Shown here: piece by piece, positions 1-64,000 of the stretch
Layout of the letters: the number at the start of each line of letters is the position of its first letter
Position numbering within the stretch: position 1 is the stretch's first letter
NCBI GenBank assembly: GCA_040901445.1
Contig: JBBDYQ010000020.1
Coordinates: 27,455 to 91,454 of the forward strand
DNA from: Thermoleophilaceae bacterium
GTDB lineage: Bacteria; Actinomycetota; Thermoleophilia; Solirubrobacterales; Thermoleophilaceae
DNA: 64,000 nt
Direction: 5' to 3'
Notes under the pieces: model-generated
Seen by the model: the letters and a program-made list of their open reading frames with translations, nothing else
Told to the model about the DNA's origin: nothing
The model's database searches: none
Made by a program: the position numbers and the translations under genes

Positions 1-2600
1 ACCGTCACCGTGCCGCCCAGCGCGGTCGCGTCGACCGTCGCCGCCGAGCTCGCCAGCGTCGTGTCCAGCGCGATCGTGATCGCAATCGGGCCCGCCGCGG
101 TCACCGCGGCGCCCGCCGCCCGGCCGCGAGCGTCGGAGGTCGTGTCCGCGTCGGGCGAGGCCAGCACGACGACATGGCGGACCGGAGCGGAGGTGACCAT
201 CGTGTCCGGATCCAGCACCGACCCGATCGTCGCCGTCGGCAGCAGCGCCGCCACCGTCACGTTCACCGCCAGCGCGAACGCCACCGCCGGGGCCACCGCA
301 GCCGTGCTGCCCGTGACACCGCCGACGGCCACCGCCTCGGTCACATAGGTCGGCGTCGCCGCAAACGAGACCGCGTCGCCGATGCTCGGATCGCCCGCCG
401 CCAGCACCTTCACGTCGCGGGCGGTGACGATGTCCCCGCCGATCGTCGCCGTCGTGATGTTCGTCGCGATCGTGATCGCGATCACCGCGCCAACGCCGTT
501 ACCGTCGGTATCGGCACGCGCGTCCGCCGCCGCATGGGTGTCGGCGTCGGCGAAGACCACCATGTCGCTGGCGGCCCCCGCGGTGATCGCGCTCGTCGGC
601 AGGATCGACGCCGTCGACACCACGGCCGAGATCGACAGGGCGAACGCCCCGGCGACGCCGACGCCGGCGGTGGCGCCCGCACCCGAGATCGCGATCGCCT
701 CGGGCGTGGTCTGACCGTCGCCGTCGGTGTCGGTGTCGACGTCGGAGTCGGCCCCGGTGAGATCGGTGTCGGTGTCGGGGCCGGTGGCCAGGCCGGTGCG
801 CACCGTCACGTTGCCCTGCGCCTCGATCGCGCCGCCCAGCAGCGCCGTCAGGGTGATGATCGCGAGGTCGACGGCGATCGCCGTCGCCGCGCCGCTGCTG
901 CCGGTGGCCGAGGCGTCGGCCTTCGCGCGCGCCGCGGCGTCGCCCTCGGCCAGCACCTCGAGCGGACCGTTGACCGTGACGCCGCCGTCGAGGATCGCCG
1001 AGATCGTCGTCGAGATCGCCACGTTCAGCGCGATCGCCGCCGCCGCCGGCAGGTCGAGCGGGCTGCCCAGCCCGTTCGGCGTCTCGATCTCGGGCAGGTC
1101 CGTCACCGAGAACTCCGGAATCTCCAGCCCCGCCGGCAGGATGTCGGTCGAGGGAACGTCCAGCGGCAGCGCGTCCAGCAGCTCCAGCCCCAGCGCCACG
1201 TCCGCGAGCTGATCGACCCAGCCGGTCACCTGGCTGTCGGTCGTGGTGGTGCCCGGCGTCACGCCCGAGCTGCCCGCCACCGAGTGCGCGTCGGAGCGAT
1301 CCAGCGAGCTCGCCCGCACCGTCACCGTGCCGCCCAGCGCGGTCGCGTCGACCGTCGCCGCCGAGCTCGCCAAAGTCGTGTCCAGCGCGATCGTGATCGC
1401 AATCGGGCCCGCCGCCGACACCGCCGCGCCGCCCGTGCGCCCGCGAGCGTCGGAGGTCGTGTCCGCATCGGGCGAGGCGACCACCACGACGTGCCGCACC
1501 GGCGTCGTCGTCCCGATCTCCGCCGTCGGCAGAAGCGCCGCCACCGTCACGTTCACCGCCAGCGCGAACGCCACCGCCGGCGCCACCGCGGCCGTGCTGC
1601 CCGTGACGCCGCCGATCGCGACCGCCTCGGTGCGGTAGGTCGGCGTCGCCGCAAAGCCGACCGCGTCGCCGATGCTCGGATCGCCCGCCGCCAGCACCTT
1701 CACGTCGCGGGCGCTGATCACGTCGCCGCCGATCGTCGCCGTCGTGATGTTCGTCGCGATCGTGATCGCCACGACCGCGCCGATCCCGTTGCCGTCGGTG
1801 TCCGCGCGCGCGTCCGCCGCCGCGTGGACATCGGCGTCGGCGAACACCACCACGTCGCTCGACGACGCCGCCGCGGTGATCGCTCCCGTCGGCAGGATCG
1901 ACGCCGTCGACACCACCGCCGAGACCGACAGCGCGAACGCCCCGGCGATCCCGACGAGCGAGGCGTCCCCGCCCGTGCCCGAGATGGCGCGCGCGACCGG
2001 CGTGGTCTTCCCGTCGCCGTCGGTGTCGGTGTCGGGACCGTCGAGGTCGGTGTCGGTGTCGGTGCTGCCGTTGGCGATCGCCGTGCGCACGATCACGTCG
2101 CCGCCGGCGCCGATCGCGCCGCCCAGCAGGGCGGTCAGCGTGATCAGCGCGACGTCGACGGCGATCGCGGTGGCCGCCCCCGCCGTGCCGCCAAGCGCCG
2201 ACGCGTCGGCCTTCGCGCCGGGCGCCGCGTCGCCGACCGCCTCCACCGTCAGCCCGCCCACGGCGGTGATCCCGCCGAGGGGCGCCGCCGCCAGCGTCGT
2301 CGACACGGCCAGGTTGATCGCTATCGCCGCGGCCGCGCTGAGCGGCGTGTCGGCGCCCGCCCCATTCGGGGTCGAGATCGCCGGCAGCTCCGGAATCGCC
2401 GGCGCGTCCAGGGACGCGGGCAGCGCGATGGAGCCGACCGGCAGGTCGAGGAGCGAGTCGAGGGTCGTGAGGGAGCCGAGCCACGCCGTCACCTGCGAGG
2501 TCGCGCTCGGCGCCGACTCCTCTCCCTCCAGGCCGTCGTCCGAGACGCCGCCGCTCCCCGCCGTTGCGGCGGCTTCGCTCATGTCGAGCGACTTCGCCGC
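1..2600 (-). repeat. Tandem about 1.3-kb repeat units inside the giant gene
   Basis: Positions 1-1317 and 1318-about 2600 are two copies of the same unit, about 430 codons each. Bases 1-12 match 1318-1329 and continue nearly identically. A matching block begins at 381 in one copy and 1671 in the other, so the offset changes from 1317 to 1290 through small in-frame indels. A more diverged unit lies upstream in the gene, and the younger copy continues past the window edge. The copies encode the same order of elements: paired beta-repeats, an Asp-rich DTD stretch, and a segment starting ASSLDRSD. Confidence 0.85.
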
Positions 2601-5600
2601 GATCGAGACGCTGCCGGCGTCGATGGTCGCGACGGAGGTGGCGACGGTGGTGTCGAGGGCGACGGTCAGCGCGATGGCGCCGCCGATCGCGGCTCCGGTC
2701 CCGCCGTTGGCGCTCGAGGTCGTCGCCGAGTCGGAGCTGGCCTCCACGTCGGCAGCGCCCGTGACGGTGACGGTCCCGGCGAGCAGGAGCGCGGCGGTCG
2801 TGTCGGTGGCGAGCGCGACGGCGACGGCGGGCGCGAGCGCCTCATCGCCCGAGTTGCCGGCCGTGGCGGTGGCCGCGGTCTGGTAGTCGCCGATGGCGTC
2901 GTGGGTGAACGTGCCGCCGGTGATGTCCCCGGCCGAAGTCGCGGCGGTCAGGTTGAGCGCAACGGCGGTCGCGATCGCGACGCCGGCGCCGGCGGCCGTC
3001 GAGGCGGTGGCGGTGTTGATCGGCGCGGAGGTCGCGCGGAGCACCACGTCGTCGCTCCCGGCGTCGAGCGTGGCCCCCAAGACGATCGCCTGGGCGGTGA
3101 CGACTGACAGCGTCAGGGCGAATGCTGCGGCCGCGCCGAGCCCGGCCGTCGCGGCGCCCGCCGTGGCCGAGCTCGTGAGGTTGTGCGTGTCGATGACGTC
3201 GGCGGTGTCGGCCATGCCCGCCTCGACGGTCACGCCGCCGTCCCCGAGGACGTCGGCGCCGGCGCCGACCAGGGTGAGCGTCAGCACCTCCGCGACCGTC
3301 AGGCCGACACTCAGGCCGACGCCCACCGAGGCGCCGACGCTGCTGCTGCCGGCGGCCGAGGCGGCGTTGGCGTTGGAAAGGGCCTTGATCGAGGCCGCGC
3401 CGGTCGTGTCGACCGTGACGTCCGGGCCGATCGTGGTGATCGTGTTCGCGAGGGCGATGTCGGCCGCGAGGGCAGCCGCTGCGCCCACGGCCCCGTCGCC
3501 GGGGACCGTCAGCGCCGGCAGCGGCGGGAGCAGCGGGACGGCCGGCAGCGCCGGCAGCAGCCCGAGGGCCGTCGTCTTGAGCCCGTTGACCACGCCGAGG
3601 ACCGTGGTGATGACTGTTCCCGCGCCGTCCCCGGCCGCGGCGCCGCCGCTGCCGGCGGTCGAGGTCGCGCTGCTGTTCGGGGTGGACGTGGCCGAGATGG
3701 TCGCCCCGCCCGAGCCCGCGTCGACGTCCGCCGTCACGGTCGTCGTGACCACGTCGATGGCAACTGTGAGGGCGACCGCGGCGCCGACCACGCCGGAGCC
3801 CGTTGCGGAGCTCGTGGTGTTGGAGTGGTGGCTCGTCGTGATTGCGACGGAGCCGGTCGTGTCGATCGCGCCGCCCGCGAGCGCAGTCGTGAGGTTGATG
3901 GCGAGCGCGCTTGCGATCGCTCCGCCGAGGCCGGCGCCGCCGGCCGTCGAGGTTGCGGTGGTCAGGTGGTTGCTGGTGGCCGAGAGCGTGACGTTGCCCG
4001 ACCCGGTGATCTCGGCGCCAACCAGCCCGGCCGTCGTGACGTTCACCGCAATGGCGAGCGCGAGTGCCGCGCCGGCGCCGCCGGAGGCCAGTGCGTCCGC
4101 TTTGCTGTCGGTCGACGAGGTGGCCGACACCAAAACGGATCCGTTGCCTGTGCCCACGTCCAGCGGGGGCGCGCGCGCCGCGCTCCCGCCGACCATCGCC
4201 AGGCTGTTGACCACGGTGACGTTGATTGCCAGGGCGCCGGCGACGCCGGTGTCGCCCCCAGCGAGACCCGCGGTCGCGGCCGCGTGAAGGTTGTGCACGC
4301 CGTTGCCGCTCGTCGGCGAGGTCATCCCCGCGCTGACGGTGAGGCCGTTCGAGTCGATCTCGGCGCTGTTGTCGATGATCGCCGTCACGGTGACCAGGGC
4401 GGCGTTGAGCGCGGCGGCGGACGCGACGCCCGCCACGGTGGAGCCCGTGGCGCTGCCGTCGGCGTCGGCCTTGGAGTCGGTCTCGCCCTGGGCGGTCACG
4501 GAGAGCAGCCCGCCCGCGAAGATGTCCACGAGCGGCGCCACCGTCGCGAGCGAGCTGGTGACAGTCACCGTGGCGGCGATAGCGGCCGCGGCGGTCAGGA
4601 GGGTGCCATCGGTGCCGACGGCGCTGGGCACCGAGACGCCCGCCGGCGCCAGGTCGGTGGGGAGCAGGCCCGCCAGGGTCTGGACGAGCGACACCAGGCC
4701 GCTGACCTGGCCGTTGACGTCGGTCGCGCCGCTGGGTGTCTCGTCCGCGCCCGCACCGCCCGAGTCCGCGACGCTCTCGACGTCGGAGCGCCCGCGGGAG
4801 CTGACGGTGACCGAACCCGTGGCGGCGGTGACATCGCGGCTGAGGGTCGCTTCCACCAGGTGGACCGCGATCGTGAGCGCGAGTGCGGCGCCGACGGCCG
4901 CGCCAGTGCCGCCGCCCCCGGTCGCGGTCGTGTCGACGGTCGCGTCCTGCCATGCCTCGATCACGAGGTTGCCGCCGAGGGTCAGCGTGCTGGTCGCGGG
5001 CAGGCCCACGACCGACGCGCCCGCGGTGGCCGTCGAGATCGACACCGCCGCGGCGGCGGCCGCAAGCGTGGGACTGCCGCCGCCGGCGCCGCCCTGCGCG
5101 ACCGTCTCCATCTCGTGGACGCTCTCGGCCGAGACGGTCACGTTCCCGACGTCGGCGGCCGTAGCGCCGGTGACGTTGCCGGTGGCGGGAATCAGCGCCT
5201 CGACGAGATCGATCACCACGTTGATCGCGATCGCGGCCCCCACGGCCGAGTCACTGGCCTTGAGCGCCTTTGCCTCGTTGCGTGAATCCGAGCGGGCGCG
5301 CACGCGGACATCGGTGCCGCCCGTCACCGTGACCGGGCCCAGAAGAGTCGCCGTCGTCGTGAGCGCGGCGATGTTCAGCGCGATCGAGCCGGCGACTCCG
5401 ACCCCGGTATCACCCGTGCCCGACGTCGCCTGCGCGCGGTGCACGACGCCGTCTCCGTCGGCCGTGAACGTTGCCGGGTTGAGATCGACCACCGCTTCGA
5501 TCACCAGCTCGCTCGCGGTGACCTCCGGGTTCCCGAGGACGGAGGCGGTGGTGAGCACGACCGGAACGTTGACCGCGACGCCGACGGCGGCACCCAGGAA

Positions 5601-8600
5601 AGTCCCGGCGCCGTCGTCGGTGAACTGGCTGGCGTCGGCCTCGGACACCGCTCGCGTCTTCGAGCCCGCGTGGACTGTCATCAACCCCGTCGTCACCAAT
5701 GTGTTGTCCGTCGCCAGGGGATTGCCCAAGACCAGGGTCGTGGTCGCGGACGTCAGGACCGTCAGGGCCACGGCGGCACCCACGGTCGCGCCCGTGCCGG
5801 TAAGCAGGCCGCCCACGGGGACCCCCGGCAGCGCGGCGCCCCAGTGGTTGAGCAGGTCGCTCAGCAACGGCAGCCCGATCACGCCCAGCAGCGAGCCGAC
5901 GACGCTCGTCCCCTTGTTGGCGGCGGTCGCCTGGGTCTGCACAAGACCGCCGGAGTTCGCGCGCACCGTGAGCGTGGCCGCGTCGACGGCGCTGCCCAGG
6001 AGCGTGGTGGTGGTCACCTGGATCACGACGGCCACCGCGACCGCCGCGCCGGCTCCGCCCGCGTCGGCGTCGGCCTGCGTCGTCACGTTGGTCGTGTTGT
6101 CGGAGAACACGGTGACCGAGCCGCCGGTGAGCGTGGAGCCCAGCACGACCGTCGTGGCGATGCTGACCACGACGCTCGCCGCGAGCGCGACGTCGACGCC
6201 GAGGTTGCCGCCGAGGCCTTCGGCGCGGCCCGTCGTGTTCACCACCGACTCGGAGCCGATCGACACACTGGTGCTGCCGTTGATCTCCGCGCCGAGTGCG
6301 ACGACGGTCAAGGCGATCGATGTCGCGACTGTCAGCGCCGGCGACGTCACCACGGCCGGCAGCGGCAGATCGACCGTCGACCTCGACTTGACGTTTACGG
6401 TGGCGCCGGTGAGCTCCGCGCCCACGACGATCGCCAAGCCGACGGCGAGGTCGATCGGGATCGCCGGCAGCGGAAGCGTCGTCGGCGGCAGCAGGTTGCC
6501 GACCAGGTTCTCCCCGAAGGCATTGAGGTTGATCGACCCGCTGCCGGTGTTGATGTGCGTCAGGTCCAGCGAAGCGAGGACGGGGCCCGCGACCGGGGCC
6601 ACCACGCCGAGCAGGGCGGTGAGCGCCGAGAGGGGCACCGGCAGCGCGTCGGTGAGCGAGTCGAGCGCGGACAGGCCGAGCATGCTCAGGAGATCGGCGT
6701 TGAGCAGCCCGTGGGGGTCGAGCGTCGTGTCGAGGCTCGGCAGGTCGAGCACGGCGATGATCTCGGCGTTCACCGTCAGGTTCGCGCCCGGCATGTCGAT
6801 GATGCCGACGGCGGCAACCACGTCGATGCCGCCGTTGCCGTTGATGGTCAGCGACTGCGAGGGGGCCTGGAACACGACCGTCTCCAGGGACGCGTTGGTG
6901 CCGCCCACCACGATCAGGTCGTCCAGGAGCGGGAGGGCCGGCAGGCCGGGAACGCCGGGCAGGCCGGGCAGCGGCAGGTCCGGCAGCCCCAGCAGAGTGA
7001 GGAGGTCCGCGAGCTCCGGGAGGCCGGTCAGCAGGAACACGTCGGGGAAGCCGCTCCCGTTGATCGTCACGTTGGCCACCTCCGCGAGCACCGTGATCGG
7101 CTCCAGGCCGAGATAGCTGATCAGCTTGCCGTCCAGGCTGAGCGAGCCCGAGAAGTCCCCGGTCGCGCCGTCGGGACCTGTCGCGGTCGCGATCATGCTG
7201 GTTACCGGGCCGCCGCCCAGGAGAAGGCTGTCGAGGCCGAGCGCCCCGCCGACGAGATTCAGGACGCCTCCAGCCAGGCCCTGGATCGATTCGATGAGGA
7301 AGGTGTCGATGTTGTTGTCGGCGCCCACGAGCTGCTCGATGGCCTCGAAGCTCAGGGCGCCGGGGCTGAGGGCGCCGCCGCTGACGCTCTTCAGGCTCCC
7401 TCCGCCATCGCCGAGCAGGTTCCAGATCGCCTGGATGCTCGGCCCGTTGAGCCTGTCGTTCCCGAGGCCGCCGATGAACGAGACGTCCTTGGGGAGGTTG
7501 CCGCTGAGGACGAGGCTCAGGATGTCGTTGCCCTCCCCGCCGTTGATCAGGAGGCTGGTGGCGCCCGACGTGCTGAACGGATCGAGGATCTGCGCCGCGC
7601 CGGCGAGGCCGTTGTCGAGCACCGCATCGGGCCCGTTGAAGCTCAAGCTGTGGTTGAGGGCTCCGTCGACGCCGTCCAGGACTCCGTCGAGGCTGTCGAG
7701 GAACGTGGGCGCCAGCTCGAGCACGCCGCCGTCGAGGAGCCAGGCCGTGCCGCGGCCGACGATGTCGACGAGTATCGGGTCGAACGCGGTTCCCGCGATC
7801 TCACCGAGCAGCTGGAGCTGCGCGGTGCTCTCGCCCTGGGCGGTGGGCGACATCGTCAGCGTGATCGTGACCTCCTCGCCGAGGCCGCCGAAGGTGGGTG
7901 AACCGACGACCGTCAGGTCGAAGACGTTGTCCGTGTCGCCCACCAGGAGGATGCTGGTCAGGTCGACGAGGAGGCCGCCGAGAGGGATCGTGAGCGTGAT
8001 CGTGATCGGGGCGGTGGGGATGCCCATCGTCACCGCGCCGAAGTTGAGCTCCCCGTCGAGCAGGATCGAGGATGCGATGTCGAGGATCCCGCCGAGCTCG
8101 AGCGCCTGCGGATCGTGGCCGGCGTCGTGGGCCTCGAGCTCCGCCAGCTCCTCGGCGGTCGGGACGTGCGTCTCGCCCAGCGCCAGCCTGTCGCCCATCA
8201 GGCCGTGGCCGCCGTGCCCGTAGCCGAGCACGTGCCCGATCTCGTGCAGCAGGACGGTGAGGAGGTCCATCCGCGGGGCGGTGTCGCCCGGGTGCAGGAT
8301 CGACCAGCCGTGCCCCGCCCCGAAGGTGTCGATCGTCACCGACGTCCCCGCCGTGCGGCCGAGCTCCAGCCCGGGCAGGTCGCCGACCGTGACCGTGATC
8401 GCGCTCAGGTCGGCTCCCGGAAGGACTCCCTGCCAGAGGGACATGGCCTCGGCGACGACCGGATCCAGGAGCTCGAGCGTCAATGCCGCCGGCGCGGGGG
8501 GCGCGCGCGCCGATCCGGGCTCGGACGGGTCGGGGGCGGTGCCGTCGATGGAGGTGGCCTGGAGCAGCTGGAGGCCGTCCTGGGCGGACAGGACGCCGTC

Positions 8601-10127
8601 GGGAGTGGCGGCGTCGGCCGCGCCGCCCGACCCGGGGCCGGCGGTCGCGACGGGAGCGACGGGGCTGTCGGTGTTGTCTCCCGGCTGCGGCGACGGGTCG
8701 CTCGCGTCGTCGATCGCGAGCCCGGCGTCGTCCGCGATCGTGCCCTGGGCGGCGCTCTCGATCAGGCCGATGCCGGCGTCGCCGATGAGCGGCGCATCGG
8801 CGTCGTCACCGTCGCCGGCCTGGGTGCCGGGCGTCCCGAGCGTGACCGCCGGCGCTTCGCCGGCCGTGGCGTCCACCAGGGTCGCGCCCGCGATCTCGAC
8901 CAGCTCGTCCGAGACGGGCGGGGGCGGAGGCGGCGGCGGGGGCGGCGCGATCGCCAACGGCGGCTGGGCCGGGGCGGTCGCGGGGCTGTACGTCGTGGGC
9001 GCTGCCGGCGCGATGGGGCTCGCGGGTGCGGCAGCAGGGGCGGGAGCGACGGCCGCCGGGGCGGGTGCCGGCTCGGCGGCAGGGGCGGGAGCGGGCTCGG
9101 CCGCGGGGGCGGGAGAAGGAGCGGGAGCCGCCGCGGGTGCAGGGGCGGGCGCGGCGGCGGGAACGGGAGCCTGGGCCGGAGCGGGCTCGGCAGCAGGCGC
9201 GGGCTCCGCGGCGGGGGCAGGCGCCGGATCGGCGGCGGGCGCCTGTGGAACCGGAGCGGGCTCCGCCGGGGGAGCAGGAGCGGCGGCGGGAGCAGGGGCG
9301 GCCGCGGGGCCAGAAGCCGGAGCGGGCAGGGGCGCGGAGGGCGCCGGCGCGGAGAGCGCCTCCTCGAGGATGTCCGTGGCCGCGGTGTCCGCGGGGGCGG
9401 CGGCCAGGAGCCGCTGCGGCTCGTGGCCGTGGTTGCTGGAGCCATAGGCGCCCTCCGAGCCGGCGGGGTCCTCGGCAGCGGCGGGCGCATCGGCCTCCTG
9501 GGGCGGGCCGGCCTCCTGGGGCGGGCCGGCCCCCTGGGGCGCGGCGGCCTCCTCGGGCGCTCCCCCGGCCTGCGGAATCTCGAGCTCCAGCGGCGCGAAC
9601 CCGACCGGACCGGGGAGGGGGACGCCGGGGCCCCCGAGGAGCGACGGCGGCAGGGTGCCGATGTCGTCCTCGACCACCGGCACCCCCTCGAAGGCGTCGT
9701 CCTCGACCTCTGGATCCTGGGGCAGGGTCTCGGTGGCGTAGCGGTTCTCGACGATCTCCGGGACCTCGATGACGGCGGGGCCCTGACCGGGCTGCGGGCT
9801 GGTGACCCCGGGGCCGGACCCGCCCTCGGCGCCGCCGGCCGGCGCACCGCCATTCGGGGCGACGGCCTCTGCCGGAGCCTCGCCGGCCCCCGGCGCGCCG
9901 GCCCCGCCGGAGCCGGGCTCTGAGGGCGCCTCGGCGTCGCCCGTGCCTCCATCGCTCTCTTCGCCCGCCGGCTCGAACAGCGGCAGGTCGAGATCCGGGA
10001 GCTCCAGGGGCGTCAGGCCGTCGTCACCGGTCGCGGCCACCGCCGGCGCGAAGGGAAGCGCGTACGTCGCCAGCAGCGAGAGCGAGAGCGCGATCGCCAG
10101 CGTCCTGGCCGTCCGGCCGCCCCGCAT
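1..10127 (-). CDS. Giant secreted repeat protein with metzincin-type zinc motif (3' end outside window)
   Basis: An open minus-strand frame runs without a stop from the ATG at 10127 to the window edge, giving at least 3375 residues. Residues 1-32 are a signal peptide (MRGGRTARTLAIALSLSLLA, ending AVAA). A Pro/Ala/Glu-rich stalk follows (about residues 250-400, with a run of prolines). At residues 628-638 is HEIGHVLGYGH, which fits the metzincin motif HExxHxxGxxH, with a Met (LMGD, residue 644) where a Met-turn could lie. From about residue 1200 onward the protein is Ala/Val/Thr/Gly-rich and cycles through short strands of the type ALTVALDTTVATSVATI, as in beta-helical adhesins. Asp-rich Ca-binding-like stretches (DTDTDLDGPDTDTDGDGK) recur near 711-785 and 2005-2070. 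Long ORFs in the other frames here are shadows of this gene. The role is inferred: a surface or matrix adhesin that may also be proteolytic. No anchor is visible because the C-terminus is missing. Confidence 0.85.
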   Translation of the reverse strand, partial: MRGGRTARTLAIALSLSLLATYALPFAPAVAATGDDGLTPLELPDLDLPLFEPAGEESDGGTGDAEAPSEPGSGGAGAPGAGEAPAEAVAPNGGAPAGGAEGGSGPGVTSPQPGQGPAVIEVPEIVENRYATETLPQDPEVEDDAFEGVPVVEDDIGTLPPSLLGGPGVPLPGPVGFAPLELEIPQAGGAPEEAAAPQGAGPPQEAGPPQEADAPAAAEDPAGSEGAYGSSNHGHEPQRLLAAAPADTAATDILEEALSAPAPSAPLPAPASGPAAAPAPAAAPAPPAEPAPVPQAPAADPAPAPAAEPAPAAEPAPAQAPVPAAAPAPAPAAAPAPSPAPAAEPAPAPAAEPAPAPAAVAPAPAAAPASPIAPAAPTTYSPATAPAQPPLAIAPPPPPPPPPPVSDELVEIAGATLVDATAGEAPAVTLGTPGTQAGDGDDADAPLIGDAGIGLIESAAQGTIADDAGLAIDDASDPSPQPGDNTDSPVAPVATAGPGSGGAADAATPDGVLSAQDGLQLLQATSIDGTAPDPSEPGSARAPPAPAALTLELLDPVVAEAMSLWQGVLPGADLSAITVTVGDLPGLELGRTAGTSVTIDTFGAGHGWSILHPGDTAPRMDLLTVLLHEIGHVLGYGHGGHGLMGDRLALGETHVPTAEELAELEAHDAGHDPQALELGGILDIASSILLDGELNFGAVTMGIPTAPITITLTIPLGGLLVDLTSILLVGDTDNVFDLTVVGSPTFGGLGEEVTITLTMSPTAQGESTAQLQLLGEIAGTAFDPILVDIVGRGTAWLLDGGVLELAPTFLDSLDGVLDGVDGALNHSLSFNGPDAVLDNGLAGAAQILDPFSTSGATSLLINGGEGNDILSLVLSGNLPKDVSFIGGLGNDRLNGPSIQAIWNLLGDGGGSLKSVSGGALSPGALSFEAIEQLVGADNNIDTFLIESIQGLAGGVLNLVGGALGLDSLLLGGGPVTSMIATATGPDGATGDFSGSLSLDGKLISYLGLEPITVLAEVANVTINGSGFPDVFLLTGLPELADLLTLLGLPDLPLPGLPGVPGLPALPLLDDLIVVGGTNASLETVVFQAPSQSLTINGNGGIDVVAAVGIIDMPGANLTVNAEIIAVLDLPSLDTTLDPHGLLNADLLSMLGLSALDSLTDALPVPLSALTALLGVVAPVAGPVLASLDLTHINTGSGSINLNAFGENLVGNLLPPTTLPLPAIPIDLAVGLAIVVGAELTGATVNVKSRSTVDLPLPAVVTSPALTVATSIALTVVALGAEINGSTSVSIGSESVVNTTGRAEGLGGNLGVDVALAASVVVSIATTVVLGSTLTGGSVTVFSDNTTNVTTQADADAGGAGAAVAVAVVIQVTTTTLLGSAVDAATLTVRANSGGLVQTQATAANKGTSVVGSLLGVIGLPLLSDLLNHWGAALPGVPVGGLLTGTGATVGAAVALTVLTSATTTLVLGNPLATDNTLVTTGLMTVHAGSKTRAVSEADASQFTDDGAGTFLGAAVGVAVNVPVVLTTASVLGNPEVTASELVIEAVVDLNPATFTADGDGVVHRAQATSGTGDTGVGVAGSIALNIAALTTTATLLGPVTVTGGTDVRVRARSDSRNEAKALKASDSAVGAAIAINVVIDLVEALIPATGNVTGATAADVGNVTVSAESVHEMETVAQGGAGGGSPTLAAAAAAVSISTATAGASVVGLPATSTLTLGGNLVIEAWQDATVDTTATGGGGTGAAVGAALALTIAVHLVEATLSRDVTAATGSVTVSSRGRSDVESVADSGGAGADETPSGATDVNGQVSGLVSLVQTLAGLLPTDLAPAGVSVPSAVGTDGTLLTAAAAIAATVTVTSSLATVAPLVDIFAGGLLSVTAQGETDSKADADGSATGSTVAGVASAAALNAALVTVTAIIDNSAEIDSNGLTVSAGMTSPTSGNGVHNLHAAATAGLAGGDTGVAGALAINVTVVNSLAMVGGSAARAPPLDVGTGNGSVLVSATSSTDSKADALASGGAGAALALAIAVNVTTAGLVGAEITGSGNVTLSATSNHLTTATSTAGGAGLGGAIASALAINLTTALAGGAIDTTGSVAITTSHHSNTTSSATGSGVVGAAVALTVAIDVVTTTVTADVDAGSGGATISATSTPNSSATSTAGSGGAAAGDGAGTVITTVLGVVNGLKTTALGLLPALPAVPLLPPLPALTVPGDGAVGAAAALAADIALANTITTIGPDVTVDTTGAASIKALSNANAASAAGSSSVGASVGVGLSVGLTVAEVLTLTLVGAGADVLGDGGVTVEAGMADTADVIDTHNLTSSATAGAATAGLGAAAAFALTLSVVTAQAIVLGATLDAGSDDVVLRATSAPINTATASTAAGAGVAIATAVALNLTAATSAGDITGGTFTHDAIGDYQTAATATAGNSGDEALAPAVAVALATDTTAALLLAGTVTVTGAADVEASSDSATTSSANGGTGAAIGGAIALTVALDTTVATSVATIDAGSVSIAAKSLDMSEAAATAGSGGVSDDGLEGEESAPSATSQVTAWLGSLTTLDSLLDLPVGSIALPASLDAPAIPELPAISTPNGAGADTPLSAAAAIAINLAVSTTLAAAPLGGITAVGGLTVEAVGDAAPGAKADASALGGTAGAATAIAVDVALITLTALLGGAIGAGGDVIVRTAIANGSTDTDTDLDGPDTDTDGDGKTTPVARAISGTGGDASLVGIAGAFALSVSAVVSTASILPTGAITAAASSSDVVVFADADVHAAADARADTDGNGIGAVVAITIATNITTATIGGDVISARDVKVLAAGDPSIGDAVGFAATPTYRTEAVAIGGVTGSTAAVAPAVAFALAVNVTVAALLPTAEIGTTTPVRHVVVVASPDADTTSDARGRTGGAAVSAAGPIAITIALDTTLASSAATVDATALGGTVTVRASSLDRSDAHSVAGSSGVTPGTTTTDSQVTGWVDQLADVALGLELLDALPLDVPSTDILPAGLEIPEFSVTDLPEIETPNGLGSPLDLPAAAAIALNVAISTTISAILDGGVTVNGPLEVLAEGDAAARAKADASATGSSGAATAIAVDLAIITLTALLGGAIEAQGNVTVRTGLATGPDTDTDLTGADSDVDTDTDGDGQTTPEAIAISGAGATAGVGVAGAFALSISAVVSTASILPTSAITAGAASDMVVFADADTHAAADARADTDGNGVGAVIAITIATNITTATIGGDIVTARDVKVLAAGDPSIGDAVSFAATPTYVTEAVAVGGVTGSTAAVAPAVAFALAVNVTVAALLPTATIGSVLDPDTMVTSAPVRHVVVLASPDADTTSDARGRAAGAAVTAAGPIAITIALDTTLASSAATVDATALGGTVT

Positions 10128-10266
10128 GCGGGTGAGGCTGGGAGCGGCCGCGCGGCGCTTTCCGCCGCGTCGATCACGGCGAGATGCCCGCGTGAGCAGA
10201 TTTGTAGAACGGCTTATGGCCACGGTGCGAGCCCAAGCGCGCACTGCGCCTGGGAGTCCAAGTCCT

Positions 10267-10280
10267 GGGCCGAAGGTCCC
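10267..10280. promoter_or_regulatory. Possible DosR/NarL-like palindrome upstream of the giant gene
   Basis: The 269-bp gap between the giant gene and vapC contains GGGCCGAAGGTCCC. On the other strand it reads GGGACCTTCGGCCC, which resembles the dormancy-type GGGACyww-rGyCCC box of LuxR-family response regulators. It lies about 140 bp upstream of the giant gene's start. The rest of the gap shows no gene or clear promoter. This is a resemblance only; such GC-rich palindromes can arise by chance. Confidence 0.25.
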
Positions 10281-10396
10281 CTGCCGGCCGACCGTCCATG
10301 GTCAGTCCCCTGCCGCCAGCCCCCGCCGCGACAGTACGCCTGCCAACCGCCGCGTGTCAACCCGAAAGGTCGGAAGAACGTACTAAACGTCCTCGA

Positions 10397-10792
10397 TCAG
10401 ATGGCGAGGCCGGGCCGCGCCACGCCCGCCACGTCGGTGCTCACCAGCGTCCAGCCACGGCGGCGCGCGCAGGCGGCATGCGCCGCTTCGTAGAGCGAAA
10501 TCTGGTGCCGGGCGCCGATGGCTGCGGCCTCCGCGAGCAGGTCCCCGTCGACGCGCTCCAGCGTCCCGGGGCAGGCCGCGTGCACGAGCTCGACGAGTCG
10601 CTGCGCATCGCCCGGCGAGCGCCAGCGCGCGGTGGCGACGTCGGCTACCTCGTACAGCGTCAGGTCCAGCGCCGCGAGCGCGGCGCCGCGCTCCACGCTT
10701 CCCTCGATGAGCTGCGCGGCGTCGCGGTGGTAGGCGTCGTCCGGATCGAGCGCAGCCAGCCAGACGCTGGCATCGAGCAGGAGCGCGCTCAC
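10397..10792 (-). CDS. vapC: PIN-domain ribonuclease toxin, VapC-like
   Basis: This 131-residue PIN-domain protein has the usual VapC length. The acidic metal-site residues can be placed: Asp7 (LLLDASVWL), Glu48 (TLYEVAD), Glu102 (SLYEAAHA, where most VapCs have Asp) and Asp120 (LVSTD). VapC toxins cleave RNA and are held inactive by a cognate antitoxin. The GTG start at 10792 overlaps the stop of the upstream antitoxin gene (GTGA), so translation is probably coupled. The Asp-to-Glu change could lower activity but keeps the charge. Confidence 0.85.
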   Translation of the reverse strand: MSALLLDASVWLAALDPDDAYHRDAAQLIEGSVERGAALAALDLTLYEVADVATARWRSPGDAQRLVELVHAACPGTLERVDGDLLAEAAAIGARHQISLYEAAHAACARRRGWTLVSTDVAGVARPGLAI

Positions 10793-11016
10793 GGCGCGCG
10801 CCGCTGCTCGCGGACATGCGCCGCGTTGGCTCCGCCATGGGGAGCCGCTGCGCCCAGCAGCTCACGAATCGTGCCGAGCCGCTCGACGGCATCGGCGGCG
10901 AGCTCCCGCTCCGCAAGCTCGCGCAGGAGCCCGCTTCGCGTGGTGCCGCGCCGGCCCGCGTAGGCGTCGAGGCGGGCGAGGAATGCGTCGGGCAGGCTGA
11001 TCATGACCTTCGCCAC
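10789..11016 (-). CDS. vapB: Ribbon-helix-helix antitoxin, VapB-like
   Basis: A small protein (75 residues from GTG 11016, or 71 from ATG 11004) begins KVMISLPDAFLARLDAYAGR, the strand-helix pattern of CopG/ribbon-helix-helix DNA-binding antitoxins. The basic C-terminal part (NAAHVREQRRAP) would wrap the toxin. It is the first gene of the pair with vapC and overlaps it by 4 nt. A near-palindrome sits immediately upstream, consistent with autorepression. GTG 11016 lies 6 nt after a TATACT hexamer and is preferred if the transcript is leaderless. Confidence 0.8.
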   Translation of the reverse strand: MAKVMISLPDAFLARLDAYAGRRGTTRSGLLRELAERELAADAVERLGTIRELLGAAAPHGGANAAHVREQRRAP

Positions 11017-11020
11017 CCAA

Positions 11021-11034
11021 CCAGTATATACCGG
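11021..11034 (-). promoter_or_regulatory. vapBC operator overlapping the -10 element
   Basis: CCAGTATATACCGG is a 14-bp near-palindrome with one mismatched pair. Read on the minus strand it contains TATACT, a good -10 hexamer ending 6 nt before the vapB GTG. A VapBC complex bound here would block RNA polymerase. The overlap is seen; the binding is inferred. Confidence 0.5.
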
Positions 11035-11140
11035 TATTGCCAGGGGTCGGCGGCCGGTTTGCCCCTCCCACCACCCGTTTCTCCTCCACTTCACCGAAAG
11101 CGGTTCCGAAAGCCGGCGTCCGGTGTTACGGTGGTGCGCG

Positions 11141-12514
11141 GTGGGGGACTCTGGCCGCATCTCGCGCATTCTCTGCGGTGTCACGCTGCTGCTCGTGTTT
11201 CCGGGCAGCGCGACCGCTGCCGGCATCGATCCCGCGGACCAGTGGCTGCCCAGCTCTGAGGGTGCCACCTGGACCTACAGCTGGTCCGACAGCGCGTACG
11301 CGCCCCAGCCCACGCTCGAGCGCTACACACAAGCGGGCCGCGACGGGCGGGCGTTCACGCTCGCCTGGACCACGGCGGGGCTCGGCAACGGGGAGGGAAC
11401 CGTGCCGGCCGCGGGCACCATGGACTACTCGCACGTCGACAGCGGGTTGGTCAACCTCAACTGGGCAGCCACTCCGCCGCCGTCCCGGTTCCCGATCCTC
11501 TGCGCCCAGGCGAGCAACTGTCCCAACAGCCTTGCCGGCACGCATTTCATGCTGATCTGGGGCGCGCGCGAGCCCGCCGTGCCGGAACCGCTGCTGGAGG
11601 ACATGGAATGGACGTCGCTCGGCGGAGCCCGGAACGACGTCTCGAGCCAGAACCGCTATCTCGGCATGGAGAGGGTCACGGTCGCCGCCTACCCGGAGGG
11701 GGTGCGGGCGGCGAAGGTGCGGTCCGACATCACCCAGGGCGGCGCCATCGGCGATCCCTACGGGAGCGGCATCCGCACCGTGTGGTGGGTTCGCGGCGTG
11801 GGGCCGGTGAAGATCGAGTTCCGCCACACCGGCGGCGAGGTCGGCCGATCCGAGCTCATCAGCACCAACCTCACGCCGGTTCCGGCGCCGCCCGACGAGA
11901 ACTACCTGCCGCTCGGGGCCGGCGACCGGCTCACCTACCGCTGGCGCAACTCCAAGCACATGCGCCGCTGGTCCACCCAGCGGTTCACGGTGGCGCAGGT
12001 GGTCAACAGCACGGCGCGCGTGGACGTGGAGAGCGTGCGCGGACCGATCAGGGTCGCCGGCTCGTACGTCTTCGCCGTCCGCCGGGGCGGGATCACCAAT
12101 CTCGCCGTCTCCACCAGGACGCGGACCCGGGCCACGTTCCCCGCGCTCGGACCTCGTTCGGAGCGCCGCAGCCGCCGGCGGCGCCTGCTCACGCCGTTCG
12201 ACTTCATGACGTTCGGCTACAACCCGGTGCTGCCGGCCCATCCGGAGCGAGGCGATGTCTGGCGGAGCCGGAGGGGCAGCCGTGACCACAGGGTGTTCGG
12301 CGTCACGGGTCGCACGAAGATCCTCGGCACCCGCCGGGTGAGGACGCCCGCCGGCCGCTTCAGGGCCCTCGCCGTCTCCACCACGCTGCGCCAGCGCGGC
12401 TTCCGCTACGGCAGCGGGCGGCGGGTGAGCTACTTCGTGCCGGGCAAGGGCCTCGTGAAGCTGGTGTTCCGCCACCGCGACCGCAGCGTCTCCGTCGTCG
12501 AACGCGTCCGCTAG
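11141..12514 (+). CDS. Secreted two-domain beta-rich protein of unknown function
   Basis: From GTG 11141 the protein (457 residues) starts with a signal peptide (RILCGVTLLLVFPGSATAA). The open frame extends further upstream, but the signal peptide fixes this start. Two similar halves follow: each opens with a pattern like YLPLGAGDRLTYRW or WLPSSEGATWTYSW and closes with a strand such as GVGPVKIEFRH or GKGLVKLVFRH. This resembles DUF3108/TapB-like extracytoplasmic proteins, but I cannot assign a family. It is followed 7 nt later by a lipoprotein gene, so both probably act outside the membrane. Function unknown. Confidence 0.75.
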   Translation: MGDSGRISRILCGVTLLLVFPGSATAAGIDPADQWLPSSEGATWTYSWSDSAYAPQPTLERYTQAGRDGRAFTLAWTTAGLGNGEGTVPAAGTMDYSHVDSGLVNLNWAATPPPSRFPILCAQASNCPNSLAGTHFMLIWGAREPAVPEPLLEDMEWTSLGGARNDVSSQNRYLGMERVTVAAYPEGVRAAKVRSDITQGGAIGDPYGSGIRTVWWVRGVGPVKIEFRHTGGEVGRSELISTNLTPVPAPPDENYLPLGAGDRLTYRWRNSKHMRRWSTQRFTVAQVVNSTARVDVESVRGPIRVAGSYVFAVRRGGITNLAVSTRTRTRATFPALGPRSERRSRRRRLLTPFDFMTFGYNPVLPAHPERGDVWRSRRGSRDHRVFGVTGRTKILGTRRVRTPAGRFRALAVSTTLRQRGFRYGSGRRVSYFVPGKGLVKLVFRHRDRSVSVVERVR

Positions 12515-12521
12515 CGCCCGG

Positions 12522-13328
12522 ATGCGGCACACGGCGCTCCTGCTGTCGGCGACCGCGTGCATGCTGCTCGCGAGCGGCTGCTCGGACAGCCGCGAGGACG
12601 AGATCGAGGGCTATGTGGAGCGGGCCAACGCGATCCAGGAGGGCGCCACGCCCGAGCTCGGGCGCGCCAACGAGGCCTACGCCCGCTTTGCGGACGGCGA
12701 GCTGCCGTCCGAGCGCGCGCCGGTGGACCTGGCCGCTGCCGAGAGCTCGATCCGCGCCACCCGCGCCGAGCTCGCCGAGATCGAGCCGCCGTCGGATGCG
12801 CGCACACTCCACGTCCACCTGCTGCGCTTCTTCGACCTCAGCATCGAGCTGTCACACGAGACCACGCGACTGGCCCGGTATCTGCCCGCGGCGGAGGCCG
12901 CCCTTCAGGAGCTGGCGCCGGCCAGCCGCCGCCTGGCGCGAGACCTGCGCTCCGCATCGGGGCCCGCGGGCCAGGAGCGGGGGCTGGCCCGCTACCGCCG
13001 GCCGCTCGAGCGCGCGCTCAGCAGGCTTCGCCGCCTGGAGCCCCCGCCCGTGCTCGTGGCCTCCCACCGCGCGCAGGTCCGTCGCCTTCGGTCGCTGCGC
13101 TCTCTCGCGATACGGCTGGGGCGAGCCATCCGCGAGCGCGACGCCCGGGAGGTCGCGAGGCTCCTGCTCCGCTTCCGTCGCCGGCAGGGCGAGGCGGGCC
13201 AGGCGCCCGGCCTCGACGCGCGTTCCCGGCGCGCCTACCAGGAGCGCCACCGGACCACGGAACGCGAGGCGGTCGCCGTCAGGCGCGAGCAGGCGCGGAT
13301 CCAGCACGAGCTCCGGACGGAGGGATAG
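12522..13328 (+). CDS. Helical lipoprotein of unknown function
   Basis: The 268-residue product starts MRHTALLLSATACMLLASGC, a lipoprotein signal with lipobox LASG-C, so the Cys at position 20 would be acylated. The rest is Arg/Glu/Leu-rich and should form long helices or coiled coil; no known domain was recognised. It begins 7 nt after the preceding secreted protein and is probably cotranscribed with it. Its 3' end faces the subtilase gene on the other strand with a 7-bp gap. Confidence 0.75.
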   Translation: MRHTALLLSATACMLLASGCSDSREDEIEGYVERANAIQEGATPELGRANEAYARFADGELPSERAPVDLAAAESSIRATRAELAEIEPPSDARTLHVHLLRFFDLSIELSHETTRLARYLPAAEAALQELAPASRRLARDLRSASGPAGQERGLARYRRPLERALSRLRRLEPPPVLVASHRAQVRRLRSLRSLAIRLGRAIRERDAREVARLLLRFRRRQGEAGQAPGLDARSRRAYQERHRTTEREAVAVRREQARIQHELRTEG

Positions 13329-13335
13329 GCCGGCG

Positions 13336-15501
13336 CTAGCGTCGCAGCGCGACGCGCTTGGCGAGGCGGGCGCGGTTGCCGGCGCGGTCGGCCGCGGACA
13401 GGCTGAGTGTGAGCCGCTGGCGCCGCTTGCCGCGCGCGAGCATCGAGCGCCCCCGCCGCGACAGGCGCACGACCAGCGTCGCGGAGCCCGCCCTCCGGGT
13501 TCCGCGTGACCCACGCCCCACCAGCACTCGCCTGCCTGAGCGCGACCGCGCGTACAGCCGAGCGTTGACGCGGCAGGCCCTGTCGCAGCGTATGCGCGTG
13601 CGCAGCCCGGCACGCCGCATGCGCCGGAGCCGCTGCGAGCGCGCGAAGCGCAGCCGCACGGCCGGCGGGTCGTCGTCCTCCGTCGCGGCATGGCCGGATC
13701 CGCCACCGCCGCCCGTCGTCGAGCCGCCGGGCTGCGGAGCAGGGGCCGGCGGCGCGGGTTGTGCAGCCGGTGGCGGGGGCGCCGGCGGGGGCGGCGGCGG
13801 AGGGTCGCTTCCGCCGTCCTGGCCGCTGAGCCCCGCGGCGGCCGCGAGCGCGTTGGCAACATCGAGGCGCCGTCCGGTGACGGTCGGCTGGGCCCACGAG
13901 ACGGCGTCGCCGCTCGAGAGGATCGCGCTCCGCAGCTCCACCGCCGACAGTCCGGGAGAGTGCGACAGCAGCAGCGCGGCCGCTCCGGCCACGTGCGGGG
14001 CGGCCATCGAGGTGCCGCTGAGGGAGCGGTAGGCCTCACCCCCGTGGCAGGTGACCTCGGCCCAGTCCACCGACGCGCCGTCGGCGACGATCGACCCGTC
14101 GCTGCTCAGCCGGAAGCGCAGATGGGCCTGGGCGCCGTAGAAGTCAGGGACGCCGGAATGACCCCTGAGGTCGAGCGCAACCGTGTCCCAGCCGGACGTA
14201 TCCGCGTTTCGCTCGTACAGCTTGGTCCATGGACCGCCGGTGCTCTCGGATGCCTCGACGAAGAACCGGTCGCCGCCGTTGGAGGCGACGTCGAGCCGGA
14301 GGTCGAATATGAGCTGGCAGTCCGTGCCGACGGACACCGGGCTCGCCGTGCGGACCCACGTGTCGGAGCCGTCCTGGTAGTTCCCGCCGGGCGAGTCGGC
14401 GAGCCCGAACGATCCTTCGCTTGCCGCGTCGGCGGAGGTGTCCCAGTTCCCGTCCGTCGTCCAGGCGCCGAGCCCGGACTCGAAGCGCTCGTCCAGCGGC
14501 CTCGACACGCCGGGGTAGGTGCTCTTCGTACCGAGGCCCGGCGCGGCGATGTCCACCGACGTCGCGCCCCAGTTGGAGAACGACGCGCGCGCGTCGGCGT
14601 GGTCGCTCGCGGCCACGCACAGGACGTTCGGGGAGTCCAGCTCGCAGGGATAGGCGTGGTTGCCGGCGGCGTCGACGTCGAACCCGTCGTTGCCCGCGGC
14701 CACCACGAACAGCGTGCCCGGCGCGTTCTCCACCGCGGCCCTCACCGTGCTCGAGTAGCCACCGCCCAGGCTCGCGTTCACGATCTTCACTCCCTGGCTC
14801 GCCGCGTAGGTGAACGCCTCGGCCACGTCGGCCCACGAGCCGGAGCCGGTGTGGTCGAGCACGCGCAGGGGCATCAGCCCCACCTGCTGCGCCACGCCGG
14901 TCACCCCGGTGCCGTTGTTGCCGATCGCCCCGATCGTGCCCGCGACATGGGTCCCGTGCCCGTCGAGGTCGCCGGGCAGGTCGTCGTCGTGGACGAAGTC
15001 CTTGCCGGCCACGAGGTGGGCCGAGAGATCCGGGTGGTCGGGCGCGATGCCCGTGTCCACCACGCCCACGACGACGCTGCTGTCGCCCGTGGTGACGTCC
15101 CACGCGGCGGGCGCCCCTATCGCGGGAAGGCCCCAGAGGTCGCCGAACAGCGGGTCGTCCGGCAGCTCCTGCGCGCGAGCGATGCCGTTGGGCTCGGCGT
15201 ACTCGATCGCCGGGTCGCCCCTGAAGCTCTCCACCGCCTCGGCCACCGACCGTCCCGGTTCGAGCTCGAGCAGCTGGACGCGGGGGACCGAGAGCACGTC
15301 CTCCACGCGGGCGTCGCCCCGGGCCCGGGCCCGCGAGCGGTCCCGCGCGCTCACGCCGGGCTTGAAGCGGACGACCACCTCGCCCGGCACGAACTCCTGC
15401 CCGGGAACCGGCGTGCGTGGCGCTGCGCCCGCCACGGGCGGCGCCGCGGCGACCAGCGCTGCGACCACCAGGCATGCGGAAAGGGTGCGGGCGATCCCCA
15501 C
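13336..15501 (-). CDS. Secreted subtilase (S8) with a domain inserted before the catalytic Ser
   Basis: The 721-residue preproprotease has a signal peptide (1-26), an I9-like propeptide (about 35-105, FVPGEVVVRFKPG ... YAEPN) and a subtilisin domain with Asp149 (VVDTG), His182 (DGHGTHVAG), oxyanion Asn271 (AAGNDG) and Ser498 (SGTSMAAPHVAG). About 155 residues (330-487) are inserted between the Asn and Ser blocks; they read as a beta-sandwich/MAM-like module (DERFESGLGAW, LIFDLRLD, LRFRLSSDG). After a Pro-rich linker (about 567-590) comes an Arg-rich C-terminal domain of the Ig-like kind common in this lineage's secreted proteins. It is probably an exported peptidase of broad specificity; its substrate is unknown. 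Confidence 0.9.
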   Translation of the reverse strand: MGIARTLSACLVVAALVAAAPPVAGAAPRTPVPGQEFVPGEVVVRFKPGVSARDRSRARARGDARVEDVLSVPRVQLLELEPGRSVAEAVESFRGDPAIEYAEPNGIARAQELPDDPLFGDLWGLPAIGAPAAWDVTTGDSSVVVGVVDTGIAPDHPDLSAHLVAGKDFVHDDDLPGDLDGHGTHVAGTIGAIGNNGTGVTGVAQQVGLMPLRVLDHTGSGSWADVAEAFTYAASQGVKIVNASLGGGYSSTVRAAVENAPGTLFVVAAGNDGFDVDAAGNHAYPCELDSPNVLCVAASDHADARASFSNWGATSVDIAAPGLGTKSTYPGVSRPLDERFESGLGAWTTDGNWDTSADAASEGSFGLADSPGGNYQDGSDTWVRTASPVSVGTDCQLIFDLRLDVASNGGDRFFVEASESTGGPWTKLYERNADTSGWDTVALDLRGHSGVPDFYGAQAHLRFRLSSDGSIVADGASVDWAEVTCHGGEAYRSLSGTSMAAPHVAGAAALLLSHSPGLSAVELRSAILSSGDAVSWAQPTVTGRRLDVANALAAAAGLSGQDGGSDPPPPPPPAPPPPAAQPAPPAPAPQPGGSTTGGGGGSGHAATEDDDPPAVRLRFARSQRLRRMRRAGLRTRIRCDRACRVNARLYARSRSGRRVLVGRGSRGTRRAGSATLVVRLSRRGRSMLARGKRRQRLTLSLSAADRAGNRARLAKRVALRR

Positions 15502-15543
15502 CCCGGATGTATCGGCAGCCGGCCGGGTTCTCCCGACCCCCGG

Positions 15544-16734
15544 CTACACCCGCGAGTGCCGGCGGCCCAGCTCCGAGTACACGCCCGCCACCTGGCGCGC
15601 GACGTCGTACCAGTCGAAGCCGAGCACGTGCTCCATCGCCTCGTCCACCAGGCGGTCGCGCAGCGCGGCGTCGGTGAGCAGGCGCTCGGCCATCTGGCCC
15701 AGGGAGTCCGGGTCGCGGGAGACGAAGCGCAGGCCCACGTCCTCGTTGGGCACGACCTCGCGCAGGCCGCCGGTGTCGGCCACCAGGCAGGGGCAACCCG
15801 ACGCCATGGCCTCGAGCGCCACGAGGCCGAAGGGCTCGTAGATCGAGGGGACCACGGTGAGGTCGGCGATCCGGTAGAGCGAGTGCAGCACGTCGTCGCC
15901 GATCCAACCGAGGAAGGTGCCGTGCTCCATCAGTCCGAGCTCCACCGCCTGCTCGCGCAGCTCCTGCTCGTGCGTGCCCGAGCCGGCAACGATGAAGCGC
16001 ACGTTGCCCACGCGCTGGATGAGCCCGGGCAGCGCCTCCAGGGCGAGCTGGAAGCCCTTCTCGTACACCAGCCGGCCCACGAGCAGCACGAGCTTGTCGC
16101 CGGGCTCGGCGTAGCGCGAGCGGAGCATGTCGAGGTCGTCCACCGGCACGAGCTCGGACGGGTCGATGCCGTTGGGGATCACCCTGACCGCGCGCTCGTC
16201 GATCCCGTAGATGTCGGACACGTGCTCGCGCATGTAGGAGGAACACGTGATCACGTGGTCGGCGCGGTTGGCCATCCAGCGCTCGACGCCGTGGATGTGG
16301 GACTGCGGATGCTTGTCCACCCAGCCCTGGTGGCGGCCGTACTCGGTGGCGTGGATGGTGACGGCGAGCGGGCAGCGGAAGCGCTTGGCCAGATGGTCGC
16401 CCGCGCCGGCCACGAGCCAGTCGTGCCCATGCACGACGTCGAAGGAGAAGCGGTCGCCCAGCTCCACCCCGGCGGCCAGCATGTCGGCGTTCATGTGCTC
16501 CACCCAGGTGACGAACTCGCCCAGCTCGCGCGGGCGCTCGGGCTCGCGGACACGGTGGACGAAGACGCCGTAGCCGGTCTCCTCCTCGTCGGGCGACTCC
16601 TCGTGACCGCGCGTGAGGACGTGCACCTCGACTCCGTGGCGGACGAGGTTCTCGGACAGCTTGCGCACGTGCCGCGCCAGCCCACCCTCGATGAGCGGGG
16701 GGTACTCCCAGGAGAGGATCAGGACGCGGGTCAC
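15544..16734 (-). CDS. GT4 glycosyltransferase (glycogen-synthase-like)
   Basis: This GT-B fold enzyme (396 residues) opens with LILSWEYPPLIEGGLARHV, the N-terminal loop of GT4/GlgA-type transferases, and carries the donor-site block SIYEPFGLVALEAMASG with the paired Glu residues near its C-terminus. The family transfers a sugar from a nucleotide sugar with retention. GTG 16734 overlaps the stop of the GH57 gene by 4 nt. Pairing with a GH57 branching-type enzyme suggests synthesis of an alpha-glucan or a glucosylated metabolite, as in other GT4-GH57 gene pairs. The donor (ADP- or UDP-sugar) cannot be read from sequence. Confidence 0.9.
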   Translation of the reverse strand: MTRVLILSWEYPPLIEGGLARHVRKLSENLVRHGVEVHVLTRGHEESPDEEETGYGVFVHRVREPERPRELGEFVTWVEHMNADMLAAGVELGDRFSFDVVHGHDWLVAGAGDHLAKRFRCPLAVTIHATEYGRHQGWVDKHPQSHIHGVERWMANRADHVITCSSYMREHVSDIYGIDERAVRVIPNGIDPSELVPVDDLDMLRSRYAEPGDKLVLLVGRLVYEKGFQLALEALPGLIQRVGNVRFIVAGSGTHEQELREQAVELGLMEHGTFLGWIGDDVLHSLYRIADLTVVPSIYEPFGLVALEAMASGCPCLVADTGGLREVVPNEDVGLRFVSRDPDSLGQMAERLLTDAALRDRLVDEAMEHVLGFDWYDVARQVAGVYSELGRRHSRV

Positions 16735-18161
16735 GGGGCGACTAGCGGGGCGAGGTCGAGCGCGGGCGCGAGGCTGCGCAGGCTTGGCTCAGGCACGAGG
16801 GCGGAGTCTGCCAGAGCCGCCAGGGCGGCGTCATTGGCGGCGGCGTGCGCCCGTACCCGCTCGAGCGGGTAGTCGGCGGCCAGCTCGCGGGTCACCTGGA
16901 ACGACCAGTCGGAGGCCTGGAGCGCCATCAGCTCGCGCGCCGCGCGGGCCAGCGACGGGTCGTCCGCGTGCGTCCCGGCGGCGGCGGCCACGGTGCGCAG
17001 CTCGGCGCGCCGGGCGGCCACGCAGAGCTCTGCCACGCGGGGCGAGTCCCACGTGCTGAGGTCCTTCGGAGTGCCCCAGCTGGACTCCGCCAGAGGGCGC
17101 TCCACGGCCGCGATCCCGTCCAGCGCGTCCGGGAGGGTGACCAGCTCCACGCCCTGCGCGGGCGCCTCCTCCAGCACCGCACGCAGCCACTCGATCCCCT
17201 CGTACCACCAGTGGCCCAGCAGCTCGGTGTCGAGCGCGCAGGTCACCAGCCCCCCGGGCCGGGCCTCCAGCCGCTGTGCCACGCGCGCCACGAAATCGCG
17301 CGCGTGCTCGCGCGCGAGGCCCACGGCGTGGTCGTGGCGATAGGGCCCGCCCGCGTTGTTCCACGGCCTGAGGTCGTGCACCGTGCGACCGTGGTAGTCG
17401 CGGTACGCCGCGTGCGTGGGGTAGCCCGTGCGCTCGTCCCACACGAGGCTCACGGTGGCCCAGTCGATCGGCACGGCCACGGGCCCCGCGCCCGTGGCGA
17501 CGGGCTCGAGCTGCTCCGGCGCCCCGAGGCCGAGCGCGTCGGTCTGGTCCACGCAGAACGCGGCCACGCGGTGCTCGGACAGGTCGCGCTCCAGCCCGGG
17601 CGCATAGGCGCACTCCGGCAGCCAGAAGCCACCGCCGAAGGCGCCGAAGCGGCGCTCATGGGACGCCACCCCGGCCGCCACCTGCAGGCGCAGCCCGGGG
17701 TCGGTGGCCAGGAGCGGCAGGACGGCGTGGGTGGCCGACGAGGTCCAGAGCTGCGGCCCGCCGAGGCTCGCGAATGCGTCCACCACATCCCGTCCCAGGG
17801 CCTCGAATGTCCGCTCGGCCCGCTCGTAGTCGCCCGCGGCGCGCCGCAGCTCCGCGGCCAGCTCAAGCTCTCCCCCGCGCTCGAGGCCGCGGGCGTCCTC
17901 CTCGTGGATCGGTGCGCGCACCTCGCGCAGGAAGGCGAGGAAGCGGTCGCCGGCGTCGCCGCGCAGCGCCTCGAGCTGGTCGCAGAGGACCGGCGTCAGG
18001 CCCACGGTGACCGGCGCTCCGTCGAGTACCTCGAGAATCGGCAGGTAGACCGTGGCCGCGGCCTCGAACAGCCATTCCTCGCCGAAGGGCCATGTGCCGA
18101 AGCCCTCCACGTAGGGCATGTGGGTGTGGAGGACGAGCGCGAGCCCGCCGCGCGGCGTCAT
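16731..18161 (-). CDS. GH57 1,4-alpha-glucan branching-type enzyme
   Basis: The 476-residue protein has the GH57 opening LVLHTHMPYVEG, the nucleophile block FWLPECAY (Glu183) and the acid block CALDTELLGHWWYEG (Asp311), followed by the helical C-terminal domain seen in GH57 branching enzymes. These enzymes cut an alpha-1,4 glucan chain and reattach it by an alpha-1,6 bond. Length and motifs fit the branching subfamily better than amylases. ATG 18161 overlaps the upstream methyltransferase stop (ATGA), and its own stop overlaps the GT4 start, giving a coupled three-gene operon. Confidence 0.9.
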   Translation of the reverse strand: MTPRGGLALVLHTHMPYVEGFGTWPFGEEWLFEAAATVYLPILEVLDGAPVTVGLTPVLCDQLEALRGDAGDRFLAFLREVRAPIHEEDARGLERGGELELAAELRRAAGDYERAERTFEALGRDVVDAFASLGGPQLWTSSATHAVLPLLATDPGLRLQVAAGVASHERRFGAFGGGFWLPECAYAPGLERDLSEHRVAAFCVDQTDALGLGAPEQLEPVATGAGPVAVPIDWATVSLVWDERTGYPTHAAYRDYHGRTVHDLRPWNNAGGPYRHDHAVGLAREHARDFVARVAQRLEARPGGLVTCALDTELLGHWWYEGIEWLRAVLEEAPAQGVELVTLPDALDGIAAVERPLAESSWGTPKDLSTWDSPRVAELCVAARRAELRTVAAAAGTHADDPSLARAARELMALQASDWSFQVTRELAADYPLERVRAHAAANDAALAALADSALVPEPSLRSLAPALDLAPLVAP

Positions 18162-18919
18162 CGCAGCACCGCCACGAAGTCGAGCGCGCGATCGAGGTCG
18201 CCGCGGCGGAGCGCGAAGTCGCGTGCCGAGATGGCCGGCGTGAAGCGGTCGTAGAAGGGCTTGGTCATCCCCAGCCGCTCGTGCACGGCATCCCAGCCGG
18301 CGCGCAGTGCCAGCTCGTGCAGCCGCAGCTTGCGGGCGTGGAAGAGGCCCAGCAGCTCCACCCGCTCGAAGACCGGCTCGCACAGCTCGCGGAACTCCTG
18401 CGCGCGGTACTCGCGCACGTGCCAGGGGTTGTCGGACTTCTCCGCGCCGGGAGGCGCCAGCGTGAGCAGGTTGGGGGTGGAGACGTACGCCGTGCCACCG
18501 GAGCGGAGCATCGAGCGGAAGTGCTCCAGGATCGCCCGGGGGTCCTCCACGTGTTCGATCGTCTGGAGGAACACCACGGCGTCGCAGCGCTCGGAGAAGC
18601 GCTCGACGAGGTCGCGCGCGAAGCTCACCCCCGGGCGCGTGTACTTGAGCCGCGCGTGCTCGTGGGCCTCGGGGTTGGCGTCCACCCCGGTCACGCGCGC
18701 GGCACGCCGCGCGAGCACGTCCGTGCCGTAACCCTCGCCGCAGGCCATGTCCACCACGTCGAGGCCGGCACAGCGATTCGCGATCCACTCGTAGACGGCG
18801 AGGTGGCGCCGGTACCAGTAGTTCTCGGCGGGCACGTCGGGCAGCGTGCGCTCGCCCGTGAGGGCCAGCGGCGGCACTCCCCGGGGCTGCTCGCGCTGCA
18901 GGTGCTCGGTGGGCTGCAC
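18158..18919 (-). CDS. SAM-dependent methyltransferase, first gene of the GH57/GT4 operon
   Basis: A class I methyltransferase of 253 residues from GTG 18919. Motif I is LDVVDMACGEGYGTD, followed by GVDANPEA (motif II) and VVFLQTIEHVEDP (motif IV region). The N-terminus TGERTLPDVPAENYWYRRH is typical of methyltransferases found near sugar-polymer genes. Translational coupling to GH57 and GT4 suggests it methylates the same product or its acceptor, as in mycobacterial methylglucose lipopolysaccharide synthesis. That is an inference from context; the substrate is unknown. Confidence 0.85.
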   Translation of the reverse strand: MQPTEHLQREQPRGVPPLALTGERTLPDVPAENYWYRRHLAVYEWIANRCAGLDVVDMACGEGYGTDVLARRAARVTGVDANPEAHEHARLKYTRPGVSFARDLVERFSERCDAVVFLQTIEHVEDPRAILEHFRSMLRSGGTAYVSTPNLLTLAPPGAEKSDNPWHVREYRAQEFRELCEPVFERVELLGLFHARKLRLHELALRAGWDAVHERLGMTKPFYDRFTPAISARDFALRRGDLDRALDFVAVLR

Positions 18920-18949
18920 GGCGGGGTATTGAATAGGGTTCTGCGCCCG

Positions 18950-19855
18950 ATGGCCCGGCCGACCCCAGCGCAGATCAAGGAAGTCAACGTGCGCTATCAC
19001 GACGCCGCGGCCACGGAGTACGACAGCAAGTGGGGCATCGACTACGGCCTTCCCGGCCAGGCGCAGGTCACCGGCAAGCTCCGCAAGGCCCTGGGCCGCG
19101 AGCCGGGCCGCTACGGCCGCGCCCTGGAGATCGGGTCGGGCACCGGCTACTTCAGCCTCAACCTGCTGCGCGCGGGCGTCATCGAGGCGGCCGTGGCCAG
19201 CGACATCTCGCCCGGCATGCTCGACGCCCTGTCGGGCACCGCCGCGCGGCTGGGCCTCGAGGTCGAGACCGCCTGCTGCGAGGCCGCCGCGCTGCCCTTC
19301 GGCGACGACTCCTTCGACCTCGTCTTCGGGCACGCCGTGCTCCACCACCTCCCGGACCTCGACGGCGCCTTCGCCGAGTTCCTCCGCGTCCTCAAGCCCG
19401 GCGGCACGCTGGCGTTCTGCGGCGAGCCCTCCCGCCACGGGGACCGCATCGCGACCGTGCCCAAGCGTGCCGCGCTCACCGCCGCGCCGGTCTGGCGGCG
19501 GCTTGTGGGCGCGTCCGAGAAGCGCAACGGCCACGACCCGGGCGACGACCACGAGCTCGAGCAGTTCGTGGACGTGCACGCGTTCAGCCCGCGCGACCTC
19601 GCCGGCTTCGCCCGCGCCGCCGGCTTTCGCGACGTGCGCGTGCGGGGAGAGGAGCTGGCGGCCAACTGGTTCGGCTGGTTCAACCGCACCTGCGAGGCCA
19701 CCGCCGAGCCGGAGGAGGTGCCCTGGGCCTGGCGCCAGTACGCCTACCGCGGCTACCTGGCCCTCCAGGCCGTCGATCGTGCACTGCTCGAGCCGCGCCT
19801 GCCGGCCGCGCTGTTCTACAACCTGCTCGTCAGCGCCCGCGCCCCCGACTGCTGA
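18950..19855 (+). CDS. SAM-dependent methyltransferase, UbiE/COQ5-like
   Basis: The 301-residue protein starts MARPTPAQIKEVNVRYHDAA and has the SAM-binding loop ALEIGSGTGYFSLNL and the block FGHAVLHHLPDLDGA followed by RVLKPGG, a Methyltransf_11-type core. A C-terminal helical region (about 190-290) is unassigned. It is divergent from the GH57 operon with 30 bp between starts, so the two promoters must overlap. A TAGGGT hexamer 10 nt before the ATG may be its -10 element. Substrate unknown. Confidence 0.85.
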   Translation: MARPTPAQIKEVNVRYHDAAATEYDSKWGIDYGLPGQAQVTGKLRKALGREPGRYGRALEIGSGTGYFSLNLLRAGVIEAAVASDISPGMLDALSGTAARLGLEVETACCEAAALPFGDDSFDLVFGHAVLHHLPDLDGAFAEFLRVLKPGGTLAFCGEPSRHGDRIATVPKRAALTAAPVWRRLVGASEKRNGHDPGDDHELEQFVDVHAFSPRDLAGFARAAGFRDVRVRGEELAANWFGWFNRTCEATAEPEEVPWAWRQYAYRGYLALQAVDRALLEPRLPAALFYNLLVSARAPDC

Positions 19856-19932
19856 ACCTCCCCGCGCGGATGCGCGCTCAGGCCTTCTCGGAGGGCGCGG
19901 CCTGTGCCCGCCCGGGCCAGCTCCTCGCGAGC

Positions 19933-20445
19933 CTACTCTCGCGCCAGCCGTCCGATCGCGATGTACTCCGCAACGTCGGCCTTGTCCCTCACGCGACCGG
20001 CTGCGCGCTTCATCGCGATGAGGTCGTCGAGCGAGGCCACGGGAATACGGATCTCGTCATACGGCATTTCGACCGCGGCCCGCCGCATGCGCTCGTAGGG
20101 TGGCGCCCCCGCCGGCTCGCCGCAGATGTCGAACCGGCCGAGCCGGGTGGCAAACGTGAAGTTCGCGCCCCGCCGCAGCGTCTCGGCGTCGAGCTGGAAT
20201 GGCAGGTCCGGCGGCACATTCTTCCCGCTGAGCCGGGCCTCGAGGTCGCGCAGGACCCCCGCGAGTCGCTCGAGGTTGGACGAGTCGCGCGCATACGTGA
20301 TGTCGAGGTCGTAGGTGGCCCGCGCCGATCCATGCAGCGTGCCCGCGATCCCTCCGATCACAACGAAGTCCACCTCCCGTTCGACAAGCAGCTTCAGGAT
20401 CTTCTGGGGTCGAAACGACCGGCTGGGTTCAGCCACCGACCGCAC
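19933..20445 (-). CDS. Nucleotidyltransferase-fold protein, possible toxin
   Basis: About 170 residues with the pattern VVIGGIAGTLHGSARATYDLDITY, the GG-A-hG-xR-T-DhDh signature of DUF1814/AbiEii-like nucleotidyltransferases. The C-terminal KADVAEYIAI is also typical. Some relatives are toxins that modify tRNA or proteins (AbiEii, MenT). The coding start overlaps the stop of the XRE gene: GTG 20445 is the longest option, and GTG 20436 gives an 8-nt overlap. Order and coupling (regulator first, transferase second) suggest a toxin-antitoxin pair. Activity is inferred. Confidence 0.75.
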   Translation of the reverse strand: MRSVAEPSRSFRPQKILKLLVEREVDFVVIGGIAGTLHGSARATYDLDITYARDSSNLERLAGVLRDLEARLSGKNVPPDLPFQLDAETLRRGANFTFATRLGRFDICGEPAGAPPYERMRRAAVEMPYDEIRIPVASLDDLIAMKRAAGRVRDKADVAEYIAIGRLARE

Positions 20446-20749
20446 CTCGTCGTGAGCTCAGGACGAAGTTCGCGAACTCCACGGCGTCGTCCAGCCGCGC
20501 GGCAGGCGTGCGGGCAAGGCTCTGTCGGATCAGGTCCTCGTCGAGGTCCCAGTCGCGCGGGCGTGCGTCGATGATGCCCTTCTCGCCCATCACCGCCAAC
20601 AGGGCCTCCATCGTCTGGAAGGTGGGTGAGACCCGTCCGCTCTCGATCCGCGAGATGGCGGCTTGGCTGGTCCTGGCCCTCCGGGCGAGCTGTTCCTGCG
20701 AGAGGCGGTTCCGCGTCCTGACATCACGGAGGAGCGTTCCAGGAAGCAT
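20429..20749 (-). CDS. XRE-family HTH regulator, possible antitoxin
   Basis: The 106-residue protein has a Cro/CI-type HTH at about residues 6-62 (LLRDVRTRNRLSQEQLARRA ... QAAISRIESGRVSPTFQTM). A C-terminal segment with the pattern TPAARLDDAVEFANF is often seen in proteins paired with nucleotidyltransferases. It is translated ahead of the nucleotidyltransferase gene and overlaps it. A palindrome lies 7 nt before its ATG, so autorepression is likely. Confidence 0.8.
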   Translation of the reverse strand: MLPGTLLRDVRTRNRLSQEQLARRARTSQAAISRIESGRVSPTFQTMEALLAVMGEKGIIDARPRDWDLDEDLIRQSLARTPAARLDDAVEFANFVLSSRRGAVGG

Positions 20750-20755
20750 TTGCTC

Positions 20756-20771
20756 ATATCATAAGTGATAT
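20756..20771 (-). promoter_or_regulatory. Operator/-10 element of the XRE-nucleotidyltransferase pair
   Basis: ATATCATAAGTGATAT has perfect 6-bp arms (ATATCA/TGATAT) around TAAG and is unusually AT-rich for this genome. On the minus strand it contains TATGAT, a strong -10 hexamer, 8 nt before the ATG at 20749. RNA polymerase and a repressor would compete for the same bases, and the transcript would start at or next to the ATG. Confidence 0.6.
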
Positions 20772-20798
20772 CGGGCATGCCTCGGTAGCCTTGCCTCG

Positions 20799-21419
20799 AT
20801 GGCCGACGTCCTCGAGCGCTTCCCTCTCTTCCCGCTCGGCATCGTCTGCCTTCCCACCGAGGTGCTGCCGCTCCACATCTTCGAGGAGCGCTACAAGACG
20901 ATGATCGGGGAGTGCCTGGAGGAGGAGCGGCCGTTCGGGATCCTCTGGCTCGCCGACGCCGGGCTGCGCGAGATCGGCTGCACCGTGGAGGTCACTGAGG
21001 TGCTCGAGGAGATGGAGGACGGGCGGCTCAACATCCTGGTCCGGGGCGGCCGGCCGTTCAGGCTGCTGCGGCGGATCGAAGACCTCCCCTACCCGGCCGG
21101 CGACGTCGAGCTGCTGCCCGACGAGGCGCCGGCCATCGACGAGCCGGCCGGCGCGGCCGCGCGCGAGCGCTACGCGACCCTGCTGGAGCGCGCCACCGAC
21201 ACACGCCCGGACGAGGACGACCTGAGCGGCCTCAACGCCTACGAGATGGCCGCCACCGTGGACTTCGGCCACAAGGCCAAGCAGGAGCTGCTCGAGCTGC
21301 GCTCCGAGGACGAGCGGCTGCGGGCCCTCGCCGACCTCTTCGACGTCGCCATGAAGCGGATCGAGTACGCCGAGCGCACGAGCGAACGAGCGCGCACCAA
21401 CGGGCACGTGCGGCGCTAG
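20799..21419 (+). CDS. Lon N-terminal (LON_SB) domain protein
   Basis: The 206-residue protein contains only the Lon substrate-binding N-domain. It starts with RFPLFPLGIVCLPTEVLPLHIFEERY, the hallmark of this family, and continues with the expected beta-barrel and helical bundle. No AAA+ or protease domain follows, so it is a stand-alone LON_SB protein such as those widespread in actinobacteria. The role may be substrate recognition, but none is established. It is divergent from the XRE pair with 49 bp between starts. Confidence 0.85.
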   Translation: MADVLERFPLFPLGIVCLPTEVLPLHIFEERYKTMIGECLEEERPFGILWLADAGLREIGCTVEVTEVLEEMEDGRLNILVRGGRPFRLLRRIEDLPYPAGDVELLPDEAPAIDEPAGAAARERYATLLERATDTRPDEDDLSGLNAYEMAATVDFGHKAKQELLELRSEDERLRALADLFDVAMKRIEYAERTSERARTNGHVRR

Positions 21420-21510
21420 GAAAGGGTTTAGGCCCCACCGGCCCGCGGGCATAGTCCGTTGCGGTTTCCGGTCCGGCGTCGTGCCGGGCCCCAGACGACG
21501 GGAGGTAGGG

Positions 21511-22770
21511 ATGCGCAGTCATCGCATCCTCGTCGCGGCGTGCTGTGCGCTCGCGACGACGCTCGCCATGGCGGCGAGCAGCTCGGCGGCTCCGTACGCG
21601 GACGGCCAGGTGATCGTGAAGTACCACTCCGGCACGACCACCGCCGAGCGGCTGGCGCTGTTCGAGAACACAGGAGTGGTTCGCACGCTGGGCGACGTGG
21701 CCGGCGTGGGGGCCAAGGTCGTGCAGGTCACGGGCGACGCCGCGGCGGTCGCGGCGCGACTCGAGCGCAGCGCGCACGTGGCGTACGCGGAGCCGAACTA
21801 CATCCTGCGGGCGACCGCCACGCCGAACGATCCGCTCTTCAACCAGATGTACGGCCTGCACAACACGGGTCAGACGGGCGGCAGCGCGGACGCCGACATC
21901 GACGCCCCCGAGGGCTGGGACGGCCTGGGCGGGTTCTCGTCCACCGGCGGAGCACGGGTGGCGATCGTGGACACCGGGATCCAGCGCAACCATCCCGACC
22001 TGGTGGGCAAGGTGGCCAACGCGGACTGCGCGCAGTCCCGCGGCTTCCTGATCTTCCCCGGTCGGATCAGGGTGGGCAGCTGTACCGACGACAACGGGCA
22101 CGGCACCCACGTGGCCGGCACGATCTCGGCGAACACGAACAACGGCCAGGGCGTGGCCGGCGTGTCGTACAACTCGCCGCTGATCATCTGCCGGGCGCTG
22201 GGCGGCCCGCTCGGATCGGGCACCACCGCCGACGTGGCCAACTGCATCAACTGGTCGGCCTCGCGCGGCGCCAAGGTGATCTCGATGAGCCTCGGCGGAG
22301 GCAACTCCACGACGCTGCAGAACGCCGTGCGCAACGCCTGGAGCAACGGCAACGGAGCCCTGCTCGTGGCGGCCGCCGGCAACGACGGCGACTCCACGGT
22401 GAACTACCCGGCGGGCTACGCCGAGGTGGTCTCGGTGGCGGCCACCGACGACGACGACGCGCGGGCGAGCTTCTCGAACGCGAACGCGGACGTCGAGGTG
22501 GCGGCGCCCGGCGTGGACATCCTCTCCACCTACACCGGCAGCGGCTACACCGAGCTGTCCGGCACGTCGATGGCCACCCCGCACGCCTCCGGCGTGGCGG
22601 CGGTCATCTCCACCCTGAACCCGGGGGCGAATGCGGCCACGCTGCGCTCCCGGCTTACGGCCGCAGTGGACGATCTCGGCCCCACGGGGCGCGACCCGAG
22701 CTTCGGCTTCGGGCGCGTGAACCTGTGCGAGGCGGCCGGGGGGTCCTGCGCCTACACAGGCGGCGGCTGA
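21511..22770 (+). CDS. Secreted subtilase (S8)
   Basis: A 419-residue subtilisin-family preproprotease. Residues 1-27 are a signal peptide; 28-98 form an I9-like propeptide ending AYAEPNY. The catalytic domain has Asp154 (AIVDTG), His197 (NGHGTHVAG), Asn291 (AAAGNDG) and Ser353 (SGTSMATPHASG). The start is fixed by a GGAGG ribosome site at 21501-21505, 5 nt before ATG; an in-frame GTG at 21481 lies upstream of that site. Unlike the subtilase at 13336 it has no insert and no C-terminal domain. It ends at a strong hairpin. Confidence 0.92.
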   Translation: MRSHRILVAACCALATTLAMAASSSAAPYADGQVIVKYHSGTTTAERLALFENTGVVRTLGDVAGVGAKVVQVTGDAAAVAARLERSAHVAYAEPNYILRATATPNDPLFNQMYGLHNTGQTGGSADADIDAPEGWDGLGGFSSTGGARVAIVDTGIQRNHPDLVGKVANADCAQSRGFLIFPGRIRVGSCTDDNGHGTHVAGTISANTNNGQGVAGVSYNSPLIICRALGGPLGSGTTADVANCINWSASRGAKVISMSLGGGNSTTLQNAVRNAWSNGNGALLVAAAGNDGDSTVNYPAGYAEVVSVAATDDDDARASFSNANADVEVAAPGVDILSTYTGSGYTELSGTSMATPHASGVAAVISTLNPGANAATLRSRLTAAVDDLGPTGRDPSFGFGRVNLCEAAGGSCAYTGGG

Positions 22771-22800
22771 CCGAACTGGTCCAGGCGCGTACCCACGCCC

Positions 22801-22832
22801 GAGGGGGGCCCCGTCTCTGCACGGGGCCCCTC
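22801..22832. terminator. Hairpin between convergent genes
   Basis: GGGGCCCCGT (22805-22814) pairs perfectly with ACGGGGCCCC (22821-22830) around a 6-nt loop, 35 bp after the subtilase stop and just beyond the 3' end of the minus-strand lipoprotein gene. There is no U-tract on either strand, so termination efficiency is uncertain. Confidence 0.6.
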
Positions 22833-22844
22833 GTCGTAGAGGGG

Positions 22845-23228
22845 TCAGCAGAGCTCGCGGCCGAGCTGCAGCGCCAGCAGCTCGAGCCGGGGGAGCAGCT
22901 CCGGCTTGGGCTCGGTCCCCTCGCTCCAGCGCAGCGCGCCGTCGCGCGCACGCGCCACATACGAGCGGCCCTCGCCCCCGCCGAAGCGCCGCTCCTCCTC
23001 GTCGAGCTCGGTGAGCTCGCGCTCGAGCTCGCGGGCGTCGATCAGCTGCTGGTTGGAGATCGGCTGCAGCTCGCCGCCGTCGCAGCGACCGCGGCCGTCG
23101 CCGGTGACCACGATCGTGCGGTCGGTGCCCTGCGGGCCGCCCGAGACCTCGATCGCGAGCAGGTCGCCGGACTCGCCTCCACAGCCCGCCGCCAGCGCGG
23201 CGAGCAGCACCGGCGCCCAGCGCCTCAT
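22845..23228 (-). CDS. Small lipoprotein of unknown function
   Basis: 127 residues starting MRRWAPVLLAALAAGC, a lipoprotein signal with lipobox LAAG-C. The mature part is short, Glu/Arg-rich and has the segment DRTIVVTGDGRGRCDGGE followed by a charged helix. The start codon (23228) overlaps the stop of the upstream DsrE-like gene, so the two are coupled. No family recognised. Confidence 0.7.
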   Translation of the reverse strand: MRRWAPVLLAALAAGCGGESGDLLAIEVSGGPQGTDRTIVVTGDGRGRCDGGELQPISNQQLIDARELERELTELDEEERRFGGGEGRSYVARARDGALRWSEGTEPKPELLPRLELLALQLGRELC

Positions 23229-23623
23229 ACGGCAACCAGCCGCGCGCCCGCGGTGGCCTTCATGAAGCGCGGCGTGGACATCACCCCGTCCAGGCGGCCC
23301 GTGTCCACGGCCATCGTGTCCACGGACGCCGCGCAGGCGTACAGCTCGAGCGTCTCGAGGTCGTACGCCGTGTCGCGCAGCTCGTCGAGCGAGCGGGCGA
23401 AGGTCTCGCGCCCGTTCAGGGCGAGCCCGGGCGTCTCCTCCGGGGCCATCGCGCGCTGTCGCAGCGCCGGATCGCACAGCAGCGCGAGCCCGCGAAAGGT
23501 CGCGAGGCCGGCGCAGCGCTCGCCCTCGACCGCGGCGGACACGAGCAGCGAGAGGCCCGTGTACAGCCGCTCCGGCTCGCCGCTGGCGAGCACGACGGCG
23601 AGGCTGTAGCCGGGAGCGTTCAC
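23225..23623 (-). CDS. DsrE/DsrF-like sulfur-relay protein
   Basis: From GTG 23623 the protein (132 residues) has the DsrE fold signature: SLAVVLASGEPERLYTGLSLLVSAAVEG at the start and LELYACAASVDTM near the end, where the Cys matches the conserved position of DsrE-family proteins. The family passes sulfur between proteins. Its start codon lies 10 bp from the start codon of a divergent TusA-like gene, a natural partner. Longer start options would run into the antisense of tusA and are rejected. Confidence 0.8.
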   Translation of the reverse strand: MNAPGYSLAVVLASGEPERLYTGLSLLVSAAVEGERCAGLATFRGLALLCDPALRQRAMAPEETPGLALNGRETFARSLDELRDTAYDLETLELYACAASVDTMAVDTGRLDGVMSTPRFMKATAGARLVAV

Positions 23624-23633
23624 AATCGAGCCG

Positions 23634-23852
23634 GTGGAGACCGTAGACGCCCGGGGTCTCACATGCCCCCTCCCGCTGACGATGGCCAAGCGCCGCCTGG
23701 CCGCACTGGCCCCGGGCGCCACCCTCGTGGTGCTGGCCACCGACCCCGAGGCGCCGATCGACTTCGCGGCCTGGGCGGCCGACGAGGGCTACGCGCTCGA
23801 GGAGCGCAGCGCCGAGGGATGGGTGGAGCTGAGGCTGCGCAGGACCGGCTGA
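23634..23852 (+). CDS. TusA-family sulfur carrier protein
   Basis: 72 residues starting ETVDARGLTCPLPLTMAKRR. The CPxP motif with Cys11 is the persulfide-carrying site of TusA/SirA proteins. It probably donates or accepts sulfane sulfur together with the divergent DsrE-like protein, for example in tRNA thiolation or thiosulfate metabolism. Its 3' end overlaps the 3' end of the WS/DGAT gene by 64 bp on the opposite strand. Confidence 0.85.
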   Translation: METVDARGLTCPLPLTMAKRRLAALAPGATLVVLATDPEAPIDFAAWAADEGYALEERSAEGWVELRLRRTG

Positions 23853-25258
23853 GACGGCCGGGCGGCCACGCGCCACGAGCCTCGCAGCGCGAGCAGCGAC
23901 GCACACAGCGCGTCGGGGAGCAGCCCCACGCCGGGGAGAGCGTCCGGGTCCGCGTAGCAGCCGAAGTGGGCATGGTCGCGGTAGGTGAAGATCCCCACCG
24001 ACAGCGCGTGCTCGTCCGACAGCGGCACCACCGGATACGCCTCCGCCAGCTCCGCGCCGAGCATGTAGACCGGCACGCGCGGCCCGGGCACGTTCGAGAC
24101 CGTGAGGTTGTACACGCGCGAGCTGCCCGCGATCCGGGCCGCGCGCGTCTTCACCGGCGCCGGCAGGCGCCCGACCGCGCCCAGCACCGCCTCGGTGCCC
24201 GCCGTCCGCCCGCTGCGCTTGAACGCCGCCGTGCGCTCGTGCACGAGCTGGAGCCGCCGCCGCGGGGAGCGCACGTTCACCGGCAGGTCGACGAAGGCGA
24301 AGCTGATGCGGTTGCCGAGCGCGCTGCGCTCCTCGTGGCCGCGGACGCTCACGGGCACCATCGCCTTCAGCGGCTGGGGGATGCGCCCGGCCCGGAGCAC
24401 GAGGTCGCGCATCCCCCCGGCCACCACAGCCAGGCAGGCGTCGTTGAGCGTTGCTCCCGGTGCGGCGCGGCGGACGGCGTTCAGTTCCTCGATCGGCGCC
24501 CGGTAGCCCGCCAGCGTCCGGCGCGGGCCGATCGGCACGTTCACGTGCGAGGACGGCGCCGGACGCAGCAGGTCCTCCCCCACCGCCAGCGCCGTGCGGC
24601 GCAGGGTGTCGGCGATGCGCCCGCCGCCCCGCGGGCTCGCCAGCCGCGCGGCCGAGCGGACGTCTCGCAGCGAGTCCGCGGCTCCGTCGGCCAGCGCGTC
24701 CAGTGCCAGCCGCGTGGGGCCGGGCCGGGCCTCCGGCTCCCAGGCCTCGGGCTCAACCGGGACGGCATCCGGCGTGAGGTCGAACAGCAGCAGGCCGAGC
24801 TCGACGGCGGACTTGCCGTCCACCATCGCGTGGTGGAGCTTCACCAGCAGGCCCACGCGGTCGTCGTCGAGCCGCGGCACGAGGTAGACCTGCCAGAGCG
24901 GCCGTGAGCGGTCCAGCGGCACCGAGAGCACGCCGTCGCAGAGCTCGGCGAAGCGCGCCGGGCTCACGCGGTCGCGCGCCCCGGCAAGCGACGTGACGTG
25001 GCGCGCCACCTCGAAGCTCTCGTCGTCCACCCAGTAGGGCTCTCCCAGGCCGAGCGGCGGGAAGGCGAGCCGCTGGCGGAAGCGCGCCAGGTGACGCAGC
25101 CGCGAGTCCACGCTGCGACGCAGCGCCGCCAGTGTGGGCCGACGTCCTGCCGCGGGCGGGTGGAACACGCCGCTCCAGGCCACGTGCATGTGCGCAGTGG
25201 GGGTCTCGAGGCGCAGGAATGATGCGTCGAGTGGCGTGAGGCGGGTGCGGGAGGCCAT
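23789..25258 (-). CDS. Wax ester synthase / diacylglycerol O-acyltransferase (WS/DGAT)
   Basis: A 489-residue acyltransferase of the actinobacterial WS/DGAT family. The catalytic HHxxxDG motif is at residues 142-148 (HHAMVDG) and the N-terminus TPLDASFLRLETPTAHMHVA is characteristic. The C-terminal domain carries SNVPGPRVPVYMLGA. The enzyme esterifies acyl-CoA to diacylglycerol or a fatty alcohol, making storage lipid at the membrane. The adjacent fatty-acid genes would supply acyl chains. The last residues overlap tusA antisense. Confidence 0.9.
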   Translation of the reverse strand: MASRTRLTPLDASFLRLETPTAHMHVAWSGVFHPPAAGRRPTLAALRRSVDSRLRHLARFRQRLAFPPLGLGEPYWVDDESFEVARHVTSLAGARDRVSPARFAELCDGVLSVPLDRSRPLWQVYLVPRLDDDRVGLLVKLHHAMVDGKSAVELGLLLFDLTPDAVPVEPEAWEPEARPGPTRLALDALADGAADSLRDVRSAARLASPRGGGRIADTLRRTALAVGEDLLRPAPSSHVNVPIGPRRTLAGYRAPIEELNAVRRAAPGATLNDACLAVVAGGMRDLVLRAGRIPQPLKAMVPVSVRGHEERSALGNRISFAFVDLPVNVRSPRRRLQLVHERTAAFKRSGRTAGTEAVLGAVGRLPAPVKTRAARIAGSSRVYNLTVSNVPGPRVPVYMLGAELAEAYPVVPLSDEHALSVGIFTYRDHAHFGCYADPDALPGVGLLPDALCASLLALRGSWRVAARPSQPVLRSLSSTHPSALRSSSA

Positions 25259-25391
25259 GGGTGCATGCTCCCCCGCGCGGGCGCGCGCGTCATCGGACCG
25301 GCGGTAGGAAATCCGGCCCGGCGGACTCGACGCTCCGGCCTGCTCCGTCGAGCCGCCGTAACGGTGGCCCGGCTTCGGGATAGGACGGGCG

Positions 25392-26195
25392 ATGCTGCTC
25401 GAAGGCAAGCGCCTGCTCGTGACCGGCGTCCTCACAGAGTCCTCGATCGCCTACGCGGTGGCCGAGGGCGCGCAGCGTGAGGGCGCGGAGGTGGTGCTCA
25501 CCGGCTTCGGGCGCGGGATGTCGATCACCGAGCGCATCGCGCGCCGGCTGCCGGCGGCGCCCGAGGTGCTCGAGCTCGACGTGAACGAGCCGGCGCACAT
25601 CGACGCCGTGTGCGCCGCGCTGCGCGACCGCCTCGGCGGCCTCGACGGCGTCCTCCACGCAATCGCCTTCGCACCCGAGGACGCGCTCGGCGGCCGCTTC
25701 ATGGACACCCCGGCCGCCTCCGCCGAGACCGCCTTCCGCACGAGCGCCTACTCGCTCAAGGCGCTCGCCGCGGGGCTGCTGCCGCTGCTGCGCGATGCCG
25801 AGGGGCGCGGCGGGTCGATCGTCGGGCTCGACTTCGACGCCACCGTGGCCTGGCCCGGCTACGACTGGATGGGCGTGGCGAAGGCGGCGCTGGAGTCGGT
25901 CAACCGCTACCTGGCGCGCGATCTCGGCCCGCTGGGCATCCGCTCCAACCTCGTCTCCGCGGGCCCGCTGCGCACGCTGGCGGCCAAGGGCATCCCCGGC
26001 TTCGACCTGCTGGCCGGCGCGTGGGAGCGCCAGGCGCCGCTGGGCTGGGATCCCAAGGATGCCTCAGCGGTCGCCGACGCCTGCCTCTGGCTGCTCTCCG
26101 ACCGCTCACGTGCGATCACCGGCGAGGTGGTGCACGTGGACGGCGGCTATCACGCGCTCGGGGCTCCGCTCGGCGGGCCGCCCGGGAACGAGTAG
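25392..26195 (+). CDS. fabI: Enoyl-ACP reductase, InhA-type
   Basis: 267 residues, close in length and sequence pattern to mycobacterial InhA. GKRLLVTGVLTESSIAYAVA binds NADH. The catalytic Tyr157 and Lys164 lie in YDWMGVAKAALES, and the block GIRSNLVSAGPLRTLA matches InhA closely. It reduces trans-2-enoyl-ACP in the last step of the FAS-II cycle. It is the only fatty-acid gene here on the plus strand, convergent with the tetR gene that ends the fab operon (46-bp overlap). The promoter gap (25259-25391) is shared with the WS/DGAT gene. Confidence 0.93.
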   Translation: MLLEGKRLLVTGVLTESSIAYAVAEGAQREGAEVVLTGFGRGMSITERIARRLPAAPEVLELDVNEPAHIDAVCAALRDRLGGLDGVLHAIAFAPEDALGGRFMDTPAASAETAFRTSAYSLKALAAGLLPLLRDAEGRGGSIVGLDFDATVAWPGYDWMGVAKAALESVNRYLARDLGPLGIRSNLVSAGPLRTLAAKGIPGFDLLAGAWERQAPLGWDPKDASAVADACLWLLSDRSRAITGEVVHVDGGYHALGAPLGGPPGNE

Positions 26196-26776
26196 ACCGC
26201 CCGCCACCACAGCTCCGCCAGCACGCGGATCGACTCCGTGGCGCTGCCGCCCCCGCGCACCACCTCGACGGTGATGTGGCGCTCCACCATCGCGGTCAGC
26301 GCCTGCGCGGACACGCGCGGCGAGATGTCGGCGGGCGCGGCGCCGCGCTCCTGGTCGCGCTGGATGCGGTGCTCGGCCGCCACCACCAGCCGGCGGATGT
26401 AGGGCTCCCACTCCGGCGGCAGGAAGTCCTCCTGCCCGTACAGCCGCGCCGCCAGCAGCAGCAGGTCGGCGTTGCGGTTGACCACCGACACCACGCGCGC
26501 GAGCGCGCTGCGCAGCTCGGCGCGCGGGTCGCCCTCGCCGTCGAAGTAGGGCGAGGCCGCGCTGTAGATGTCGGAGAACGCGCCCTGGATCAGCCGGTCG
26601 ATGACCGCGCGCTTGTTGGTGAAGTAGAAGTAGACCGACGTGCGGCTGACGAAGGCGCGCTTGGCGATTCCGTCGATGGTCACCCGCTCGTAGCCGTCGT
26701 GGGCCAGCGCCTCGCGCGCGGCGGCGAGGATGGCCTGCTCGGTGGCGTTGCGGGACTTCAGGGCGGTGGGGGTCAC
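26150..26776 (-). CDS. TetR/AcrR regulator, last gene of the fab operon
   Basis: 208 residues with a TetR HTH at about 12-60 (EQAILAAAREALAHDGYERV ... VSRTSVYFYFTNKRAVIDRL) and a divergent ligand-binding domain. GTG 26776 overlaps the stop of the carboxyltransferase gene (GTGA). By position it is the likely local regulator of fatty-acid synthesis, comparable to TetR-type FasR in other actinobacteria, but homology to FasR was not tested. A candidate operator precedes fabD at 32188. Confidence 0.85.
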   Translation of the reverse strand: MTPTALKSRNATEQAILAAAREALAHDGYERVTIDGIAKRAFVSRTSVYFYFTNKRAVIDRLIQGAFSDIYSAASPYFDGEGDPRAELRSALARVVSVVNRNADLLLLAARLYGQEDFLPPEWEPYIRRLVVAAEHRIQRDQERGAAPADISPRVSAQALTAMVERHITVEVVRGGGSATESIRVLAELWWRAVYSFPGGPPSGAPSA

Positions 26777-28125
26777 GCCAGGGCCTCCATCACCCGGGCG
26801 CGCGTTTCCTCGGGCGCGATCACCTCGTCCACGAAGCCGCCGTGCGCCGCCGCGTCGACGCCCAGGTGCTCACCCTCGTAGGCCGCCGCCAGCGCGCCGG
26901 CGTCCGCGCCCGCCGCGATCGCCCGGCGCTCGAGCAGCCCCACGGCGGGCTTGGCCCCCATCACTCCGATCCGCGCCTGAGGCCAGGCGAGGCTGAGGTC
27001 CGCTCCGAGGTCGCGCGAGTTCATCACGATGTACGCCCCACCGTATGCCTGGCGCAGCGTGACGGTTACACGCGGCACGCGGGCGCGGGCGAAAGCCCGG
27101 AGGAACGCGGCGCCGTGGCGGATGACGCCGTCGCGCTCCTGGCGCACGCCGGGGAGGAAGCCGGGGGTGTCGACGAGGACGAGCAGGGGGATGCCGAACC
27201 GGTCGCAGAACGTCACGAACCAGGCGCCCTTCTCCGCCGCCGCGCAGTCGATCGTACCCCCCAGCCGCCGCGGCTGGTTGGCGATCACTCCCACGGGAGA
27301 GCCGTCGATGCGGGCCAGTGCCGTCACCAGGTTCGGCGCCCAGCGCGGCGCCAGCTCGAGCAGGCGCCCGGCGTCGGTGAGGCGGCGGGCCACGTCGCGC
27401 ACGTCGTACACGCGGCGCGACTGCGCCGGCACCGGCTCGGACGGGTCACCGGGCTCCGGCTCGGCGGCCGGAGCCAGCGGGAGCGAGCCCCCGGCGCGCG
27501 CGGGCAGGTGGGCGAGCAGGTCGCGCACCAGCCGCCCCGCCTCCGCGGCGCCCGGCGCCTCGGCGTGGGCCACGCCGTTGGCTCCCTGGACGGCCGCCCC
27601 GCCCAGCTCGCCGGCGCTAACCCGCTCGCGCGTGACCTCCTCCACGATCCGCGGCCCGGTGAGGAACATGCGCGCCTCGGGGCCGCACATCACGGTGAGG
27701 TCGCCGAGGGCGGGTGAGTACGCGGCTCCGCCCGCGCACGGGCCGGAGACCACCGCCACCTGCGGCACCGTGGCGTTGGCCTGCTCGCGGAAGATGGACC
27801 CGTAGGCGGCGAGCGCCGCCACGCCCTGCTGGAGTCGCGCGCCACCGGAATGCGGAAAGCCCACCACGGGCGCGCCCGCGCGCTCGGCCGCCGCGAACGT
27901 GCGGGCGATGGTTTCGCCTCCCGCCGCCCCCAGCGAGCCGCCCACGTGGCCGCCGTCCTGGGCCCAGCAGAACACGGGCCGGCCCGCCGAGCGGCCACGG
28001 CCGGCCACCACGCCGTCGCCCACGGCCGTCCGCCAGGGACGAAAGGTGCCGGGGTCGCACAGCAGCTCGATGCGCGCGCGGGCAGGGTCCAGGCCGGTGG
28101 CCGCGAGCTCGAGGACGGCGGTCAC
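26773..28125 (-). CDS. Acyl-CoA carboxylase carboxyltransferase, both half-domains in one chain
   Basis: 450 residues with two crotonase-like halves. The N-terminal half has GGSLGAAGGETIARTF and FPHSGGARLQQGV; the C-terminal half has LVDTPGFLPG and QAYGGAYIVMNS. This is the AccD/PccB-type transcarboxylase that moves CO2 from biotin to acetyl-CoA or propionyl-CoA. Its place in the fab operon suggests malonyl-CoA supply. No biotin carboxylase or BCCP gene is in the window, so those subunits must be encoded elsewhere. GTG 28125 overlaps the fabF stop. Confidence 0.88.
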   Translation of the reverse strand: MTAVLELAATGLDPARARIELLCDPGTFRPWRTAVGDGVVAGRGRSAGRPVFCWAQDGGHVGGSLGAAGGETIARTFAAAERAGAPVVGFPHSGGARLQQGVAALAAYGSIFREQANATVPQVAVVSGPCAGGAAYSPALGDLTVMCGPEARMFLTGPRIVEEVTRERVSAGELGGAAVQGANGVAHAEAPGAAEAGRLVRDLLAHLPARAGGSLPLAPAAEPEPGDPSEPVPAQSRRVYDVRDVARRLTDAGRLLELAPRWAPNLVTALARIDGSPVGVIANQPRRLGGTIDCAAAEKGAWFVTFCDRFGIPLLVLVDTPGFLPGVRQERDGVIRHGAAFLRAFARARVPRVTVTLRQAYGGAYIVMNSRDLGADLSLAWPQARIGVMGAKPAVGLLERRAIAAGADAGALAAAYEGEHLGVDAAAHGGFVDEVIAPEETRARVMEALA

Positions 28126-29303
28126 GCGCGCGCCACCGCGAGGCAGGCGTTCTGGCCGCCGAAGCCAAACGAGCTCGAGATGGCGAGCTCGATGCCGGGC
28201 GCCTCGCGCGGGCCGTCCGGAACGTAGTCGAGGTCGCAGTCGGGGTCGGGGTGCTCGTAGTTCAGCGTCGGCGGCAGCACGCTGCGCTCGAGTGCGATCA
28301 GCGCGGCCAGTGCCTCCACCGCCCCGGCCGCGCCCAGCAGGTGGCCGATCTGCGACTTGGTGCTCGACACCGGCGGCGAGCCACCGTTCCAAACGGCGTG
28401 GATGGCGGCCGTCTCGACGCGGTCGTTGTAGGGGGTGGAGGTGCCGTGGGCGTTCACGTAGCCGGCGTCGGCGGGCTGCGCGCCGGCGTCCTGTAGAGCG
28501 GCGCGCATGGCGCTCGCCGCGCCGCGGCCCTCGGGGTCGGGCTGGGTGATGTGGTGGGCGTCGCTGGACGCCCCGTAGCCGGCTATGCGCCCGTGCACCG
28601 CCGCCCCTCGGGCGCGCCCGTGCTCCGCCGCCTCCAGCACCAGCACGCCGGCTCCCTCGCCCATCACGAAGCCGTCGCGCTCGGAGTCGAAGGGGCGCGA
28701 CACGCCCTCGCGTGAGAGAGCGCCCATCGACCGGAACGCCGCCAGGCAGAGGCCGGTGATCCCCGCCTCGGTGCCGCCCGCCACCACGGCGTCGGCCTCC
28801 CCGCGCTCGATCATGCGGGTGGCCTCGCCGATCGCGTGGGCGCCCGTCGCGCAGGCCGAGGACACCGACAGGCCGGGCCCGCGCGCGCCCAGCTTCATCG
28901 CCACCATGCCCGCGGCCGCGTTGGGCATCATCATCGGCACGAACTGGGGGGACACGGCGCGGTCGCCGCCGTCGATCCAGGCGCGGCACTCGCGCTCCAT
29001 CGTGCCGAGCCCGCCCACGCCGGTCCCCACCAGCACGCCGAGGCGCTCCGGCTCGATCCCGCCGGGCAGCCCGGCCTCCTCCGCGGCCTGCGCGGCGGCC
29101 GCGAGCGCGAGCTGGGTGAAGCGGTCGCTGCGCCGGGCCTCCTTGGCGGTCATGTAGCGCTCCGGGTCGAAGGCGGTGCAGGCCGCCACGCCGTCGGCCA
29201 CGCCGGAGCGGCGGCCCAGGAGCCCCTCGGCGAACGCCGCGGCGCCCTCCCCGATCGAGGAGATCACGCCGCGGCCGGTGACCACCACCTCGCGCCGGCT
29301 CAC
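28122..29303 (-). CDS. fabF: 3-oxoacyl-ACP synthase II (KAS II)
   Basis: 393 residues with the thiolase-fold active site Cys151 (SSACATGAHA), His286 (VNAHGTSTPYND), Lys316 and His321 (KSQIGHLLGAAG). It condenses malonyl-ACP with acyl-ACP in chain elongation. GTG 29303 overlaps the acpP stop by 4 nt, and its own stop overlaps the carboxyltransferase start. Only one KAS II is present here; mycobacteria have the kasA/kasB pair. Confidence 0.93.
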   Translation of the reverse strand: MSRREVVVTGRGVISSIGEGAAAFAEGLLGRRSGVADGVAACTAFDPERYMTAKEARRSDRFTQLALAAAAQAAEEAGLPGGIEPERLGVLVGTGVGGLGTMERECRAWIDGGDRAVSPQFVPMMMPNAAAGMVAMKLGARGPGLSVSSACATGAHAIGEATRMIERGEADAVVAGGTEAGITGLCLAAFRSMGALSREGVSRPFDSERDGFVMGEGAGVLVLEAAEHGRARGAAVHGRIAGYGASSDAHHITQPDPEGRGAASAMRAALQDAGAQPADAGYVNAHGTSTPYNDRVETAAIHAVWNGGSPPVSSTKSQIGHLLGAAGAVEALAALIALERSVLPPTLNYEHPDPDCDLDYVPDGPREAPGIELAISSSFGFGGQNACLAVARA

Positions 29304-29587
29304 GTACGCTCCGGCTCGAGGCCTGCGCCTCGCGCCTCCGCCACGCCCTCCTGCGCCAGCTCCAGCGTCAGGCGCACGGCGTCGCCGACGGACTCGACGC
29401 CGTCGAGGCGCTCGTCGGGCACGTGGATGCCGTAGCTGTCCTCCAGCGCCCGGACCAGCTCCACCAGGTCGAGCGAGTCCACGTCCAGCTCCTCGAACGT
29501 GGTCGATAGCTGCGCCTCGCCCCCGTTCGGGACCTTGATCTCCACCAGCGTCTGCCGGATGCGCTCCAGCACGTCCTGCTCGGTCAT
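29300..29587 (-). CDS. acpP: Acyl carrier protein
   Basis: 95 residues with the phosphopantetheine site Ser38 in DVDSLDLVEL. ATG 29587 is chosen because GGAGGA lies immediately before it (29591-29596); an in-frame ATG at 29608 is upstream of this ribosome site. The C-terminus is about 15 residues longer than E. coli ACP, with an acidic tail like that of mycobacterial AcpM but shorter. It sits between fabG and fabF in the operon. Confidence 0.93.
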   Translation of the reverse strand: MTEQDVLERIRQTLVEIKVPNGGEAQLSTTFEELDVDSLDLVELVRALEDSYGIHVPDERLDGVESVGDAVRLTLELAQEGVAEARGAGLEPERT

Positions 29588-29612
29588 GTGTCCTCCTTCG
29601 TTTGTCATGGGC

Positions 29613-30296
29613 TCACGTGGCCAGCCCGCCGTCCACGGCGAGCACGGCCCCGTTCACGTATGCGGCACCGTCGGAGCAGAGGAAGGCCACGGCGTCGGCG
29701 ACCTCCTCCGGGGTGCCCACCCGTCCGGCCGGCACCGCCCCCACCAGCCGCTCCGCCACGCCGTCCGCGGTCATGTCGGTGTCGATCACGCCCGGCGTCA
29801 CGGCGTTGCAGGTCACGCCCTTGCGGGCCATCTCGCGCGCCACGGTCCTGGTGAGTGCCAGCATGCCGGCCTTGGCCGCCGCGTAGTTCGCCTGGCCCGG
29901 GTTCGCGCGCACGGCGACCGCGGAGGAGACGTTCACGATGCGGCCGTAGCGCGCCGACAGCATCTGCCCGAGCGCCTGCTGCGTGCAGTGGAAGGCGCCG
30001 CTGAGGTTCGTGGCCACCACGCTCTCGAACTGCTCGCTGGTCATGCGCACGGCCAGCCCGTCGCGGCGCTGCCCCGCGTTGTTCACGAGGCAGAGCACGG
30101 GGCCAAGCTCCACCTCGACCTGCTTGAAGGCGCGCGCCACCGCCTCGGCGTCGGCGACGTCGGCACAGACGTCGCCACCGCTTCGGCCGAGGGTCGCCAC
30201 GCGCCATCCCTCCGCGCGCAGGCGGCCGGCCACGGCGGCGCCGATCCCGCGGGTCCCGCCCGTCACGAGGGCGCAGCCGCCGTCACGCGCAGACAA
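29613..30296 (-). CDS. fabG: 3-oxoacyl-ACP reductase
   Basis: A short-chain dehydrogenase of 227 residues: cofactor loop VTGGTRGIGAA, catalytic Ser125, Tyr138 and Lys142 (QANYAAAKAGM). It reduces 3-oxoacyl-ACP with NADPH. The start is a rare TTG at 30296; it is supported by GGAAGGAG about 7 nt upstream and by the need to include the cofactor loop. The start lies inside the end of fabH (14-nt overlap), so the ribosome site is within the fabH coding region. Confidence 0.9.
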   Translation of the reverse strand: MSARDGGCALVTGGTRGIGAAVAGRLRAEGWRVATLGRSGGDVCADVADAEAVARAFKQVEVELGPVLCLVNNAGQRRDGLAVRMTSEQFESVVATNLSGAFHCTQQALGQMLSARYGRIVNVSSAVAVRANPGQANYAAAKAGMLALTRTVAREMARKGVTCNAVTPGVIDTDMTADGVAERLVGAVPAGRVGTPEEVADAVAFLCSDGAAYVNGAVLAVDGGLAT

Positions 30297-31314
30297 GCCG
30301 TCGCTCCTTCCACGACACCACGCCCGCGGCCCATACGAAGCCGGCGCCGAAGGCCGCCAGCACCACGGTGGCGCCGGGCCGCAGCAGGCCGTCGCGCTCG
30401 GCCTGCTCGAGCGCCAGCGGGATCGAGGCGGCCGAGGTGTTGGCCACCCGGTCGACGTTCAGGGCCACGCGCTCCGCCGGCAGGCCCAGCGCGGCGGCGG
30501 TGGCTTCCACGATCCGCGCGTTGGCCTGATGGGCCACGAGCAGGTCCACGTCGTGTGTCGTCAGCCCGGCCTGTGCGAGGGCCGCGGCCGTGGCCTCGGT
30601 CATGCGGTCCACCGCGTGGCGATACACCTCCCGCCCCTGCATCCTGATCAGCCCGCGCTCGTCGGAGCCGAGCAGGGCGCCCCTGCCCGGGTCGCAGCCC
30701 AGCACGAACGGCGGGCAGCCCAGGTCCAGCTCGCCACCGCCCACCACGACGGCGCCGGCGCCGTCGGCCAGCAGCACAGCCGTGGAGCGATCCTCGTGGT
30801 CGGTGATCCGCGACAGCGCCTCGGCGCCCACGACCAGCACGGTGCGGGCGCGGCCGGTCTCCACGGCCGCGGCCGCTTCGTCCAGCGCGTAGAGAAAGCC
30901 GGCGCAGGCGGCGTTCACGTCGTAGGCCGCGCCGCGCATGCCGATCTCGGCCGCCACCTCCGGGGCGAGGCCGGGGGTCAGGCGGTCGGGCGTGATGGTG
31001 GCGGCGATCAGCCGGTCGACGTCCTCGGGGCGGCGGCCGGCGTCGGCGAGCGCTGCGCGGCAGGCATCGGCCGCCAGGCCGGTGAGCGAGCCCTGGTCTG
31101 CCAGCTTGCGGCGCTCGCGGATGCCGGTGCGCTTGACGATCCACTCGTCGCTGGTGTCCAGGCGCTCCTGGAGGTCGGCGTTGGTCACCGTGTTCTCCGG
31201 CAGCGCGGCGCCCACGCCGAAGATGCCGGCGGCGAGGCGGGCCGGGCGGCCGTTGCGGCTGTTTGCGCGCCGCGCCCGGGCGTCATCGAGCGGGATCACC
31301 AGCTCGCCGGTCAC
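30283..31314 (-). CDS. fabH: 3-oxoacyl-ACP synthase III (KAS III)
   Basis: 343 residues with Cys137 (DVNAACAGF), His262 (VAHQANARI) and Asn292 (ANTSAASIP), the KAS III triad. It starts chains by condensing acyl-CoA with malonyl-ACP. About 28 residues precede the usual FabH start (IFGVGAALPENTVTN), but GTG 31314 overlaps the fabD stop in GTGA fashion, supporting the longer form. Substrate preference (straight or branched) cannot be read. Confidence 0.92.
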   Translation of the reverse strand: MTGELVIPLDDARARRANSRNGRPARLAAGIFGVGAALPENTVTNADLQERLDTSDEWIVKRTGIRERRKLADQGSLTGLAADACRAALADAGRRPEDVDRLIAATITPDRLTPGLAPEVAAEIGMRGAAYDVNAACAGFLYALDEAAAAVETGRARTVLVVGAEALSRITDHEDRSTAVLLADGAGAVVVGGGELDLGCPPFVLGCDPGRGALLGSDERGLIRMQGREVYRHAVDRMTEATAAALAQAGLTTHDVDLLVAHQANARIVEATAAALGLPAERVALNVDRVANTSAASIPLALEQAERDGLLRPGATVVLAAFGAGFVWAAGVVSWKERRLVCA

Positions 31315-32120
31315 GCGGCCACCGCGAGCGTGCGCTTGACCAGCCCGTTGAGGACCTTGTCCGGCCCCAGCGTCACGAAGCGCTCCACCCCGCGGGCGCG
31401 CAGCGCGAGCAGCGTCTCGCGCCAGCGGACCGTTCGCAGCAGGTTGGCGGCGAGCTCGGCACGCACGTTCCCGAACGGCGAGGCGGTGCCGTTGGAGTAG
31501 ACCGGGAAGCGCGGCGGGCGAATCGTTATCTGGGCGAGCGCGCAGGCCAGCTCCTCCGCCGCGGGCACCATCAGCTCGGAGTGGAAGGCCCCGCTCACGT
31601 CGAGCTTCCGCGCCCGCAGCCGCCGCTCGCGGACCTCTGCCTCGGCGGCCTCGATCGCGTCCGCGGCACCGGAGAGCACGAGCTGCCCGGGTGCGTTGTC
31701 GTTGGCGATCGTCAGGCGATGCCGGCGCGTGAGCTCGTCGGCGTCCCCATTCCCGGCTCCGAGCAGCGCCAGCATCCCGCCGGGCGCGGCCTCACCGGCG
31801 CGGGCCATGGCATCGCCGCGCAGGGCCACGAGCCGCAAAGCGTCCTCGAAGTCGAGCGCCCCTGCGGCCGTGAGCGCGGTGTACTCGCCGAGCGAGTGGC
31901 CGGCCCCGGCCGCAGGCTCGTGGAGTCCCGGCTCGGCCTCGAGCGCCGCCAGCCCGCACAGGAACAGGGCGGGCTGCTGGAAGCGCGTGCCCTCATCGAG
32001 GCGGGCGAAGGGGTCGTAGCCCAGCAGCTCGATCCCGCGCGGGATGACCTCGCCGTCGCGCCACGGCTCGTCCATGCCGGCGGCGTGGCTGCCCTGGCCC
32101 GGGAACAGGAGCGCGGTCAT
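31311..32120 (-). CDS. fabD: Malonyl-CoA:ACP transacylase
   Basis: 269 residues with LLFPGQGSHAAGM, nucleophile Ser76 (GHSLGEYTA) and His180 (SGAFHSELM). It loads malonate onto ACP. It is somewhat shorter than the usual 300 residues; the reduction lies between the PGQGS motif and GHSLG. It is the first gene of a seven-gene minus-strand operon (fabD-fabH-fabG-acpP-fabF-carboxyltransferase-tetR). Confidence 0.92.
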   Translation of the reverse strand: MTALLFPGQGSHAAGMDEPWRDGEVIPRGIELLGYDPFARLDEGTRFQQPALFLCGLAALEAEPGLHEPAAGAGHSLGEYTALTAAGALDFEDALRLVALRGDAMARAGEAAPGGMLALLGAGNGDADELTRRHRLTIANDNAPGQLVLSGAADAIEAAEAEVRERRLRARKLDVSGAFHSELMVPAAEELACALAQITIRPPRFPVYSNGTASPFGNVRAELAANLLRTVRWRETLLALRARGVERFVTLGPDKVLNGLVKRTLAVAA

Positions 32121-32187
32121 CAGGGGTCCGGACCCCGCCGCGTGACGGGGGTTACCGATGTTCGACGCGCCGGGCCGGAATGTCGAT

Positions 32188-32204
32188 TGACCGGGATTCG
32201 GTCA
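32188..32204. promoter_or_regulatory. Inverted repeat upstream of fabD, possible TetR operator
   Basis: TGACCG-GGATT-CGGTCA is a perfect 6-bp inverted repeat 68 bp upstream of the fabD ATG. A TetR regulator is encoded at the end of this operon and could bind here. No clear -35/-10 pair was seen close to it. Confidence 0.35.
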
Positions 32205-32280
32205 GGCCACGATCCACCCCCGCATCATCGAACGTCCCGGACTACCCCCTATAGATGGTTGATTCCACCCGCTCTTGCGG

Positions 32281-32628
32281 GTAGGCCACGAGCGAGCGGC
32301 ACGGGCAAGTCCCCCGATCACGGCCCCAGCCGTGGAATCAACCACCTGGCGGCGGCCCCGCCGCGACCGTGCGGAGTTGACCACCGTATGGGTCGCAAAG
32401 TCCGCACGGCTCGGCCCGAACGCCGGAGGGCCCGGTCACCCGTCCCTAGAGACGAGTCATCCCGCGTCGGGTTAACCGGCGAGTGTGGCGAGGCGCCGCG
32501 GAGCGACCGAGGTGGTGGTGAGCCAGATTGCCGCGCGAGTCCACTCCCGCCTCTCTCACTGCAAACCTGGCGGCGCTGAGCCAAACCACCGCCCGGCGAA
32601 AGCACACGACCAACCGCGGAATCACTCA
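32281..32628. repeat. Dispersed repeat element, copy 1 (with 119-bp insertion)
   Basis: 32281-32419 matches 57551-57689 at 133 of 139 positions by direct comparison. The match stops, about 119 bp of unrelated sequence follows (32420-32538), then it resumes at 32539-32628 (GTCCACT..., ending CCAACCGCGGAA). A conserved stem-loop lies inside: CCGTGCGGA pairs with TCCGCACGG, with GACC/GGTC nested within. Just left of the copy, TGGTTGATTCCAC (32257-32269) is the inverse of GTGGAATCAACCA at 32332-32344. Short ORFs across it are not supported as genes. Confidence 0.8.
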
Positions 32629-32684
32629 TCTACACGGGCCAGTGCGGGACGTTCATGTTTGGCGCCGCCGAGGGGCTCGGGTCG

Positions 32685-34136
32685 CTAGGCACCGATCAGT
32701 GAGCGGTTCCGGCCGGTTCGCTTCGCCTGGTAGAGCGCCTCGTCGGCGCGGCCGAGCAGCGCCGACGCCGTGTCGCCGGCCTCCCGGCGCGCGACGCCCG
32801 CCGAGCAGGACTCCCCGCGAGGCGTCGCGGCTCGCAGGCGGTCCACGACTCTGCGCGCGACCTGGACGTCGTCTCCGTGCAGGAGCACGACGAACTCCTC
32901 GCCGCCGTACCGCGCCAGCGTGTCGGCCGGGCGCAGTTGCGCACGCCACGCGGCGGCCGCCTCCTTGAGCAGGCGGTCTCCGGCCTGGTGTCCGTGATCG
33001 TCGTTGTAGGACTTGAAGAAGTCGAGATCGAGGATCGCCACGCAAACCGGCTCGGCGTCGCGGGTCACCCGCTCCAGGTGCTCGTCCCATGCCCGGCGAT
33101 TGGGCAGGCCGGTCAACACGTCGGTCAGGGCCACCTCGGTCAGCCGTCCGAGCAGGTCGGCGCGCTCGATCACGAACGCCGCCTCGGACGCGAGCAGGCG
33201 GACGAGACCGGTCGTCCGGCGCACATCGGCCGGCGGCTGCCGCCAGCCGGCGACGAGGACTCCCACGACGTCCTCGCCGCGATGAACGGGCTCGAACAGG
33301 ACGGCCGCCGGTCTCTCCGCCGCCTCGAATGCCCAGGTGTCGTTGTCCGGATGCTCGTCGGGATCGGAGACGAAGCGCGCGGCGCCCGAGCAATAGGCCG
33401 CCATCGCCCAGGACGAGCCACCCTTCGGCGTGATGGTCAGCGACGAATGGCTCAGCCCGGCTCCGGCGGTCCAGGCGAGTGAGCCGTCGCCCTGCCCCTC
33501 GAGCAGCACGGCGAAGTTCGCCCCGCTGACGTCGCAGGCGGCGGCGCAGAGGCGCTCGCGGGCATCGGTGGTCCCGGAGAGCGAGCGCGACAGATCGGCC
33601 ATCGTCTCCAGGTCGCGTTCGCGAGCCGCCAGGGCTTCGGCGTGGCCGCGCACGCCGGCGACCAGGTTCTGCACCGCGATCCCGACGATCGCCGACGCGG
33701 CCGCGAACACGACGGCTATCCGCCAGATGCTGAGCGGGTACTCCGGCCCGCCGGTGAGCACGGCGGGGGCCACGAGGAAAGTGCAGACCCCGCCGATCAG
33801 CACCAGAAGCTGGCCGCGGCTACCGTGCAGAGCCAGCCAGAAGACCGGCACCAGCGCGAGCGCTCCGACGCCCGCCACGGCGCCGCCGCTCGCATCCCGC
33901 AGCAGCGCGACCGAGATGAGGAACAGCAGCGAGGGGGCGATCCACGTCGCTCGGGGCAGATTGCGCCAGGGCGCGAAGACGGCCACGCAGGCGGTGGCGA
34001 GCATCAGCACCGCCGCAACCGTGTAGCCGGTCCAGTCGACGCCGTTCCCGATCGGCACGAGTGCGAATCCGAGCAGGGTCGCCGCGCCAAACGGCGCGAT
34101 CTCGCGGGCGAGCCGGCGATCGAGCGTCATCACCAT
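32685..34136 (-). CDS. Membrane GGDEF diguanylate cyclase
   Basis: The 483-residue protein has an N-terminal membrane domain (about 15-165, roughly five or six hydrophobic helices, e.g. LLFLISVALL), a GAF-like domain (about 180-330) and a C-terminal GGDEF domain starting TDVLTGLPNRRAWDEHL. The active site reads RYGGEEFVV, an intact GGEEF, so it should make c-di-GMP from GTP. No EAL domain. The input is presumably sensed by the membrane or GAF part. The repeat element lies directly downstream, between this gene and fabD. Confidence 0.9.
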   Translation of the reverse strand: MVMTLDRRLAREIAPFGAATLLGFALVPIGNGVDWTGYTVAAVLMLATACVAVFAPWRNLPRATWIAPSLLFLISVALLRDASGGAVAGVGALALVPVFWLALHGSRGQLLVLIGGVCTFLVAPAVLTGGPEYPLSIWRIAVVFAAASAIVGIAVQNLVAGVRGHAEALAARERDLETMADLSRSLSGTTDARERLCAAACDVSGANFAVLLEGQGDGSLAWTAGAGLSHSSLTITPKGGSSWAMAAYCSGAARFVSDPDEHPDNDTWAFEAAERPAAVLFEPVHRGEDVVGVLVAGWRQPPADVRRTTGLVRLLASEAAFVIERADLLGRLTEVALTDVLTGLPNRRAWDEHLERVTRDAEPVCVAILDLDFFKSYNDDHGHQAGDRLLKEAAAAWRAQLRPADTLARYGGEEFVVLLHGDDVQVARRVVDRLRAATPRGESCSAGVARREAGDTASALLGRADEALYQAKRTGRNRSLIGA

Positions 34137-34208
34137 CTAGTCGACGGATCGGCGAGAAAGGTTGAGTCCCGTCCTCTGCCGCCGCCGGAGGACGCCGCCC
34201 CGGCGGGT

Positions 34209-35408
34209 TCAGCCGGGGAGCGGCGCGCCGAGCGCGCTCGCGAGGGCGCCCACGGCACCAGCGACGATCACTGTCGAGACGACGCCGTGGCGCAGGACGA
34301 AGAGCGCGACGACAGCAGCGGCGAGGACTGCGAACTGCCAGGTCTCGGTGAGCGCAAGCGCGAGCGGGATGGCGGCGCCGGCGATCGCGCCGATCGCGGC
34401 GGGGCCGGCGCCGTCGAGGAAGCAGCGCACGCTCTGGTTTGCGCGCAGGCGGTCGAAACGCTCGGCGCCGACGAGGATGAACGAGAACGATGGCGCGAAC
34501 GCGACGGCGGCGGCCAACAGCCCGCCCCCGACGCCGGCGGCGGCGTAGCCGACGACGGCGACGGTCTGCACGACCGGGCCGGGCGTGACCTGGCCGAGGG
34601 CGACGGCGTTGAGGAACTGCCCTCCGGTCATCCAGTCGTAGGTGTGGACGGCGTCGTGCTGCATCAGCGGGATGATCACGAAGCCGCCGCCGTAGGACAG
34701 CGCGCCGACCTTGAACGCCAGCCACGCCAGCGCCAGCAGTCCACCGCTGGCCGCGCCCGCGGTCGCGAGCAGCGGCCAGGCGTGGATCGCCGCGACGCCG
34801 GCGCCCGCGGACCGGATGCGCCGCAGCGCGATCTCGAGGGCGCCGCAGCCGAGCAGGACCAGCACCAGCCACGCGCCGACGGTGGCGGCGGAGACGGCGC
34901 CGGCGAGCGTGTAGAGGAGCCAGCGGGGACGGGCGGCCGCGCGGCGCCGGCTCGCGGGGGCCAGGCTGGCGGCCGCCTGCAGCGCGACGGCGGCCACTGC
35001 GGCGCCCGATCCGGCGCCGGCGCCGAGCGCCCACCCGGGCGGGGAGTCGGCGAGGAACAGCGCCGCGAGCGCGAGGATCAGCACCAGGCCGGGGAGGATG
35101 AAGCCGGCCCCGCCGACGAGCGCTCCGGCGATCCCGCGCAGCCGCCAGGCGCAGTAGATCGCCAGCTGCGTCGACGCCGGTCCTGGCAGCAGGTTGGTCG
35201 CGGCGATCGCGTCCTCGAACTCGCGGTCATCGAGCCACCCGCGTCGCTCCACGCACAGCTCGCGCAACAGCGCGATGTGCGCCGGTGGGCCGCCGAAACC
35301 GATGCACCCGATGCGCCCCCACTCGCGCAGGACGACCGCTAGTCCCGGCCGCGGCGCCGGCGCGCTGGCCTGCGAGCGAGCGCGCCGCGCCTCGTCGGCT
35401 CCGGACAC
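34209..35408 (-). CDS. chrA: Chromate transporter (CHR family), third gene of ars-type operon
   Basis: 399 residues of strongly hydrophobic sequence in two homologous halves. The CHR signatures are visible in each: GCIGFGGPPAHIALL with LPGPASTQLA in the first half and GALSYGGGFVIIPLM with LGQVTPGPV in the second. Family members export chromate in symport or antiport. It starts 6 nt after the VOC gene and is the only transporter in the ArsR-ArsC operon, so arsenic as well as chromate could be its context. GTG 35408 is used. Confidence 0.9.
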   Translation of the reverse strand: MSGADEARRARSQASAPAPRPGLAVVLREWGRIGCIGFGGPPAHIALLRELCVERRGWLDDREFEDAIAATNLLPGPASTQLAIYCAWRLRGIAGALVGGAGFILPGLVLILALAALFLADSPPGWALGAGAGSGAAVAAVALQAAASLAPASRRRAAARPRWLLYTLAGAVSAATVGAWLVLVLLGCGALEIALRRIRSAGAGVAAIHAWPLLATAGAASGGLLALAWLAFKVGALSYGGGFVIIPLMQHDAVHTYDWMTGGQFLNAVALGQVTPGPVVQTVAVVGYAAAGVGGGLLAAAVAFAPSFSFILVGAERFDRLRANQSVRCFLDGAGPAAIGAIAGAAIPLALALTETWQFAVLAAAVVALFVLRHGVVSTVIVAGAVGALASALGAPLPG

Positions 35409-35414
35409 CGGCAG

Positions 35415-35798
35415 CTATGCGCCCGCGGGCTGGAAGAGCTCGATCGGGTTGCCGGAGGGGTCCTCGAGCAGGATCTGCCGGCCGCCCGGCCCGCTGACGA
35501 TGTCGTTGCGGAACGTCAGGCCCGCGGCGCGCAGCCGCTCGACGTCGGCCGCGATGTCCTCGACGATGAAGTGGATGCGGTTCCAGCCTCCCGGCGCCGG
35601 CGTGCGGCCGTCGGGCATCGGCCGCCCGGCAGAGCTCGCCGGACCGCTGAGCAGCAGCCGCAGGTTGCCGCGCACGACGTCTGCGAACGCCGGCGCGGCG
35701 CTGGTGCGCACCTCAAAGCCGAAGTGGTTGGTGTAGAACGAGACGGCGTCCTCGACGTCGTCGACCATGTAGCGGACGTTGACGAGCGCGTCAGGCAC
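35415..35798 (-). CDS. VOC (glyoxalase/bleomycin-resistance) family protein
   Basis: 127 residues, two beta-alpha-beta3 modules: VRYMVDDVEDAVSFYTNHFGF and WNRIHFIVEDIAADVERL, ending LLEDPSGNPIELFQPA. The terminal Glu (NPIELF) is a typical metal ligand. In ars operons a VOC protein may be the C-As lyase ArsI, but that enzyme needs a Cys pair and this protein has no cysteine. Substrate unknown. It overlaps the ArsR-ArsC stop by 8 nt. Confidence 0.82.
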   Translation of the reverse strand: MPDALVNVRYMVDDVEDAVSFYTNHFGFEVRTSAAPAFADVVRGNLRLLLSGPASSAGRPMPDGRTPAPGGWNRIHFIVEDIAADVERLRAAGLTFRNDIVSGPGGRQILLEDPSGNPIELFQPAGA

Positions 35799-36597
35799 GT
35801 TCGGTCACCTCCTGATTGGTGGATGGTCGGGTGGTCTGTTCGATCGCCTCGATGAGGAAGGCGATGCGGGTGCCAAGCTCGGTCGCGGTGCGCTCGAACG
35901 CGGGCAGCGTTTCCTCGTCGCTCTCCGCTTCTCGCGCGGGGTCGGGGATGCTCCAATGGATCAGCTCGGGCCAGTCCGGGAACTCGGGGCAGACCTCGCG
36001 CACGCGATCGCAGAGGCTGATCACGTAGTCGAAGGGCTGCCCGGCGAACTCGCCGAGGTGCTTGGAACGACGCCCGGCGAGGTCTATGCCGCGGTCGCGC
36101 ATCACCCGCACCGCGTTGGGATGCAGCGGCTTGGGATGGCTGCCCGCACTCGCCGCGCTGACAGCGCCGTCGGACAGCTGCTCGGCGAGCGCCTCGGCGA
36201 TCTGCGAGCGGGCACTGTTGCCGGTGCACAGAAACAGGACGCGCGTGAGTGCGGAGCGGCGTTCGCGCCCGGCGCGTGGGCGCGGGCCGGGCGCCAGGCC
36301 CGGGTGCAGCGCCACTCCGGCGCTCGACAGCAGCTCGCCGCAGCGCGCCAGATCGAGGACGTAGTAGGTGTCGCGACCGTCGGCGGCGCTGCGACGCATC
36401 GACACAAGATCACCGTCGCGCAGCTGACGCAGGTGATAGGAGACCAGGCTCTGGGGTCGGCCCGCCAGTGCGCACAGCTCGCCCACGCGCCGATCGCTGC
36501 GCGCCAACTCGCTCAAGAGCCGCCACCGCAGCGGGTGCCCCGCCAGCCGCAGAAATGACGGCGGTGGACTCTCGGCGTGTCCCAAAGTGGCGATCAC
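35791..36597 (-). CDS. ArsR repressor fused to low-MW-phosphatase-type arsenate reductase
   Basis: One chain carries an ArsR winged HTH (about 12-95, RLAGHPLRWRLLSELARS ... QSLVSYHLRQLRDGDLVSMRR) and, after a basic linker, an ArsC/LMW-PTP domain with the P-loop VLFLCTGNSARSQIAEA (C-x5-R). The phosphatase domain would reduce arsenate; the HTH would sense arsenite or antimonite. GTG 36597 lies 9 nt after TATTAT and is preferred. An in-frame ATG at 36615 lies within the operator. First gene of an operon with VOC and chrA. Confidence 0.88.
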   Translation of the reverse strand: MIATLGHAESPPPSFLRLAGHPLRWRLLSELARSDRRVGELCALAGRPQSLVSYHLRQLRDGDLVSMRRSAADGRDTYYVLDLARCGELLSSAGVALHPGLAPGPRPRAGRERRSALTRVLFLCTGNSARSQIAEALAEQLSDGAVSAASAGSHPKPLHPNAVRVMRDRGIDLAGRRSKHLGEFAGQPFDYVISLCDRVREVCPEFPDWPELIHWSIPDPAREAESDEETLPAFERTATELGTRIAFLIEAIEQTTRPSTNQEVTERA

Positions 36598-36606
36598 CAG
36601 AGTGGG

Positions 36607-36631
36607 ATAATACATCAAGTGGGTTTGATGT
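36607..36631 (-). promoter_or_regulatory. ArsR-type operator and -10 element
   Basis: ACATCAA-GTGGGT-TTGATGT (36612-36631) is a perfect 7-bp inverted repeat with 6-bp spacer, matching the ATCAA-N6-TTGAT operator type of ArsR/SmtB regulators. TATTAT (36607-36612, minus strand) adjoins it and ends 9 nt before the GTG. A bound repressor would cover the -10/-35 spacer. Confidence 0.75.
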
Positions 36632-37471
36632 GTCTTGCGCTGCCTGACAGGCGTATCTGTTTGCACGCGACCGTAGGAAGCGCTCCGCGAAGTGCGACTG
36701 CCCAAGAGCGCGCGCACCTCACGCCCGTGGCGGATCCACGAGTTCACGCCCGACTTCCGGCTCGAGCGCCCACTGCCCACATAGACGCCGTCGCCTTTCG
36801 CGCGTAGTGAAAGCTTCCTCGTCTACCCCTTTCGGGTAGCCAGCGGGTTCCGCGGAACCGCCTTGTCAGGCGATCTCTTCTGATCCGTCGAGCCCGGGGG
36901 CTTCCAGGAGCGTGACGCGGCTGTCCGTCGCGGGCGCGCCCCAAGGCGCCTCACTGCCGCGCCCGCGGGCCCCCGGCGGGCAAACCGCTCTCGTTTACCG
37001 CGCGCAAAGCAGAAGCGCGCTGCGACGGCCGGCCGCAACGAACCTGATCGCTTCTCGCTTCAGGCGAATGCGAAAGCGGATGCCGTGACGGGGAACGCGG
37101 CGCGGCTGGTTCGGGGCGCCCACGCTGTGCCTATGCAAGGCGCAGGAGCGACGGCCGACACGGATCCTCCTTGTCCCAAGGCGCGCGCCAGACTTGACCG
37201 CCGTCGCGCTCGCGTTTCAACGCGGGAGCGGCGGGTGTCCAGTTGACGCCCGTCACTGCGACACCTCACCGGGCGGGTCTTACGGGACACCGGTGCCGAC
37301 ACCGCCGCGACAAGGCGCCATATCGAGGCGGAGTGTCCGCAACGGGTTCCCTTCCGTATGCAGCATCCGCTTGGCGCGGTGGTCAACCGGCCCTCGGTGT
37401 GGTCTGACCGATGAATTTTCCGCGCCGTGTTGGTCTGTACGCCGAATACCGACTCATGGGAGGCTGACGCC
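36632..37471. other. Non-coding stretch with small hairpins
   Basis: About 840 bp without a convincing gene. A hairpin CTACCC-TTTC-GGGTAG lies at 36823-36838 and the perfect palindrome GGTTCCGCGGAACC at 36846-36859. The open frames (for example 37060-37494 minus) have arginine-rich, domain-free translations and are rejected. A 20-bp sequence at 37279-37298 recurs at 38101. Confidence 0.6.
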
Positions 37472-38120
37472 GTGCGGAAACTGACCTTTGGCATGAACCT
37501 GAGCCTGGACGGCTACATCGCCGCGCCCGGCGACGACCTCGGCTGGAGCGTGCCGAGCGACGAGCTGTTCCAGTGGTGGTCCGACCGGGTGGGGGCGACG
37601 GGCCTGGCGCTGTACGGGCGCAAACTGTGGGAGACGATGAGCTCCCACTGGCCGACCGCCGACAAGCAGCCGGGCGCCACACCGGCGGAGCTCGAGTTCG
37701 CCCGCCGCTGGCGGGACATGCCGAAGGTGGTGTTCTCCTCGACGACCAGCGCGGTCGACTGGAACGCCCGCCTGGTCACCGGCGACGCTGTCACCGAGAT
37801 CACCCGGCTCAAGACTGAGGATGGCGGCCCCATGGACATCGCCGGCGCCACCCTCGCCGCGGCGGCCATGCGGGCCGGGCTGATCGACGAGTACGCGATC
37901 GTCACCCACCCGGTCCTGGTGGGCGGCGGCACGCCGTTCTTCACGGCCCTGGACAACTGGGTGAACCTGAACCTGGTGGAGACCCGGACGTTTCCCGACG
38001 GCGTGCTCCTGACCAGGTACGAGACCAGGCGCTGAATACCCGACCTCGGATCGGCGCGGGCTCGGGCCACCCAAGGATCTCGTGGCCGTTGGGGGATCGC
38101 CTTACGGGACACCGCTGCCG
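37279..38120. repeat. 20-bp direct repeats flanking a RibD-like gene
   Basis: CTTACGGGACACCGGTGCCG (37279-37298) and CTTACGGGACACCGCTGCCG (38101-38120) differ at one base and bracket the gene at 37472-38035. A tyrosine recombinase gene lies 190 bp further on. The pair could be recombination sites, target duplications or chance. Confidence 0.5.
37472..38035 (+). CDS. RibD C-terminal / dihydrofolate reductase-fold protein
   Basis: 187 residues from GTG 37472, with GGGAGG about 8 nt upstream (37458-37463). It starts KLTFGMNLSLDGYIAAPGDD, the opening of the RibD_C/DHFR-like family, and has LIDEYAIVTHPVLVGGGTPFF. Such proteins use NAD(P)H on unknown small molecules; few have known substrates. A second family member (39101-39655) lies beyond the recombinase gene on the opposite strand. 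Confidence 0.85.
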   Translation: MRKLTFGMNLSLDGYIAAPGDDLGWSVPSDELFQWWSDRVGATGLALYGRKLWETMSSHWPTADKQPGATPAELEFARRWRDMPKVVFSSTTSAVDWNARLVTGDAVTEITRLKTEDGGPMDIAGATLAAAAMRAGLIDEYAIVTHPVLVGGGTPFFTALDNWVNLNLVETRTFPDGVLLTRYETRR

Positions 38121-38311
38121 CTCTTCCACCGGATGTGGGCGTCCCGGAACGCTCCCCGAAGGTTGTCGCTCGGGGACGACCAACGGAAGCGCCAGTTGGC
38201 CGGGCCCGTGGAGCCCGGTGCATAGGCACCATGTCGGCGCGTGCGAACTCCCGATCGACGCGAGCCCGAGCACCGTCGCTGCCGCAATGAGGCCGAGCGA
38301 AAGCGTCGGGT
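38036..38311. other. Intergenic stretch between RibD-like gene and recombinase
   Basis: Nothing gene-like was seen in these 276 bp except the second 20-bp direct repeat (38101-38120) and short inverted repeats such as GGGCCCGTGGAGCCC near 38202. No U-tract hairpin is evident. Confidence 0.5.
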
Positions 38312-39004
38312 TCAGAGTGCCGAGCTGGCCGGGATCATCGGAGCTCGGCGGGCGTGGACAGTGTCAATGATCTCGCTGTTGTCGATCCCTTGTAGGTAGA
38401 CAGACGTGATTCCGAGATCGACGTGTCCGGGCTGGCGCTGGATGACCATGAGCGGGACACCCTCTCGCGCCATCTCGACGGCATGTGCGTGGCGTAGCTG
38501 GTGTGGTGCGAACCGCCTACGCACGCCGGCCTGAACCGCGAGCCGCCGCAGCTGCGCGCGGATCGCTGGCGCCGCGCATGCTCGCCCGGCGGTCGGACCA
38601 TGCACAACGCAGAAGAGTGCGCCAACCGGCAGCGCTGTGCGGTCGTGCAGCCACGGCTCGAGGTGTTCCCAGCCCCACGTGTCCATGCCGACGGTGCGCC
38701 GCTTGCCGCCCTTGGCGTTGCGCACCACGATCGCACCGCGGTTATGGTCGAGATCGGTTTCGCCGAGCGCGACCGCCTCGCTGATCCGCAGTCCGGCGCG
38801 CCAGAGCACGACCATCAGGCCACGCACTCGCCGCCCGTCGATGCCGGCACCGGCCTGCCGCATGACTGCGACGATCTCTTCCACGGCCGGAGGGTCAGCC
38901 GGGTAGCGCCGTCCCTTGTTCCGCGGCGAGCGTCCAGCGTGAAACCCGGCCATGGTCGCCGGCGAGCGACGCCGACCAGCAACATCGAGAAGCTCGGATG
39001 ACAT
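38312..39004 (-). CDS. Small tyrosine recombinase (phage-integrase family)
   Basis: 230 residues. The catalytic domain shows Arg (RAGLRISEAVAL), a beta-hairpin Lys (NAKGGKRR), HxLRH (PHQLRHAHAVEMA), the second His (QPGHVDLGITS) and the nucleophile Tyr (SVYLQGI), so all catalytic residues are present. The N-terminal core-binding domain is nearly absent, so this is shorter than XerC/XerD. ATG 39004 follows GGAGGA closely; ATG 39019 is an alternative. It may act on nearby sites or be the remnant of an integrated element. No other phage or plasmid gene adjoins it. Confidence 0.85.
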   Translation of the reverse strand: MSSELLDVAGRRRSPATMAGFHAGRSPRNKGRRYPADPPAVEEIVAVMRQAGAGIDGRRVRGLMVVLWRAGLRISEAVALGETDLDHNRGAIVVRNAKGGKRRTVGMDTWGWEHLEPWLHDRTALPVGALFCVVHGPTAGRACAAPAIRAQLRRLAVQAGVRRRFAPHQLRHAHAVEMAREGVPLMVIQRQPGHVDLGITSVYLQGIDNSEIIDTVHARRAPMIPASSAL

Positions 39005-39100
39005 GACTCCTCCAGACATCGGGGAAGCCCATCGTCCTCGCGTGAGGCAGGAGTCGCGGCGAATCCCTGTCGAGCTCCTGCTTGAGCGTCCTCGGGCGGC

Positions 39101-39655
39101 TCAACGCCTCGGCACCAGAACTTGCGCGAGGGCTCCGCTTCGGAAGCGCTGCTCTTCGACCACTTCGAGCTTCAGGTGCTCCTTGAGGTCGGCGAACGGG
39201 CTGCGCCCCGCGCCGATCGCGATCGGGACCGTTGATAGCTGGTACTCATCGACGAGGCCCAGGCGGGTCAGCGCCTTGGCGAAATCGGGACCACCATGGA
39301 CCAGGACTGTCCCTTTGTCATCGCGCGCCTTCAGGTCCGCTACGCCTGCGCTCACGTCTCCGAAGATGTCGACCGGTCCCCACTCTGCCTTTTGGAGGGT
39401 GTGGGAGAAGACGGCTTTCGGCTTGTCGTTCATCGCCGTGGCGATCGGACCGTCAGACGCGGCCCAGTGCGGGCCCATGATCTCGTAGCTCCGGCGCCCC
39501 ATCGCGTGAACTCCGGCCTCTTGGAGCGCGCGGAGACTCCGCTCGGTGGAATCGTCGCCGAACCACTCGAACATCCACTCGTGGGTGCCGTCCAGGCTCG
39601 TAGCAAAACCATCGAGGGACATGACCATCTTGAGAATGACTTTTCTCTCGCTCAT
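39101..39655 (-). CDS. RibD C-terminal / dihydrofolate reductase-fold protein (second)
   Basis: 184 residues: KVILKMVMSLDGFATSLDG at the start, GRRSYEIMGPHWA, and LVHGGPDFAKALTRLGLVDEYQL, all typical of the RibD_C/DHFR-like family (often annotated as dihydrofolate reductase family). It is not the folate enzyme by pattern. It faces away from the other family member across the recombinase, and the two are clearly diverged, so this is not a recent duplication. Confidence 0.85.
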   Translation of the reverse strand: MSERKVILKMVMSLDGFATSLDGTHEWMFEWFGDDSTERSLRALQEAGVHAMGRRSYEIMGPHWAASDGPIATAMNDKPKAVFSHTLQKAEWGPVDIFGDVSAGVADLKARDDKGTVLVHGGPDFAKALTRLGLVDEYQLSTVPIAIGAGRSPFADLKEHLKLEVVEEQRFRSGALAQVLVPRR

Positions 39656-39687
39656 GACGGTGAAGGCAGAACGCCCCGCGACCACGC

Positions 39688-41196
39688 CTAAACGCGCACC
39701 GCCGCCCCACCCCGCCGCGGGTCCCCCATCCCCGACAGCTCGCCCGTCTCCGGGTCGCGCGCCACCGCCTGCACGCCGCCGAAGTAGAGGTTGCGCTCGT
39801 GCCACCGGCGCACGGTCCAGCCATCTGCTTCCAACGCAGTGAGAGCATCGACGTCCACCCCCGGCTCGGCCTCCACGGCATCCCCCTCGAGGTGCACCCG
39901 CGGGCGCTCCACGGCCTCCTCGGCCCCCAGCCCCAGGTCCACCACACCCATGATCGTCTGCACGATCGCGCTGCGGATGCGGTTGGAGCCCGCCGAGCCC
40001 AGCGCCATCTCCGGCACGCCCTGGTTGAGCACCACCGTGGGCGCCATCATGCTGGGCACGCGCCGGCCCGGCGCGTGGCGGTGATAGCCCAGCGGGTTGA
40101 GGTCCTGCTCGCCCAGCATGTTGTTGAGGTGCATGCCGGTGCCGGGCACGATCACGCCCGAGCCCGAGCCGTTCGAGCAGGTCACGCTGGCGCAGCCGCC
40201 TTGGTCGTCGAGCACCGCGATGTGGGTGGTGGAGCCCAGCCGGCCGGCCTCGTGATCGAGCGCATCCGCGGCCAAGAAGCGCTCCAGGTAGCCCTCGGTG
40301 TGCAGGCCGAGCAGGAACTCCTCGGTGCGTGCCTGGTTGGCCCGGGCCGTGACCTCCACGAACGAGCGCGGGTCCGCCGGCCGGCCGAGCCTCTCGAGCA
40401 GGCCCAGTGCGTAGGCGATCAGGATCCCACCCGACGACGGCGGCGGGTTGGTGAGGATGCGCCGGCCGCGGTAGTCCGCGGACGCGGGCTCGCGCTCCAC
40501 CGGCTCGTACGCCGCCAGATCCTCCTCCGTCAACAGGCCGCCGCGCTCGAGCACCCACTCGCTGATCCGCCGCGCGACCTCTCCCCGGTAGAGGAACCCG
40601 GGTCCCTCCGTGCCGAGCCGCTCGAGCAGGTCGCCCAGCTCGGGCTGGCGCAGCACCTCGCCCTCACGCAGCGGCCGCCCGCCGGGCTCGTAGATGGCCT
40701 GCCCCTCGGCGCTCGACGCCATGATCGGCCCGAGGATCTTGTGGAGGTACTCCTGCATCGACGTGAGCGCCACGCCCTCGCGGGCCGCACGCGCCGGACC
40801 CTCCACCAGCGTGCCGAGCGAGATCGTGCCGAAACGAGACAGCGCCGCCGCCAGCCCCGCCGTGGTGCCGTAGGCGCCGCACGAGGACGGCCCCACGTTG
40901 AAGACCTGCACGGCCTCCTCGGAGAACACGACCTCGATCGGCTGCAGCGCCGCCGGCTCCCGCCCATCGGCGCCGCGCCCGGGCGCGGCCACGAAGAAGT
41001 CGAGCAGGTGGTCCTCGCCGCCGGCGGTGTGCACGAGCATGAACCCGCCCGCGCCCGGCCCCGTCAGGGGCGACTCCGTCACGAACGACATCAGCACCGC
41101 GCCAACCGCGGCGTCCACCGCGTTGCCGCCATCGCGCAGCACGGCGGCGCCGGCCTCGGCGGTCAGCGGATGGCCGGCTGCGACCACCCCACCCAT
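39688..41196 (-). CDS. ggt: Gamma-glutamyltransferase
   Basis: 502 residues with the Ntn-hydrolase processing site LGSTTHIAVLDDQG; Thr323 would become the N-terminal nucleophile after self-cleavage. The small-subunit motifs SNGSGSGVIVPGTGMHLNNML and PGRRVPSMMAPTVV fit the family. The enzyme hydrolyses or transfers gamma-glutamyl groups from glutathione-like peptides or polyglutamate. No signal peptide is seen, so it is probably cytoplasmic or the start is misplaced. It follows ftsZ by 37 bp. Confidence 0.9.
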   Translation of the reverse strand: MGGVVAAGHPLTAEAGAAVLRDGGNAVDAAVGAVLMSFVTESPLTGPGAGGFMLVHTAGGEDHLLDFFVAAPGRGADGREPAALQPIEVVFSEEAVQVFNVGPSSCGAYGTTAGLAAALSRFGTISLGTLVEGPARAAREGVALTSMQEYLHKILGPIMASSAEGQAIYEPGGRPLREGEVLRQPELGDLLERLGTEGPGFLYRGEVARRISEWVLERGGLLTEEDLAAYEPVEREPASADYRGRRILTNPPPSSGGILIAYALGLLERLGRPADPRSFVEVTARANQARTEEFLLGLHTEGYLERFLAADALDHEAGRLGSTTHIAVLDDQGGCASVTCSNGSGSGVIVPGTGMHLNNMLGEQDLNPLGYHRHAPGRRVPSMMAPTVVLNQGVPEMALGSAGSNRIRSAIVQTIMGVVDLGLGAEEAVERPRVHLEGDAVEAEPGVDVDALTALEADGWTVRRWHERNLYFGGVQAVARDPETGELSGMGDPRRGGAAVRV

Positions 41197-41233
41197 GTGT
41201 TCAACCTACCCGCGGGGAGCGGGTCCCGAGGGC

Positions 41234-42685
41234 CTAGCGGCCCCCGGGGATGAACTCCGGCACGTCGAGCTCGCCCAGCGAGCCGTTGGAGCGCGTGCGC
41301 TGCGGGGCGCGCGCGATACGCGGCTCGCGGTCGGCCTCGCGGGCCGCCGAGGAGGCATCGGGCGCGCGGCGGGCCGGCGTGACGCGCCGGTCCCCGTAGC
41401 CGGTGGCCACGACCGTGACCCACACCTGGTCCACCACCTTCTCGTCGACCATCGCGCCGAAGATGATGTTGGCGTCGGGATGGGCGGCCTCGCTGACCGC
41501 GCGCGCCGCCTCGTTGACCTCCCACAGGGAGAGGTCGCGGCCGCCGGTGATGGAGAGAAGGATCGACTGCGCGCCGTCCACGGAGGTCTCGAGCAGCGGC
41601 GAGGCCACCGCGGCCTGGGCCGCGTCGATCGCGCGGGTCTCGCCCACGCCCATGCCTATGCCCAGCAGCGCCTGCCCTGCCTCCGACATGATCGTGCGCA
41701 CGTCCGCGAAGTCGAGGTTGATGAGGCCCGGCAGGGTGATGAGGTCGGAGATGCCCTGCACGCCCTGGCGCAGGACGTCGTCGGCCACGCGGAAGGCCTC
41801 GACCATCGAGGTCTGCTTGTCGAGCACGGTGAGCAGGCGCGTGTTGGGGATCACGATGAGCGTGTCCACCTCGCCCGACAGGTCGTCCACGCCGCGGTCG
41901 GCCTGGTCGCCGCGCCGCGAGCCCTCGAAGGCGAACGGCTTGGTGACGATGCCCACCGTGAGCGCGCCGAGGTCGCGGGCGATGCGCGCCACGACGGGGG
42001 CCGCGCCCGTTCCGGTGCCGCCGCCGGCGCCGGCGGCGATGAACACCATGTCGGCGCCCTTGAGCATGGCCTTCACACGGTCGTGCTCCTCCATCGCAGC
42101 CTGGCGGCCGAGATCGGGGTTGGAGCCGGAGCCCAGCCCGCGCGTGACCTCGCTGCCGATGTGCAGCGTGGTCTCCGCGTTGGAGGTCTGCAGCGACTGG
42201 AGGTCGGTGTTGACGGCGATGAAGTCCACGCCCTCGACGCCCGCCTCGATCATCCGGTTGACGGCGTTCACGCCGGCGCCGCCGACGCCCACGACCTTGA
42301 GCACGGGCTGCCCGATCGGCTCCTGCTGCGCCGGCACCTGGGGCTCGTCGCGCCCGTAGCGCGGGGCCGCCGGCTTGTCGAGGATGTTCTCGGGGATGTC
42401 GGAGGAGAAGACGTGCCGCAGCCGCTCCTCGGCCGAGCGCACGTGGCGCTCCTCGGCCTCGTGCTCGCGCTGCGAGGGCGGCGCGGGGCGCAGCTGCTCG
42501 GCGGGCGGCGGCGAGGCGGCAGGCGTCTGACGGCGCACGCCGCCCTCCTGCGGGGGCTTGACGCGCGGCGCGCCGGCGTCGGTCTCGGCGCGCTGGGGCG
42601 CGTCCTCCAGCCCCTCCTCCTCCGTCTTGCGGAAGAGCGCCGCCAGGGGGCCCTCGCGCATGCTCGCCCGCTTACCGCTTGCCAT
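41234..42685 (-). CDS. ftsZ: FtsZ with a long N-terminal extension
   Basis: 483 residues. The GTPase domain begins only at about residue 128 ([18 protein letters not shown]) and carries the tubulin signature GGGTGTG (221-227) and T7-loop region [11 protein letters not shown]. The C-terminus [10 protein letters not shown] resembles the conserved peptide that binds FtsA/SepF. Usual FtsZ has 10-20 residues before the GTPase core; here about 127 Pro/Glu/Arg-rich residues precede it, with a possible amphipathic helix near the start ([13 protein letters not shown]). The start overlaps the parA-like stop by 14 nt. No dcw neighbour (ftsQ, murC) is present, so it may be a second FtsZ. Confidence 0.92.
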
Positions 42686-43439
42686 TCGAGAGGACCTCCT
42701 CAGCCAGCCGTCGGTAGGCGTAGGCCGCCTTACCGTCCGGGTCGTACTTGAGCACCGACATGCCCTTCACGGGCGCCTCGGCGAAGCGCACGGTCTTGGT
42801 GATGCGCGAGGCGAAGACGCGGTCGCCGAAGTTCTCCTCGAGGATCTCGATTGCCTCCTTGGCGTGCACGGTCCGGGTGTCCACGAGGGTAGGCAGGATT
42901 CCCTCGATGTCCACGTCCGGATTGAGGTTCTCCTTGATCATCGAGAGCGTGTTCTGCAGCTGGATCAGGCCGCGCATGGAGAGATACTCGCATTGCACGG
43001 GGACGATCACCTTGTCCGCGGCCGTCAGGGCGTTGATCGTGAGCAGCCCGAGGCTCGGCGGGGTGTCGATGCAGATGAAGTCGTAGTCCTCCTTCACCGG
43101 GTCCAGGGCCTTCGACAGCGCGCGCTCGCGCCCGATCTGCGTGGACATGGCGATCTCGGCGCCGGCGAGGTCGATCGAGGAGCAGGCCACGTCCACCTCG
43201 CGCTTGCGGATGACCTCCCGGATGGAGATGTGGTGAACGAGCACGTCGTACATCGAGGTCTCGAGCGTGTCCGGGTCGATGCCCTGGCTCATCGTCAGGT
43301 TGCCCTGAGGATCGAGGTCGACGCAAAGGACCCGGTGGCCCTTCTCGCCGAATGCCGCCGCGAGGTTGAGCGTGGTCGTGGTCTTGGCGACCCCGCCCTT
43401 CTGGTTGGCGAACACGATGACTTTGCACTTGGATGCCAC
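42672..43439 (-). CDS. ParA/Soj-like ATPase
   Basis: 255 residues from GTG 43439, with AGAGGAG 6 nt upstream. The deviant Walker [13 protein letters not shown] (signature Lys14), VDLDPQGN and the Walker B-type block [18 protein letters not shown] are all present. ParA/Soj ATPases segregate DNA or position protein cargo. No parB or parS site was recognised beside it. The gene is coupled to ftsZ, which suggests a link between segregation or positioning and division-ring assembly. MinD-like function is less likely: no C-terminal amphipathic membrane helix is obvious. Confidence 0.9.
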
Positions 43440-43546
43440 AGGGGACTCCTCTTGGGGTTGGAAACCCGCTTCGCAAGCGGTATTCGCAGGTGACCTGGCG
43501 ATTCCTCCCGGCCCGTCCGATCCGCCCGCGGAGGTACCTTGCGAGC

Positions 43547-43859
43547 GTGATCGACTTCCAGACGATCGAGGACGCCGGCCGCAAGCTGGCAGAGGCGGCT
43601 GGGCCTGACTCGAGTCATCCTGTTCGGGTCGCACGCGCGCGGGCAGGCGGGGAGGCGAAGCGACGTCGACTTCCTCGTCATAGAACGAGAGGTGGAGGAC
43701 CAGAACGCCGAGGCCGTGAGGCTGCGCCGGGCACTCCGGCCCCTCGTCCTGCCGACGGACATCCTCGTGGTCACCGAGGCGCACGTGGAGGAATGGGCAT
43801 CGGTGCCCGGGACTGTCGTGCATGCCGCGCTGCGCGAGGGCCGGGTGCTGCATGGCTGA
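43547..43859 (+). pseudogene. Frameshifted MNT nucleotidyltransferase (HEPN-pair antitoxin relic)
   Basis: From GTG 43547 the reading frame begins IDFQTIEDAGRKLAEAAG, then a one-base shift near 43600 is needed to continue LTRVILFGSHARG ... RSDVDFLVIE, the MNT nucleotidyltransferase active-site pattern (GS-x9-12-D-x-D). The second frame has an early stop and no good start of its own, so the gene is broken unless the sequence has an error. It ends ALREGRVLHG. It overlaps the next small ORF by 8 nt, as in intact MNT-HEPN pairs. Confidence 0.65.
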
Positions 43860-43989
43860 CGGGCCGGCCCTGGCGCGCACGCTGCTCGACAAGGCCGCAG
43901 GCGATGAGGCCACGGTGCGGGCACTCGTCTCCAACGAGGACGTACCAGACGCCAATTGGGCGGAGGACCTGATCGGCCGCAACGCGTAG
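43852..43989 (+). pseudogene. Truncated HEPN-domain protein
   Basis: The 45-residue ORF (MADGPALARTLLDKAAGDEA ... PDANWAEDLIGRNA) matches only the first helix and the PD-x-xx turn of HEPN toxins, which normally run to about 130 residues and contain R-x4-6-H. The catalytic part is absent, replaced by a stop 56 bp before the next gene. Together with the frameshifted MNT gene it looks like a decayed toxin-antitoxin pair. Confidence 0.5.
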
Positions 43990-44044
43990 CCCGACGGCGG
44001 CGGTCCTCGTCTCCGAGTTCGCGCCTCTACGCTCCCGGGCGCTG

Positions 44045-44974
44045 ATGCCCTCGCTGCTCGACAAGCGGCTCGTCTTCGTCACCGGCAAGGGCGGGGTGGG
44101 CAAGACCACCGTGGCCGCCGCGCTGGGACTCGCCGCGGCCCGCGCGGGCAAGCGCACGATCGTCTGCGAGGTGGCCGAGCAGGAGCGCCTCGCGGGCATG
44201 TTCGGCCACGGCGACACGGGCTACGCCGAGGTGGAGCTGGCCGAACGCCTGTGGGCGATCTCGATCGACCCGCAGCGGGCCCAGGAGGAGTACCTGCGCG
44301 ACCAGCTGCCCTCGCGCACGCTCGCGGGCATGCTCGCCGGCAGCTCGCTCTTCACCTACCTCAGCGCCGCCACACCCGGCTTGCGGGAGCTGCTCACCGT
44401 GGGCAAGGTCTGGGAGCTGGCCCAGCTCGAGCGACGCGACCGGGCCAGGACGCCGTACGACCTCGTGATCGTGGACGCCCCCGCCACCGGCCACGGCCTG
44501 GGCCTGCTCACCGCGCCGCGCACCTTCCGCGATGTGGCGCGGGTGGGGCCGATCGCGCGCCAGGCCGGCGTCATCCACACGTTCCTCTCCGACCCCAAGC
44601 GCACCGGCGTCGTGGCCGTGGCCCTGCCGGAGGAGACGCCGGTGGCGGAGACGATCGAGCTGCGCAGGCGCCTGCGCGAGGAGCTGGACACGGAGGTGGA
44701 CGCCGTCGTGGTGAACGGGCTCTACCCGGAGCGCTTCAGCGGCGCCGAGTCCGAGCGGATCGCGTCCGCGGACGGCGACGTCCGCCCCCCGGCGCTGCGG
44801 GCCGCCCTGCGCTCGGCGCTGTCCGAGCACCGCCGCGCGCGCACACAGCGCACCCAACTACGGCGGCTGCGCCGGGCCGTGGGCGATGTCTCAACCCTCC
44901 CTTTCATCTTCGAGCCGGAGCTCGGCGTGGCCGACCTCGAGCGGCTGTCGCGCGGACTGGAGCGGCGGCTGTGA
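44045..44974 (+). CDS. ArsA/Get3-family ATPase, first of a tandem pair
   Basis: 309 residues. GKGGVGKTTVAAALGLAAA is the signature P-loop of the ArsA/Get3 group and VIVDAPATGHGLGL the switch II block. No arsenite-binding Cys triad is seen, so arsenite pumping is unlikely. It overlaps the second ATPase by 4 nt (GTGA). The arrangement resembles the adjacent mycobacterial ATPases Rv3679/Rv3680, which work as a pair. The substrate is unknown. Confidence 0.88.
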   Translation: MPSLLDKRLVFVTGKGGVGKTTVAAALGLAAARAGKRTIVCEVAEQERLAGMFGHGDTGYAEVELAERLWAISIDPQRAQEEYLRDQLPSRTLAGMLAGSSLFTYLSAATPGLRELLTVGKVWELAQLERRDRARTPYDLVIVDAPATGHGLGLLTAPRTFRDVARVGPIARQAGVIHTFLSDPKRTGVVAVALPEETPVAETIELRRRLREELDTEVDAVVVNGLYPERFSGAESERIASADGDVRPPALRAALRSALSEHRRARTQRTQLRRLRRAVGDVSTLPFIFEPELGVADLERLSRGLERRL

Positions 44975-46071
44975 GCATCGGAGCGCTGCTCGAGGGCCGC
45001 TCGATCTGCATCTGCGCCGGCGCCGGCGGGGTGGGCAAGACCACCACCTCGGCCGCCATCGCGCTCGGCGCCGCGGCCCGCGGCCGGAAGGTGGCCGTGC
45101 TCACCATCGACCCGGCCCGCCGGCTGGCGAGCGCGCTCGGGCTCCCGGAGCTCGGCAACGAGGAGCGCCGGGTGCACGTCCCCGGGCTCGAGGGCGAGCT
45201 CTGGGCAATGATGCTCGATCCCAAGCGCACCTTCGACGACCTGGTCGAGAGCTACGCGCCCGACGAGCGCACGCGCGACGCCGTGCTCTCCAACCGCATC
45301 TACCAGGAGCTGTCCGCCGCGGTCGCGGGATCGACGGAGTACATGGCGATGGAGAAGCTCTACGAGCTGCACGCCGAGGGCCGCTACGACCTGCTGGTGC
45401 TCGACACCCCTCCAACCCGCAACGCGCTCGACTTCCTGGAGGCGCCGGAGCGGCTGTCGGGCTTCATCGACTCGCGCTCGCTCAAGCTGCTGCTTGCCCC
45501 GGGCCGGAGGGGTCTGAAGGTGCTCAGCCGCGGCACCGGCCTCCTGTTCTCGGTGCTCGAGCGGGTGACGGGGGTCGACCTGCTCGCGGACCTGTCGGCC
45601 TTCTTCAACTCCTTCGGCAGCATGGCGGAGGGCTTCCGCGAGCGGGCGGTACGCGTGCGCGAGCTGCTCGGCGCGCCCGAAACCGTATTCGTGCTCGTCT
45701 CCTCCCCCCAGCGCTCTGCCGTGGACGAGGCCATCTTCTTCCGCCGCCGCCTGGCCGAGGCCGGCATGCCCTTCGGCGGGGTGATCGTGAACCGGATGCA
45801 CGAGGAGGGGCTCGCGAAGGGAAAGCTCGGCGACGCCGGGGCGGAGCTGCTGGGCGAGCGCCTCGGCCGCAAGGTGGAGCGCACGTTCGAGGACTACCGG
45901 CGGCTGGCCGAGCGCGACCGCGACAACGTGGCGCGGCTCGCCTCCGAGCTCGACGGAGAGCCGATCGTGCGCGTGCCCTACTTCGACGAGGACGTGTACG
46001 ACCTCGCGGGCCTGCGGCGGATGGACGAGTACCTGTTCCGGCGCGCGCGCCGAAGCCGGCGACGGCGTTAG
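44971..46071 (+). CDS. ArsA/Get3-family ATPase, second of a tandem pair
   Basis: 366 residues from GTG 44971. P-loop AGAGGVGKTTTSAAIALGAA, LTIDPARRLASALGL (switch I region) and LVLDTPPTRNALDFL (switch II) are intact. A hydrophobic middle region (LLADLSAFFNSFGSMAEGF) could form the client-binding or interface helices. The C-terminus is Arg-rich. The two ATPases are only distantly similar, as expected for a heteromeric pair. A strong hairpin follows the gene at 46149. Confidence 0.88.
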   Translation: MSIGALLEGRSICICAGAGGVGKTTTSAAIALGAAARGRKVAVLTIDPARRLASALGLPELGNEERRVHVPGLEGELWAMMLDPKRTFDDLVESYAPDERTRDAVLSNRIYQELSAAVAGSTEYMAMEKLYELHAEGRYDLLVLDTPPTRNALDFLEAPERLSGFIDSRSLKLLLAPGRRGLKVLSRGTGLLFSVLERVTGVDLLADLSAFFNSFGSMAEGFRERAVRVRELLGAPETVFVLVSSPQRSAVDEAIFFRRRLAEAGMPFGGVIVNRMHEEGLAKGKLGDAGAELLGERLGRKVERTFEDYRRLAERDRDNVARLASELDGEPIVRVPYFDEDVYDLAGLRRMDEYLFRRARRSRRRR

Positions 46072-46148
46072 GTGACGTGCCCAGGGACGTCGCGAAGGCG
46101 TGGCCGGCTGGGCCATCGCATGGCTCGGCGAACGGGCTGAGTCCGGGC

Positions 46149-46193
46149 GCTGGGTCGCTTTACCCAGAACATGTCGGGGCAAAGCGACCCAGC
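46149..46193. terminator. Hairpin after the ATPase pair
   Basis: GCTGGGTCGCTTT (46149-46161) pairs perfectly with AAAGCGACCCAGC (46181-46193), a 13-bp stem with a 19-nt loop. It lies between the convergent ends of the ATPase operon (46071) and the minus-strand gene ending at 46252, so it may serve both. The T/A runs are inside the stem. Confidence 0.65.
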
Positions 46194-46251
46194 GGCGCTG
46201 CTGCGGGAGTACGCCGGCCTGTACCGGGTGGGGCATCGCGCCGCCCGGCGT

Positions 46252-47949
46252 CTAGATCGGCGCGGAGAAGCTGTCCGGGTCGTCGTCGAAGTCCCAGTCC
46301 GTGGACGCCGTGACCCCCGGGTCCATGTCGATGTCGAAGGACGCCTGCCGTGACACCGCCGCGAACTCCGTGGTGGTGGGCTCCAGCTCGCCCTCGTCGG
46401 GCTCGGCGCGCTCGTCGCGCTCGCTGGGCACCTCGCCCGGGCGGCCGTCGAGGCGCCGCACGGTGATGGCGCCCGCGGGCTCGGGCGGGGCGCCTGCGGG
46501 AGGTGAGGTCGCGAGCTGGGAGCGCGGCGGCGCCACTGCCGGCGCCGCCACCGGCACCGGCTCCGGGTCGGGCAGCGGCTCGCGCTCGTAGTCGGGCTCG
46601 GGCCCGTAGTCGGGATCGGGGTCGGCCTGCAGCTCGGGCAGCGGCTCCTGCCGGGGCCTTGCAGCCTCGCGGCTCAGGTCGCGAGCGCCGATCTCGAACG
46701 GCTCACTCGCGGCCAGCAGGATGTCGTCCGCAACCGCCCTGAGGTCCGGCTCGAGGTAGCCGCAGAGGATGTCGCGCAGCAGCGCGCGCAGGTGGTGCTC
46801 GATCTCGGCCGCGATCGACGCGGGGGGCTCGGAGCCGATCACGTCGATGTATGCGGGACCGGCGCCGCCGGCGATGGCCCAGCGCTCGAGCGCGAAGGCC
46901 AGCTCCACGCGCCGCTGCACGGAGCGCCGCCCCTGCTCCTCGGCGCAGAGCGCGGCCAGGCGCAGCGACAGGCTCCCGCGCCCGCCCTCGTCGTTCGCGC
47001 CGAGCAGGGCGCCCAGCGCGAGCAGGTGGTCCGACAGGCCCTCGGTGGCGTCCGCGCGCTCGCAGCCCATCTCGAAGCGGTCCAGGGCCCAGGCCACCGC
47101 GCCCGCGTGCGTGGAGCGCGCCACCACGGCGAGGAACTCGCGCAGCTCGTCCTCCTCCCCGCGTGAGAGGCGCCACTCCGGCGCGCGCGGGTCGGTGGGC
47201 ACGGCGAGCGGGAAGCTGCGCCAGGGCCCGGTGTCGGCCCGCGCCCAGCCCGCCGGCCCGGGCGCCACGCCGCCGGGCTTGAACAGCCGCAGCGCGGTGC
47301 ACAGCGCGGCGAAACGAGCGGCGGCCTCTGCGAGCGGCAGCTCCCCATCGCCTTCCGCATCCTCGTCGAGCACGCAGAGCACGTTGGGCAGCGCCTCCGC
47401 GCCCTGCGGCGGCCCGAACTCCGGCCACACCGCCTCGGGCGGCGCCTCGGTCCAGTCGCCGCGCACCAAGGCGAGCCCGCCGCCGAGCTCGACGCGGTCG
47501 GAGTCCATCCGCAGCCCCCGCAGCGGCGTGATCACCGACATGCGGATGGCGTGCTCGTAGAGCGTGCCCTCCACCTCGGCGTACACGCGCTCGTAGCGCT
47601 CCTCGGGGAACTCGAAGCCGGTGGCGTCCTCGTACAGGCGGTCGAGCAGCGCGTGCAGCGCCGGCTCGGCATCGTCACCACCGACGCCGCGCACGCGCAG
47701 GTAGGCGGCGGCGCCGGAGCCGAGCGCCGCGGCGGCGGGCTCGAAGGCCGCCAGCGTGCGCAGGCGCTCCCAGCGCGGCGCGATGAACTCCGCCGTGAGC
47801 GGGCGGTAGCTGTAGAGCACCGAGCGGCGTCCGCCGGTCTCGTCCACGTCGAAGGACAGCTCCGCGCCCGCCTGCACGTCCGCGGTGAGCAGCGCGGCGG
47901 CCTCGAGCGCGAAGTCCCTCAGGGCGTCGTGCAGGCGACGATTGCGCAC
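46252..47949 (-). CDS. Large protein with an Apea-like HEPN region
   Basis: 565 residues. A globular N-terminal part (1-260) includes LRMDSDRVELGGGLALVRGDW, the beta-rich lead-in seen in ApeA-type proteins. The middle (about 265-410, EDELREFLAVVARSTHAGAV ... LALGALLGANDEGGRGSLSLRLAALCA ... RRVELAFALERW) reads like an Apea-like HEPN helical domain; a clear R-x4-H active site was not found. The last 150 residues are a Pro/Glu/Asp-rich low-complexity tail. Apea-like HEPN proteins occur in defence loci, but nothing else here marks a defence island. Assignment tentative. Confidence 0.6.
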   Translation of the reverse strand: MRNRRLHDALRDFALEAAALLTADVQAGAELSFDVDETGGRRSVLYSYRPLTAEFIAPRWERLRTLAAFEPAAAALGSGAAAYLRVRGVGGDDAEPALHALLDRLYEDATGFEFPEERYERVYAEVEGTLYEHAIRMSVITPLRGLRMDSDRVELGGGLALVRGDWTEAPPEAVWPEFGPPQGAEALPNVLCVLDEDAEGDGELPLAEAAARFAALCTALRLFKPGGVAPGPAGWARADTGPWRSFPLAVPTDPRAPEWRLSRGEEDELREFLAVVARSTHAGAVAWALDRFEMGCERADATEGLSDHLLALGALLGANDEGGRGSLSLRLAALCAEEQGRRSVQRRVELAFALERWAIAGGAGPAYIDVIGSEPPASIAAEIEHHLRALLRDILCGYLEPDLRAVADDILLAASEPFEIGARDLSREAARPRQEPLPELQADPDPDYGPEPDYEREPLPDPEPVPVAAPAVAPPRSQLATSPPAGAPPEPAGAITVRRLDGRPGEVPSERDERAEPDEGELEPTTTEFAAVSRQASFDIDMDPGVTASTDWDFDDDPDSFSAPI

Positions 47950-48007
47950 ATCCGCGGTTTCGCCGCGGCGGGGCGCGCTCCTGCTGCGTTTCGCGTCCCG
48001 GGGACCG

Positions 48008-48060
48008 CCGCGCCGTCCTGCCCTGGGCCGTCACACGCGGCCCAGGGCAGGACGGCGCGG
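48008..48060. terminator. Perfect 22-bp hairpin downstream of hxlR-type gene
   Basis: 48008-48029 and 48039-48060 are perfect 22-nt inverted repeats (arms start CCGCGCCGTCCTGCCC) with a 9-nt loop. It lies 14 bp after the minus-strand HxlR gene and 59 bp before the next minus-strand gene, so it probably ends the HxlR transcript. No U-tract follows. Confidence 0.65.
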
Positions 48061-48073
48061 GCGAAAGAGGCGC

Positions 48074-48439
48074 TCAGGCAGCCGCGACGGTGGTGACGGC
48101 CGGAGCGCTGCCCGCGCAGGACTCCACGCCCAGCCACTCGCGGCCGTAGTGGCGCATGTCCTCGATGATCGGCAGCAGCGCGCGGCCCTTCTCCGTCAGG
48201 CGGTACTCCACCCGCGGCGGGACCTCGGGGAAGGTGGTGCGCCGCACGATCTGCTCCTCCTCCAGCGCCCGCAGCCGCAGCGATAGCGTGCGCGGGCTGA
48301 TGCCGGCGAGGGAGCGCTCGAGCTCGCAGAAGCGGCTGCGGCCCTCGGCCAGGTCACGGATGATGAGGAGCGTCCACTTGGCGCAGACGAGGTCTGCGGT
48401 CGCGCAGACGGGACACGTGTCGTCGGCCATCACCCGCAT
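48074..48439 (-). CDS. HxlR-family winged-helix regulator
   Basis: About 121 residues from ATG 48439 (ATG 48430 is also possible). TCPVCATADLVCAKWTLLIIRDL is the HxlR start, here with three Cys residues that might sense redox or electrophiles, followed by FCELERSLAGISPRTLSLRLRALEEE (recognition helix) and PRVEYRLTEKGRALLPII. HxlR proteins often regulate a divergent or nearby oxidoreductase. No such gene is adjacent; AIM24 lies upstream on the same strand. An inverted repeat lies 12-27 bp before its start. Confidence 0.88.
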   Translation of the reverse strand: MRVMADDTCPVCATADLVCAKWTLLIIRDLAEGRSRFCELERSLAGISPRTLSLRLRALEEEQIVRRTTFPEVPPRVEYRLTEKGRALLPIIEDMRHYGREWLGVESCAGSAPAVTTVAAA

Positions 48440-48451
48440 GGTAGCGCGATA

Positions 48452-48466
48452 CTTCAGCAACTGAAG
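48452..48466. promoter_or_regulatory. Inverted repeat at the hxlR promoter
   Basis: CTTCAG-CAA-CTGAAG is a perfect 6-bp inverted repeat between the AIM24 terminator and the HxlR start codon. Its position and dyad length fit an autoregulatory HxlR operator. Confidence 0.5.
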
Positions 48467-48472
48467 CTTTGC

Positions 48473-48508
48473 AAAAACGGCCCGGGCGGGGAGAACGCCC
48501 GGGCCGTT
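48473..48508 (-). terminator. Rho-independent terminator of the AIM24 gene
   Basis: AACGGCCCGGGCG (48476-48488) pairs with CGCCCGGGCCGTT (48496-48508) around a 7-nt loop. On the minus strand the hairpin is followed by a T-run (48477-48473), the classic form. It lies 22 bp after the AIM24 stop. Confidence 0.85.
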
Positions 48509-48529
48509 GCTGCGAGTCCGGCGAGAAGA

Positions 48530-49246
48530 TCAGCGGCCGAGATTTCCCAGTACGCCCCCGCCGCCGCCGGCGTTGCCTCCGGCCGTGGGCACGACGCGGC
48601 CCTCGCTGGGCTGGACGAGCACCCAGCCCGCGCCCTGGAACGCGACCTGCAGCGACTCGCCCGAGCCCCTGCCGATGAGCGTCTTGAGGTTGACGTCCGT
48701 CTTCACGGACGTGCTGACGCCGCTGGACCAGGTGATGGCGGCGGACGGGTCGGCGTAGGTGGGAGCGTCGCCCGTGTTGAGCAGGACGGGCGGGCCGTCG
48801 GAGACCACGGCCACCCAGCCCGTGCCGCCGAGCTCCATGTTGAACAGGCCGCCGGCGAGCGCGCCGGAGAAGCCGCCCTCGACCTTCTTGATGTCCCAGT
48901 CGATGCCGGCGTCGAACGCGAGCACGTTGCGCCCGTTGCAGGTGATCTGGTCGTTCTCGAGGTAGATCAGGTGGATGTCCTGAGCCTGGTCCGCGAGGAA
49001 GACCTCGCCGCTGCCCTCGATCTTCATGAGCTGCGTGCCCTCGCCGGTGACCGCCTTCTTGATGAACTTGCTCACTCCACCCGAGCCGGCGTGCTCGAAG
49101 CGGACGTCGCCCTGGTAGGCCACCATCGAGCCGAGCTTGGCCTGGATCGTGATCTGGTCCAGGTGGGCCTTCAGGAGCTTGGAGTTCTGGAGCGCGAACG
49201 CATCCTGCGACGCGGTCTCCTGGAATTCGCCGAGCGTGCTCTGCAC
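48530..49246 (-). CDS. AIM24-family protein
   Basis: 238 residues from GTG 49246, with AAGGAGG 8 nt upstream fixing the start. VEGGFSGALAGGLFNMELGGTGWVAV and the glycine-rich beta-helix repeats match the AIM24/TIGR00266 family. Such proteins form trimeric beta-rolls of uncertain cellular role. A Gly-rich tail (GGNAGGGGGVLGNL) ends the protein. Single-gene transcript bounded by its own terminator. Confidence 0.88.
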   Translation of the reverse strand: MQSTLGEFQETASQDAFALQNSKLLKAHLDQITIQAKLGSMVAYQGDVRFEHAGSGGVSKFIKKAVTGEGTQLMKIEGSGEVFLADQAQDIHLIYLENDQITCNGRNVLAFDAGIDWDIKKVEGGFSGALAGGLFNMELGGTGWVAVVSDGPPVLLNTGDAPTYADPSAAITWSSGVSTSVKTDVNLKTLIGRGSGESLQVAFQGAGWVLVQPSEGRVVPTAGGNAGGGGGVLGNLGR

Positions 49247-49303
49247 GTTGCTGGTCCTCCTTGGGGGATCGTGGTACCCGTCCACTTTCGGACGAGAGCA
49301 GGC

Positions 49304-49331
49304 TTGCGTCAAGGGACGGTTCCATTACGCT
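49304..49331 (+). promoter_or_regulatory. Promoter of the S55-like gene
   Basis: TTGCGT (49304-49309) and TACGCT (49326-49331) are separated by 16 bp, and the -10-like hexamer ends 9 nt before the ATG at 49341. This fits a sigma-A-type promoter with a leaderless or near-leaderless transcript. Confidence 0.4.
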
Positions 49332-49340
49332 CGGCGGCGG

Positions 49341-51080
49341 ATGCGCATCCGGCCCGCCCTCGCCGTCGCCGGCGCCACGCTCGCACTCGCCGCGCCGGCG
49401 TCAGCGCAGGCGGGCGATCCGATCATGCCGCTGTCCGAGGTCCGCGCCGGGATGGAGTGCACCGGCCTGTCGGTGGTGCGCGGCACCGAGATCGCGAGCT
49501 TCGACGTCGAGGTGGTCGACGTCGTGGCCGGCCAGCAGGGAGCGCCCGCCGCCCGCATCCTCGTGCGCGTGGGCGGCCCCGCCATCGAGGCCACCGGGAT
49601 CGGGCCCGGCTTCTCGGGCTCGCCGGTCTACTGCGCCGACGGAGCCGGCACCAGCCGTGTGATCGGCGCCCTCGCGGAGGCCATCGGCGAGTTCGGCAAC
49701 GAGGTGGTGCTGGCCACGCCGATCGAGGAGATCCTCGGCGAGACCCCCACCCCTCCCACCGGCGCGAGCCGCGATGCCCGCATGCTGCGCCGCGCCCGCC
49801 CGCTCGCCGCGCCGCTCACCGTGGCCGGCCTCCACCCCGCCCTCGCCCGCCGCCTCCCGCCCGCCGGCGCACGGGCAGGCCGCACGCTGCTCGCCTCGCC
49901 GCCGGGCCCGCTCGGCACGTTCGCGCCCCAGCAGCTGCGCCCGGGAGCAGCGGTCGCGGTGGGCCTCACGAGCGGCGACCTCGGCTTGGGCGCCATCGGC
50001 ACGGTGGCGTACGCCGACGGCGACGCGGTGTGGGCCTTCGGGCACCCCTTCGACGGCACGGGCCCAAGATCGCTCCTCCTCCAGGACGCCTACGTCTACA
50101 CGGTCATCGGCAACCCGTTCGGCGTGGAGCCGGCGTTCACGTACAAGCTCGCGTCACCCGGACACGACATCGGCACGCTCACCAACGACGCCGCGGGCGC
50201 CGTGGTGGGCCGCGTGGGCGCCCTGCCCCGCACGATCCCGATCAAGGTGGTGGCGCAGGACCTCGACTCGGGGCGCGTGAGCGTGGTCGAGCTGCGCGCC
50301 GCGGACGAGGCCCCGCTCGGCCTGCCGTCCGCATCGTCCGCGCTCTCGCTCGCCACGCCGCTGGCGGTGGCGCAGGCCGGCACCCAGGCGCTGCGCGGCG
50401 TGCCGTCGCGGGTGACCGCCTCGCTGTGCCTGCGGATCGAGCTCGAGGAGCGCGAGCGGCCCATCCGCTTCTGCAACCGCTACGTGGCCGGCGGCTCGGC
50501 CGATGCCGACGCGGGCGGCCTGGGCGCTCCCATGACCGACGCCGCCAACGCGATCGGCTTCCTCGACGCCTTCAACTTCGGGCCGCTGCGCGTCACGTCC
50601 GTTGAGGTCAACCTCAAGCTCCGCCGCGGCCTGCGCCAGGGCTACCTCACGCGCGTGTCCGCGCCCCGGCGGGTGCGCCGGGGGCAGCGCGTGCCGGTCA
50701 CCGTCACCGTGCGGCGGGTGAACGGGCCGTCGCAGCGGCGGCGCTTCCGGCTGCGCATCCCGCGCTCGTCCCCAACCGGACTGGTGGAGCTCGAGCTGGC
50801 CGGCACCGCCACCGACCTGTTCACCGACGAGATCATCATCGACTTCGACGAGCTGCTGTCGGAGGGCACCGACGAGGACTTCGATCCCGGCGAGCCCGGC
50901 CCCCGCGACGTGGACGAGCTCGCCGCGGAGATCGAGAGCCTGCGCCGCTACGACGGCGTGGCGGCCCGCTTCGGCCGGCCGGGCCGGCGCAGCGGGCGGG
51001 CGCTGGTGCGGCGGGCCCTGCGCGACCGAGGCATCCGCATCAGCGGGCGGGCATCGACGCTGATTCGCGTCGTCCGCTAA
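49341..51080 (+). CDS. Secreted protein with SpoIVB-type (S55) peptidase domain
   Basis: 579 residues with a signal peptide (1-23, ending ASAQA). MPLSEVRAGMECTGLSVVRG and GIGPGFSGSPVYCADG match the S55 Ser block, with Ser94 the likely nucleophile. A second block (IGTVAYADGDAVWAFGHPFDG) supplies a His after the Ser, whereas SpoIVB has its His before it. A C-terminal beta domain and a charged tail (TDEDFDPGEPGPRDVDEL) follow. Related large proteins occur in acidobacteria and actinobacteria. Peptidase activity is not proven; no sporulation genes lie nearby. Confidence 0.82.
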   Translation: MRIRPALAVAGATLALAAPASAQAGDPIMPLSEVRAGMECTGLSVVRGTEIASFDVEVVDVVAGQQGAPAARILVRVGGPAIEATGIGPGFSGSPVYCADGAGTSRVIGALAEAIGEFGNEVVLATPIEEILGETPTPPTGASRDARMLRRARPLAAPLTVAGLHPALARRLPPAGARAGRTLLASPPGPLGTFAPQQLRPGAAVAVGLTSGDLGLGAIGTVAYADGDAVWAFGHPFDGTGPRSLLLQDAYVYTVIGNPFGVEPAFTYKLASPGHDIGTLTNDAAGAVVGRVGALPRTIPIKVVAQDLDSGRVSVVELRAADEAPLGLPSASSALSLATPLAVAQAGTQALRGVPSRVTASLCLRIELEERERPIRFCNRYVAGGSADADAGGLGAPMTDAANAIGFLDAFNFGPLRVTSVEVNLKLRRGLRQGYLTRVSAPRRVRRGQRVPVTVTVRRVNGPSQRRRFRLRIPRSSPTGLVELELAGTATDLFTDEIIIDFDELLSEGTDEDFDPGEPGPRDVDELAAEIESLRRYDGVAARFGRPGRRSGRALVRRALRDRGIRISGRASTLIRVVR

Positions 51081-51096
51081 CCGCCCGCGCGCACGC

Positions 51097-51143
51097 CGAA
51101 CGTCCCGCGCACCTACCAAAGCGGGGGGTGCGCGGGACGTTCG
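51097..51143. terminator. Bidirectional hairpin between S55-like gene and pilT
   Basis: CGAACGTCCCGCGCAC (51097-51112) and GTGCGCGGGACGTTCG (51128-51143) form a perfect 16-bp stem with a 15-nt loop, between two convergent gene ends (51080 and 51149). The core CGAACGTCCCG also appears at the edges of repeat copy 1. Confidence 0.75.
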
Positions 51144-51148
51144 ACGCG

Positions 51149-52327
51149 CTAGAGCCCGTAGACGGAGGGATCCCGCTGCGGGACGGCGGCCGCCGGCTCG
51201 TCGCCGTTGCCCTCCGCGTCCTCCAGGATCTGCTCGACCGACGTCGAGCGCTGGCCGTCGGAGGAGACGAGCAGCTTGAAGTCGTGCGGCGAGGTGGCGG
51301 CCTTGAGCGCGGTCTCCATCGAGACGTGCCCGGCCTGCACGTGCGCGAGCAGCGCCTGGTCGAAGGTCTGCATGCCGTAGTAGGTGCCGTCGGCGATGGC
51401 GTCGGTCAGCTTGCCCGTGTCCTCGGGGTTCATGATCATGTCGCGCACCCGGCCGGTCATCCGCAGGACCTCGCAGGTGGGCACGCGCCCCTTGCCGTCG
51501 GCGGTGCGCACCAGCCGCTGCGAGACCACGCCCTTCAGCGTGCCGGCGAGCATCGCGCGCACCTGCTGGTGCATGTGCGGGGGGAAGAAGTCGATGATGC
51601 GGTTCACGGTCTCCGGCGCGTCCACCGTGTGGAGGGTGGAGAGCACGAGGTGGCCGGTCTCGGCCGCCGACAGCGCGGTGTGCACCGTCTCCTCGTCGCG
51701 CATCTCGCCCACGAGGATCACGTCGGGATCCTGGCGCAGCACACGGCGCAGGGCGCGCTTGAAGGAGAGCGTGTCGTCGCCCACCTCGCGCTGGTTGATC
51801 ACCGAGCGCTTGTCGCGATGGAGGAACTCGATCGGGTCCTCGATCGTCACGATGTGCTTGGCCTCGCGCTCGTTGATCTGGTCGATCATCGCCGCGAGGG
51901 TCGTGGACTTGCCCGATCCGGTCGTGCCGGTCACGAGGATGATCCCGCGCTCCTCCTCGGCCAGCTCCGAGATCACGGGCGGGAGGAGCAGCTCGTCCAC
52001 CGTCTTGATCTCATGCGGGATCGCCCGGCAGACGATCGAGATCGAGCCGCGCTGGCGGAATGCGTTCACGCGGAAGCGGCAGACGCCCGGGATGCTGTAG
52101 GCGAAGTCCACCTCGCCCTGCTCGCTGAACTCGGCGTGGCGCGGGGCCTCGTCGCCGAGCATCTGGCGGAGCACGGCCTCGGTGACGTCGGGCATGAGCT
52201 TCTCCGCGTCCGGGATCGGCTCGAGCACGCCGTTGAGGCGGATCATCGGGGTCGAGGGGACCTTGAGGTGAAGATCTGAGCCCCCCACCTCGACCATGCG
52301 GCGGAGGGCATCGTCCAGGACGAACAC
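51149..52327 (-). CDS. pilT: PilT-type twitching motility ATPase
   Basis: 392 residues. Walker A GTTGSGKSTTLAAMI, Asp box ITIEDPIEF-like (TIEDPIEFLH), Walker B LVGEMRDEETV and the PilT-typical opening VEVGGSDLHLKVPSTPMIRLNG. The C-terminal AIRxG motif of PilT is not obvious; AIADGTYYGMQTFDQAL follows. It would power retraction of type IV pili, but no pilin or pilB lies in the window. A Gly/Glu-rich C-terminal tail ends DPSVYGL. Start GTG 52327 is the best fit to the family N-terminus. Confidence 0.9.
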   Translation of the reverse strand: MFVLDDALRRMVEVGGSDLHLKVPSTPMIRLNGVLEPIPDAEKLMPDVTEAVLRQMLGDEAPRHAEFSEQGEVDFAYSIPGVCRFRVNAFRQRGSISIVCRAIPHEIKTVDELLLPPVISELAEEERGIILVTGTTGSGKSTTLAAMIDQINEREAKHIVTIEDPIEFLHRDKRSVINQREVGDDTLSFKRALRRVLRQDPDVILVGEMRDEETVHTALSAAETGHLVLSTLHTVDAPETVNRIIDFFPPHMHQQVRAMLAGTLKGVVSQRLVRTADGKGRVPTCEVLRMTGRVRDMIMNPEDTGKLTDAIADGTYYGMQTFDQALLAHVQAGHVSMETALKAATSPHDFKLLVSSDGQRSTSVEQILEDAEGNGDEPAAAVPQRDPSVYGL

Positions 52328-52359
52328 ACCCCCCGTATCGGCGGGCGAGACCCGGCGCT

Positions 52360-53151
52360 TTAGCGCGCGAGCCCTGTGATGCGCGCCCGTTGCTCCCCTG
52401 TCAGCTCGAAGCCGAACACGTCCAGGTTGGACGCGCGCCGGTCGTGCGAGGAGGCCTTGGGGATGGCGCTCACCCGCGGCTGGTCCAGCAGCCAGCGCAG
52501 CACCACCTGCGCCGGCGTCCTGCCGTGGGAGTCGGCGATCTCTGCGAGCACGGGGTCGTCGAGCACGTCGCCGCGGGCGAATGGCGAGTAGGCGGTGACC
52601 ATCACGTCGCGCTCGGCCGCCAGCTCGAGCAACGCGCGCTGGCCCTTGTAGGGGTGGTACTTGACCTGGTCGGCGATGACCGGCGCCAGCTCGAGCGCCT
52701 GGCGCAGGAGATCCGTGCCGAAGTTGCTCACGCCGATGTGGCGCGTCATGCCTTCGTCGCGCAGCGCCGTCATGGCGCCGAGCGTCTCCTCCAGCGGCAC
52801 CTCGGGGTTGTGCCAGTGGATCAGGAGCAGGTCCACGTGGTCGGTGGCGAGCGCGTCGAGCGATCCCTCGATCTGCTCGCGCACCTCGTCCGCGCGTAGG
52901 CGATCCTGGGCGAGCTTGGTGGTGAGGAAGAAGTCGTCGCGCGGCACGCCCGCGTCGGCCATGCCGCGCCCGACCTCCGCCTCGTTCTCGTACACGCGGG
53001 CGGTGTCGATGTGGCGATAGCCCAGCTCGAGCGCGTCGCGCACGCCCTCGGCGCACTCGGCGCCCGTGAGCTGCCACGTGCCCAGCCCGAGCTTGGGGAT
53101 CTCGACGCCACCGACGGTCAGGTGGGTCTCGGCGACGGCTTCGCGTGGCAT
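52360..53151 (-). CDS. Aldo/keto reductase
   Basis: 263 residues, an AKR5-like enzyme similar to 2,5-diketo-D-gluconate reductases. IPKLGLGTWQLTG, GYRHIDTARVYENE (catalytic Asp and Tyr), LTTKLAQ (Lys), LLLIHWHNP (His) and the NADPH site IPKASSHDRRASNLDVF are all seen. ATG 53151 matches the family start; the upstream in-frame extension is Pro/Gly-rich and rejected. It lies between rpoD-type sigma gene and pilT on the same strand, with separate terminators. Confidence 0.9.
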   Translation of the reverse strand: MPREAVAETHLTVGGVEIPKLGLGTWQLTGAECAEGVRDALELGYRHIDTARVYENEAEVGRGMADAGVPRDDFFLTTKLAQDRLRADEVREQIEGSLDALATDHVDLLLIHWHNPEVPLEETLGAMTALRDEGMTRHIGVSNFGTDLLRQALELAPVIADQVKYHPYKGQRALLELAAERDVMVTAYSPFARGDVLDDPVLAEIADSHGRTPAQVVLRWLLDQPRVSAIPKASSHDRRASNLDVFGFELTGEQRARITGLAR

Positions 53152-53190
53152 CGCGGCTCCCGTGCCCGGGCACCCCGCGGGCGAAACGAC

Positions 53191-53328
53191 AGAGGGCGGA
53201 CCCGAAGGCGAGCCCTCTGGCTCATGTAGGGCAGCGAGAGGCGAGCATGCCAAGGACGCAGGGAGCGACGCGTGCTACGCACGCGAGCGACCGAGGACGC
53301 AGGCAGGCGACGCCTATCGCTGCCCTAC
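53191..53328 (-). terminator. Structured 3' region of the sigma-factor gene
   Basis: Nested inverted repeats follow the sigma gene: GTAGGGCAGCGA (53226-53237) with TCGCTGCCCTAC (53317-53328, starting inside the stop codon), GCGTGC-TAC-GCACGC near 53270, and AGAGGGC (53191-53197) with GCCCTCT (53212-53218). The last is a plausible terminator; the larger stem with a 79-nt interior may protect the 3' end. No U-tract. Confidence 0.5.
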
Positions 53329-54428
53329 GCGACGTCGCGGAGCTTCTGGGCTTCCGCGAGCGACTGCAGCTTCTTGAGCGACTGGTTCTCGATCTGGCGG
53401 ATGCGCTCGCGCGTGACGTTGAACGTGCGGCCCACCTCGTCGAGGGTGCGGGGGTGCTCCCCGCCGAGCCCGTAGCGCAGCTCGAGCACGCGCCGCTCGC
53501 GGTAGCTCAAGTTCTCGAGCGCCTCGCGCAGCGCCTCCTTGGTGAGGATCTCCGCGGCGCGCTCGTACGGCGACTCGGCCCGCTCGTCGGCGATGAACTG
53601 GCCGAACTCGGACTCCTCCTCGTCACCCACCGGCTTCTCCAGCGAAACCGGTGCCTGGGCGGAGCGCTTGATCGAGTCGACCTCCTCGGGATCGATGCCC
53701 GTGTGGGCGGCGATCTCCTCGGGGGTGGGCTCACGCCCCAGCTCGGTGACGAGCTTGCGCTCGGCGCGGCCGATCTTATTGAGCTTCTCGACCACGTGCA
53801 CGGGGATGCGGATGGTGCGCGCCTTGTCGGCCAGCGCGCGGGCGATGGCCTGGCGGATCCACCAGGTGGCGTAGGTGGAGAACTTGAAGCCCTTGCGGTA
53901 GTCGAACTTCTCAGCCGCGCGGACCAGGCCCAGCGTGCCCTCCTGGATGAGGTCGAGGAAGGGCAGGCCCTGGTTGCGGTAGTTCTTGGCGATCGAGACG
54001 ACCAGCCGCAGGTTGGACTCCACCATCTTCTGCTTGGCGTCGAGGTCGCCGCGCTCGATGCGCTTGGCGAGATCGACCTCCTCCTGCGCCGTCAGCAGTC
54101 TGACCTTCCCGATGTCCTTGAGGAAGAGCTGCAGCGAATCCGTCGTCATGTCCGGCTTGAGGTCGATCTGGCTCTTGGCCTTGCGCCGGCGTCCCTTGCC
54201 GTCCACAGCGCGCTCTTCCTGATTGGCGGCGAGCGCCGGATCGATCTCCTCGACGAGCTCGATCTCGGACTTCTCGAGGAAGCCGTGCAGCTCCTCGATG
54301 TCCGACTCGTCGATGTCCACCTCGGCCAGCGCCGTCGCCACCTCCGCGTAGGTGAGCACGCCCGTTGCCGTGCCCTTGGTGACGAGGAGCTTGACCTCCT
54401 CGAGTTCCTGGAGTTCCGCTACTGACAT
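53325..54428 (-). CDS. rpoD: Primary-type RNA polymerase sigma factor (RpoD/SigA family)
   Basis: 367 residues. Region 1.1-like N-terminus ([20 protein letters not shown]), region 2 ([20 protein letters not shown] ... [19 protein letters not shown], with the core-binding and -10 elements), region 3 ([16 protein letters not shown]) and region 4 with the -35 HTH ([20 protein letters not shown]). No long acidic insertion. It should direct most vegetative transcription. ATG 54428 is preferred; in-frame ATG 54479 lies 16 nt after the -10 element and would add 17 residues. Its start overlaps the end of a 22-residue uORF. Confidence 0.93.
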
Positions 54429-54487
54429 CCCGTTCCGATCGTTTCCGCTGAATGACCGCAGGCACGCACCCTGGGCCATTCAAACAT
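54419..54487 (-). CDS. Leaderless upstream ORF overlapping the sigma-factor start
   Basis: ATG 54487 lies 8 nt after the -10 hexamer of the sigma promoter. It opens a 22-codon frame ([20 protein letters not shown] then CQ) whose stop TAG (54421-54419) overlaps the rpoD start at 54428. Translation of one could feed the other. It is short and could be fortuitous, and the peptide has no recognisable family. Confidence 0.4.
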
Positions 54488-54495
54488 GCGTTCGT

Positions 54496-54524
54496 ATCCT
54501 ACAAACTATATGTTCTGAAGTAAA
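54496..54524 (-). promoter_or_regulatory. Sigma-factor gene promoter
   Basis: On the minus strand, TTTACT (54524-54519) and TAGGAT (54501-54496) are separated by exactly 17 bp in a locally AT-rich segment. This is the best-formed sigma-A-type promoter in the window. Confidence 0.65.
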
Positions 54525-54685
54525 GGGTCGGAGCGCGGTATTTGGCGCCATGAAACGCACGTCATCCCGGCGCACCCCCTTTTCTACCCGCGATGCCGCC
54601 GTCCGATACACGGCAACGCGCGACGTTCGCGACCGCCACAGCTTCGGCGCGGCGCGCCACTGACTTTAGCGGCGGCGTGTGCGCT

Positions 54686-54691
54686 TAAACT
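54686..54691 (+). promoter_or_regulatory. Probable -10 element of the small basic protein gene
   Basis: TAAACT ends 9 nt before ATG 54701. A weak TGACTT lies about 19 bp further upstream. The remaining 54530-54685 holds nothing gene-like. Confidence 0.35.
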
Positions 54692-54700
54692 GGCCGCCGG

Positions 54701-54994
54701 ATGAATGCCGGCGAGGACGAGATCCTGGGGAACCTGCCGCGCGAGCGGCCGGGCACCCGGAGCGGCAAGCGCACGGGGGCGCGGGGCAAGCCCGCGCGCA
54801 AGACCGAGCAGAAGCCGCCCGCGGCCGCTCGGTCCACGCCCGGGACGGCCGCCTCCAGGGCGCGCCCGGCGCCGCCGGCCGGCGCCGACCCCGTCGCTGA
54901 GGCCGCGCGCGTTGCGGGGCAGGTCGCCGGCCTGGGCCTGCGCATCGCGTCTCGCGTGGCGGGCGGCGTCATCGGCCGGCTCCCCCGTCCGTAG
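54701..54994 (+). CDS. Small basic low-complexity protein
   Basis: 97 residues rich in Arg, Lys, Pro, Ala and Gly (ERPGTRSGKRTGARGKPARK), ending in an amphipathic or hydrophobic segment (VAGQVAGLGLRIASRVAGGV). No family recognised. It begins after a -10-like hexamer and ends 8 bp before the BrkB gene, suggesting one transcript. It may be a membrane-associated accessory protein; this is a guess from composition. Confidence 0.55.
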   Translation: MNAGEDEILGNLPRERPGTRSGKRTGARGKPARKTEQKPPAAARSTPGTAASRARPAPPAGADPVAEAARVAGQVAGLGLRIASRVAGGVIGRLPRP

Positions 54995-55002
54995 GGATCC
55001 GC

Positions 55003-55917
55003 GTGCCCGGACCGCCCAAGCCGGCCACGGGGTGGCGGCGGTCGTGGCGGCTCGTGAAGGCCTTCTACTGGAAGGCCTACGAGGACAACCTCACCGGGCT
55101 CTCCGGCATGGTCGCCTACAACCTGCTGCTGTCGGTCTTCCCGCTGGCGCTGGTCGCGCTCTTCGTCGCGGGCCGGGTGCTCGAGAGCCCGGAGCTGGAG
55201 CAGCGCGTGCTCGAGGACCTGCAGGAGCTGTTCCCGAGCACCGCCGAGGCCACGCTGACGAGCACCCTGGACTACGTGCGCAACTCGTCCACCGGCCTGG
55301 GCATCGTCGCGCTGGTCACGAGCATCTGGATCGGCGCCTCTTTCTGGGGCGCGCTCGACACGGCCTTCTGCCGCATCTACCACGTGCGCTGCCGCAGCTG
55401 GCTCGAGCAGAAGCGCTTCGCGCTGCTCATGCTGTTCGTGGTCCTGCTGTTCATCGCCGCGACCGTGGCGGTGCCGGTCGCCCAGAGCGTGCTGGTGTCC
55501 GGGACGGAGGACCTCCCGTTCGGGTTGGAGGACGTCCCGGGCGTCATCTTCGGCATCAGCCTGGCGATCGGACTGGCGATCCTGTTCGCGGTCCTCTGCC
55601 TCGTCTACTGGTCGGTGCCCAACCGCTTCGTCCCCTGGCGCGCGATCTGGCCCGGCGCGCTCGGGGCCACGATCGCGATCGGGACCGTGGACTATGCCTT
55701 CCCCGCGTACCTGTCGAGCATCAACACCATCGCCCGCTTCGGCACGACGTTCGTCTTCGTGGTGATCGTGATGATCTGGTTCTACGCGCTGGGGATCATC
55801 ATCCTCGGAGGGGCCACGATCAACGCCATGCGCTTCGAGGTGCACGACACGGGCCGCCGCCTGAGCCAGATCGTGCCGTCGCTCAAGGGAAAGCCGCCCG
55901 AGGCCGAACACCCATGA
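55003..55917 (+). CDS. YihY/BrkB-family membrane protein
   Basis: 304 residues with about six hydrophobic helices and the family signature FYWKAYEDNLTGLSGMVAYNLLLSVFPLALV at the start, then FGTTFVFVVIVMIWFYALGIIILGGATINA at the end. The family was once annotated as ribonuclease BN, which is wrong; it is an integral inner-membrane protein of uncertain role, perhaps a transporter or lipid exporter. Its start GTG 55003 closely follows the small basic protein gene. Confidence 0.88.
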   Translation: MPGPPKPATGWRRSWRLVKAFYWKAYEDNLTGLSGMVAYNLLLSVFPLALVALFVAGRVLESPELEQRVLEDLQELFPSTAEATLTSTLDYVRNSSTGLGIVALVTSIWIGASFWGALDTAFCRIYHVRCRSWLEQKRFALLMLFVVLLFIAATVAVPVAQSVLVSGTEDLPFGLEDVPGVIFGISLAIGLAILFAVLCLVYWSVPNRFVPWRAIWPGALGATIAIGTVDYAFPAYLSSINTIARFGTTFVFVVIVMIWFYALGIIILGGATINAMRFEVHDTGRRLSQIVPSLKGKPPEAEHP

Positions 55918-55946
55918 CGCGGACGTCCGTAACGCGGACGTCCGTA
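55917..55946. repeat. 15-bp tandem direct repeat at the riboswitch promoter
   Basis: ACGCGGACGTCCGTA occurs twice in a row (55917-55931, 55932-55946), each copy holding the palindrome GGACGTCC. It starts at the BrkB stop and ends 7 bp before a TATAGT hexamer (55954-55959), the likely -10 of the riboswitch transcript. A regulator that binds direct repeats could act here. Confidence 0.55.
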
Positions 55947-55965
55947 ACGCCGGTATAGTCCGCGC

Positions 55966-56106
55966 CGCCGAATCGTCCGGAGCCATCCGGGCGAACGGGG
56001 GACCCGCTGCCGGGCATGCGCCCGGCGGGGGCGAGTCGGCCGCATTGCCGCGGCCGTAGGGGCTTCCTCAAAGCTCCGAGCCCGTCAGCTCACCTCGCAG
56101 GCACCG
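55966..56106 (+). promoter_or_regulatory. c-di-AMP riboswitch (ydaO/yuaA type)
   Basis: The leader of the RlpA-like gene has the conserved ydaO landmarks in order: GCGAACGGGGGACCC, GGGGGCGAGTCGGCC, AGGGGCTTCCTC and CCGAGCCCGTCAGCTCACCT then CGCAGGC. In actinobacteria this riboswitch class precedes cell-wall hydrolases and RlpA-like genes, and c-di-AMP usually turns expression off. A -10-like TATAGT lies just upstream. Boundaries are approximate. Confidence 0.88.
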
Positions 56107-56115
56107 GAACACGAC

Positions 56116-56814
56116 GTGACACGGATGAGCCCCCACCTGTGGGCGCTCGCGGCCGCGCTCTGCACGGCCCTTGCGCTCTCCGCCCCCGCGGCAGCCCAGA
56201 CGGGAGGCCTCTCCGCGCCGTCCCCCGGCGAGGGGGCCGAGCCCGTGGATCCCGAGTTCAAGATCAGCGCGCGGCGATCCGTGTACCTGGGCCGCGAGAT
56301 GCGCGTGAAGGGATCGGCGCCGCAGGCCGCCGGCAAGGCCGTCCGGATCGAATGGCTCGACCCGGCGGGCGCCTGGCAGCCGGCCGCCACCGTCCAGGCC
56401 GACGCGCAGGGCGCGTTCATGACCACGTGGGAGCCGGAGCACGTCGGACGCTACAAGCTGCGGGCGGTGCTCGGCCACAACGCCAGCAGCGCCCAGGCCC
56501 AGGCGGCACGGTCGTCGGTGCCGCGCACGCTCACGGTCTATCGCTCCGCGAAGGCGAGCTGGTACGGCCCGGGCTTCTACGGCAACCGCACGGCCTGCGG
56601 GCAGCGGCTCCGGCGGGGCACGGTGGGCATCGCGCACCGGCGCCTGAAGTGCGGCACGCGCGTGGCCGTCCGGCGCGGGCGGCGGTCCATGGTCGTCCGC
56701 GTGATCGACCGCGGGCCCTACGTCCGCGGCGTCCACTGGGACCTCACCGAAGCGGCCGCGCGGAAGCTCGGCGTGGAGCACACAACCCGTATCGGTGCCG
56801 CCCCACTCGGCTGA
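56116..56814 (+). CDS. RlpA-like secreted protein with double-psi beta-barrel
   Basis: 232 residues from GTG 56116 (ATG 56125 is alternative). Signal peptide to about residue 28 (ALSAPAAAQ). A beta-domain (about 45-140) is followed by the RlpA double-psi barrel: ASWYGPGFYGNRTACGQRL, GTRVAVRRGRRSMVVRVIDRGPY and DLTEAAARKLGV. Catalytic residues of lytic RlpA appear partly conserved (Asp in IDRGPY). It may cut or bind peptidoglycan. It is placed under c-di-AMP control by the leader riboswitch. Confidence 0.88.
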   Translation: MTRMSPHLWALAAALCTALALSAPAAAQTGGLSAPSPGEGAEPVDPEFKISARRSVYLGREMRVKGSAPQAAGKAVRIEWLDPAGAWQPAATVQADAQGAFMTTWEPEHVGRYKLRAVLGHNASSAQAQAARSSVPRTLTVYRSAKASWYGPGFYGNRTACGQRLRRGTVGIAHRRLKCGTRVAVRRGRRSMVVRVIDRGPYVRGVHWDLTEAAARKLGVEHTTRIGAAPLG

Positions 56815-56868
56815 CGGGTAGAAACGCCAGACGGGTGCTGTCCCCGATGTGGTGTATCGTTGACCCCA

Positions 56869-57492
56869 ATGAATGCCGCTCGCGACACCTTCTCCTGCGT
56901 CGTCATCGATGAGCATCCCGTTGTGCGCCAGGGCATCCGTGCCCTCCTCGAAAAGGAGTTCCCGGCGATCGACGTGTCCGATCTCGAGTCGCCGTCCTCG
57001 GCCATCGACCAGAAAGCCCCGGGCAAGGCCGACATCGTGATCTTCGACCCGCGCCGCGCGGGCACCGACATCGAGCGGACGATCGCCGGGCTGCACAAGC
57101 GGGGCGCGGCCGTCGTGGTCTTCACCTCCGACGGCGGCGCGCGGCTGCTGTCCGAAGCGCTCAAGGCCGGGGTGAAGGGCTACGTCCGCAAGGACTCCCC
57201 GCCGGAGGACCTCGTGCGCGCCATCCAGGCCGCCCGCCAGGGCGACTTCTACGTGGACCCGGCGCTGTCCTCGGCCATCGTGCTCGAGGAGGGCGACCGC
57301 ACGCTCACCGCCCGCCAGCGCGAGATCCTCCAGATGCTGGCCGACGGCATGCAGACCGACGCCGTGGCCCGCAAGCTCGGCCTCTCCACCGAGACGGTCC
57401 GCACCCACACCAAGCGGATCCTGGCCAAGCTCGATGCCGACACGCGCACGCAGGCCGTGGCCATCGGCATCCGCAACAGCCTCATCGAGTAG
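56869..57492 (+). CDS. LuxR/NarL-type response regulator
   Basis: 207 residues: receiver domain (1-125) and a LuxR HTH (about 143-207, LTARQREILQMLADGMQTDA ... TVRTHTKRILAKL). The receiver keeps Asp60 (IVIFDPRRAG) and Lys108 (GYVRKDSP), but the N-terminal acidic pair is altered (VVIDEHPVVRQG). No sensor kinase is adjacent. A TATCGT hexamer ends 8 nt before ATG 56869. Confidence 0.88.
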   Translation: MNAARDTFSCVVIDEHPVVRQGIRALLEKEFPAIDVSDLESPSSAIDQKAPGKADIVIFDPRRAGTDIERTIAGLHKRGAAVVVFTSDGGARLLSEALKAGVKGYVRKDSPPEDLVRAIQAARQGDFYVDPALSSAIVLEEGDRTLTARQREILQMLADGMQTDAVARKLGLSTETVRTHTKRILAKLDADTRTQAVAIGIRNSLIE

Positions 57493-57516
57493 GGCGGCTC
57501 GACTGAAGTTCGCGCG

Positions 57517-57807
57517 CCCGCCTCTAGGGCGCGCCGGCCGCGCGGGCCGCGTAGGCCACGAGCGAGCGGCACGGGCAAATCCCCCGATCATGGCCCCAGC
57601 CGTGGAATCAACCGCCCAGCGGCGGCCCCGCCGGGACCGTGCGGAGTTGACCACCGTATGGGTCGCAAAGTCCGCACGGCTCGGCCCGAGTCCACTTCCC
57701 CCCTCCCTCACTGCCAACCTGGCCGCGCTTCGCCAAACCACGCCGCGGGGAAAGGACACGACCAACCGCGGAACAACCCGCCTCTAGGGCGCGTCGGCCG
57801 CGCGGGC
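57517..57807. repeat. 31-bp direct repeats flanking repeat element copy 2
   Basis: 57517-57547 and 57777-57807 (starting CCCGCCTCTAGGGCGCG) are identical except for one base (57534/57794). The right-hand copy includes the last codons and stop of the minus-strand GGDEF gene; the left-hand copy is the same sequence on the other side of the repeat element. This suggests the element was inserted with duplication of the 3' end of the GGDEF gene. Confidence 0.8.
57551..57776. repeat. Dispersed repeat element, copy 2 (uninterrupted)
   Basis: 57551-57689 matches 32281-32419 without gaps (133 of 139), and 57690-57776 matches 32539-32628 with more changes. The stem-loop CCGTGCGGA/TCCGCACGG is conserved. 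This copy lacks the 119-bp insertion and so is probably closer to the complete element. No plausible protein is encoded. Confidence 0.8.
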
Positions 57808-58848
57808 GGCAGCTCCGGGCTCGGCCACCGCCACGCTGCGGCCAGCGGCCTTCGCGCGGTACATCGCCTCGTCGCCGGTCTCGAGCAGGTGCTCGGCGTC
57901 GACGGCGTGCTGGGGACAGGACGCGACCCCGATGGAGATGCCCACGCCGGAGTCGCCGGCGTCGATGGACTCGGCGATGCGGTCCGCGATCACGCGCGCG
58001 CGGGAGGCGGTCTGCTGCGGGGCCACCACGCAGAACTCGTCGCCGCCGATGCGCACCGGCGTGTCCACCCGGCGGATGGCCGCGCGGATGGCCTCCGCCA
58101 CCGCCACGAGCGCGCGGTCCCCCGCGGCGTGGCCGCGGGAGTCGTTGAGTCGCTTGAGGCCGTCCATGTCGAGCAGCAGGACCGAGAACGGGTGGCCGTA
58201 GCGGCGGTGGTGGTCGAGCAGCTGCTGGAGGTGCTCCTGCAGGAAGCGGACGTTGTAGAGGCCTGTGAGGGGGTCCGTGTGGGCGAGTCGCTCGAGCTCG
58301 CGCTCGCGCTTGCCGAGCAGCTGTTCGATGGCCGCGGCCTGGATGCCGCCGAAGGCCGTCGCCAGGCGGTCCACCGCATCGACGAAGACATGCGGGTCAC
58401 GGTCGTCGAGCTCGCGCCGGAGGGCGGCCACGATGACCGACTGGAGCGCGGTGAGGTCGCGCGCGAGGTCCGAGGCGGATGCGCCCTGGCCGCCGCGCAG
58501 CTCCCCGAGGCGGGCGGCGCGATCGCGGCCGTCCGCGTCGAGCTCCATGGGGCCGTCCTTCACGCCGAGCGCCCGGAGGATGTCCGAGATCAGCGGCGGC
58601 AGCTCACGCGCGATCCGATCGGTGGGCAACCGCTCGATCTCGTCGAGCGAGGCCCGCTCCAACAGCCGGAGCAGCCATGCCTTGGCCAGCTCCTCCCGAC
58701 CTTCGTGGAGGCGGGCAAGGGGCTCGTCGAGCGCGGCTGGCAGGCGGCGGACGTCTGGGTCGGGCACGGCGGCTGTGAGAGGCCGGGGGCGGTGGTCCAC
58801 CCTAGCCACGCACCCGGAGGGATCGACGGCTCCGCCGGAGGAAAGCAC
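57784..58848 (-). CDS. GGDEF diguanylate cyclase with N-terminal RsbR-like helical domain
   Basis: About 354 residues. A helical N-terminal domain (about 25-170, LLRLLERASLDEIERLPTDR) is followed by a GGDEF domain (TDPLTGLYNVRFLQEHL ... VRIGGDEFCVVAP) with an intact active site, so it should make c-di-GMP. The start is uncertain: GTG 58848, 58809 and 58800 are in frame and none has a good ribosome site. It is divergent from a paralogous gene 23 bp away (58872). The N-terminal domain could sense a partner protein. Confidence 0.88.
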   Translation of the reverse strand: MLSSGGAVDPSGCVARVDHRPRPLTAAVPDPDVRRLPAALDEPLARLHEGREELAKAWLLRLLERASLDEIERLPTDRIARELPPLISDILRALGVKDGPMELDADGRDRAARLGELRGGQGASASDLARDLTALQSVIVAALRRELDDRDPHVFVDAVDRLATAFGGIQAAAIEQLLGKRERELERLAHTDPLTGLYNVRFLQEHLQQLLDHHRRYGHPFSVLLLDMDGLKRLNDSRGHAAGDRALVAVAEAIRAAIRRVDTPVRIGGDEFCVVAPQQTASRARVIADRIAESIDAGDSGVGISIGVASCPQHAVDAEHLLETGDEAMYRAKAAGRSVAVAEPGAAARAADAP

Positions 58849-58871
58849 GCAACGAGCGCGAAACCGCTGTC

Positions 58872-59690
58872 GTGACCGCGGACCTCCCCTCTCCGACCCC
58901 TGAGCTGGGGGCCTGGCTCGCGGCGAACCGAGAGACGCTGATCCGGCGCTGGCTGGAGCTGGTGGTGGAGCGCTCGACCCTCGAGGAGCTCGCCGCCCGG
59001 CCGCTGGCCGAGCGCGTGCGCGAGCTCGACCTGCTTCTTGAGGCCGCGCGCAGCGAGGGCGGCGCCCGGGGCGGCGGCCTCGGGCCCGACCTCGACCAGG
59101 CGCTGGAGGCCGCGTCCGCGGACGGCCGCCCGTTCGCGCTCGCGCTGCTGGCGCCCCCCGCCGGCGGCCCGAGCCCCGAGGCGTGGACGGAGGCGACCGC
59201 GGAGACGGCGCGCCGCGAGGAGCGCGTCGTGGCCGCCGAGGGAGGGCTGACGGCGGTAGTCATCCCCACGCCCGACGCGGACGCGGCGCGTGTGGAAGCC
59301 GACCGCATCCGGGCCGGCGCCTGGCAGCTGCTGGGCGGCGGGTCGGTGCTCCCCGACGTGGGCTTCGCGATGCATCCGCTGGACGCCAGGGACGCGGCCG
59401 GCCTGGCCGCCGTGGCCCACGAACGGCTTCCCGAGCGGGCCCCGGAGCCCGTTCAGGAGCCGGGCGCGGCGCCGGCGTACGAGCCGCCCGCCTTCTCGGA
59501 AGAGCTGCGCGTGAGCCGCACCGGGCACGGCGCGCTGCGCGAGGAGCTGGACCGCTGGGCGCGGGAGGGCGGCCAGGACGAGCGACGCGACCTCTGGCGC
59601 GAGCTCTCCACCCGGACGGACGCGCCCGAGCCCGACGACGACGGCCCACGGGCCGATGTCACCCCGCTGTACCCGCCGCCTCCTGAGTGA
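58872..59690 (+). CDS. Degenerate GGDEF paralogue
   Basis: 272 residues. The N-terminal helical part (GAWLAANRETLIRRWLELVV, ERSTLEELAARPLAERV) parallels that of the divergent GGDEF protein. The second half keeps a GGDEF-like layout (RPFALALLAPPAG, ADAARVEADRIRAGAW, VGFAMHPLDARDAAGL), but the GGDEF motif is replaced by AEGGLTAVVI, so cyclase activity is unlikely. A disordered acidic tail ends with Pro residues (TPLYPPPPE). It may be a regulatory partner. Confidence 0.65.
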   Translation: MTADLPSPTPELGAWLAANRETLIRRWLELVVERSTLEELAARPLAERVRELDLLLEAARSEGGARGGGLGPDLDQALEAASADGRPFALALLAPPAGGPSPEAWTEATAETARREERVVAAEGGLTAVVIPTPDADAARVEADRIRAGAWQLLGGGSVLPDVGFAMHPLDARDAAGLAAVAHERLPERAPEPVQEPGAAPAYEPPAFSEELRVSRTGHGALREELDRWAREGGQDERRDLWRELSTRTDAPEPDDDGPRADVTPLYPPPPE

Positions 59691-59720
59691 GGCCCGCCGT
59701 CCCGGTGGGATGATCCCGCC

Positions 59721-60911
59721 GTGCCGCCCGAGCTGATCGACATCGCCGAGGCGCGGGCGCGCGTGCTCGCCGCCGTGGCGCCCGGCCCGGTCGAGGAGGT
59801 CGCGGTGGGCGAGGCGAACGGGCGGGTGCTCGGCGAGGACGTGGCGGCGGCCGGTGACTCGCCGCCCTTCGACTCCTCGGCGATGGACGGCTACGCCGTG
59901 GTGGCCGGCGCGGCGGCCGAGCTGCCGGTCGTGGACGAGTCGCGCGCGGGCCGCCCGGCGCAGCTCGCGCTCGCGGCCGGCGAGGCCATCCGGATCTCCA
60001 CCGGGGCCGCTGTGCCCGAGGGTGCCGACAGCGTGATCCCGGTCGAGCGGGTGGAGGAGCTCGGAGACAGCGTGCGCGTGCCGGACTGGGCGGCGGACCG
60101 CAACATCCGGCGGGCGGGCGAGGACATGCGCGCGGGAGCGGCCGTCCTCGCCGCGGGCACGCCGGTGGGCCCCGCCGAGCTGGCCGTCCTGGTGGCCGCC
60201 GGCGCGGAGCACGTGCGCTGTGCGGTGCGGCCGCGCGTTGCCGTGCTCGCCACCGGCGACGAGCTGGTGGAGCCTGGTGAGCCGCTCGGGCCGGGGCAGA
60301 TCCGCAACTCGAACGCGTACGCGCTCGGGGCCCTCGCGGAGCGCGCAGGAGCCGAAGTCGTGCTGCGGCGGCGTGTGCCCGACGACGCCCGGGTCACGCG
60401 TGACGAGCTCGCCGCCGCGATCGAGGCCGCGGACGTGGTGTGCGTCTCGGGCGGGGTCTCCGTGGGCCCGCACGACCACGTGAAGCCGGCGCTCGAGGCC
60501 CTCGGCGTGGAGGAGCGCTTCTGGGGCGTGCGGGTCAAGCCCGGCAAGCCCACCTGGTTCGGCGTGGCGCCGGGCGGAGGGCTGGTGTTCGGCCTGCCCG
60601 GCAATCCGGTGTCCGCGATGGTGACGTTCCACCTCTTCGCCCGCCCCGCCCTGCGGCGGCTCGCGGGCGCCGACCCCGGCGACGTCCGGGCGCGCGCCGT
60701 GCTCGACGCGGCCGTGGCCCTCAGCCCGCGCCGCGAGCAGGTGCTGCGCTGCCGGCTGGCCGCTCGCGACGACGGCTGGCACGTGGAGCCCACCCGCGAG
60801 CAGGGCTCGCACATCCTCACCTCAATGCTCGGGGCGGGCGCCCTCGCGCTCGTGCCCGCCGGCGACGGCGAGCTGACCGCGGGGGAGCGCGTCCAGATAC
60901 AGCTCCTCTAG
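59721..60911 (+). CDS. moeA: Molybdopterin molybdenumtransferase
   Basis: 396 residues. IDIAEARARVLAAV, SPPFDSSAMDGYAVV, ISTGAAVPEGADSVIPVE, VAVLATGDELVEPGEPLGPG, SGGVSVGPHDHV and FGLPGNPVSAMVTF are the MoeA blocks in order. The enzyme inserts molybdate into adenylated molybdopterin. GTG 59721. No other molybdenum-cofactor gene is in the window. A gene of unknown function follows 10 bp later. Confidence 0.93.
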   Translation: MPPELIDIAEARARVLAAVAPGPVEEVAVGEANGRVLGEDVAAAGDSPPFDSSAMDGYAVVAGAAAELPVVDESRAGRPAQLALAAGEAIRISTGAAVPEGADSVIPVERVEELGDSVRVPDWAADRNIRRAGEDMRAGAAVLAAGTPVGPAELAVLVAAGAEHVRCAVRPRVAVLATGDELVEPGEPLGPGQIRNSNAYALGALAERAGAEVVLRRRVPDDARVTRDELAAAIEAADVVCVSGGVSVGPHDHVKPALEALGVEERFWGVRVKPGKPTWFGVAPGGGLVFGLPGNPVSAMVTFHLFARPALRRLAGADPGDVRARAVLDAAVALSPRREQVLRCRLAARDDGWHVEPTREQGSHILTSMLGAGALALVPAGDGELTAGERVQIQLL

Positions 60912-60921
60912 CGTTCCGGCG

Positions 60922-61620
60922 ATGCGACCGAGGGATCCGCGACGCCTGCTTCCCCGCACCGAACGGCTCGCCCGCGTGGACATCGTCGAGGAGCCGGAGT
61001 CGCGCGACGAGCCCGACGGCAGCGTCACCAGCCGTCAGGTGGCGAGGATCACGCTTCCGCGCGAGGAGCTCGACCGCATCTGGCGCCCCGAGTACCTGGA
61101 GCGCCTGGCGCGCACGTACTGGCGCTATCTCACGCGCATCTCGCTCGGGCTGCTGAAGGTGGTCTACACGGAGAGCTCGCGGCAGGTGGTGCTGATCGGC
61201 CGGCCGCTCGTGCTGCTGCGCTTCCACGCGCCCGAGTACGACGCGGAGGCGACCAAGGGCGTGGTCACGTGGCGGATCCACCGCGGCCTGCTCGTGGCGC
61301 CGCGCGGCCGGGGGCATGGCTTTCTGCGGATCACCGTCGAGAGGGCTCCGGACGAGGGCGCACAGGACGTGACGGTGCGGGTGAGCTCGGAGGTGTCGAA
61401 CTTCTATCCGGTGCTCGCCGCCTCGCGGCCAGGCGGCCGCGGAGGCACGCTGGGAAGGCTCGCGCGCTGGTTCTACGCGGTCACCCAGCTGCGCATCCAC
61501 GTGATCGTCACGCACGGCTTCCTGCGATCGCTGGCGCGGCTGGACCTGGAGCCGTCGGTGGTGGGGTCGCTGAAGGCCGCGATCGCGCGGGATCAGCCGA
61601 CGGAGACGGCCGGCCGCTAG
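60922..61620 (+). CDS. Conserved-looking protein of unknown function downstream of moeA
   Basis: 232 residues: basic N-terminus, a segment LARTYWRYLTRISLGLLKVVYTE, beta strands (VVLIGRPLVLLRFHAPEY, GVVTWRIHRGLLVA) and a C-terminal helix-rich part (LGRLARWFYAVTQLRIHVIV). Family not recognised; it may be a START/SRPBCC-like fold by strand pattern. It starts 10 bp after moeA and is probably cotranscribed. It ends with a 4-bp overlap against the convergent SipW-cluster gene. Confidence 0.7.
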   Translation: MRPRDPRRLLPRTERLARVDIVEEPESRDEPDGSVTSRQVARITLPREELDRIWRPEYLERLARTYWRYLTRISLGLLKVVYTESSRQVVLIGRPLVLLRFHAPEYDAEATKGVVTWRIHRGLLVAPRGRGHGFLRITVERAPDEGAQDVTVRVSSEVSNFYPVLAASRPGGRGGTLGRLARWFYAVTQLRIHVIVTHGFLRSLARLDLEPSVVGSLKAAIARDQPTETAGR

Positions 61621-62612
61621 AAGTCTTCGTCGTTGCCGGACTCCGTCACGGTGCCCGTGTTCGCGTTGTTGTCCGCGCGGTCGCGGAAGGCCGACTGCAC
61701 CGCCCACTGCATCTCGGGGCAGCAGCCGCCCTCGCCGGTACCGAGGCCGCTGTGGGTGCCCAGCGTGACGGTGACCTGGTTGGCGCTCATCGTCATCGTG
61801 CTGCTGGACCACACGCCGTAGCCGCCGAGCAGCCCGGTGACGTAGCCCCCCGCGTTGAGGTCGATCGTCCCGAACGGCAGCGTGGCGGAGTTGCCCGCGT
61901 TGCGGATCTCGAGCTCGTCGTCACCCAGCAGGCCCAGCAGGACGCCGCCGTCCTTGATGCGCACGGTGACGGTGGCGGTCCCGCCGGTCCACCCGGCCAG
62001 GATGCTCTCGCGCTCGATCGGCTCGCTGAAGCTGAAGATCACACGGTCGCCCGAGCCCGGCTGGCCGGAGTCGCCGTTGCCGTCCTGGGTCTGGATGTCG
62101 GTGCCCGACGGCTTGGTGTTGTCCACCATCACCGAGAAGCCGGTCTGCGTCCGGGCGTTGCCGACCACGTCGGCAAGGGCGAAGGAGAAGGCGTGCGAGC
62201 CTCCGGGCTGCGGGTCGTTGGCTGTGAGCGCCGCGCTGCGGTAGTTGAAGCTCTGGCCCCCGGCCGTCCAGCTGCCCGAGCTCATCGGGACGCTCGTCTG
62301 CCCGCTGTCGAAGCCGGAGACGTCCGCGCTCACGCTCGCGGTGCCGCTCGGCGGGCTGCCCCCGTCGGTGACGTTGGCATACACGTGGTAGCTCCCGCCC
62401 TGCTTGATGTAGCCGGTGGAGCCCCCGCTGGCCTTGCCCACCACCGCGGGGGCGGCGCTGGGCGCCGTGAGATCGGGCGCGGCGCTGAACGCGTTCCCGG
62501 GGTTGGAGCTGGCCGAGGAGAACAGGGCCTGTGTGCCCTGGCCCGCGGACGCGAGCACGCCGAGGCCGAAGCAGGCGGCGGCCGTGACCGCGGCCCTAGC
62601 GAGCGCGCGCAT
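61617..62612 (-). CDS. Secreted protein of the SipW cluster with beta-sandwich repeats
   Basis: 331 residues from ATG 62612. The signal segment LASAGQGTQALFSSASSNPGNAFSAA carries an A-L-F-S-S motif and a following N-x-F-x-A, the pattern of SipW-dependent secreted proteins. The mature chain has repeated Ig/beta-sandwich signatures (GFDSGQTSVPMSSGSW, SDVVG-like VVGNARTQTGFSVMVDNTKPSG). The start lies within the end of the signal peptidase gene (17-nt overlap). Possibly a surface or fibre component. Confidence 0.7.
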   Translation of the reverse strand: MRALARAAVTAAACFGLGVLASAGQGTQALFSSASSNPGNAFSAAPDLTAPSAAPAVVGKASGGSTGYIKQGGSYHVYANVTDGGSPPSGTASVSADVSGFDSGQTSVPMSSGSWTAGGQSFNYRSAALTANDPQPGGSHAFSFALADVVGNARTQTGFSVMVDNTKPSGTDIQTQDGNGDSGQPGSGDRVIFSFSEPIERESILAGWTGGTATVTVRIKDGGVLLGLLGDDELEIRNAGNSATLPFGTIDLNAGGYVTGLLGGYGVWSSSTMTMSANQVTVTLGTHSGLGTGEGGCCPEMQWAVQSAFRDRADNNANTGTVTESGNDEDF

Positions 62613-63270
62613 CGGCCCTCGGCCTCCAGATGCCGGCCAGCAGGAGCATCCCCAGCAACAGCGAGGGGACGGTGACGAGCGCAAGCTTGGCCCAGCGCCC
62701 ACCCGTCCAGAAGAGCGCGTAGCCGAGACGGGGGACGCGGTAGTCCACGCGGCCTATCTCCCCGCTCTCGGAGACCGTCCAGCGCTCGGTGGAGCTGTTG
62801 GCGTCGCCCTTGGTGACGACGGTGACCTGGGCGCCACTCGCGCGGACCGCCCGCACGCGGTGGGTGATGAGCTGCCCCGTGTCGCCCGGGTCGCGGAACG
62901 TGACCACGTCGCCGGCCCGCGCCTCGAGGGGGGCGATGCGCTTGTTCACCACCACGTCGCCGGTGGCGATGGCCGGCTCCATGCTGCCGGACATCACCGT
63001 GAGCGAGCGGTAGCCCGCGAGCCACGAGACGCCGAGCACGGCCAGCAGGGTCACGGCCATCCCGGCGGCGGCCCAGCCGGTGAACAGCGCCGCCACCCGC
63101 AACGACCCCGGAGCGCGCCGGCGCGCCGCTGGGACGGGCGTGGCGGCCGGCGTCGGGGCGCGACGGCGACGCGCGCGCCACTCGGGAAGGACTGCCACGC
63201 GGGCGGCCACCACCAGGGCCGCGGAGCCGAGGCCGATGGTCAGGGCGAGTCTGCCGAGCGCCCGCTTCAC
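62596..63270 (-). CDS. Signal peptidase I, SipW/archaeal type
   Basis: 224 residues. Two N-terminal hydrophobic stretches (LALTIGLGSAALVVAARVAV and VAALFTGWAAAGMAVTLLAVLG) surround a basic/Pro-rich linker. Catalytic Ser96 lies in VMSGSMEPAI, and the second conserved block GDVVTFRDPGDTGQLITHRV has His137 where bacterial type I enzymes have Lys, which is the SipW/ER type. It presumably cleaves the SipW-type signal peptides of the flanking genes. GTG 63270 overlaps the upstream gene stop. Confidence 0.88.
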   Translation of the reverse strand: MKRALGRLALTIGLGSAALVVAARVAVLPEWRARRRRAPTPAATPVPAARRRAPGSLRVAALFTGWAAAGMAVTLLAVLGVSWLAGYRSLTVMSGSMEPAIATGDVVVNKRIAPLEARAGDVVTFRDPGDTGQLITHRVRAVRASGAQVTVVTKGDANSSTERWTVSESGEIGRVDYRVPRLGYALFWTGGRWAKLALVTVPSLLLGMLLLAGIWRPRADARAR

Positions 63271-63818
63271 CGGTTCCTCGCCTCCCAGGTGAAGGTGGCG
63301 GTGGCGGTGAGGTTCTCGGCGGCGGGGTCGTCGGCCAGCTCCGCCCGGACGCGGTAGGAATGCGATTCCCCGGTGCTCCAGGCCTCGGGGTCCGCGATCC
63401 CCGTGCCGTAGGTGCCCGGGTAGGAGGAGAGCGGCCCGTCGAAGAGGTCCCCCGGCTCGGGGGAGAACGACGCGCAGGAGTCGAAGGAGGGCGCCGCGTC
63501 GGTCCCGCGCGTCACCGTCAGCACGAGGTGGGGCGCCAGCGCGCCCGAGACGGACGCGTACAGCCGGACGTCGGCGTCCAGCGAGCCGCCGTAGGTCACG
63601 AGGATGCAGCCCGTGCTCGAGGCCCCGGGCATCGCGCCGCTCAACGAGAGCAGCGCCGTGCCCGCGTCGTTGTCGCTCAGCAGCACGGTGCCGGCCGCGT
63701 AGCCGTTGGACTCGTTCGCCGTCGTGTCGGAGAACGCCGACCAGGTGCCCGCGCCCGCCACGGCGGCGCAGCAGCCCACGAGCGCCACCGCCGCGAGCCG
63801 GCGCTGCACGCGGGTCAT
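63267..63818 (-). CDS. TasA/camelysin-like secreted protein with SipW-type signal
   Basis: 183 residues. The signal AVAGAGTWSAFSDTTANESNGYAAGTV shows the A-F-S-D-T motif after the hydrophobic segment that marks SipW-dependent (TasA/CalY) precursors. The mature part is beta-rich, with a Cys pair (STGCILV, SFDSCASF) that may form a disulfide, and ends LTATATFTWEARN. TasA-type proteins assemble into fibres in biofilms. Overlaps both neighbours by 4 nt. Confidence 0.78.
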   Translation of the reverse strand: MTRVQRRLAAVALVGCCAAVAGAGTWSAFSDTTANESNGYAAGTVLLSDNDAGTALLSLSGAMPGASSTGCILVTYGGSLDADVRLYASVSGALAPHLVLTVTRGTDAAPSFDSCASFSPEPGDLFDGPLSSYPGTYGTGIADPEAWSTGESHSYRVRAELADDPAAENLTATATFTWEARNR

Positions 63819-64000
63819 CGGGCGCCTTCCGTGGTCAGCTCCAGCGGCACGTCCACGATCCGGCCGGCCCAGCGTGTGGCGCCCTCGGGGAGCCAGGCCC
63901 GCAGCGTCAGGGTGGCGGTGGCTCCCGACCCGAGCTCGATCGCGCGCGAGGTCCAGCGGCGCATGCCGCCCAGCTCCCCGTCGTAGAGCACGGCGCCGCC
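63815..64000 (-). CDS. C-terminal part of a TasA-like protein (5' end outside window)
   Basis: The last 61 residues of a minus-strand gene whose start lies beyond 64000. GAVLYDGELGGMRRWTSRA, GSGATATLTLRAWLPEGA and VPLELTTEGAR fit the end of a TasA/camelysin-type beta-sandwich. The stop overlaps the next gene start (ATGA), making it the upstream member of the SipW operon. Confidence 0.6.
   Translation of the reverse strand, partial: GGAVLYDGELGGMRRWTSRAIELGSGATATLTLRAWLPEGATRWAGRIVDVPLELTTEGAR

What the first reader, a model, noticed from the sequence alone, without database searches (positions are those of the whole stretch)
1..10127. Giant repeat adhesin carrying a metzincin zinc motif behind a Pro/Ala stalk
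One frame encodes over 3375 residues with signal peptide, stalk, HEIGHVLGYGH (residues 628-638, HExxHxxGxxH) and a downstream Met, then a very long beta-repeat region. A metzincin protease joined to a giant filamentous-adhesin-like repeat region is an uncommon architecture and suggests a surface protein that can cut host, prey or matrix proteins or process itself.
Basis: partly seen in the sequence, partly recalled or inferred. Interest (0 to 1): 0.7.

Follow-up and report, generated by a model that had tools for sequence, protein, structure and literature searches.

The report
Giant surface protein with matrixin protease
An actinobacterium encodes a secreted protein of about 12,000 amino acids that carries a small zinc protease of the collagenase (MMP) kind near its front end; it belongs to a widespread, barely described family of giant bacterial proteins in which this protease and one conserved calcium-binding block were found together in every sampled gene.

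Summary
The minus-strand frame 3-10127 is open, starts with a Sec signal peptide and a Pro/Ala stalk, and carries HEIGHVLGYGH at residues 628-638 with Met644 behind it. An AlphaFold2 model of residues 516-687 (pLDDT 87) matches MMP catalytic domains (Z 10.3 to stromelysin-3, 9.8 to karilysin). The window shows only the first 28%: a 100-N scaffold gap lies just before it, and beyond the gap the same repeats continue to a stop at C20:1652, giving about 12,000 residues ending in an RTX calcium-binding block.

The architecture is not a one-off. Relatives, found with an anchor that excludes the zinc motif, occur in at least seven phyla; 79 of 82 anchors keep the zinc site. In a Pseudomonadota sample every gene with the RTX block (5 of 5) carries the matrixin in the same frame, against 1 weak hit in 295 block-less genomes. 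The matrixin sits at either end and switched position at least six times. Diderm members carry LEPR-XLL and lie beside SecA-like, HlyD, M50-HlyD and SapC genes; this one uses a Sec signal peptide. Proteolysis and its target are inferred, not shown.

The parts
3..10127 (-). Visible part (first 3375 residues) of one giant gene; continues beyond the window and a 100-N gap to C20:1652, about 12,000 residues in all
   Evidence: codon-position GC 0.71/0.58/0.94; single matrixin and single RTX block in the genome
10029..10127 (-). Sec-type signal peptide, residues 1-33 (MRGGRTARTLAIALSLSLLATYALPFAPAVAAT)
   Evidence: read from sequence; no signal-peptide predictor was run
9348..10028 (-). Gly/Ala/Pro/acidic linker, residues 34-260
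   Evidence: composition
8913..9347 (-). Pro/Ala stalk, residues 261-405 (42% Ala, 39% Pro, no Cys)
8058..8477 (-). Matrixin-like catalytic domain, about residues 551-690
   Evidence: alignments A1, A2; AF2 model pLDDT 86.8; MMP fold matches; all 57 aligned members match Pfam Peptidase_M10
8214..8246 (-). Zinc motif HEIGHVLGYGH, residues 628-638 (ligands His628, His632, His638; general base Glu629)
   Evidence: 79/82 relatives keep HExGHxxGxx[HD]
8196..8198 (-). Met-turn methionine, Met644
   Evidence: invariant column in A1 and A2
3..6410 (-). Ala/Thr/Gly/Val-rich beta-repeat region, residues about 1240-3375 and continuing past the window
   Evidence: self-similarity with about 430-residue super-units; LktA-type tandem-repeat match below cut-off, E 1e-4; all-beta low-confidence model
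1158..2447 (-). 430-residue super-unit, copy at residues 2561-2990
   Evidence: 74% protein identity to the next copy
3..1160 (-). Next copy of the super-unit, cut by the scaffold gap

Best explanation
SHOWN: one gene encodes a giant exported-type protein with the order signal peptide, linker, Pro/Ala stalk, matrixin-like zinc peptidase domain, thousands of residues of beta repeats, then a conserved RTX calcium-binding block at the C-terminus. It is an actinobacterial member of a trans-phylum family in which this matrixin and this block travel together. INFERRED: the protein leaves the cell by Sec; calcium outside the cell folds the RTX block; the repeats form a long fibre or sheath on or near the cell; and the matrixin is a working zinc endopeptidase held at one end of it on a flexible stalk. 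Most likely it cuts proteins that touch the fibre (matrix, neighbours' surface proteins, nutrient proteins). Cutting of the giant itself is the close second.
For: Fold: top 15 Foldseek hits are all MMP or karilysin; VIA Z 10.3 to stromelysin-3, 9.9 to snapalysin, 9.8 to karilysin. Activity: relatives were found with the anchor [IVL]D[TAQ][DTN]AAGxGW, not with HExxH, yet 79/82 keep HExGHxxGxx[HD], and the invariant columns are the zinc and Met-turn residues plus D/A/G/W. Same gene: open frame on both sides of the gap with matching repeat copies, and one matrixin and one block in the genome. Pairing: 5/5 block genes in Pseudomonadota have the matrixin in the same frame; without the genome used as centre, 3/3 block genomes versus 1/295 (p 9e-7). 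In Actinomycetota the block was found only in G000 and G156, both with the matrixin. End placement: 68 of 84 domains lie at an end of the frame. Export: signal peptide.
Against: No activity, localisation or expression data. Pfam's score for this one sequence (18.5 bits) is below the curated cut-off of 24. The repeat model has low confidence (pLDDT 60) and no significant PDB match, so 'fibre' is a guess. No sorting motif or membrane anchor was seen at this protein's C-terminus. Three relatives have HExGN in place of the second zinc His, so the site is not needed everywhere. The gap is unsequenced here. Pairing with the block fits self-processing as well as external cutting.
Confidence: 0.5

Rival explanations
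1. Self-processing: the matrixin cuts the giant itself (or sister giants) after export, to mature it, trim it or release it from the cell.
For: The matrixin stays with one specific block although its position moved between ends at least six times, as expected if the pair works in cis. One Salsipaludibacter giant has a matrixin at each end and a likely C-terminal membrane helix. Large T1SS adhesins are known to be released by proteolysis (LapA/LapG, established knowledge).
Against: No conserved cleavage-like site was recognised around the domain. The terminal position on a long Pro/Ala stalk is also what an outward-reaching enzyme would have. Shorter copies without a giant exist (11 complete frames under 1,500 residues).
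Confidence: 0.35
2. The domain is a dead or purely structural matrixin fold (ligand-binding or spacer module).
For: Three of 82 relatives carry HExGN, losing a zinc ligand, and this copy sits on a long branch.
Against: This copy keeps all three His, Glu and Met; 79/82 relatives keep the zinc motif, with the strongest conservation exactly there.
Confidence: 0.1
3. The scaffold joins two different giant genes across the 100-N gap, so the RTX block is not part of this protein.
For: The gap lies in long repeats, where assemblies fail; Salsipaludibacter has three giant genes in tandem.
Against: Both sides are open on the same strand with copies of the same 430-residue unit (74-81% identity). The genome has one matrixin and one block, and relatives carry both in a single frame.
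Confidence: 0.05

Closest known systems
Matrixins / bacterial MMP-like peptidases (Pfam PF00413 Peptidase_M10; karilysin, snapalysin, MMPs)
   Same: HExxHxxGxxH, Met-turn, MMP-type fold
   Different: Short (about 115-140 residues), with its own conserved I/V/L-D-x-x-A-A-G-x-G-W segment; no Cys in residues 1-690, so no cysteine switch; embedded in a giant repeat protein; own sequence below the Pfam cut-off
LEPR-XLL (NCBIfam NF012209 LEPR-8K) giant proteins
   Same: Diderm members that carry the same block and matrixin have LEPR-XLL near the N-terminus
   Different: This protein has no LEPR-XLL match in its N-terminal part but a Sec signal peptide; no export genes of that kind next to it
RTX giant adhesins / RTX exoproteins
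   Same: Hemolysin-type Ca-binding repeats well over cut-off in the C-terminal part (94.9 vs 23 bits)
   Different: RTX block is one conserved about 900-residue module with many non-RTX invariant motifs; no type I secretion genes seen at the locus; actinobacterial host
Filamentous haemagglutinin / two-partner secretion exoproteins
   Same: Long beta-rich repeats
   Different: No TPS secretion domain or haemagglutinin repeats in Pfam; model has no significant beta-helix match
Giant1-5 proteins of Apilactobacillus kunkeei (PMC12863079, PMC10496945)
   Same: Giant, Ala-rich extracellular repeat proteins of a monoderm
   Different: Those are predicted as a beta-solenoid head on alpha-helical repeats; the term metalloprotease does not occur in that paper

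Membership tests
Matrixin (M10, metzincin clan) | HExxHxxGxxH/D zinc motif | tested here: met
   residues 628-638; 79/82 relatives
Matrixin (M10, metzincin clan) | Met-turn after the third ligand | tested here: met
   Met644, invariant in 57
Matrixin (M10, metzincin clan) | Matrixin catalytic fold | tested here: met
   VIA Z 10.3 over 115 residues to 1hv5; Foldseek best E 7.5e-4 to MMP-1
Matrixin (M10, metzincin clan) | Pfam PF00413 above curated cut-off | tested here: inconclusive
   own sequence 18.5 bits (cut-off 24); all 57 family members match at E <= 0.01, best 4e-12
Animal-type MMP | Cysteine-switch propeptide | tested here: not met
   no Cys in residues 1-690
Matrixin (M10, metzincin clan) | Zinc-dependent proteolysis | not testable with these tools
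   needs purified protein
LEPR-XLL giant proteins | NF012209 LEPR-8K domain at the N-terminus | tested here: not met
   no match in residues 1-3375, whereas four diderm relatives match above cut-off; genome-wide search silent but its control was silent too
LEPR-XLL giant proteins | Shared conserved RTX block (alignment A3) | tested here: met
   45-57% identity over about 900 residues to 14 others
RTX proteins | Ca-binding nonapeptide repeats (PF00353) | tested here: met
   94.9 bits, 8 stretches
RTX proteins | Type I secretion | tested here: inconclusive
   no homologs of the diderm export genes in own C20:1-41000 or the window; rest of genome not checked
Two-partner secretion / FHA | TPS (haemagglutination activity) domain | tested here: not met
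   no Pfam match in residues 1-3375
Adhesin | Binding to a surface or cell | not testable with these tools
   no assay

The most novel reading that the evidence does not exclude
A trans-phylum surface system that has not been described as such: a giant RTX fibre whose obligate catalytic partner is a matrixin that can sit at either end, exported in diderms by its own line (SecA-like ATPase, M50-HlyD chimera, HlyD adaptor, SapC) recognising LEPR-XLL, and re-housed under a Sec signal peptide in Actinomycetota, so that protease plus RTX block, not the export route, is the functional core.
Probability: 0.4. Interest if true: 0.75.

Novelty: new variant of a known kind. Interest (0 to 1): 0.52.

Why it matters
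Giant bacterial genes are mostly called adhesins with no mechanism. Here one family gains a testable enzymatic core: a matrixin found with one conserved RTX block in every sampled gene, across phyla and at either end of the protein. An E-to-A mutant in a culturable member (Salsipaludibacter albus, Thioclava, Pseudooceanicola, Nostocales) would show what the giant does. The actinobacterial version also shows the same core exported by a different route.

Tried and rejected
Two genes joined by chance: rejected because the frame is open on both sides of the gap, the flanking repeat copies match, and the genome has one matrixin and one block. Chance motif: rejected. FHA/two-partner secretion: no domain found. 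First genome-contig scan with the single sequence found nothing; the alignment scan succeeded. AF2 on the repeat unit gave an all-beta but low-confidence model and Foldseek gave nothing significant. Viral library: best hits are insect-virus MMPs, which adds nothing. LEPR-8K genome search was uninformative because its control was silent. Papers: nothing found that describes matrixin plus LEPR-XLL/RTX giants; LEPR-XLL appears once each in two papers. The tree did not place this copy (unresolved).

Full report
What is there. The window is G000:C20:27455-91454. Reading further out, the window starts immediately after a 100-N gap; on the other side the same strand is open for 8,566 residues until a stop at C20:1652. 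The sequence at the gap is a 430-residue super-unit present in several copies (74% protein identity between the last two copies before the gap, 81% DNA identity across it). That explains the assembly break and puts about 127 residues in the gap if only one unit spans it. The protein is thus about 12,000 residues: Sec signal peptide 1-33, linker 34-260, Pro/Ala stalk 261-405 (81% Ala+Pro), linker, matrixin about 551-690, a 550-residue Leu/Gly-rich part, long Ala/Thr/Gly/Val repeats, a more complex middle, and a C-terminal RTX part.

The protease domain. The zinc motif HEIGHVLGYGH is the only HExxH in the frame. An alignment of 57 domains leaves D, A, G, W, H, E, G, H, G and M invariant. All 57 match Pfam Peptidase_M10 at E <= 0.01, best 4e-12, although this copy alone scores below the cut-off. 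The profile finds stromelysin-3, karilysin and other MMPs in the PDB by sequence. AlphaFold2 with the 57-row alignment gives pLDDT 86.8, above 90 over the core; the best matches are stromelysin-3 (Z 10.3), snapalysin (9.9) and karilysin (9.8), and the first 15 Foldseek hits are MMPs or karilysin. Residues 1-690 hold no cysteine, so there is no cysteine switch.

Is the active site kept? The genome-contig scan used the anchor [IVL]D[TAQ][DTN]AAGxGW, which does not include the zinc motif. Of 82 anchors in the 80 fetched loci, 79 are followed by HExGHxxGxx[HD] and three by HExGN. The zinc site is therefore under strong but not absolute constraint.

Relatives and the second half. The closest whole relatives are in Salsipaludibacter albus (G156; contig NZ_JAHOPH010000005.1): three giant frames of 13,159, 11,695 and 7,448 residues, each with an N-terminal matrixin, the last with another at its C-terminus. 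Nostocales plasmids carry genes of 31-35 kb with the domain within the first 270 residues of the frame. The own C-terminal region (residues about 9,250-11,650) aligns with giants from Pseudomonadota, Thermodesulfobacteriota, Planctomycetota and Chloroflexota; about 900 residues of it are 45-57% identical across 15 proteins, with long invariant non-RTX motifs. In most of those proteins the matrixin follows the block at the C-terminus.

Pairing. Searching with the block alone, it occurs in 2 of 396 Actinomycetota genomes (this one and G156) and in 4 of 299 genomes of the Rubrivivax phylum (five genes). The matrixin profile on the same 299 genomes hits all five of those genes, in the same open frames, and only one other genome, weakly. 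Leaving out the genome used as the centre, this is 3 of 3 against 1 of 295 (p 9e-7). No relative was found in 60 genomes of the same family and order. A tree of 84 domains needs at least six changes between N- and C-terminal placement on supported branches. The pair persists while its order changes.

Export. Four complete diderm giants checked have the NCBIfam LEPR-8K (LEPR-XLL) domain at the N-terminus. Near one of them lie a SapC gene, a truncated SecA-like ATPase, an HlyD-type adaptor and a protein that joins an M50-like part to HlyD; homologs of two or more of these lie in about a dozen of the other matrixin loci. None is found in this actinobacterium's C20:1-41000, its window or the Salsipaludibacter contig. 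Here a Sec signal peptide takes the place of LEPR-XLL. The host is Actinomycetota (same phylum as Salsipaludibacter). Its RpoB is 78-90% identical to fragments from a Solirubrobacterales MAG and about 61% to other actinobacteria, so it is probably Thermoleophilia.

How it most likely works. Shown: gene structure, domain identity, conservation of the catalytic site, pairing with the block. Inferred: Sec export, calcium-driven folding of the RTX block outside, an extended repeat fibre, and a working zinc protease held at one end. I favour outward cutting of proteins that touch the fibre, because the domain is usually terminal and here sits on a long flexible stalk; self-processing is nearly as likely. 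A dead domain is unlikely in this copy. The repeat region is predicted all-beta but with low confidence, so 'adhesin' remains a label.

Novelty. Matrixins, RTX repeats, LEPR-XLL and giant genes are each known (giant genes: PMC5352709, PMC11573180, citing Reva and Tummler 2008). In the open-access library I found no description of this combined family; LEPR-XLL occurs once each in two papers. That is absence from one library, not proof. I file it as a new variant of a known kind.

Noticed in passing
window 13339-15501 (-): Secreted subtilase (Peptidase_S8 with fervidolysin-type pro-domain) about 3 kb upstream of the giant gene.
   Followed up: partly
window 15544-18788 (-): GT4/starch-synthase-like frame followed by a GH57 branching-enzyme frame: glycogen-type gene pair.
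   Followed up: no
window 55956-56118 (+): c-di-AMP riboswitch (RF00379), 44 bits against a gathering score of 38.
   Followed up: no
G000:C20:1-1554 (-), L004: Gene just downstream of the giant gene: a secreted protein with signal peptide, about 518 residues or more, cut by the contig end.
   Followed up: no
L127 787-8683: Export-like cluster beside a LEPR-XLL giant: SecA-like, M50-HlyD chimera, HlyD and SapC; homologs near many other matrixin giants.
   Followed up: partly
L022 751-32453 (Rhodococcus antarcticus plasmid): Relative whose matrixin and RTX block lie in different frames; the annotated start is downstream of the matrixin, which is overlapped by an antisense 'hypothetical' gene: misannotation or frameshift.
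   Followed up: partly
L036 697, L079 10169, L087 10157: Natural variants with HExGN in place of the second zinc histidine.
   Followed up: no
L047, L054 (Thioclava): Two matrixin domains in tandem, about 200 residues apart, near the N-terminus of one giant frame.
   Followed up: no
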